Positions 1 to 25,176 of a stretch of 25,176 nt of DNA are shown in pieces; position 1 is the stretch's first letter; each line of letters begins with the position of its first letter. Below the pieces are notes generated by a model. That model was not told the DNA's origin. It searched no databases and saw only the letters and a program-made list of their open reading frames with translations. The translations under genes were made by a program, and so were the position numbers. Source of the DNA: a virus; the IMG/VR virus record IMGVR_UViG_3300047640_000006, positions 1 through 25,176 of that record. The stretch is one strand, 5' to 3'.

Positions 1-108
1 GGTGGAAACATTAGCGCCTGGTTGACCGTGTCAGCAATGAAGTTCTGGCCCATGCCTCGAACTTAAAACAGAACCTGCGGCCCACGCTGTAGGCTCCGTC
101 ACGAATCT

Positions 109-669
109 ATGTCCGACACACACCTAGAGATCGAAGCTCTCAGCGATGATGAGATCGACTACACGGACATCCCCAAACTGGCCGAGGACGTTGTATTGAT
201 GCCCACAAGCCTAGCAAAGATGAGGGCAGAATTTTTACACCACAAAAAAAGTAATGGTACAGCGCCCGCTGGGAGGACTCCTGGCGGCCCAGTCAAACCT
301 AGTACGACAACCCCTGCCAATAGCGTGTCCGGTTTCTCCGGCTCAGACGTACAGGAGGTTGAAGAAGGGAAGGAAACATTGATCCCTACTCCTAAGAAGG
401 GGGATCGTCCATCCCCCGGCGCTGTCCAGCCATCCGAGAAGGACGGCTCTGTGCATCACGAAGCAACCATAAGTATACCGCTGCAGAAAGATGAGGCCGA
501 GGATCAAGCCCATCTTGAATGGATGCGAGCGGCGGTCGCGGAAGCTGAGGCAATCCCTAAAAGCGAGTGGATCGAGGGTAGTGTAGCTTTTGCAAAAACA
601 AGAAAATACCTTAACGAGCTAATCAAACTGGACGCTGAGCACAAAAAGGAGACTAATGGCCAAATATAA
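109..669 (+). CDS. Hypothetical acidic protein, antitoxin-like N-terminus
   Basis: This 186-residue open frame is the only plausible plus-strand gene, and it converges on the minus-strand gene that ends at 698. The first in-frame ATG after an upstream stop (TAA at 64-66) is at 109; no clear Shine-Dalgarno is seen. The N-terminus carries SDDEIDYTDIPKL, which resembles the short acidic segment ending in DIPEL found in BrnA-type and related antitoxins. The middle (about residues 50-120) is Pro/Ser/Thr/Gly-rich and looks disordered. The C-terminus (about 135-180) is a charged helical segment containing WMRAAVAEAEAIPKSEWIEG. No toxin partner is visible: only 108 bases lie upstream. Antitoxin is a weak suggestion from one motif; an unrelated phage or host hypothetical protein is equally possible. 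Confidence 0.5.
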   Translation: MSDTHLEIEALSDDEIDYTDIPKLAEDVVLMPTSLAKMRAEFLHHKKSNGTAPAGRTPGGPVKPSTTTPANSVSGFSGSDVQEVEEGKETLIPTPKKGDRPSPGAVQPSEKDGSVHHEATISIPLQKDEAEDQAHLEWMRAAVAEAEAIPKSEWIEGSVAFAKTRKYLNELIKLDAEHKKETNGQI

Positions 670-697
670 GCTGTCGCCTCTAGGTTTTTGGCACACA

Positions 698-1426
698 CTA
701 CGTCTCCACAAATAGCGTGAATGGCAGATCCTTCAAGCCATGTCGGGCCAGGGGGAAATGACCATCCGGGAGAAGCCAGTTTGCTACCTCGATCACATAA
801 TCTCCATCTGTAGGTATCTCATTGCCGTCGGAGCCCGGCCACTCAAAAACCGAGAAAATGGAAAGGCAGCCACTTTCGGTGTATTTTTTCTTGGATGAAT
901 GAGTCTCTTTGCTGTACCCGATCTTGGTTACGGTCAGGCGGTTCGCCGCTTGGACTATCTCTTGGGGGCTCCAACTGCCTTGAGGCCGCCCCATTGCCGC
1001 ACACAATTCGTTCGCAGTAAATACTATTCGGTTTTTCCGATCATCTGCTCGGGCACATCCCTTGTCCAAGAGGGCCATAATTGCCCGAAACAGCTCACGA
1101 TCCACTAAACTTGGTGAGCCCTCACTTGAGGACACCTCAAGCGAGATTCGGACATGTTCCTCCATCGCGCCGAGCCATATCTCAGCCTTTCTCATCAATA
1201 TCTGGGCGGTAGTTGGGTCATAATTTGGGAACAGGGGTAGTGCCGCCCCTGCCTCCCCAAAAGGGGTAATGTTATATGCTTCATCGAGGGAGAGGGTGGG
1301 GCCTGGCTCGCGCTTGTGCATTAGTTTGTTTGCTCCTGGAGTTATCTTACGCAACTGGCTACGCCTGCCCCCTGATGTGGTAGAGAGGCTCCATGTGGGT
1401 GTTTCTTTCAGGCCGCCTTCGCCCAC
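698..1426 (-). CDS. Replication-initiator-like winged-helix protein
   Basis: A 242-residue protein. The segment from about residue 110 to 200 reads like the first winged-helix domain of plasmid/phage initiators of the TrfA/RepA type: a helical LFRAIMALLDKG segment, then RIVFTANELCAAMG, then a helix and strand ANRLTVTKIGY and a C-terminal strand LSIFSVFEW. The role inferred is DNA binding at an origin, but no iterons are seen nearby. The frame opens with GTG at 1426, overlapping the lysozyme stop by 19 bases and lacking a clear ribosome site. An ATG at 1321, with AGGAG 11 bases upstream, is an alternative start. The protein ends soon after what would be the start of a second winged helix, so it is shorter than typical initiators (about 280-380 residues). 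It could be truncated, or a regulator sharing only the fold. Confidence 0.55.
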   Translation of the reverse strand: MGEGGLKETPTWSLSTTSGGRRSQLRKITPGANKLMHKREPGPTLSLDEAYNITPFGEAGAALPLFPNYDPTTAQILMRKAEIWLGAMEEHVRISLEVSSSEGSPSLVDRELFRAIMALLDKGCARADDRKNRIVFTANELCAAMGRPQGSWSPQEIVQAANRLTVTKIGYSKETHSSKKKYTESGCLSIFSVFEWPGSDGNEIPTDGDYVIEVANWLLPDGHFPLARHGLKDLPFTLFVET

Positions 1427-1911
1427 GGTGGCAGAGCAGCATAGTTTTTACCAAGCTCATGCACATAGGCCGCTACCCCAGCCACCGGATTGAGCATGGG
1501 GTGCCCTGCATTCCAGCATTCGCCAATTCCAGCAATCGCCTGAGGCTGCCACTTACGCAAAAACGTATTGAGCCTTGCCACCGTTGCAAGCGCGCATTGA
1601 TGCAAATCGGTGAATGCTTCCGGTGTGAATCCCTCGGGAGCATTGCAAAACATCAGTTGCCACGGGCCATAAGAGCAGGCGGCAGCCTTCCCATATTTTG
1701 CCAGCAGCGGCTTCATCACTGGGCCATCCCCGTACGTTCCACCGACATCAAAAGCGGGCTCATGCCTGGGGGTGCAGTTGGTCCCATAGCTGCTCTCGTT
1801 GCCAGATAGAGCCCACAGCAATCTGGCTCCATCTATTCCTTTGGGCAAGGGTGCAAGCTTAGGTCCCATGTTCCCGCATTCGGCGATCATTTCCAACCGT
1901 GTAAATCCCAT
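1408..1911 (-). CDS. Lysozyme-like endolysin (lytic transglycosylase fold)
   Basis: A 167-residue peptidoglycan hydrolase of the lysozyme-like superfamily, probably the endolysin. Visible marks are SGNESSYG with the candidate catalytic glutamate at residue 39, ACSYGPWQLMF (the GPxQ motif of SLT/goose-type lysozymes) and GIGECWNAG, equivalent to the AYNxG motif. The role is cleavage of glycan strands at the end of infection. There is no signal peptide, so release would depend on the holin-like protein encoded just upstream. The ATG at 1911 is preceded by a strong AAGGAG that overlaps the stop of the holin-like gene, which supports the start and a coupled lysis cassette. Several cysteines are present; whether they form disulfides is unknown. 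Confidence 0.82.
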   Translation of the reverse strand: MGFTRLEMIAECGNMGPKLAPLPKGIDGARLLWALSGNESSYGTNCTPRHEPAFDVGGTYGDGPVMKPLLAKYGKAAACSYGPWQLMFCNAPEGFTPEAFTDLHQCALATVARLNTFLRKWQPQAIAGIGECWNAGHPMLNPVAGVAAYVHELGKNYAALPPWAKAA

Positions 1912-1922
1912 GCTCGATCTCC

Positions 1923-2216
1923 TTACTTAGTAAGTTGGACAAAGACCCAAGCCAGCACCGATACAACCCCAGACACTCCAGCCGCCGCACCAAGCTGCCA
2001 AAATCGAAACCGCTGCAAGCCTGCGATCGCTCGCTCCGCGATCGTCATTCTTCCAGGCTGCCCGTTACCACAAACATCATGGTCGTGAGCCTCCAGCGTG
2101 GCCAAGCGTTCCCCTGCCTCGGTCTTCCAGCCTGCAACTTCGGAGCGAAAGTCCTTCAGGTCGTCACGTAGCTCTTTTAGCTCGTCAAGGATGAGTTGTT
2201 CGATCGTTGCGGGCAT
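1923..2216 (-). CDS. XhlA-like holin / lysis-associated membrane protein
   Basis: A 97-residue protein starting at MPATIEQLILDEL. The open frame extends further upstream but would run inside the fibre gene; the ATG at 2216 directly follows the fibre stop (TAA at 2218-2220). Residues about 4-45 form a charged heptad-like amphipathic helix (LDELKELRDDLKDFRSEV), a likely coiled coil. The C-terminus has one clear transmembrane segment (about 73-94, FWQLGAAAGVSGVVSVLAWVFVQL region). This coiled-coil-plus-single-TM layout is that of the XhlA (hemolysin XhlA) family, which acts with holins and endolysins. With the lysozyme gene 12 bases downstream it makes a two-gene lysis cassette. It could be the holin itself or an accessory membrane protein; no second holin is seen. 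Confidence 0.72.
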   Translation of the reverse strand: MPATIEQLILDELKELRDDLKDFRSEVAGWKTEAGERLATLEAHDHDVCGNGQPGRMTIAERAIAGLQRFRFWQLGAAAGVSGVVSVLAWVFVQLTK

Positions 2217-2217
2217 C

Positions 2218-4203
2218 TTAGTAACCCCTACCTTGGTAGAGTTGTGCCATTTCAAATGAATTGCCGGTTGTTCCCGTGGCGTTTTGATACCAAATCGCGG
2301 TGTAGTAGTTTCCAAGCAGGGCCACCGACGGTGTGATAGGGCCGCCGCCAACAACAACGCCATCGATACCAAACGTAAGGGTTCCGGCGGTTTTGTTGTA
2401 AATCAAATCAAAAGTGTGGAAGTAACTATAATCAAAAGCCACACCGGTATCGATGACCTGGAGGTCGCTACCTCCGCTGGTCAGATGGATTTTGAAGTTT
2501 GTGTCGGTACCGTAGATAAATCGAAAACCATAGAAAGGGGCGTTACTGTTTTGCTGGTAAGTGGCGGAGTTTACGTTGCCACCCATCGCATAGACACGAG
2601 ACAGCAAACCGATATAAGTCAGGGTATTATATGAGGTAAACCTGAGCGTTGTACTGGCCGATGCCGTCGGCATCGGGGAAGCTGACCCAACGAAAGCAAG
2701 TTTGGTGTACAGGCCCACCGAAACCGTAGGGGAGGTGGTCATTGCGGGTCCGAAATAACTGACCCCGTAGGTTGTATCAACCCCTTGCGTTCCAGCAGTG
2801 GCTGGCTGGATGGTAAGCCCCTGCTGATCGTAGTAGGCAGTGGATGAGTTATTAGCGATCAGCCTCCGCCAGATCGGGTCGCGGGGAATCGTAGGTATGG
2901 CCGCCGATGAGCCAGATGCTCCCGTTGCCCCTTGTGGAATGCTTAGGTTGAGCGTCTGGGCGGGTGCTGTACCCGTGATCGTGGCCAGAGCATTTGACCC
3001 AGCCGCAAGCGTGGTTACTGTGCCGATTGCAAGCGTGTTGGCGGGGCCAGTTGCACCCGTAGTTCCTGTTGCGCCGGTCGCACCAGTTGTTCCCGTGGCC
3101 CCTGTAGCTCCGGTCGGGCCGGGCGTAGTGCTTGCAGCCCCCGTTGGTCCTGTTGGTCCGGTTAAGCCAATCGTACCTTGTGGGCCGGTGGCACCTGTAG
3201 GTCCCTGGGGACCAGTCGCACCTAGTAGGCCTTGTGGTCCGGTTGCACCCGTTGCACCCGCCACACCAGTTTGGCCAGTCAAGCCCTGCGCCCCCGTTGC
3301 GCCAGTTGCTCCGTTAGCGCCCGGTGCCCCTGGTAGGCCTTGGGGTCCAGTTGCGCCTGTTGCTCCCGTTGCTCCCGGCAATCCAATGGGACCTTGTGAT
3401 CCAGTCGCACCCGCTACACCCTGGGGTCCAGTTGGGCCTGTTTGGCCTGTTGCACCTATTGGACCAGTACCGCTATCCCCACCATTACCTGCGGGTCCAG
3501 TTGCTCCAGTCGGTCCTGGCACGGTACTCGCCACCCCAGTTAATCCTTGGATACCTTGTGGTCCAGTTGCACCGGTTGCACCAGGCACGCCCTGAGGTCC
3601 GGTAGCTCCAGCCACACCAGGGATACCTTGGGGGCCAGTTGCGCCAGTTGGACCGGTGGTGGCCGTCGGTTTGTCGAGCAGGTCATTGTAATTGCCGCTG
3701 GTTGCGATAGTTGCCAGTGCGGAAGCGTTAACCTTGGCGCTCAATACCTGCTCAAGGTCAGCTTGATCGGAGAGTAGCCCAGTGATCCCACCCCACAAGA
3801 CATTGAGCCCGGCGGAAGAACCATTGCCGACACAAAGGACACCCCAGTAAGTCGGGTTACTGTCAGGCTCAAGGTTCAAGGTGCCGTTTTTGACGCACAC
3901 ATAAGATGAGTTGTTGAAGGATACGCAATCGTAGGCGTTGTACCCGATGAGAGTAGAGTATGCCCCGCGCCAGTTCAAACCTTGAGGGGAGCCTGAGCCA
4001 GGGGCACCGTTGAGCCCGGCACTTCCCTGCGGTCCAACCGCACCCTCAGCAGCCAGCAGAGTCCAATTGGACGGGTTGTTGTTGGGGGGCACATCGGTGT
4101 TGGCCACAGCAGCTACATAGGAGGAGCCAAGCCATGCAACAGCATCACCCGCATCATAGATGTTGGTTTCGCTCCATAGGCCGGTCCAGTTCAAAGTTGG
4201 CAT
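2218..4203 (-). CDS. Collagen-like tail fibre with N-terminal CBM-like repeats and C-terminal lectin-like domain
   Basis: A 661-residue mosaic fibre. Residues about 1-55 and 75-130 are two copies of a motif resembling carbohydrate-binding family 5/12 modules (W..G.W, then Y..GD.V...GS.Y.A, then a terminal NPSNW or NPTYW). Residues about 135-180 have the [15 protein letters not shown]..K and NYNDLLDKP pattern common in phage tail proteins. Residues about 182-387 are Gly-X-Y collagen repeats (GATGPQG units), expected to form a trimeric rod. The C-terminal ~230 residues are a beta-rich, Ser/Thr/Asn/Tyr-rich domain reminiscent of concanavalin/LamG-type jelly rolls ([20 protein letters not shown]), probably the receptor-binding head. 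It follows the 1300-residue tail protein after a 55-base gap holding a perfect hairpin that covers the ribosome site. Receptor specificity cannot be told. Confidence 0.85.
3043..3657 (-). repeat. Collagen Gly-X-Y coding repeat
   Basis: About 205 codons of degenerate 9-18 base repeats encode GATGPQG, GPTGATG and related triplets. The repeat makes the opposite strand look open, with long PVAPV-rich frames, which is an artefact. Such tracts are prone to length change by slippage, so copy number may vary between relatives. Short interruptions (for example [11 protein letters not shown] and [11 protein letters not shown]) break strict periodicity. Confidence 0.85.
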
Positions 4204-4206
4204 GGG

Positions 4207-4251
4207 TTACCCTACCTAGCGGTTAAAAATCTCAATCGCTAGGTAGGGTAA
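4207..4251 (-). promoter_or_regulatory. Perfect 15-bp hairpin covering the fibre gene Shine-Dalgarno
   Basis: The arms are 4207-4221 and 4237-4251, fully complementary over 15 bases, with a 15-base loop (4222-4236). On the transcribed minus strand the 3' arm contains AGGTAGGG, and its last GGG lies six bases before the fibre ATG at 4203. The ribosome site of the fibre gene is therefore inside the stem. No U-run follows on either strand, so a Rho-independent terminator is unlikely. A translational control element, an mRNA processing site or a protein-binding site are possible readings. Confidence 0.7.
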
Positions 4252-4258
4252 TCAAGGC

Positions 4259-7200
4259 TTATTCGAAGAAGATCATCCCTACCACCGCAGCCGTTGTTGT
4301 GCCACCCTCTACGCTTGTTGCCGCGAAACCAATCCCGGTGCTGAAGTTCATCAGGGCCAGGTTCGGCGATATGGTTACGTTCGCCGAGGGTGGGAGCGTG
4401 ACGCAAAATACGACCGGGGTTGTTCCCAACGTTGGTGCCGTGGCCGAATTGAAGAATTCGACATTGGCAATCGATGCCGAGCCATTCGTCAGTGTGAAAC
4501 CGTAAAGGTTACCCGAAGAAGCCTTGAGGCATATCCCAGCGCCATTGCTGTTAATGAAGCGAGACGATAACGCGGCACCAGCAGCGGCAGAGGGCAACGC
4601 AACATTGTTGACCGCCTGGACAGCGGTGCCTGTCGGTGCCGTACCAAGGGCCGAGATAGCCGCTGAGATAGCTGTGGTGCCGTCGGTTAGCTTAACCGGC
4701 TGAGTTACGCCCGAACCGTCCACCCGGAGGCCGCCCGAGGTGTTGAGGCTCAGGAGTCCATACTTTCCGGTGGTGTAGGTAGGTGCCGCCGTAGCCACCA
4801 TGCCCTGGGCGGCGGGAAGCAGGACGCCCGTTGTGTCGCACACCAGGGGCATAGTCCAGTAGTTCGTGCTCGTGCCGGTGGTAGTGTAGGCACCCATTGC
4901 CACAGTGCCCGTAACTGAGGCACCTGCAAGTTGACCTGGCGTGTACTGCGTTCCGCCGCTACTACTGCCGCTGATCACGGTCACCGGTAGAGGGTTTGTT
5001 GAGCTTACCCCAACCAAGTTTCCACTGCTGTTGAAGCCTGTGTATCCGGCGGACGTTGGGACAGTAGACCCGGTGGCTGCTGCTGCTGCATTGCTTGCTG
5101 CTCCATTGGTTACATTGACGTTCAGAGCACCACTTGTATTGGTCAAAGCGGTGCCGGTCGATTGCAAGTTCACCGATGGCGCATACGACCCGCCAGCAAT
5201 ACTAACCTTCAGGCTACCAAGCCCATCCGTTTGGAGCGCTGTGAGGTCACCTGTCGAGATACTTGGCGGAGTCGAATTGTACACACCGCCCACTTGCAGC
5301 ACGTGCGCGGGGGCTGCGGTGTTCTGCGCGGCATCCATGGCAGCACCCGTGGACCCGGTGATTTCCACTTGCCCCGTGCTCAAGGTGAGGGTCCCCGCTA
5401 CATTGAGGGCCCCGGTCGAGGAGGTGCTCAACGCCCTAACATCGGTTCCATCCCAACCCAGGGCTACAGTTCCTGTCGGGGTTGGAACTGCCGTTGCCGC
5501 TGCATACTGCATTCCAGCGCCGCTTTGCACAGCCACGGGGAGTGGCTGTGCAGAACTGACACCAACCAACATACCGTTCATGCCAAATCCGGTGTAGCTT
5601 GCGTCGCCAGGGACGGCGGTTTGTACGGGCCCCATGGCCGTGCTGGCGTTGGCAACGTTAACGTTAAGGTTGCCATTTGTGTCGGTCGTCAGAGCCTTGA
5701 CTGTATTATTGGCGTAGAGCCCCAAGGCAACCGTCCCCTCCACGCTGCCGGGATTCCCAATGGTGCTGTTTGAGATGTACTGCGTCCCCCCTTCGGGGTT
5801 CGTGACAGTAACAGCCCAAGGGCCACCGGACTGATTTATAGGCACGGAGTTAGCAATGTTCACCTGGAGATTGCCACTCGCATCGGTCTGGAGTGCGGTG
5901 AGGTTACCTGCGGTGATAGACGGGGCAATGCGGTTGTACACGCCCCCCACCTGCAGCATGTTTTGGGGTGGTGTGGTGTTCTGGCCGCCATCAAGGACCG
6001 CACCGGTTGAGCCCGTGATACTGGTTGTTCCTCCACCAGTTCCTGTGCCTCCTGAGATCACGTTAACGTTGAGGTTGCCCGATGCATCCGTAGCCAACGC
6101 CTTGAGAACACCACCATTCATCCCCATCGCCAGCGTTCCTGTAGCCGCAATCTTCAGCGCAACGATACAGGATTGGTACTTCATGAGGTTCACAAAGTTT
6201 TGGGTGATGGAAGTGCTTCCAGGAGTCGCCTGCACCGAATCAACGGTGGTGATGTAAGCTGCGTTCATCGTCGCGGTTGAGAAGCTCAAGCGTTGTGATC
6301 CACTGTTGGAGTTAAATCCAAACCCCTTCAGCAAGCCATTCGGGCCGTCCGAAAACCCCAACAGAAAGGTTCCATTCTGCCCGGTGTAAGTGGCAGCGGC
6401 ATGGGTGCTCGCATACTTAATGATGCCCGTGCTCGTGCTGTACGCGGTGATTTCCGATCCTGTTCCATTCAAAAATGCCGCGTTACCAGTCAGCCCCGCG
6501 AACTCGAATAAAGTGTGGACTGGGAGAGATGCAGCCGATGGGTACGGGGAAGAAAGGCAGATATACCCATTGCTCCCATCAAAGTAAACCTCATTGATGT
6601 TAACCACCGCATCCGGGATAACCCCCTGGCCCCACAGAATTGCAAACACCATATCCTCAGCGGCGGAGGTTGTGATCGTTGGCGTGGTTACCGATTGGAT
6701 TCCGCTGGTGGATGTGCCAGAGTTGGAGGATGTTGCGTCCAGTGGCGATACAGTTATTAGCCCTGAATACTCGTGCGCAACGATGTCGACCGAGGATGTG
6801 CCCGTGTTGATCGTGAACCCCAACTGCCCTTCAGCATCAACAGCATAGATAGGTGCGGTGAAAACCATGATGGGAGCTACGCCGGATGAGGGTACCACCT
6901 GGGTGTATGTGTTGCCCGCTGAATCGGTTACATAGGTTGGGCCAATCGGTAGTGATTCGCCCACGACGGCAAGTACGATCGTGTTCCCAATCTTGGATGG
7001 TTTCGGCAGAATGTAGGCCGCCGCAATCATATCATTGACCACTGATAGGTAGGAGCCTGAACCCCCTTGATAGTAAGTGCCAAGTGGCTTTTGCCCAACC
7101 ACGTACTGTGTGCTCGGCGTTGTATCAACAGGAGTACCCGAGGCATCCACCTGCATCGATCGCGTGAAGCTGACCTCATCGCCTAGTGCCGTGGTGAGGG

Positions 7201-8161
7201 CGTAGCTTACTGCGATGGTTCCGGTAAAAGCCTGAACCGTATAGATCCGAATATAGGGAAAACCAGCCAGGTTATACCGGGCAGCGCAAGTAGCAAGGCT
7301 GGTGGTGGTGTACTGGGTCATTTGATCCGGCGTGCTGGATAGCAGGGTGCCGGTTAGCGCGGTCCAATTTTGGCCGTCCGTCGATCCTTGTAGCTCAAAA
7401 ATGCCGCCGTAAGCAACACCCGTTGGCACAAAGTTCAGCACCAGGGTGCTCCACAAAAAGTTATCGTTGATGATGGACAACATCCCACCAGCCGTGGTGG
7501 GAATACTACCTACCCCGGTTGTGCCGGTTTGCTGGTCGTACACCGCGCCAACGGTGACCTCTAGGTTCTGATCGGAGGCGATACAAATAGGAATGGAGTT
7601 GGCCATCAGCTTTTGGCCCATCGTGAGGCTTTGGCCACTAACCTCGGTGATGTTGGCGGTTGCCGCTCCGGTGCTGTCGATGCCCAGCGTATTCGTACCG
7701 TTCCATAGTTTGACCGCTGAATCGTTGGCGACGGTCACCCGAGGAACACCTGCGCCTGATCCACCCGTGCCAGTCAAAGGAGCCGAGCCACCAATCATTT
7801 TGAGATTGGAATCAAGAGCACCAGAAGTAGAGGTCAGCGCATTGCCTGAGCCATCCTGATTTACTACAGTCGCGTGGAGCACCGCAGCAGTAGGCTGTGA
7901 TACCGTCACCGGATTGGTGATGCCCGTAACAGCGGCAACCGTCCCAATGTTCCAAGTCCCGGACTCCGTGACAGCCACAGTCCCACCAACCGAGGACACA
8001 GCGACCGTGCCGTTGACCGGCTGAGTCGTGGTGCCCGTTGGATCGGTCTTGACCGGGTGGGCGGGTGTGCCGAGTACATTGGTGCCGTCGGTGACTTCAA
8101 CCGGCCAGGCCGTTGCATTGCTACCAGGGGTCCCCTGGTTGATCGTTTCAAACACGCTCAT
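4259..8161 (-). CDS. Large repetitive tail fibre / tip-associated protein
   Basis: A 1300-residue protein rich in Gly, Ser, Thr, Asn, Ala and Val, with few charged residues. It is built of degenerate units with the signatures TDASGNLQVNI, VALGxxxxTVKAL and NPLPVxV, typical of beta-structured phage tail proteins. Two longer units each begin ITGSTGA with AQN/GQNT and LQVGGVYN following; copy 1 begins near 6020 and copy 2 near 5362. Residues about 340-640 interrupt the repeats with a different beta domain (QYVVGQKPLGTYYQGG through TYTGQNGTFLLGF). The start at 8161 has AGGAG eight bases upstream. It lies between the tail tip protein and the collagen-like fibre, so a virion side-fibre or tip-extension role is inferred. 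No enzymatic motif is seen. Confidence 0.75.
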   Translation of the reverse strand: MSVFETINQGTPGSNATAWPVEVTDGTNVLGTPAHPVKTDPTGTTTQPVNGTVAVSSVGGTVAVTESGTWNIGTVAAVTGITNPVTVSQPTAAVLHATVVNQDGSGNALTSTSGALDSNLKMIGGSAPLTGTGGSGAGVPRVTVANDSAVKLWNGTNTLGIDSTGAATANITEVSGQSLTMGQKLMANSIPICIASDQNLEVTVGAVYDQQTGTTGVGSIPTTAGGMLSIINDNFLWSTLVLNFVPTGVAYGGIFELQGSTDGQNWTALTGTLLSSTPDQMTQYTTTSLATCAARYNLAGFPYIRIYTVQAFTGTIAVSYALTTALGDEVSFTRSMQVDASGTPVDTTPSTQYVVGQKPLGTYYQGGSGSYLSVVNDMIAAAYILPKPSKIGNTIVLAVVGESLPIGPTYVTDSAGNTYTQVVPSSGVAPIMVFTAPIYAVDAEGQLGFTINTGTSSVDIVAHEYSGLITVSPLDATSSNSGTSTSGIQSVTTPTITTSAAEDMVFAILWGQGVIPDAVVNINEVYFDGSNGYICLSSPYPSAASLPVHTLFEFAGLTGNAAFLNGTGSEITAYSTSTGIIKYASTHAAATYTGQNGTFLLGFSDGPNGLLKGFGFNSNSGSQRLSFSTATMNAAYITTVDSVQATPGSTSITQNFVNLMKYQSCIVALKIAATGTLAMGMNGGVLKALATDASGNLNVNVISGGTGTGGGTTSITGSTGAVLDGGQNTTPPQNMLQVGGVYNRIAPSITAGNLTALQTDASGNLQVNIANSVPINQSGGPWAVTVTNPEGGTQYISNSTIGNPGSVEGTVALGLYANNTVKALTTDTNGNLNVNVANASTAMGPVQTAVPGDASYTGFGMNGMLVGVSSAQPLPVAVQSGAGMQYAAATAVPTPTGTVALGWDGTDVRALSTSSTGALNVAGTLTLSTGQVEITGSTGAAMDAAQNTAAPAHVLQVGGVYNSTPPSISTGDLTALQTDGLGSLKVSIAGGSYAPSVNLQSTGTALTNTSGALNVNVTNGAASNAAAAATGSTVPTSAGYTGFNSSGNLVGVSSTNPLPVTVISGSSSGGTQYTPGQLAGASVTGTVAMGAYTTTGTSTNYWTMPLVCDTTGVLLPAAQGMVATAAPTYTTGKYGLLSLNTSGGLRVDGSGVTQPVKLTDGTTAISAAISALGTAPTGTAVQAVNNVALPSAAAGAALSSRFINSNGAGICLKASSGNLYGFTLTNGSASIANVEFFNSATAPTLGTTPVVFCVTLPPSANVTISPNLALMNFSTGIGFAATSVEGGTTTAAVVGMIFFE
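4880..6020 (-). repeat. Two long degenerate repeat units inside the large tail protein
   Basis: Unit 1 (about 6020 to 5363) and unit 2 (about 5362 to 4880) share, in order, ITGSTGA...QNT, LQVGGVYN, ISTGDLTALQTD or ITAGNLTALQTD, YTGF...LVGVSS.xPLPV, and a TQY or MQY segment followed by GTVA(L/M)G. Boundaries are approximate because the units are diverged and contain smaller internal repeats of the TDxxGNLxVN type. Confidence 0.6.
5526..5552 (-). other. 11-bp perfect inverted repeat within a coding region
   Basis: The arms are 5526-5536 and 5542-5552 with a 5-base loop (5537-5541). It encodes the AQPLPVAVQ stretch of the large tail protein. The corresponding place in the second repeat unit (NPLPVTV) does not preserve it, so it is not required by the protein sequence family. 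Confidence 0.5.
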
Positions 8162-8198
8162 GTCGTTGCTCCTGCCTATATACCCAAAAGTCCGTTTG

Positions 8199-11100
8199 TT
8201 AAATTAGGTCCCAACCGTTGACGCCATTGCTGATAAACGTCGCCGACGAGAACTGATACTGGATGGTCAGGCTTGCTCCACTTCGAATGGTGTCGCCACC
8301 TGAGCCAACGATGGTGATGGTGTTGGTATCCGACGAGACCTTGCAAACCGTGATCTCACCATCAACGCTGGCAGAGGCCATCGGGAATGTGCACGTGAGG
8401 TTGCCACCGGCAGTGGATACCAGATCGCAATCCCCAGCGGCAGCCGACCAACTGGCTGAGATGTTCCGCACGGTTACTCCGGTGGTCCCAGCGGCAACAG
8501 CAACTGTGCTGATCGGCGTCCAGACTGGCGAGCCTGTGGTCCCGGTGCTATTCACCAGCACATAGCCAGGTGGCACATTGTTGATGCCATCCGCGCCCTG
8601 CAACACATTGACTGTGGAGTCGATGCTGGATACCGTGTTGCCTGGGGTGCCGGTCATAAGCAGGCCGGTACTGGCATCCACCGCGCCGCTGTTTGTGGTT
8701 TTCAACGTGAAGGACACGGCTGCCAGGTTGCTCAGCGGTTGCGGGTTGTTGCCAAAGTTGTTCAGGGCTTGGAACTTCAAATAGATCGTTTTCCCCTGCC
8801 AAAGTGGATCGTATGTGTACTTATAGATGGAGCTGTCCAGCCGCATGAACAAGGAGCCCGCAGGATGAGAGCTAATCGTTGTGCCAAGCTGCCCACGGCG
8901 AATGTAGCCGCCCATTGTGTAGGTGTTCTGGCCTGTGACCGCCGCAGCAGAGTACGAGATCACCTCGCCGTTGACGTAACAAATCATGGAGTCGCTATCA
9001 GCCGCTGCTTGGGTGCCTGATGCTAACGCTCCACTGTTCTCAACAAGCTGAACCACCAGGGAGTTGGCCGTGTCGGGGTCACTACCCGCCGGGAATGCAG
9101 CAGCGAGTTCACCCAGCACAGATGGTGATGTTAGCTGAGTGATCTGCACGTAGTTGGTGCCATCCTGCGACACCCATACATTAGTCGAACCATAGTTCTC
9201 GCCCGTGCCGCAAGCACCAATCCACAGTTGGTTACCAGCATAACCGGTGAGCCTACCAGTGGCCTCGAAGAGTACGACCTCCGATGTGCCAGGCGAAGCG
9301 TACGCGTTGGATACAACCTCTCCAGCCGACTGCCCTTTGTTGAATAGCGTGGGGCATCCAGCGCCAAAGGGATAATCCTCACATTCAAGCTTCAGCCCTT
9401 CGGTCGGATCATCGACGATCTTGGTGATTCTGACCGGAAGGTTGGTCACGCCGAGGTTGGTGTTGCTGATGCCCTGAGCCCATACGCTCGAAGTGGTGAG
9501 CGTAACGATGTCCATCGGCTCCAGATACGAATATATGAAGGGCAACGAGAACGTATACGTGTTCCGAATGTACGTCCCATGCTTCAGCCGCATGTTCGCT
9601 GCAAAGGTGGCCGCCAGCAAAGTGTGGATGAAGTCCCAGTCTTGGGGATCTTCAATCCTCGATCCATATCTATTGATCAGGCTCTGGTCCGACTCCTCGG
9701 TGATCTCTTTTGCGTATTGATTGCCACGATTATCCCACTGCACCTGCACTGAGTTGTAGCAGTCCTGCCACGCGGTGCGCTTGATCGTTACCGGATCAAC
9801 TCCATCTTTTGCGATGAAACAGGTATCATCTAGGGCGGCCACATAGATCGATGGGGCGGTCCACGTGCAACCATTTGCAGCCGTGGTGGTGTCGCCATAG
9901 GGCACAAGTTTCAGCAGGCCCTCCGAAGCAAAGGACGCGCACATACCAGCTTCCAACCATTTACTCATGGTCGAGTCGGCTGTGTCTTGGGAATCGAGAT
10001 TGGGGGAAATGAAGAAATTATTGGCTGCAAACCAATTCCACGCGGTGGAGCCAACACTCTGCACGGATGGTGTACCAGGAGCACCCCATGTTCCACCGGG
10101 GCCATTATCCAAAAACGCTGTGGGAAACGGGATCGCTCCAACGCCGAGGCCATTGACTTTATCTGTAAGCACGCGGGTCATGCATGTAACTGGATTGCAA
10201 TCCATGATTGGGGTGCCATTTGCATAAACGCCACCATAGATGTCGGGGGTGATGACCTCAAAGCTGTTTTCCTCGGGCTCACCCGCTGCGCCAAAATCCA
10301 TTGGTTCGTACAGCACGGTGGCGATGCCGCTATATCCGATCGCCGCGCCGGGATACGAACCTGACAAGAAGCTGTAAGGAGCTTGTCCGATGTTTCCGTC
10401 AGCCAGCGTAAAGTCCAACATCGTGGATTCGTCTTGGCCCACAGCATTGGGGTTCTTGATTTGAAAGGTGATGATTACCTCAGCACCAATGTCAGGTGTT
10501 GAGAATTTGTAAGTGGCGGGTGCCGAGCCGGTCTGTGCGTAGGTCCCAGCAACGGTTGGTGTACCATTCACCTTGCTCAAAGCCGTGCCAGAGTTGGCTC
10601 CCGTGCCGCTGTAAACCACTCCAAGATCGGCATTGAAGGCATAGTTAGCACCAACCTGGATAGCCTTAGCCGCAGGGACGATGTCAGTTTCCTGGTTGTT
10701 GATGGTGGTGAGAAGAAAGCTGTACGCCATCTGCACGGTCTTGCCCACATCCGCGCTGGAATAGTAGTAGAGTCCCGTGGTGGGGTTCACGCTGTAGGTT
10801 CCAGCGCTCAGCGTTGTGCCATAAGCCACCTTGGTAAAAGGGGTCGAGGTGGTGTTGGTCACCGTCGTGGATGATGGGGAGGAGTAATCGTTGTACGATG
10901 CCGAGTAGGTGCTGGTGGGCGTGACCCCATAATCGTTGGTCATGGCCGCAGCGTTGGTTGGGGTATAGGTGTACGACGGCCCAGCGATGGTATAGCTCTC
11001 GTATGCCTTCGGTGAGCCCAGCCATGATTGACCAGTCCACACATCCCCGATGCCGGAGACAGGACCAGCAGAGAGTCCAGCAATTACGTTGGCCGAGTAG

Positions 11101-11318
11101 ACGTAATCGCCGCTGCCCTTGCCACCGCCCTTACCTCCTCCTCCACCCTTCTTGCTGCTATCTTGGGTGGCCTTAAATCCGTCGATCCAAAATATCTTTT
11201 GATTTGTTTTGACGCAGCCCATCGCCCACGTGATCGGCTTACCCAGATCAGAGGAGTTGACTTTGACTCCGAAGAGTTTTTCAGGTTTGCTGCTGTCGCT
11301 GCCGAGTAAGCTACCCAT
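8199..11318 (-). CDS. GTA-type tail tip / central receptor-binding protein
   Basis: A 1039-residue protein at the position of GTA ORFG15 and the lambda J-like tip protein. The N-terminus fits that family: KPITWAMGCVKTNQKIFWIDG, a Gly/Lys-rich stretch (about 57-70), then YVYSANVIAGLSAGPVSGIGDVW. Residues about 110-290 hold an inserted, partly repeated beta region with two copies of a G(T)Y...TP/SADxGxxVxxxxxF pattern. The middle (about 560-680) contains NRYGSRIEDPQDWDFIHTLL and PMDIVTLTTSSVW, typical of the hub part. Residues about 680-870 fit fibronectin-like beta domains. The last ~90 residues (DTNTITIVGSGGDTI...NGVNGWDLI) are a common phage fibre end module. The start codon overlaps the NlpC/P60 stop (TAATG), indicating coupling. 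It is predicted to close the tail tube and contact the host. Confidence 0.85.
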   Translation of the reverse strand: MGSLLGSDSSKPEKLFGVKVNSSDLGKPITWAMGCVKTNQKIFWIDGFKATQDSSKKGGGGGKGGGKGSGDYVYSANVIAGLSAGPVSGIGDVWTGQSWLGSPKAYESYTIAGPSYTYTPTNAAAMTNDYGVTPTSTYSASYNDYSSPSSTTVTNTTSTPFTKVAYGTTLSAGTYSVNPTTGLYYYSSADVGKTVQMAYSFLLTTINNQETDIVPAAKAIQVGANYAFNADLGVVYSGTGANSGTALSKVNGTPTVAGTYAQTGSAPATYKFSTPDIGAEVIITFQIKNPNAVGQDESTMLDFTLADGNIGQAPYSFLSGSYPGAAIGYSGIATVLYEPMDFGAAGEPEENSFEVITPDIYGGVYANGTPIMDCNPVTCMTRVLTDKVNGLGVGAIPFPTAFLDNGPGGTWGAPGTPSVQSVGSTAWNWFAANNFFISPNLDSQDTADSTMSKWLEAGMCASFASEGLLKLVPYGDTTTAANGCTWTAPSIYVAALDDTCFIAKDGVDPVTIKRTAWQDCYNSVQVQWDNRGNQYAKEITEESDQSLINRYGSRIEDPQDWDFIHTLLAATFAANMRLKHGTYIRNTYTFSLPFIYSYLEPMDIVTLTTSSVWAQGISNTNLGVTNLPVRITKIVDDPTEGLKLECEDYPFGAGCPTLFNKGQSAGEVVSNAYASPGTSEVVLFEATGRLTGYAGNQLWIGACGTGENYGSTNVWVSQDGTNYVQITQLTSPSVLGELAAAFPAGSDPDTANSLVVQLVENSGALASGTQAAADSDSMICYVNGEVISYSAAAVTGQNTYTMGGYIRRGQLGTTISSHPAGSLFMRLDSSIYKYTYDPLWQGKTIYLKFQALNNFGNNPQPLSNLAAVSFTLKTTNSGAVDASTGLLMTGTPGNTVSSIDSTVNVLQGADGINNVPPGYVLVNSTGTTGSPVWTPISTVAVAAGTTGVTVRNISASWSAAAGDCDLVSTAGGNLTCTFPMASASVDGEITVCKVSSDTNTITIVGSGGDTIRSGASLTIQYQFSSATFISNGVNGWDLI

Positions 11319-11791
11319 TATGCTGCCCCGCTATCCGTGCCACAATACTGGTCTTGTAATGTAAAAAAGAGCTTCTCTGACTTTTGGAATCTGAGATGCG
11401 ACTTGGCCGATCCGGCTTTAACACAATCACCATAGGCGTGGATGTAGTAAGTGGGCCAGGACTTGATGATCCCCCCATGGCAATAGGATTTGGAGCCAGT
11501 GAGCCGCCATACAACAAGGTCACCGGGCTGAACTTCAGCTTCGGGAATCTCGCGGAAGTAACGGAGCACGAGATCCACATATTCTGTCGATGCCCGATGC
11601 TGGCCGATGTAGAGCGGGTAGTCGGTGGGGAGATCAATCACAGGGATGAGTCCACAGTTGTGGTAGGTGGCCCAAAGTAGCTGGCCACAGTCGGCACCAC
11701 AATGCTTAACCGCCGACCAGCCCCTATACGGGGTTCCGATCCAGGTCTCAGCCTCTACCACTACAGCTTCGCGTTGCTCTATATTCAACAT
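11318..11791 (-). CDS. NlpC/P60-family tail peptidase (GTA ORFG14-like)
   Basis: A 157-residue cysteine peptidase of the NlpC/P60 fold. The catalytic cysteine is expected at residue 35 in CGADCGQLLW, the histidine at 105 in SYCHGGIIK and the third polar residue at His118 in YIHAYG. The WIGTPYRG segment before the cysteine is characteristic. In GTA-type tails this protein is part of the tip and cuts peptide crosslinks in peptidoglycan during DNA entry, so it is a virion hydrolase rather than the lysis enzyme. It sits between the DUF2163 hub gene (2-base gap) and the tip protein (1-base overlap), exactly as in the GTA cluster. Confidence 0.9.
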   Translation of the reverse strand: MLNIEQREAVVVEAETWIGTPYRGWSAVKHCGADCGQLLWATYHNCGLIPVIDLPTDYPLYIGQHRASTEYVDLVLRYFREIPEAEVQPGDLVVWRLTGSKSYCHGGIIKSWPTYYIHAYGDCVKAGSAKSHLRFQKSEKLFFTLQDQYCGTDSGAA

Positions 11792-11793
11792 GG

Positions 11794-12705
11794 TTATATC
11801 GCATTCTGGCTTGGCGGAACGAAGGGCATTCCACCAAATCTGGTTGTGTTGCTATACTTCTGCCCGCAGGTGGCGATGGACTTGTCACACCCGGCGATCA
11901 CCGAGAACGTATCCCCTACTGAGGGGTTAAAAATCCAGGGGTACATCCCTTGCAGTTGCCCATTGGCGTGGAGCTTAACGCATTGAGAGAGGCCGATATT
12001 CGCACCGGATAAACACTTGACCACTCCTTGCGTAAAGTAACCAGCAGCTTGGGTAAATGCTGTTTTTGGAACCAAGCTCCAGCTTGTCGTGCCGGTTGCA
12101 GCGGTGAAGTTTGTTGTGTAAGCGGAGATCGTTTTACCACAATTGCTGTCGGCAAACCCGAATGGGCAGTTGGACTGGATGATGCGGGTTGGTACCTTCA
12201 CATTGAGCAAGTAGCAATAGTCAGCGGCCTCGAATACGACCTTGGTGCGCTCGATCGCTGTGGGGTTGGAGATCTGGCCCCAGAATTTGGTCTCTACTCC
12301 TTGCACCTGGTTCCATTGGCCAAGGGGCAAGTAGGCGGTTTGAACCATGACCTCGCAGGCATCGAACAGGCCATTGAGTGCAGCGTTCAGGATGCCCGTT
12401 GGCGCACCAGGATAGGTGGTACCCAATTGAGGCACGCAGGTCAGATCCATTGTGTTGGAGTGCAGGTCAAAGCTGGCCTCGGATGTGATGGCTCCCCGAG
12501 TCCATTGCCCCCACAAGGATGAGTAGTAAGTGGTGGTGGGGTTAGCCCAGCCGGGGGTACCAGCTTGGATCGTGATGTCAAATTGACCATCTGTGGCCAG
12601 GAGGAATTCTCCGTTGGGCAGGTAGATTGTGAAGATGTCAGCGCGGATACAGTTGGGGTTCTGCGCAAGGAAGGTGATTAAAGATGTGGGCATCAACCGT
12701 TTCAC
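11794..12705 (-). CDS. DUF2163 baseplate hub-like protein (GTA ORFG13-like)
   Basis: A 303-residue protein of the DUF2163 family (phage BR0599-type). The family C-terminal motif is clear: GCDKSIATCGQKYSN, then RFGGMPFVPPSQNAI at the end. Another cysteine pair occurs in CPFGFADSNCG. The paired cysteines are compatible with metal or iron-sulfur cluster binding, as known for the corresponding GTA hub protein and lambda gpL; here that is inference. The N-terminal half (IRADIFTIYLPNGEFLLATDG) matches the hub barrel region. It abuts the DUF2460 gene directly (stop at 12706) and precedes the NlpC/P60 gene. Its role is a trimeric hub under the distal tail protein. Confidence 0.88.
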   Translation of the reverse strand: MKRLMPTSLITFLAQNPNCIRADIFTIYLPNGEFLLATDGQFDITIQAGTPGWANPTTTYYSSLWGQWTRGAITSEASFDLHSNTMDLTCVPQLGTTYPGAPTGILNAALNGLFDACEVMVQTAYLPLGQWNQVQGVETKFWGQISNPTAIERTKVVFEAADYCYLLNVKVPTRIIQSNCPFGFADSNCGKTISAYTTNFTAATGTTSWSLVPKTAFTQAAGYFTQGVVKCLSGANIGLSQCVKLHANGQLQGMYPWIFNPSVGDTFSVIAGCDKSIATCGQKYSNTTRFGGMPFVPPSQNAI

Positions 12706-13365
12706 TTAAACGCCTCCTGGTGTGGCGATGTTGCCATACGACTGGACCCCACCGACAAACTCGCTGGAGAACTTTACGCCCTGGATCATCCAGTGATCGA
12801 CACCGGAGTTGATGGTGAAGTTCCTGGTCGCGTCGATGGTGTCTTCTGCAAACCGGCAGAGGTAGTAGAAGCTGCCAGTCCAGGTAAGCTTGGCACCAGG
12901 CGCTGGAGCTGAGTTAAAGGTGATGATCCCGGTGCCATTGATCGATGCTGGGGCGGTTAGGTTTCCGCTCACATATATGGATGGAGTTCCATTGGTGTTT
13001 TGGATAATGTCGGGGTAACCATAGATATTCCGACTCAACTGGAATGACTTGCTGGTACCATCGCCCGTGCCGAACTGAGCACCAGTTACGGTGTTGTCTT
13101 GAGGATCGGTAAAAAGGAACAGGCCTGCACCACCAGCGGTGGCCATATAAGTGCCGAGCATCTGAGCTACAACTGATGCAGCGGTGTGCTCATGGCCTGT
13201 GATGTTGTCGAGGGAGAATTCGAAGTCCCAGGTCGGATATGGCTTGAGGGCGATACCGGCGTTAACACCCGCTGGTCCCTTTTGGCGAACGGTATTGAAG
13301 TTCGGCGTCTTTTTGAGGCCTGCTGCCATACTGAGCGGCATGGTTGGCATGATGGGATAGCTCAT
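12706..13365 (-). CDS. DUF2460 distal tail protein (GTA ORFG12-like)
   Basis: A 219-residue protein of DUF2460. Diagnostic stretches are MPTMPLSMAAGLKKTPNFNT near the N-terminus, WDFEFSLDNITGHE, then GLFLFTDPQDN, GDGTSKSFQLSRN and ITFNSAPAPGAKLTWTG, and a final CRFAEDTIDATRNF. In GTA particles this is the distal tail protein, a hexameric ring joining the last tail tube ring to the hub. Its start overlaps the tape measure stop by four bases (ATGA), showing translational coupling. Length and gene order are normal for the family. Confidence 0.9.
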   Translation of the reverse strand: MSYPIMPTMPLSMAAGLKKTPNFNTVRQKGPAGVNAGIALKPYPTWDFEFSLDNITGHEHTAASVVAQMLGTYMATAGGAGLFLFTDPQDNTVTGAQFGTGDGTSKSFQLSRNIYGYPDIIQNTNGTPSIYVSGNLTAPASINGTGIITFNSAPAPGAKLTWTGSFYYLCRFAEDTIDATRNFTINSGVDHWMIQGVKFSSEFVGGVQSYGNIATPGGV

Positions 13366-15884
13366 TTGTTCATCCTTCGCATTGTGGCGGCCACATGCCG
13401 TTGGAATACACTGTTGTGTTTTGTAAGCACTCGATCCACGCCTTCGGCATCCACGGCATGAATCTGTGGGGAGAAGTTCCAGGTATGTTGGCCTGATGCA
13501 CCGTTGTTACCACCCCGTTCAGAGGCCTCAACCCTATCTGTCAAACTCTTTGTGATTACCGTTTCTCCGCCATGGCCAACGATAGGAACCGGACCCTCGC
13601 CAGGAATCTTTCCACCAACCTCGAAGGACATCGCCGTCGCAAAGGCTGCTGTCGCTGCTGCTGGAGCACCCATATCGGTGGGCCAGGGGGCGAGTGCAAA
13701 GCTTGCCATCATGTTCGCGCCAGCCAGGCCAGCGGCTGCTACTTGCTGCGTTTTATCTGCTGCAACTGCGGTAGCGGTAGCGGATGTGGAATCGGCTGTA
13801 TCAGCAGCCTTTTTCTGGGCCAGAATGCCCAGATGCCGGGCCAGCTTCATGGCGTCGGTGATGATGGTCTTTTCGAGTTCCTGGGTCAGCATCGAGATCA
13901 TGGCCTCAAGCATCTGGGCGGCTTCTTGCCGCACGGCTTTACCGAGGCTCTTGTTTTCCACGATGCATTTTGCCATCGAATTCCCAAATGTATTTGTGAA
14001 TTGCGTGACCGAAGATTGCAGCGTTGTACGTATCTGCGTGCTCAAGTCCTTGGTTTCCACCTTCATCTTCGCGAAGTAAGTCGACCAGGAAGAATTGAGC
14101 TTGGACATGTCGGTCTGGAGGCTTTTAAGTTCGGTGCCGTATTGGGTGGTAAGGGCATTGAGCTGCCCTTGTAACTGAATCTTCTTGGCCAGGGCAGCAT
14201 TCTCGGCTGACACATTACCCGCACCGCTGGCTACATTGGCCGATTGCTGCTGTGCTGCGATCTCCTCTTGCAAAGCGCGAATCTTGGCGGTACGCTCGCG
14301 TTCGGTGAGAGCAATCTTCTCCTCGATGAATCGGCGCTCAGACTCAAGGCCAAGGGCATGTGCGGTGTTGTTGGCTGCCTCATCTGCCTTGATAGCTTCG
14401 AGCGTTTTTGACTGCTCAAGTTTTGCTGTTGCTTCCGCCAGGCTCGCAGTTGATTTGCTCAACTCAACGGCCATTGCACGCTTCCGCTCTTGCGTGGCCA
14501 TCCACTCCTGCAAGGTTGTTTGGTTCAACTCATCGAGAGCAGAAACCTCACTACGGTTGAGAGAGGCTATCTCTGCGTTGTAAGCAATAGTTAGCTGTTT
14601 TTGCTTATCCTTATCCCCCGCGTTGGCGGCATACTCATGATCGTAAAGATCAGATGCGATATGCTTCAGTCGCTCGGCGTTGTCCAGGGCGTTGGCGTAG
14701 ACAGCATTGTTGTAAGCTTGCTCAGCATCGTACTTCTTATCCGGGTCGTTCGTCCCTTCATCTTTAATCTCGGCCAGTTTGGCCACGGCATCAAGATGTG
14801 TTTTGGTGGCCTCCGACGCCTTAGTTGCTCCTGAAGCGATGGCCTTATATTGCGCGGCTTCCTGCTTCAACGGTTCAAGATTTGCATGACCTTGCTCCAG
14901 GCCCGCGATGACTTTCTTTTTGCCGCCTGCTTCGATTGCAAGGTTGAGGTCTTTGATCTCGTTGGCGGTAGATGCAGCCATTGTGCCAAGCCGGACTAGC
15001 TCCTCGTTATTGCCATAAAAAGCGTGCTGGGAATTTGATAGCGCTACCTGCTGCTGGCGGAGGGCAGTAATGAGTCCATTCTGGGCGGCTTGCTGGCTTG
15101 CCGAGTTCATAGGCGCTTCAGCCAAGTTTTGACGGGCCTTTTGAACGTCCACCATCTTCGCTTCCAGCGCGTCGAGCACCTGCTTCTGCATGGCAGCAAA
15201 ACCAGCCGCAATAGGTACACCCATGCTCAAGGCATCAACAGCGCCGCGCTTAAAGGCAGCCCACCATCCCGAGGATGCGGCGATGGACTCATGCATCTTT
15301 TGCATATCCGCAGCGAAGGTGGCAGCGAGGCGATCGATCTCCTCCGAGGTTTCGAGGATGGCCTCCTTCATATAGTTATGGCCTGGTTTGTGCTCCAGCT
15401 TTGCGATCTGATCGTCGAGCTTGAGGTTGGTGAGTTCCAGAGCCTTACCCTGGTCGGCCTCTTTCATCGCCGCATTTTCTGATTCTTCGGCGGCCTTGCG
15501 GATGGCTTCGGCAGCCTTTTCATGTTTCTCGATTAGCTCGCCAACGATCTTGATCGCTACGGCTACGCCAGCAATTGGCAGCATCAGGGCGAATGCCTGG
15601 CCCACACCAGGGATGGTTGCGATCAGGGAGTTGAGATGTCGCGGCAGGCGAACACCGAGTGAATCCTCGACCAGCATGAGGCCACCAGTAGCCTCGTGCA
15701 TGGACGCATTGATGCCCCGGCCAGCTTCACCCGACTTATCTTTTAGCTTGTCAAGCTCAGACTGAACCTTGCCCATGTCCTCAGAAAATTGGGCGGTTTC
15801 AGCCTGCAGCCGAACCACAAGGGAGCCTATTTCGCTCGTATAGCTACCCGCCTTTCTTGGGCTGCCCGACGTGCGGCTGTCCAT
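13362..15884 (-). CDS. Tail tape measure protein
   Basis: An 840-residue protein with the composition of a tape measure: long Ala/Glu/Lys/Gln-rich helical stretches (about 20-65, 115-200, 240-620), a hydrophobic segment at about 87-118 (IPGVGQAFALMLPIAGVAVA) and another at about 205-235. Residues 19-50 (IGSLVVRLQAETAQFSEDMG) match the conserved start of many tape measure proteins. It sets tail length and is ejected during DNA entry. It follows the tail chaperone genes and precedes the DUF2460 gene, as expected. The ATG at 15884 has AGGGG seven bases upstream but lies inside the homing endonuclease gene, so the first ~18 residues share DNA with the endonuclease C-terminus. A start further downstream cannot be excluded. 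Confidence 0.92.
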   Translation of the reverse strand: MDSRTSGSPRKAGSYTSEIGSLVVRLQAETAQFSEDMGKVQSELDKLKDKSGEAGRGINASMHEATGGLMLVEDSLGVRLPRHLNSLIATIPGVGQAFALMLPIAGVAVAIKIVGELIEKHEKAAEAIRKAAEESENAAMKEADQGKALELTNLKLDDQIAKLEHKPGHNYMKEAILETSEEIDRLAATFAADMQKMHESIAASSGWWAAFKRGAVDALSMGVPIAAGFAAMQKQVLDALEAKMVDVQKARQNLAEAPMNSASQQAAQNGLITALRQQQVALSNSQHAFYGNNEELVRLGTMAASTANEIKDLNLAIEAGGKKKVIAGLEQGHANLEPLKQEAAQYKAIASGATKASEATKTHLDAVAKLAEIKDEGTNDPDKKYDAEQAYNNAVYANALDNAERLKHIASDLYDHEYAANAGDKDKQKQLTIAYNAEIASLNRSEVSALDELNQTTLQEWMATQERKRAMAVELSKSTASLAEATAKLEQSKTLEAIKADEAANNTAHALGLESERRFIEEKIALTERERTAKIRALQEEIAAQQQSANVASGAGNVSAENAALAKKIQLQGQLNALTTQYGTELKSLQTDMSKLNSSWSTYFAKMKVETKDLSTQIRTTLQSSVTQFTNTFGNSMAKCIVENKSLGKAVRQEAAQMLEAMISMLTQELEKTIITDAMKLARHLGILAQKKAADTADSTSATATAVAADKTQQVAAAGLAGANMMASFALAPWPTDMGAPAAATAAFATAMSFEVGGKIPGEGPVPIVGHGGETVITKSLTDRVEASERGGNNGASGQHTWNFSPQIHAVDAEGVDRVLTKHNSVFQRHVAATMRRMNK

Positions 15885-16570
15885 GGTTTGCCCCTGGTAG
15901 CGTCAGCCCCAGCGGCCTGAAACTTAGTAAGATTCTCGCGAGGATGCACTGCAAGGTATGCCTTCAACGAGGTGCTTGTTTTTGCTTTTTGCTCGGGGGT
16001 GATTACCTGCTTTGCCCTTTGCCTCTTGATTCGTGCTTTATCCTCTGGCGTCCAGCGGGGCCGCCCCTTTTGCGTAGCAGAACTCTTGGCTTTAGCCTCA
16101 TTGGACATGTGCGCACCAACCAAACGTCTACATACAGCTTCGAGCCGCCTAGCCTCAAAGTGGGGGTCCGAGTGCAAGTTGTACATCGTTTTACTGCGGG
16201 CCTCCTTACAGGCCTGAGTCATAGGCAGGCGGTTCTCAACCATCTTCCGTCTGGTCTCCAATGTGTGCTTGTGCCCCATAATGCCGTCCCCACCAGCGGT
16301 GAGGTTGTATCCAAACCTTTGGTCATTGGTTTTCATGCCTGCGATGAAGTCGCATTCTGCCTGCTTCATCTCTTCGGCTGAGTCACCCCTCCATACTGTG
16401 AGGACATCAAACGCGTCGGCACCGTACTTACGTATTGCACGGTGGAAGTAAAACTGAGAGCCAGCCTTTGCGTTGCTGCAATGGCGCTTGAACCTCACTG
16501 GAGCCGTATCTTTAGTCCAGCCCACATAGGCTTTGCCATTCGATTTGTTCAGAGCGAAATAGACTTCCAT
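15827..16570 (-). CDS. GIY-YIG homing endonuclease with NUMOD-type DNA-binding tail
   Basis: A 247-residue free-standing homing endonuclease. The GIY-YIG domain occupies about residues 1-96: the GIY-like strand is VYFALN (Tyr4), the YIG-like strand AYVGWT (Tyr15), the conserved basic residues fall in RFKRH (26-30), the catalytic glutamate is Glu72 in QAECDFI and Asn89 is in GYNLTAGGDG. The rest is basic with repeated short helices (HTLETRRKM, MSNEAKAKSS, ITPEQKAKTS) like NUMOD3 repeats that wrap DNA. Such enzymes nick or cut related genomes lacking the gene and spread by repair. It sits between the tail chaperone and tape measure genes and overlaps the latter by 58 bases. The catalytic residues look intact. 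No intron is required because both flanking frames are complete. Confidence 0.9.
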   Translation of the reverse strand: MEVYFALNKSNGKAYVGWTKDTAPVRFKRHCSNAKAGSQFYFHRAIRKYGADAFDVLTVWRGDSAEEMKQAECDFIAGMKTNDQRFGYNLTAGGDGIMGHKHTLETRRKMVENRLPMTQACKEARSKTMYNLHSDPHFEARRLEAVCRRLVGAHMSNEAKAKSSATQKGRPRWTPEDKARIKRQRAKQVITPEQKAKTSTSLKAYLAVHPRENLTKFQAAGADATRGKPWTAARRAAQERRVAIRAK

Positions 16571-16603
16571 TGATTCGTGCCCTCTAGTGATGCATTCGGT
16601 AGG

Positions 16604-17164
16604 TCACTTGTTGCTCTCTTCTTCCGTGGGTTTTAGGTGAGGCCACACGCTATCAAATAAGGCTTCCGCGTTGGCGTACTTACTCGCGGTTAGGTCAGCG
16701 ATGACCTTCAGGCGAACGTCCAAATACTTAGCCCTGGTGGTGGTCATTGGAAGTTGGCCAATGACCTTCTTGATGTGCTTCTTGCCCTCGCGGACCTTCT
16801 CCAGCTTGGCCGATTCTTTTTCATCCCGAATGAAATCGAAGGCGCTGAAAGTGGGGGAATCCTCGCTGCCCCGGACCGAGTTGTATACAGCCGATGCGGT
16901 CAGGGCGTTGGCATATCGGTCGTACTTGATAGCTACATTCCGCCGCTTGCATAATGCCTGGAACATACCAGGAGTCAAATCCCAAAACTCATCGAGGGTG
17001 AGGTGTAAGTCGTACCTTGCCATCGCAAAATACTCAAGCCATGTCTCCGGGGGCTGCTCTATGCGGTCGCGGGGACCGCTGGTACGTTTGGGTCGGCTGT
17101 TGCACCCGTAGCCTTCTGCTCCTCCAGAAGCTTCTGATAGGCTTCTTTTGCGCCGGGGAAACAC
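16604..17164 (-). CDS. Tail assembly chaperone, frameshift extension (gpT-like)
   Basis: This frame has no credible independent start: it opens with a GTG inside the preceding chaperone gene and lacks a ribosome site. It is in the -1 frame relative to that gene and overlaps it by 106 bases, with a perfect slippery heptamer at 17155-17161. The expected product is a fusion of the first 107 residues of the upstream protein with the 183 residues read after the slip, about 290 residues in total. The extension contains ETWLEYFAMARYDLHLTLDE and a helical C-terminus (SKYANAEALFDSVWPHL), as in gpGT-like chaperone tails. The longer form is thought to bind the tape measure protein and recruit tail tube subunits. 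It is read only when ribosomes slip. Confidence 0.85.
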   Translation of the reverse strand: MFPRRKRSLSEASGGAEGYGCNSRPKRTSGPRDRIEQPPETWLEYFAMARYDLHLTLDEFWDLTPGMFQALCKRRNVAIKYDRYANALTASAVYNSVRGSEDSPTFSAFDFIRDEKESAKLEKVREGKKHIKKVIGQLPMTTTRAKYLDVRLKVIADLTASKYANAEALFDSVWPHLKPTEEESNK

Positions 17165-17475
17165 AGTTCGAAGAGCTTATCGGAGAGGATGCGCTGAGCC
17201 TCGGGGTTGAGAATGTCGAGTACGCGGTCAACCTCAACCTCGGGGTTGAAACGCTGCAATGCACCCCAGATGATCTTTGCGAAATGCTTGCCCGAGGAGA
17301 TGTCTTTCCAGGCTTCAATCTTCTTCAGGTCAAGACCGGTGGCATCCTCAATGCGAGCGAGAGCGCGGTAATCAAGGCATAGCTTCCAATCCTCTGGAGG
17401 GGTGCCATCTTCCTTGTCGATTGTGATCCTAAAGTGTGGCGTGATCGCCAATTTTAGTACTGTGTCATCGGTCAT
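17059..17475 (-). CDS. Tail assembly chaperone, short form (gpG-like)
   Basis: A 138-residue protein between tail tube and tape measure genes, the position of lambda gpG and its analogues. It contains a beta-rich N-terminus (LKLAITPHFRITIDKEDG), then ALARIEDATGLDLKKIEAW and a helical segment LNPEAQRILSDKLFELCF. It coats the tape measure protein during tail assembly and is not usually part of the virion. The C-terminal tail after the slippery site (ATGATADPNVPAVPATA) is Ala/Pro-rich, as often seen where the zero frame is dispensable. The ATG at 17475 has AGGG seven bases upstream, and this sits in one arm of a hairpin. Confidence 0.85.
   Translation of the reverse strand: MTDDTVLKLAITPHFRITIDKEDGTPPEDWKLCLDYRALARIEDATGLDLKKIEAWKDISSGKHFAKIIWGALQRFNPEVEVDRVLDILNPEAQRILSDKLFELCFPGAKEAYQKLLEEQKATGATADPNVPAVPATA
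17155..17161 (-). promoter_or_regulatory. Programmed -1 frameshift site TTTCCCC
   Basis: On the minus strand the zero-frame codons TGT TTC CCC create T TTC CCC, a perfect X XXY YYZ heptamer. After slipping one base back, the pairing of both tRNAs is kept (TTT and CCC). It lies 32 codons before the zero-frame stop and at the very beginning of the -1 open frame, the arrangement of tail chaperone genes in siphoviruses. No other heptamer in the overlap satisfies the rule. Confidence 0.85.
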
Positions 17476-17480
17476 TTATG

Positions 17481-17519
17481 CACCCTATATAAGTTAGGGT
17501 GGGGGCCGGAACCCCCACC
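17481..17519 (-). promoter_or_regulatory. Two mutually exclusive hairpins between tail tube and tail chaperone
   Basis: Hairpin B (arms 17512-17519 and 17498-17505, eight perfect G/C-rich pairs, six-base loop) is transcribed first. Hairpin A (arms 17495-17501 and 17481-17487, seven perfect pairs, seven-base loop) comes next, and its 3' arm TAGGGTG contains the chaperone ribosome site. The two share bases 17498-17501, so both cannot be complete at once. Hairpin B is not followed by a run of U, so a strong terminator is unlikely. Control of the tail tube to chaperone ratio by translation or mRNA stability is a plausible role. Confidence 0.6.
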
Positions 17520-17532
17520 GTGTTGAGGTTAC

Positions 17533-17952
17533 TTACACGTACACCTTGGGGCCGGAAATCTTGATCTTCAAATCGAAGGTCGCGTTCTTCTCCAGCGGCC
17601 AACTCGGCGTGAACGACTCGATGATTCCGCTGAACGAGCAGGTGTTTGCCGTGCCATACAGGGCCTTCATGGGTACGAGAGCGCCGGATAGACGGAGGGC
17701 TTCAAGCGCTACCTGAGTCGTATCCCCAGGCAAAAACCAGCCCTTAACATCGGCTGTACCTGGGTCCTGGGTCGAACTGTTGAATGTATCAACGCCGCTG
17801 ACGGTGGCCATGGTCGTTGTCTTTTCCGTCGCCACTTTGTCGCCAGAGATAGCGATGGAGGTTACGCCAGCGAGAGTGGTGAAGGTGGTAGGGCTTGCAG
17901 TGGTGGCAAATTCAAAAGAATCGCCGATACCGGTGATGGGCTGCTGGGACAT
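17533..17952 (-). CDS. Major tail tube protein
   Basis: A 139-residue protein with the composition and position of a siphovirus tail tube subunit: beta-rich, N-terminal TGIGDSFEFATTASPTTFTTL, a central loop with KTTTMATVSGVDTFNS, and a C-terminal PLEKNATFDLKIKISGP strand pair. It polymerises into hexameric rings around the tape measure protein. The ATG at 17952 is preceded by GGCAGGAG, the strongest ribosome site in this part of the window, in keeping with high expression. It follows the glycosyltransferase gene after two bases and precedes the tail chaperone. There is no sheath gene, so the tail is non-contractile. Confidence 0.85.
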   Translation of the reverse strand: MSQQPITGIGDSFEFATTASPTTFTTLAGVTSIAISGDKVATEKTTTMATVSGVDTFNSSTQDPGTADVKGWFLPGDTTQVALEALRLSGALVPMKALYGTANTCSFSGIIESFTPSWPLEKNATFDLKIKISGPKVYV

Positions 17953-17954
17953 AG

Positions 17955-18695
17955 TTAGGCTCCTGCCTTACTTCTTGATTTTGACTTGGGTTTGGCGACA
18001 ACCTCGGGGGCTATCGCCGCGTAGAACGCAGCGGGTAAATCTTCCTTCGGCACCGAGGGGAATTGGCGATGGATGCCTAGCTGCCCAGGGTGGCAAACGC
18101 TGCTATCGTGGGCCCGTGCTACCAGTAGTTGTGCTCCATCGATGCTGTCCAACTCGTTGTTGTTCAACGCTTCGAGCTGGAAGGAATAATCCTCAATCCC
18201 TGAGGTCGGGTAGTTGTGCTGCTCCCACCAGGCCTTGGTGTAGCATTGGCTTGATCCGCAGGCATAGGGTGGGTGGGGACGATTGGGCTCATAGTGGTAT
18301 CTGTAGGTGCCGCTGTTGCCGCAGTCGAAGTACAGAATCGAGTGAAATCCGGTTACTGCTTTACCCGTTGAGGTAAGTCGAGCCACCTGGATGGTGATGC
18401 GATCCGGAGAAGAATAATCATCCTCATCCAGGTTTACGATGATGTCGCCGGTAGAGTAAGAGGTCCCCAGGTTGCGAAGAGCACCCACCGGCATACGATC
18501 GCAATGGTGGTACTGCACGCGGGGATCATCTGGGAGCAGACTGGGGTCCAGGGGAGTCTCGTTGTTATCCAGGATCACCAGTTCAAGTTCGCCTTCGTAA
18601 GTGGAGGCAAGGAATGCATCAGCAGCAACGCGGAAGTATTCCTCGCCGTAGCCGACCGGGAGAATCCCACTAACTTTGGGTAGATCAGATGCCAT
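17955..18695 (-). CDS. Family 2 (GT-A fold) glycosyltransferase
   Basis: A 246-residue protein with the GT2 plan: an N-terminal SGILPVGYGEEYFRVAADAF (first strand and helix), LELVILDNNE at 37-46 (nucleotide-binding aspartate near 43), PVGALRNLGTSYSTGDIIVNL at 69-89, then LDEDDYSSPDRI with the metal-binding DxD at 90-93. A later acceptor-side region contains GIEDYSFQLEAL (the ED motif). The C-terminus is Lys/Ser-rich. It transfers a sugar from a nucleotide sugar, but donor and acceptor cannot be told. It sits in the structural module between a neck gene and the tail tube, overlapping the small gene before it by 11 bases, so it is co-expressed with virion proteins. Glycosylation of a tail or head protein is an inference; modification of host surface sugars is an alternative. 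Confidence 0.83.
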   Translation of the reverse strand: MASDLPKVSGILPVGYGEEYFRVAADAFLASTYEGELELVILDNNETPLDPSLLPDDPRVQYHHCDRMPVGALRNLGTSYSTGDIIVNLDEDDYSSPDRITIQVARLTSTGKAVTGFHSILYFDCGNSGTYRYHYEPNRPHPPYACGSSQCYTKAWWEQHNYPTSGIEDYSFQLEALNNNELDSIDGAQLLVARAHDSSVCHPGQLGIHRQFPSVPKEDLPAAFYAAIAPEVVAKPKSKSRSKAGA

Positions 18696-18861
18696 TCTTT
18701 ACCTCGTCCTCGTCGATCAAACTGATGTAATCAACAACATGGGCCTTCACATACCGGAGGGATTCATTCCGGGTCATGCGCCCCGCTTTGTATGCGGGGA
18801 GGACGTAGGTGCGGATAAGGCTCCCCAATCCTTCGCCATCGAAATTGAAAGTCACGAACAT
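18685..18861 (-). CDS. Small hypothetical protein (58 residues)
   Basis: The frame from ATG at 18861 to TGA at 18685 encodes 58 residues beginning MFVTFNFDGEGLGSLIRTYV and ending ISLIDEDEVKNGI. It starts three bases after the stop of the gp10-like gene and ends 11 bases inside the glycosyltransferase gene, filling what would otherwise be a 169-base gap in a very compact operon. The middle (KAGRMTRNESLRYVKAHVVDYI) looks like one or two helices. No family is recognised. The tight overlaps support translation. Confidence 0.6.
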   Translation of the reverse strand: MFVTFNFDGEGLGSLIRTYVLPAYKAGRMTRNESLRYVKAHVVDYISLIDEDEVKNGI

Positions 18862-18864
18862 CAG

Positions 18865-19332
18865 TTAACCCTTCTTGTTTTGTAGATCGAGCAAAAGTGC
18901 GATGGCCTCAGTTTCAAAAACTGCCAAACACTCATCTTTACTGGACTCCCATGCCCGTTGAAGCCAATGTGTTGGAGCTTGGTGCACGCTACCAAATTCA
19001 CTGATCGATCCCCAAAAGTAATTCTTCTGCGGCCCGATCTCCATGATGAGAGTTGACTCACCATCGCCAGTCGCCCATCGGTCTTTTTGCATCATCAGAG
19101 CAGCTTCGAGCACACCAGCAGCAACAGGTACCGTGCTGTGAGCTGCATCCAATACCACCTGCGCAGCGGGAATCGCAACACGCTCAAGGTAGCGTTTAGC
19201 TGCACGGGTAGTCTCCTGAGTTAAGAGCTTGGAGAGTTCCGCTAGGCCATCGATGTGGATAGCTTCAGCCACGTGCACCTCGTTAAGGCGCGAACAAACA
19301 GCTTTGAATATTGGAGGGACAGGAGAGTGCAT
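18865..19332 (-). CDS. HK97 gp10-like neck/tail completion protein
   Basis: A 155-residue protein matching the HK97 gp10 family in layout: IHIDGLAELSKLL near the start, a helical middle ending VVLDAAHSTVPVAAGVLE, then a strand IGPQKNYFWGSISEFGSVHQ and a C-terminal THWLQRAWESSKDECLAVF helix. The W/G-rich EFGSxxxxxxHWLxRAW region is the best family mark. It acts at the head-tail junction or tail end. The ATG at 19332 has no good ribosome site. A GTG about 60 bases downstream (MAEAIHIDGL reading, preceded by GAGG) is a credible alternative start and would give the length usual for the family. Confidence 0.75.
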   Translation of the reverse strand: MHSPVPPIFKAVCSRLNEVHVAEAIHIDGLAELSKLLTQETTRAAKRYLERVAIPAAQVVLDAAHSTVPVAAGVLEAALMMQKDRWATGDGESTLIMEIGPQKNYFWGSISEFGSVHQAPTHWLQRAWESSKDECLAVFETEAIALLLDLQNKKG

Positions 19333-19445
19333 CAGATCGATGCATCTATGGATCAGGGATGATCCTTGTGGTTAGCTGTCTTCATCGTCCGAGTATTCGT
19401 GGTGCCGTTTGTTCGCGTTGCTATCTAATGGGTAGTTATCTCAAA
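19333..19445 (-). other. Intergenic gap, no gene recognised
   Basis: This is the longest gap in the structural operon apart from the window ends. On the minus strand one open stretch without an ATG could encode DNYPLDSNANKRHHEYSDDEDS before a stop, but it starts directly after a TGA and has no start codon. No hairpin or promoter stands out. Confidence 0.4.
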
Positions 19446-19862
19446 TCAATCGAAGTAGAATACACGGAATTGCAAATAGGCCCCGTAGACAAAAGATTTG
19501 GAGCCTTCCTCGTAACGGTCATCCCAGTCTTTATCCACGATGACTCCATCCACCACAGTCCCATCGGGCAGGGTACCCTTATAGCTGCCGAGGTACGTCC
19601 GTACCGCCTTGGCGATGGTGCGAGAGCCATAGTAGCTGGTCGAGTAGCACACAATTTGAAACACGGCTTCGCGCTTTTGGGTGGGACCGGACATGGCATA
19701 GGTGTCGGCAGTCGATACGCGGCTGAAAACGAGGAATGGGAGGACTGAACCCTGGGGGGCGAGTACCCACCAGGCTTTGGTGGTGCCATTCACATCCGCG
19801 CCAACCGCTGCTTGGATCGTTGGGTTCAGGGTTACGAGTTGAAACAATCCTTGCTCGATCAT
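19446..19862 (-). CDS. DUF3168 tail terminator / tail completion protein
   Basis: A 138-residue protein starting MIEQGLFQLVTLNPTIQAAV. The start is chosen at 19862 because it overlaps the stop of the head closure gene as ATGA; a longer frame exists upstream. Family marks of DUF3168 are LPFLVFSRVSTADTYAMSGP, the FQIVCYSTSYYGSRTIAKAVR helix, and the DRYEEGSKSFVYGAYLQFRVFY ending. Proteins of this family cap the tail tube and join it to the head. A 113-base stretch without a gene follows before the gp10-like start. Confidence 0.85.
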   Translation of the reverse strand: MIEQGLFQLVTLNPTIQAAVGADVNGTTKAWWVLAPQGSVLPFLVFSRVSTADTYAMSGPTQKREAVFQIVCYSTSYYGSRTIAKAVRTYLGSYKGTLPDGTVVDGVIVDKDWDDRYEEGSKSFVYGAYLQFRVFYFD

Positions 19863-20230
19863 TTGTTCACCGTATCGTTCCCAACCCAACTCCAGATATG
19901 TAGTTCTTGGCGGTTGCCGTCGGGATCAGAGAAGCTTTCGATGTTGTGGCGCTGGCCGCGTACAAGGATGTTCATCCCGGTGTCGACAGACCAGGTCTGG
20001 GGCCAACGGAGGATTATCTTGTAGCTGGAGATCGCATCTAGGGTTTGCGCCTTATCCTCTTGTTTGCCGCGCCACATGGACACGTTGGCCCATGTAGTCG
20101 CCACAGCCACCTCGGGCAAAGGCGTACCATCTGCACCGTTTCCCGCATTTGGCTGGGTGAACGTTACCTGCGTGTTGTAATCGGTCGACCCGTTGTAGCG
20201 GGTGCCCCAAGGTTGTCTCGGCAGCTTCAT
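19859..20230 (-). CDS. Head closure / head-tail adaptor protein (SPP1 gp16-like)
   Basis: A 123-residue protein of the phage head-tail joining family (PF05521-like). Marks are VATTWANVSMWRGKQEDKAQ early, then SSYKIILRWPQTWSVDTGMN and ILVRGQRHNIESFSDPDGNRQELHIW, the beta-barrel core of this family. It forms a ring under the connector that closes the filled head and docks the tail. Its start overlaps the connector stop by four bases and its stop overlaps the start of the DUF3168 gene. Confidence 0.85.
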   Translation of the reverse strand: MKLPRQPWGTRYNGSTDYNTQVTFTQPNAGNGADGTPLPEVAVATTWANVSMWRGKQEDKAQTLDAISSYKIILRWPQTWSVDTGMNILVRGQRHNIESFSDPDGNRQELHIWSWVGNDTVNK

Positions 20231-20940
20231 CGTGGAATCCTCATGCTGCGGAAGCTGTTCAGCATCCGGCGCAAGGTCATGCCAACCTCGCTCGTTGGCT
20301 CAACACTAATGATCTGGCGCACGTTATACATGTGATTTGCGAGGTAAAGGATCGCCATGGTGAGCCGTGCGGGTACCTGCGTCGGATCGTCGGCGCTGTA
20401 GCCTGCGTCGTAGGTTACCTGGATGCAGTCCTGCCTGCGATCGGTCAATGGCCATACCTGGCCGACGTTGAGCGTGATCTTGTCGGCGAACACGGTGTAG
20501 GTTGATGGATCAAGCGTTTGGAGCACGCCCTGGGGGTCGTTATAGCTCACGGTGACAGCATTTATCAGAGGTGAACCTGAGGGCACAACGACCGGACGAC
20601 GCACCAACTCGATGCTGTCCAAGGTTGGAAAACCATACCAGAAGAGGTTGGTCATGTACGCATAGTTGAGCGCCATAAATTCCTGACGTGGGTCGGCTTG
20701 GCCGGGGAACCAGTCAAAGGTGAGCAGCACCTGCTCGTTGAGGCAAGCCGTGGCAGCCATACTTTCTACTTCGTCGGTGGCGGCGTCGATCATGGTGAGC
20801 AGCATCTGGTAGTCATCTGTGAGCACCGCTGGGGAGCTGCCGTATTGATACTTTTGTGGTAAATCGAATCTGCCAAAACTGGAAAGCTGTTCGGGCGTCA
20901 CCACTGGGGTGGAACGTGGCGTGATTATCTGTTCGTACAT
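20227..20940 (-). CDS. Head-tail connector protein (HK97 gp6 / phiE125 gp8-like)
   Basis: A 237-residue protein. The C-terminal half is the recognisable part: CIQVTYDAGYSADDPTQVPARLTMAILYLANHMY followed by a helix, the pattern of gp6-like connectors. The segment AVTVSYNDPQGVLQTLDPSTY is the typical strand pair before it. Residues about 40-80 (LTDDYQMLLTMIDAATDEVE) match the N-terminal helical bundle. It forms the ring between portal and head closure protein. The start is supported by GGAG eight bases upstream. The gene begins only 14 bases after the protease stop, where a major capsid gene would normally intervene. Confidence 0.87.
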   Translation of the reverse strand: MYEQIITPRSTPVVTPEQLSSFGRFDLPQKYQYGSSPAVLTDDYQMLLTMIDAATDEVESMAATACLNEQVLLTFDWFPGQADPRQEFMALNYAYMTNLFWYGFPTLDSIELVRRPVVVPSGSPLINAVTVSYNDPQGVLQTLDPSTYTVFADKITLNVGQVWPLTDRRQDCIQVTYDAGYSADDPTQVPARLTMAILYLANHMYNVRQIISVEPTSEVGMTLRRMLNSFRSMRIPR

Positions 20941-20954
20941 AGCAAACGCTCCGG

Positions 20955-21731
20955 CTACTTCCGACGGTTGATTTCCAACTGGTGAGCAAACAGGCTGAGG
21001 TCTGGAGCTTCGGCGACGATCGCAGGAGGCTCTTCAATGGGCTCTTCAATGGGCTCTTCAATGGGCTCTTCAATGGGCTCTTCAATGGGCTCTTCAACGG
21101 GCTCTTCAGCCTTTGCCTCGATCTTCAGAGCATCGGGCGCGTTGCGGAAGATGGACAGATCAAAGTCATTCTTCACGGCGGCCTTGTCCTTGCTCACCGC
21201 AGTGGCAAAGCCATTTGCAACGGCCTCGTCTGCAGTCATCCAAGTCTCGGCGTTCATCATCTCCAGGACCTTATCGGTGGGCAGGCCGGTCTTAGCTGCG
21301 TACACATCAGCGATCGATGCGGTGACTGTATCGAGCGTGTCCGCCATTTTTCGAAAGTCGGAAGCGCTGCCCATTGTTCCAGCTTGTGCCGGGTGGATCA
21401 TCATCACGCTACCGCTATGCATGGTGATTGTGTCCCCGGCCATGGCGACGATTGAGGCAGCGGAGGCAGCAAGGCCCACAACGTTGACGATGACCTTCTT
21501 GTTGGACTGGACCAGCACATTGCGGATTGCAACACCGCAAAAGGCATCGCCACCAGGTGAGTTGATGTTCAGCGTTACGGACTTGCAGTCCGATTCTTTG
21601 AGGGCGTTGGACACCATGGACTCAGTGATCCCGTCACCGTAGCCGGTATCACCGATGTAGTCATACATGTCCAGCGATAGCGTGCCGTTGGAGATGCTCG
21701 CGTTGAAGAATCTATTCTTGTTTTTGGGCAT
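20955..21731 (-). CDS. ClpP-like (S14) prohead maturation protease
   Basis: A 258-residue protein with a ClpP fold at about residues 10-195. The oxyanion glycines are in NSPGGDAFCG (57-66), the catalytic serine is expected at 90 in GLAASAASIVAMAG, and the histidine at 113 in MMIHPA; the downstream Asp is probably in the ADVYAAKTGLP region. In HK97-type phages such proteases remove the scaffolding domain of the major capsid protein during head maturation. After the protease domain comes an acidic tail with about six EEPI repeats (about residues 208-235) and a short end APDLSLFAHQLEINRRK. It starts two bases after the portal stop. Its normal substrate gene is not found next to it. Confidence 0.9.
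   Translation of the reverse strand: MPKNKNRFFNASISNGTLSLDMYDYIGDTGYGDGITESMVSNALKESDCKSVTLNINSPGGDAFCGVAIRNVLVQSNKKVIVNVVGLAASAASIVAMAGDTITMHSGSVMMIHPAQAGTMGSASDFRKMADTLDTVTASIADVYAAKTGLPTDKVLEMMNAETWMTADEAVANGFATAVSKDKAAVKNDFDLSIFRNAPDALKIEAKAEEPVEEPIEEPIEEPIEEPIEEPIEEPPAIVAEAPDLSLFAHQLEINRRK
21028..21108 (-). repeat. 12-base tandem repeat, about 6.75 copies
   Basis: The plus-strand unit GGCTCTTCAATG is repeated at 21028, 21040, 21052, 21064 and 21076 without change; the sixth copy (21088) has ACG instead of ATG at its end, and a partial seventh follows to 21108. It encodes the EEPI (one EEPV) repeats of the protease tail. Identical copies point to recent expansion by slippage. Confidence 0.95.
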
Positions 21732-21733
21732 TG

Positions 21734-23413
21734 CTAATCTCCGTCCACAGCCAGTGCGATAAGTGCTACACGGGCTTCTTCATCCGTTAAATCTTTGCGT
21801 GAATCGACATATAAGGTTGCGGTGGTGAGGTCGATGTTGAGCACCTCCGCAACGAACTTGGCATCTACCTTACCTTTAGCTTCTTTGCGGGCGACGCGAT
21901 CAGCCATAGAGTTCGCCAGGGCGTTCAGGCGGGCGTTAGGCTTGGCAGGCTTGGGTGGTGCAACCCTCTTGGTGGGAACAGGCTTCACAGGCTTGGCGGG
22001 CACAGGGTGCTTGAAGGGAGGCTCGGTATTACCATCACCATCACCGGCTGCATCTGCACCAGGCTGATTGGGATCAGACTCACCTGATTCCTCATTTGCA
22101 TCATCAGGATCATCCGCATCAGGTACCTTTTGGCCGGGGATGAAAAACTCACCCGTAACTGGGTTGTAGATGGCACCATTGGCCGGGCCTGAAAGGAAGT
22201 CTCCGCCCTCGATGGCATCACGATCCTCCAGGAGGCGGGCCTCGTTGGGTGTCATCTGCCACGCGTTGATTAACGCCACATTGGTTTGCGCCCGCTCCTT
22301 GGGCGAACCACGCAGGATAATATCAGCACTGTGTTTCGCGTAAAGCGTACCCCACTGCTTTTTGGGGATCAGATCGCGAGTGATCGATTGCTCGATTGCA
22401 GTTGTAAAAGGCAGTAAGCAACACGCGAAATACTCATCCAAAAATGCTGAGCTACTGGCATAGGTGGAGTTTTGCTCCCCAAGGCCCATCTTCACCAGAA
22501 GCGGCGCTCCACCAAGGAAGCGAACGACCTCCTGCTCGGACCACTTACGAGACTCAAGCAATTGTGACTCGGCGGCGTTGAAGGTCATCTTCTCCCACTT
22601 GCCCCCACCTGGAATGATGGAAAACTTGCCTGCGTTTTGGGAGCCGCTGAAATCCCTGCGGAGCCGATCAACGATACCTTGTGCTTCCTTTTCGTCCGGG
22701 GCGTTTTCAATATCGGGGAAAGAAATGAAGCCCCCCATACCCAGGCCGTTGGCAAAGTTCCTTCCGGCAACCTCTTCGGCTGCCATGAGGAGGGACAATG
22801 CCTCTTTTGCCAACAAGATAGTGGAGGAACCCTCCAGGCCGAAGCCTTCGAGATTGGTTGATGCGACATGCCATATTTGATCTTGGGTAAACTCCTGCGT
22901 CCCACCTGGGCCCGCATTGGTGTACCGATACTTGAGGGTAGGCGGATTGGTACTTCTATCCCAAAAGGGGGTGGTATGCCACGCGTTCAAGGGAATCAAT
23001 GCCTGTAGGTCGCCCGCCTGGTCCATGATCTTTTGGCAATAGCAATTGGATGCCATGATCAACTGGGAAGCGAGGAACCAACGCATCTGGTAGCTGGTCT
23101 GATATTGGTTGGGGCAATCTTTGAGTAAGGTATACAGGGGCTCATCAATCGCGGGCTGGGTACGCTGAACACCCTTCACCTTCTTGGTTTCACGAAGGAT
23201 CAGAGGCATTTTTGCGAGATCATTGCTCAGCATTTTGACGCCGCCCAAAAAAGCTGATACGCGGATAGCCGTCTCGCGGGTAACCACCTTGCCAGAGGCT
23301 GCGGGCAGCCCAACTAAGGCCTGGACCAAATCGGAGGAGGGGGACGCGAGCGTGCTCTCCCCGTTGTTGAGGAAGGTGGCAGTAGCCGCTCTAAATCGTG
23401 TAAATATTCCCAT
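21734..23413 (-). CDS. HK97-family portal protein
   Basis: A 559-residue portal of the HK97 family. Conserved regions are ETAIRVSAFLGGVKMLSNDLAKMPL (about 45-70), QMRWFLASQLIMASNCYCQ, LIPLNAWHTTPFWD, IWHVASTNLEGFGLEGSSTI, GGGKWEKMTFNAAESQLLE and RKWSEQEVVRFLGGAPLLV, and FLDEYFACCLLPFTTAIEQSITRDLI with its usual long helix. The core ends near residue 425. The last ~130 residues are unusual: an Asp/Glu-rich linker, a Pro/Lys repeat segment (PAKPVKPVPTKRVAPPKP) and a charged helical end. It forms the dodecameric DNA channel at one head vertex. The ATG at 23413 is preceded by AAGAGAG. It lies upstream of the protease with a two-base gap. Confidence 0.93.
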   Translation of the reverse strand: MGIFTRFRAATATFLNNGESTLASPSSDLVQALVGLPAASGKVVTRETAIRVSAFLGGVKMLSNDLAKMPLILRETKKVKGVQRTQPAIDEPLYTLLKDCPNQYQTSYQMRWFLASQLIMASNCYCQKIMDQAGDLQALIPLNAWHTTPFWDRSTNPPTLKYRYTNAGPGGTQEFTQDQIWHVASTNLEGFGLEGSSTILLAKEALSLLMAAEEVAGRNFANGLGMGGFISFPDIENAPDEKEAQGIVDRLRRDFSGSQNAGKFSIIPGGGKWEKMTFNAAESQLLESRKWSEQEVVRFLGGAPLLVKMGLGEQNSTYASSSAFLDEYFACCLLPFTTAIEQSITRDLIPKKQWGTLYAKHSADIILRGSPKERAQTNVALINAWQMTPNEARLLEDRDAIEGGDFLSGPANGAIYNPVTGEFFIPGQKVPDADDPDDANEESGESDPNQPGADAAGDGDGNTEPPFKHPVPAKPVKPVPTKRVAPPKPAKPNARLNALANSMADRVARKEAKGKVDAKFVAEVLNIDLTTATLYVDSRKDLTDEEARVALIALAVDGD

Positions 23414-23432
23414 AGGTGATCTCTCTTAAAGG

Positions 23433-23783
23433 TTAGTAAGCTGCATTGCAGGTGGCGGAACCATCTTGCGTGGACTCTTTCAGCGGATCGTATCCGTAAA
23501 GTATTCGCTGGCCCTTGAGCCTCAAGCCACGCTCCATGCCGAGGCCCGCATCGTGTAGGACCTTCTCCCATTTGGCCTCTTCGGTGGATTGATTCGACCG
23601 CTGCTTTAGCGGGCGGCCAACATGCACTCCATGCACACCGGCCTTACAAAGGATGTGGCTGATCCGCGATTGTGAAACCTCAAAATGGGCAGCAAGCTCC
23701 GATTGCAGCATGGTTGGATTGGTGGTGGCGAAGGCTAGAACAGCCTCGTAACTCAGTGTGCGTTTACGTCCACGGATGGTCAT
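23433..23783 (-). CDS. Small helix-turn-helix DNA-binding protein
   Basis: A 116-residue protein starting MTIRGRKRTLSYEAVLAF. This start is chosen because the ATG at 23783 comes one base after the terminase stop (TAA at 23785-23787); a longer frame runs back into the terminase gene. Residues about 10-48 (EAVLAFATTNPTMLQSELAAHFEVSQSRISHILCKAGV) are a clear helix-turn-helix of the winged or homeodomain-like kind, with recognition helix QSRISHIL. The rest is basic then polar without a recognised domain. Its place between terminase and portal is not the usual place of a small terminase subunit, which normally precedes the large one. It could still be a packaging factor, or a regulator of the late operon. 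Confidence 0.65.
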   Translation of the reverse strand: MTIRGRKRTLSYEAVLAFATTNPTMLQSELAAHFEVSQSRISHILCKAGVHGVHVGRPLKQRSNQSTEEAKWEKVLHDAGLGMERGLRLKGQRILYGYDPLKESTQDGSATCNAAY

Positions 23784-23784
23784 T

Positions 23785-25059
23785 TTATGCGCTCGCGATC
23801 CAGAATGGTTTCTTAGGTTTGATTTGGTTGACGGGATCGGTGGCACGTGCCAACGACATAACTAGAGAGGCGCAGGCGTCGATCTTTTCTCGCTTGCGAT
23901 CTCGGGCTGGTTTGATAAATCCGGTTCCCGGCTGGGTGTTCCAGCGAAGGTTTGAAATCTGCCATCTCATGCAAGGATTGCCAGAATGAGCAAACTCTCG
24001 GCGCAGAACCTTGCGCATAAGTTCCTGGCAGGGGGCATTCATTTTGGCGAATGACTGGGGATAGTCAACGAGCTTGTTCATTGGGAAGCCAGACTCACCC
24101 AGCATCCGGATCAACTCAGATGACCAGGCTGCATCGTAGGCAATCTCGCGGAGGTCGAATAACTTGGTTATCGTGGTGATTTGGTCGGCGATGTACCGCA
24201 CATCGGTCAGGTTCCCAGGTGTTGGAACGATGAAGCCATCGCGGGCAAAAATATCGTAAGGGACATGGTCGCGCTTTACGCGGTCCTGAATGTTATCCGC
24301 CGGGCACCACAAATACTCTAAAATTGACCACTTTTCGGTCGTTTTAGAGGGCGGAAACAGTAATACTAGGGCAGAAGTGTCAACTTTGGGTGCTAAGTCG
24401 ATGCCACCAAAACAAGCCCGGCCTTTGAGGGATTCGATTAGCTCAGCGCGGAGGCGCTTTGGGTCGGGATGGGTAGAGAGGGGCTCCGTGCAGCAAGCGT
24501 CCCAGGTCTCGATGTCGAGGGCTGGCAAACTTGCTGCATCACTCCACAAATTCATGCGGAACCGGAGAAACTCACCTAGGGCTGTTGGTTTGCCTTGACT
24601 TTCTGCATACTGATTCTCTAAGGCGGATAGGGGCAGGATGTAGCCGAGGGAAGGGTTGGGCTTTACCCAATTCTTCCGGTCTTTGTAGGAATCTTTGGGG
24701 TCCATGCAGAAGATAAAACCGGTGACCTCATCATCCTCGATCATTCCGTCGAGGATGCGAGTTATATACTCTCGCTCACCCCAGCAAAGTGTGGATTTGT
24801 TCTCGTTCGCACCGGCAGTTGTGATGCTCCACAGTAGGGGCTGTTTGCGTGTATCGCCGCCATATCTTAGGATGCTCCATAGGTTATCCGTAAGTTTCCA
24901 ACGATGAAGTTCGTCGCAGCAGGCCATGGAGACTACCTGGCCATCGGATGAGTCAGCACCGCGTGCCATTGGAGTGAGGCGTGAGTTAGTCTCGGAGACA
25001 AACAACGAGAGCACAGGAGAGTTGCCATACTTATGGATGGCTGCACTCAGTGTCATCAA
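23785..25059 (-). CDS. terL: Terminase large subunit, N-terminally incomplete
   Basis: A 424-residue remainder of a COG4626-type terminase. Walker B is ACCDELHRW (Asp49, Glu50), preceded by the typical SRLTPMARGADSSDGQ, and the coupling motif is SITTAG at about 78-83. The RNase H-like nuclease acids are in FGGIDLAPKVDTSAL, EIAYDAAWSSELI and KIDACASLVMSL. The Walker A P-loop and about 110-130 residues that should precede it are absent: an in-frame TGA (25060-25062) stands directly before the TTG/ATG pair, and the 117 bases upstream encode nothing like a terminase. No ribosome site precedes the ATG at 25056. The full enzyme pumps DNA into the head and cuts it. Here it may be a downstream exon of an intron-split gene, or a broken gene. 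Confidence 0.88.
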   Translation of the reverse strand: MMTLSAAIHKYGNSPVLSLFVSETNSRLTPMARGADSSDGQVVSMACCDELHRWKLTDNLWSILRYGGDTRKQPLLWSITTAGANENKSTLCWGEREYITRILDGMIEDDEVTGFIFCMDPKDSYKDRKNWVKPNPSLGYILPLSALENQYAESQGKPTALGEFLRFRMNLWSDAASLPALDIETWDACCTEPLSTHPDPKRLRAELIESLKGRACFGGIDLAPKVDTSALVLLFPPSKTTEKWSILEYLWCPADNIQDRVKRDHVPYDIFARDGFIVPTPGNLTDVRYIADQITTITKLFDLREIAYDAAWSSELIRMLGESGFPMNKLVDYPQSFAKMNAPCQELMRKVLRREFAHSGNPCMRWQISNLRWNTQPGTGFIKPARDRKREKIDACASLVMSLARATDPVNQIKPKKPFWIASA

Positions 25060-25176
25060 TCATCTGAAAGCGTAGTTTTCTGAGCAATTGCCGGTATAGA
25101 AAAGCTTGATATCATCCGCGCCGAAGGCGCAATCATCGGTCGCTCATCGTCAGCAATGCCGGAAGTTGTAAGGTAT
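25060..25176 (-). other. Non-terminase sequence before the truncated terminase
   Basis: All three minus frames were read. The terminase frame gives stops, then TDDCAFGADDIKLFYTGNCS and a final stop at 25060-25062. A second frame is open from the window edge to two adjacent stops but shows no P-loop. The third has several stops. One GC-rich small hairpin (GCGC CTTCG GCGC) is present. The stretch is compatible with the 3' part of an intron or of another inserted element, but the piece is too short to identify. Confidence 0.35.

Follow-up and report, generated by a model that had tools for sequence, protein, structure and literature searches.

Head module of a soil phage fragment without a detectable major capsid gene, and relocation of the capsid gene among its relatives

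The window, the whole stretch of DNA that was analysed, is an IMG/VR record in full (25,176 b); it is classed linear and therefore very likely a fragment. The record breaks inside the gene of the large terminase (TerL), and its head and tail genes are all located on the minus strand with the right-to-left order TerL C-terminal part, HTH-like, portal, ClpP-like protease, connector, head closure, tail terminator and neck. The order from portal to tail terminator had been proposed in the initial annotation, and PHROG and Pfam matches agreed with it and identified the neck gene as well. The remaining part of TerL, 23785..25059 (-), comprises the end of the ATPase domain and the whole nuclease domain (phrog_9, 3e-90; PF20441, 9e-30), with a PF03354 match to positions 104-177 of 178. 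The N-terminal half, Walker A included, is missing, the TerL proteins of relatives having 577-593 aa. In the TerL/portal interval, a small HTH-like protein is encoded at 23433..23846 (-), with a weak HTH_5 match below the cut-off; its homologues occupy the same place in relatives and are kept in much of the lineage. The portal gene, 21734..23413 (-), matches phrog_12 (4e-78) and PF04860 (8e-63), and the gene of the ClpP-like serine head maturation protease, 20955..21731 (-), matches phrog_94 (5e-68) and PF00574 (2e-28). The protease C-terminal tail contains an EEPI repeat encoded by a 12-b tandem repeat of 6.8 copies found by TRF at 21028..21108 (-), and the length of the protease in relatives ranges from 234 to 327 aa. 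The head-tail connector/adaptor follows at 20227..20940 (-) (phrog_442, 5e-12; 51-87% identity across 20 loci), then the head closure protein at 19859..20230 (-) (phrog_25, 1e-8), the tail terminator at 19446..19862 (-) (phrog_347, 9e-9, for the longer TTG ORF) and the neck/tail completion protein at 18865..19332 (-) (phrog_5, 1e-5).

Beyond the neck gene, the window contains a family-2 glycosyltransferase gene, the major tail protein gene at 17533..17952 (-) (phrog_158, 1e-8), a GIY-YIG endonuclease gene and tail genes. The glycosyltransferase gene (17955-18695), located between the neck and major tail protein genes, is conserved lineage-wide at this unusual site and could possibly serve virion glycosylation. 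The GIY-YIG homing endonuclease gene (15827-16570) immediately precedes the tape measure gene within the tail module; in this phage lineage, several sites frequently carry endonuclease genes.

The protease stop codon TAG, at 20957-20955, and the connector ATG, at 20940-20938 (minus strand), are separated by the 14-b spacer CCGGAGCGTTTGCT, 20954-20941 (-), which contains a GGAG ribosome site 8 b from the ATG. The spacing given in the initial annotation was thus confirmed. In the HK97-type head module, the gene of the major capsid protein (MCP) usually stands right after the protease gene, although this is not obligatory. It was found there neither in the window nor across the lineage, where the protease and connector genes are adjacent. 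The search for relatives yielded 20 connector loci (51-87% identity) and 34 protease loci. In the 22 loci with the capsid gene before TerL, the protease-connector gap has a median of 3 b and extends from -4 to 12 b, with the exception of two outliers, L152 (149 b) and L154 (433 b), which leave no room for a capsid gene; a gap of 167 b was found in L024, among the shorter fragments. In classical-order relatives, the same gap is of 1465-1494 b and has the MCP gene inside. The dN/dS values of window genes against relatives, where computable, are 0.04-0.25, indicating from sequence comparison that the genes around the junction are maintained by purifying selection. With the junction conserved in relatives and its neighbours under purifying selection, the earlier view of a clean junction showing no random decay holds.

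The PF05065 search of the whole 25,176-b record gave no match, nor did profiles for TerS and for the MCP of this lineage searched against the six frames of the window, in which the positive controls, protease (5e-82) and TerL (1e-193), were both recovered. The initial statement that the window has no detectable HK97-type capsid gene therefore stands. A PF05065 MCP is present in all relatives reaching upstream of TerL and in a prophage of a bacterial genome.

Members of the lineage come from soil metagenomes, apart from one in the genome of an acidobacterium. When IMG/VR was scanned with a capsid profile, 80 loci were obtained, and these were sorted by profile-based layouts. Three placements of the capsid gene were seen directly. 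In 27 MCP-bearing contigs and one prophage, the MCP gene is directly upstream of TerL, and TerS precedes it in all capsid-before-TerL contigs that extend to this point. In L162 and L165, the MCP gene separates TerL from portal. L150 and L151 have it after the tail terminator, adjoined by TerS and by an HNH-like protein with no Pfam match; L147, with the order TerS-MCP-GIY-YIG-neck, probably has the same arrangement, its contig stopping short of the tail terminator. In these last three contigs, the TerS-MCP pair is just upstream of the homologue of the window neck gene. Exactly one PF05065 gene was found in 18 of the 30 records of relatives; the records of close relatives devoid of it are short, or begin inside or just before TerL, and L115 starts within the last 31 codons of an MCP gene upstream of TerL. 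The records found by the connector that extend upstream of TerL all have the MCP gene there, in single copy. No MCP-bearing relative in this lineage has it between protease and connector. The lineage MCP matches phrog_10 "major head protein" (2e-42) and PF05065 (3e-33), with an N-terminal extension of ~130 aa ahead of the PF05065 domain, and the lineage TerS matches phrog_83 (about 1e-13).

In the portal tree, the window portal nests within the capsid-before-TerL clade. Its nearest neighbours by portal are L001 and then L143 (86% identity over aligned columns), and the proteins of the nearest relative are 82-87% identical to those of the window. L001 starts in the HTH gene and continues with portal, protease and connector. 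L110, from a different sample, contains MCP-TerL-HTH-portal start, and its last 680 b are exactly those with which L001 begins. Joined together, the two contigs give MCP-TerL-HTH-portal-protease-connector for the closest known relative, in which the protease-connector spacer is of about 11-14 b depending on how the stop codon is counted. The prophage, G125, was found on a 105.7-kb contig by a profile search of 396 Acidobacteriota genomes, in which it was the one relative. It exhibits TerS (14361-14780), MCP (15260-16459) and TerL (16530-18299), and reads in one piece from the integrase to TerS-MCP-TerL-portal-protease-connector-closure-terminator-MTP-TMP-tail, with a protease-connector gap of about 0. 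This contiguous order argues strongly against an artefact of viral-contig assembly. No further relative was found in 398 genomes of the family of the G125 host, nor by a portal alignment scan of genome contigs. Because of this prophage and of the more distant lone capsid genes of Acidobacteriaceae described below, the window phage, a siphovirus-like member of a soil lineage, probably infects Acidobacteriota.

Taken together, these data lead us to regard the window, with high confidence, as a fragment of the TerS-MCP-TerL lineage with its own TerS and MCP genes beyond the record end. TerS and MCP are both absent from the window, which the TerS-MCP-TerL order predicts when the cut falls inside TerL. 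Among the options initially offered, that of a capsid gene moved outside the window is upheld by the relatives, which carry it between TerS and TerL and, as in the comparison then suggested, show the same near-gapless junction in contigs having the capsid gene upstream of TerL. The order in the window phage would be TerS-MCP-TerL-HTH-portal-protease-connector-head closure-tail terminator, with its own capsid gene just upstream of TerL. Portal, protease and MCP with an N-terminal extension are standard parts of the HK97-type prohead. To judge from these families, the window MCP would have the standard HK97 fold and an N-terminal delta-like region, and the protease would process it in trans inside the prohead, head assembly then proceeding as in HK97-type phages. 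Adjacency of protease and MCP genes is not needed, since proteins from the same operon do not have to be encoded side by side. The earlier argument was sound in taking an intact protease as a sign of a substrate somewhere.

A defective prophage or helper-dependent element truly without a capsid gene, which had been among the options together with the use of another phage's capsid, would account for 25 kb without such a gene. Moreover, head-module deletion derivatives exist in the same lineage, which counts against our explanation. L119 (985-4281) and L120, from two IMG samples and identical over 4136 b, lack MCP, the N-terminal half of TerL and the genes from portal to neck; their layout is TerS, a 145-aa ORF, the TerL C-terminal half, and HTH joined to the end of the glycosyltransferase gene, followed by an HNH-like ORF and the major tail protein gene. 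We consider a capsid-less element improbable, however, since the remaining head genes of the window are intact and under purifying selection, the nearest relatives with the same junction carry the MCP gene upstream of TerL, and the record, an open fragment, stops within TerL. As the near-gapless junction recurs in independent contigs having a capsid gene, neither the defective prophage nor the borrowed capsid was retained. The record end itself also weighs against the TerS-MCP-TerL fragment reading. The terminal 117 b, 25060..25176 (-), upstream of the readable TerL frame, have no homology to the N-terminal half of TerL in relatives and contain stops in all three frames ahead of LSAAIHKYG, and, counted from the reversed record end, blastn homology to relatives is not seen before about base 127. 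As these bases are not TerL, an insertion or a rearrangement could account for the break just as a contig end could, and the 117 b may correspond to an insertion, an intron or a chimeric contig end. The Rfam search of the TerL break, group I/II introns included, gave no match, and an exact pattern from the last bases of the window retrieved no extending contig from IMG/VR.

An assembly deletion between protease and connector had also been envisaged, and the tandem repeat, located ~75 b inside the protease end, would offer a place for a collapse. This is hardly credible given that the gapless junction is found in many independent contigs of other samples which have the capsid gene, and in a bacterial genome, with no MCP-bearing relative of the lineage placing it at this site; a collapse at the repeat was dropped because the junction is conserved. 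We give equally little credit to a highly diverged or fused capsid protein hidden among the window proteins, several of which have no family match. The genes from TerL to 17059-17475 and the tape measure gene have counterparts in relatives with a separate PF05065 gene, and there is one such gene per MCP-bearing record, excepting L170. In this locus (7101-8297, G045), otherwise intact-looking, a frameshift splits the capsid gene into two PF05065 pieces. The missing capsid gene has an ordinary cause, the position of the contig end, and it is the head module that is unusual, its capsid gene having been relocated more than once.

The portal tree places the relocated lineage in one supported clade, the rest being classical-order phages, and the relocated forms likewise make one clade in the MCP tree; both trees were built by short searches, have SH-aLRT as their sole branch support and include some long outgroup branches. 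Mapping the four capsid positions on the portal tree requires three changes. The classical order was found in distant annotated relatives, Acutalibacteraceae phage NatCom_11578 and Desulfofustis phage LS06-2018-MD02. Since sister phages keep the classical protease-MCP-connector order, the shift would be derived and lineage-wide, and the sequences are best read as a departure from the classical site followed by at least one further move within the lineage. Reading of the sequences beside TerS-MCP indicated HNH-like genes in L139/G006, G016, L150 and L170, and a GIY-YIG gene in G004; L147 has a GIY-YIG gene at this place as well. From this adjacency, endonucleases are possible agents of the capsid gene moves. 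We suggest tentatively that the capsid gene, often accompanied by TerS and close to a homing endonuclease gene, might be a movable cassette with three or more sites in an otherwise collinear head-neck operon. If so, head assembly would be indifferent to the position of the capsid gene, and structural genes that are essential could be reshuffled by endonuclease-linked recombination.

The portal, protease, MCP, connector, head closure and TerL families are the same in this lineage as in the HK97-type head module. The difference is in the order, TerL-portal-protease-MCP-connector in NatCom_11578 and LS06-2018-MD02 versus MCP between TerS and TerL here. In the prophage segments LC2/LC3 of Methylobacterium nodulans ORS 2060, the capsid gene is also reported ahead of the portal gene; it has a greater length there and a fused protease domain, with no separate protease, whereas two genes are present here (PMC11409702). 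Phages of Virfam Siphoviridae Type 1 Cluster 6, such as AchV4, have an unusual head-neck gene order too; the displaced gene in those phages is that of the adaptor Ad1, which stands between terminase and portal, and here it is the capsid gene (PMC7996906). The Acidobacteriota proviruses of groups (i)/(ii), which are tailed and from acidobacterial soil hosts, may be compared with the window phage in these traits (PMC11924767). A literature search limited to open-access papers gave no direct precedent for a capsid gene upstream of the terminase. The analysis replaces a false "capsid-less phage" by a well-supported capsid gene relocation, with three non-classical positions in one lineage. Pipelines that call the capsid by synteny, or completeness by the protease-MCP-connector block, will misread this lineage, which also offers a natural set of variants in which the effect of position within the head operon on capsid dosage could be tested.

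Lone HK97-type capsid genes were observed in Acidobacteriaceae chromosomes and viral contigs (L132-L137; L172-L175, L182 and perhaps L176), for example that of Occallatibacter savannae (L132, 9539-11062; PF05065, 9e-44). No relatives of terminase, portal or protease were found near them on the stretch examined (~10 kb on each side in chromosomes), and five of the six genomes carrying them gave no PF04860 portal match genome-wide. These capsid genes may possibly represent a capsid-encoding satellite or a domesticated capsid. Their loci share a conserved trio, ORF~170 - ORF~130 - MCP (in 7, 11 and 12 of 12 loci), often with an integrase and sometimes with a tape-measure-like gene nearby.
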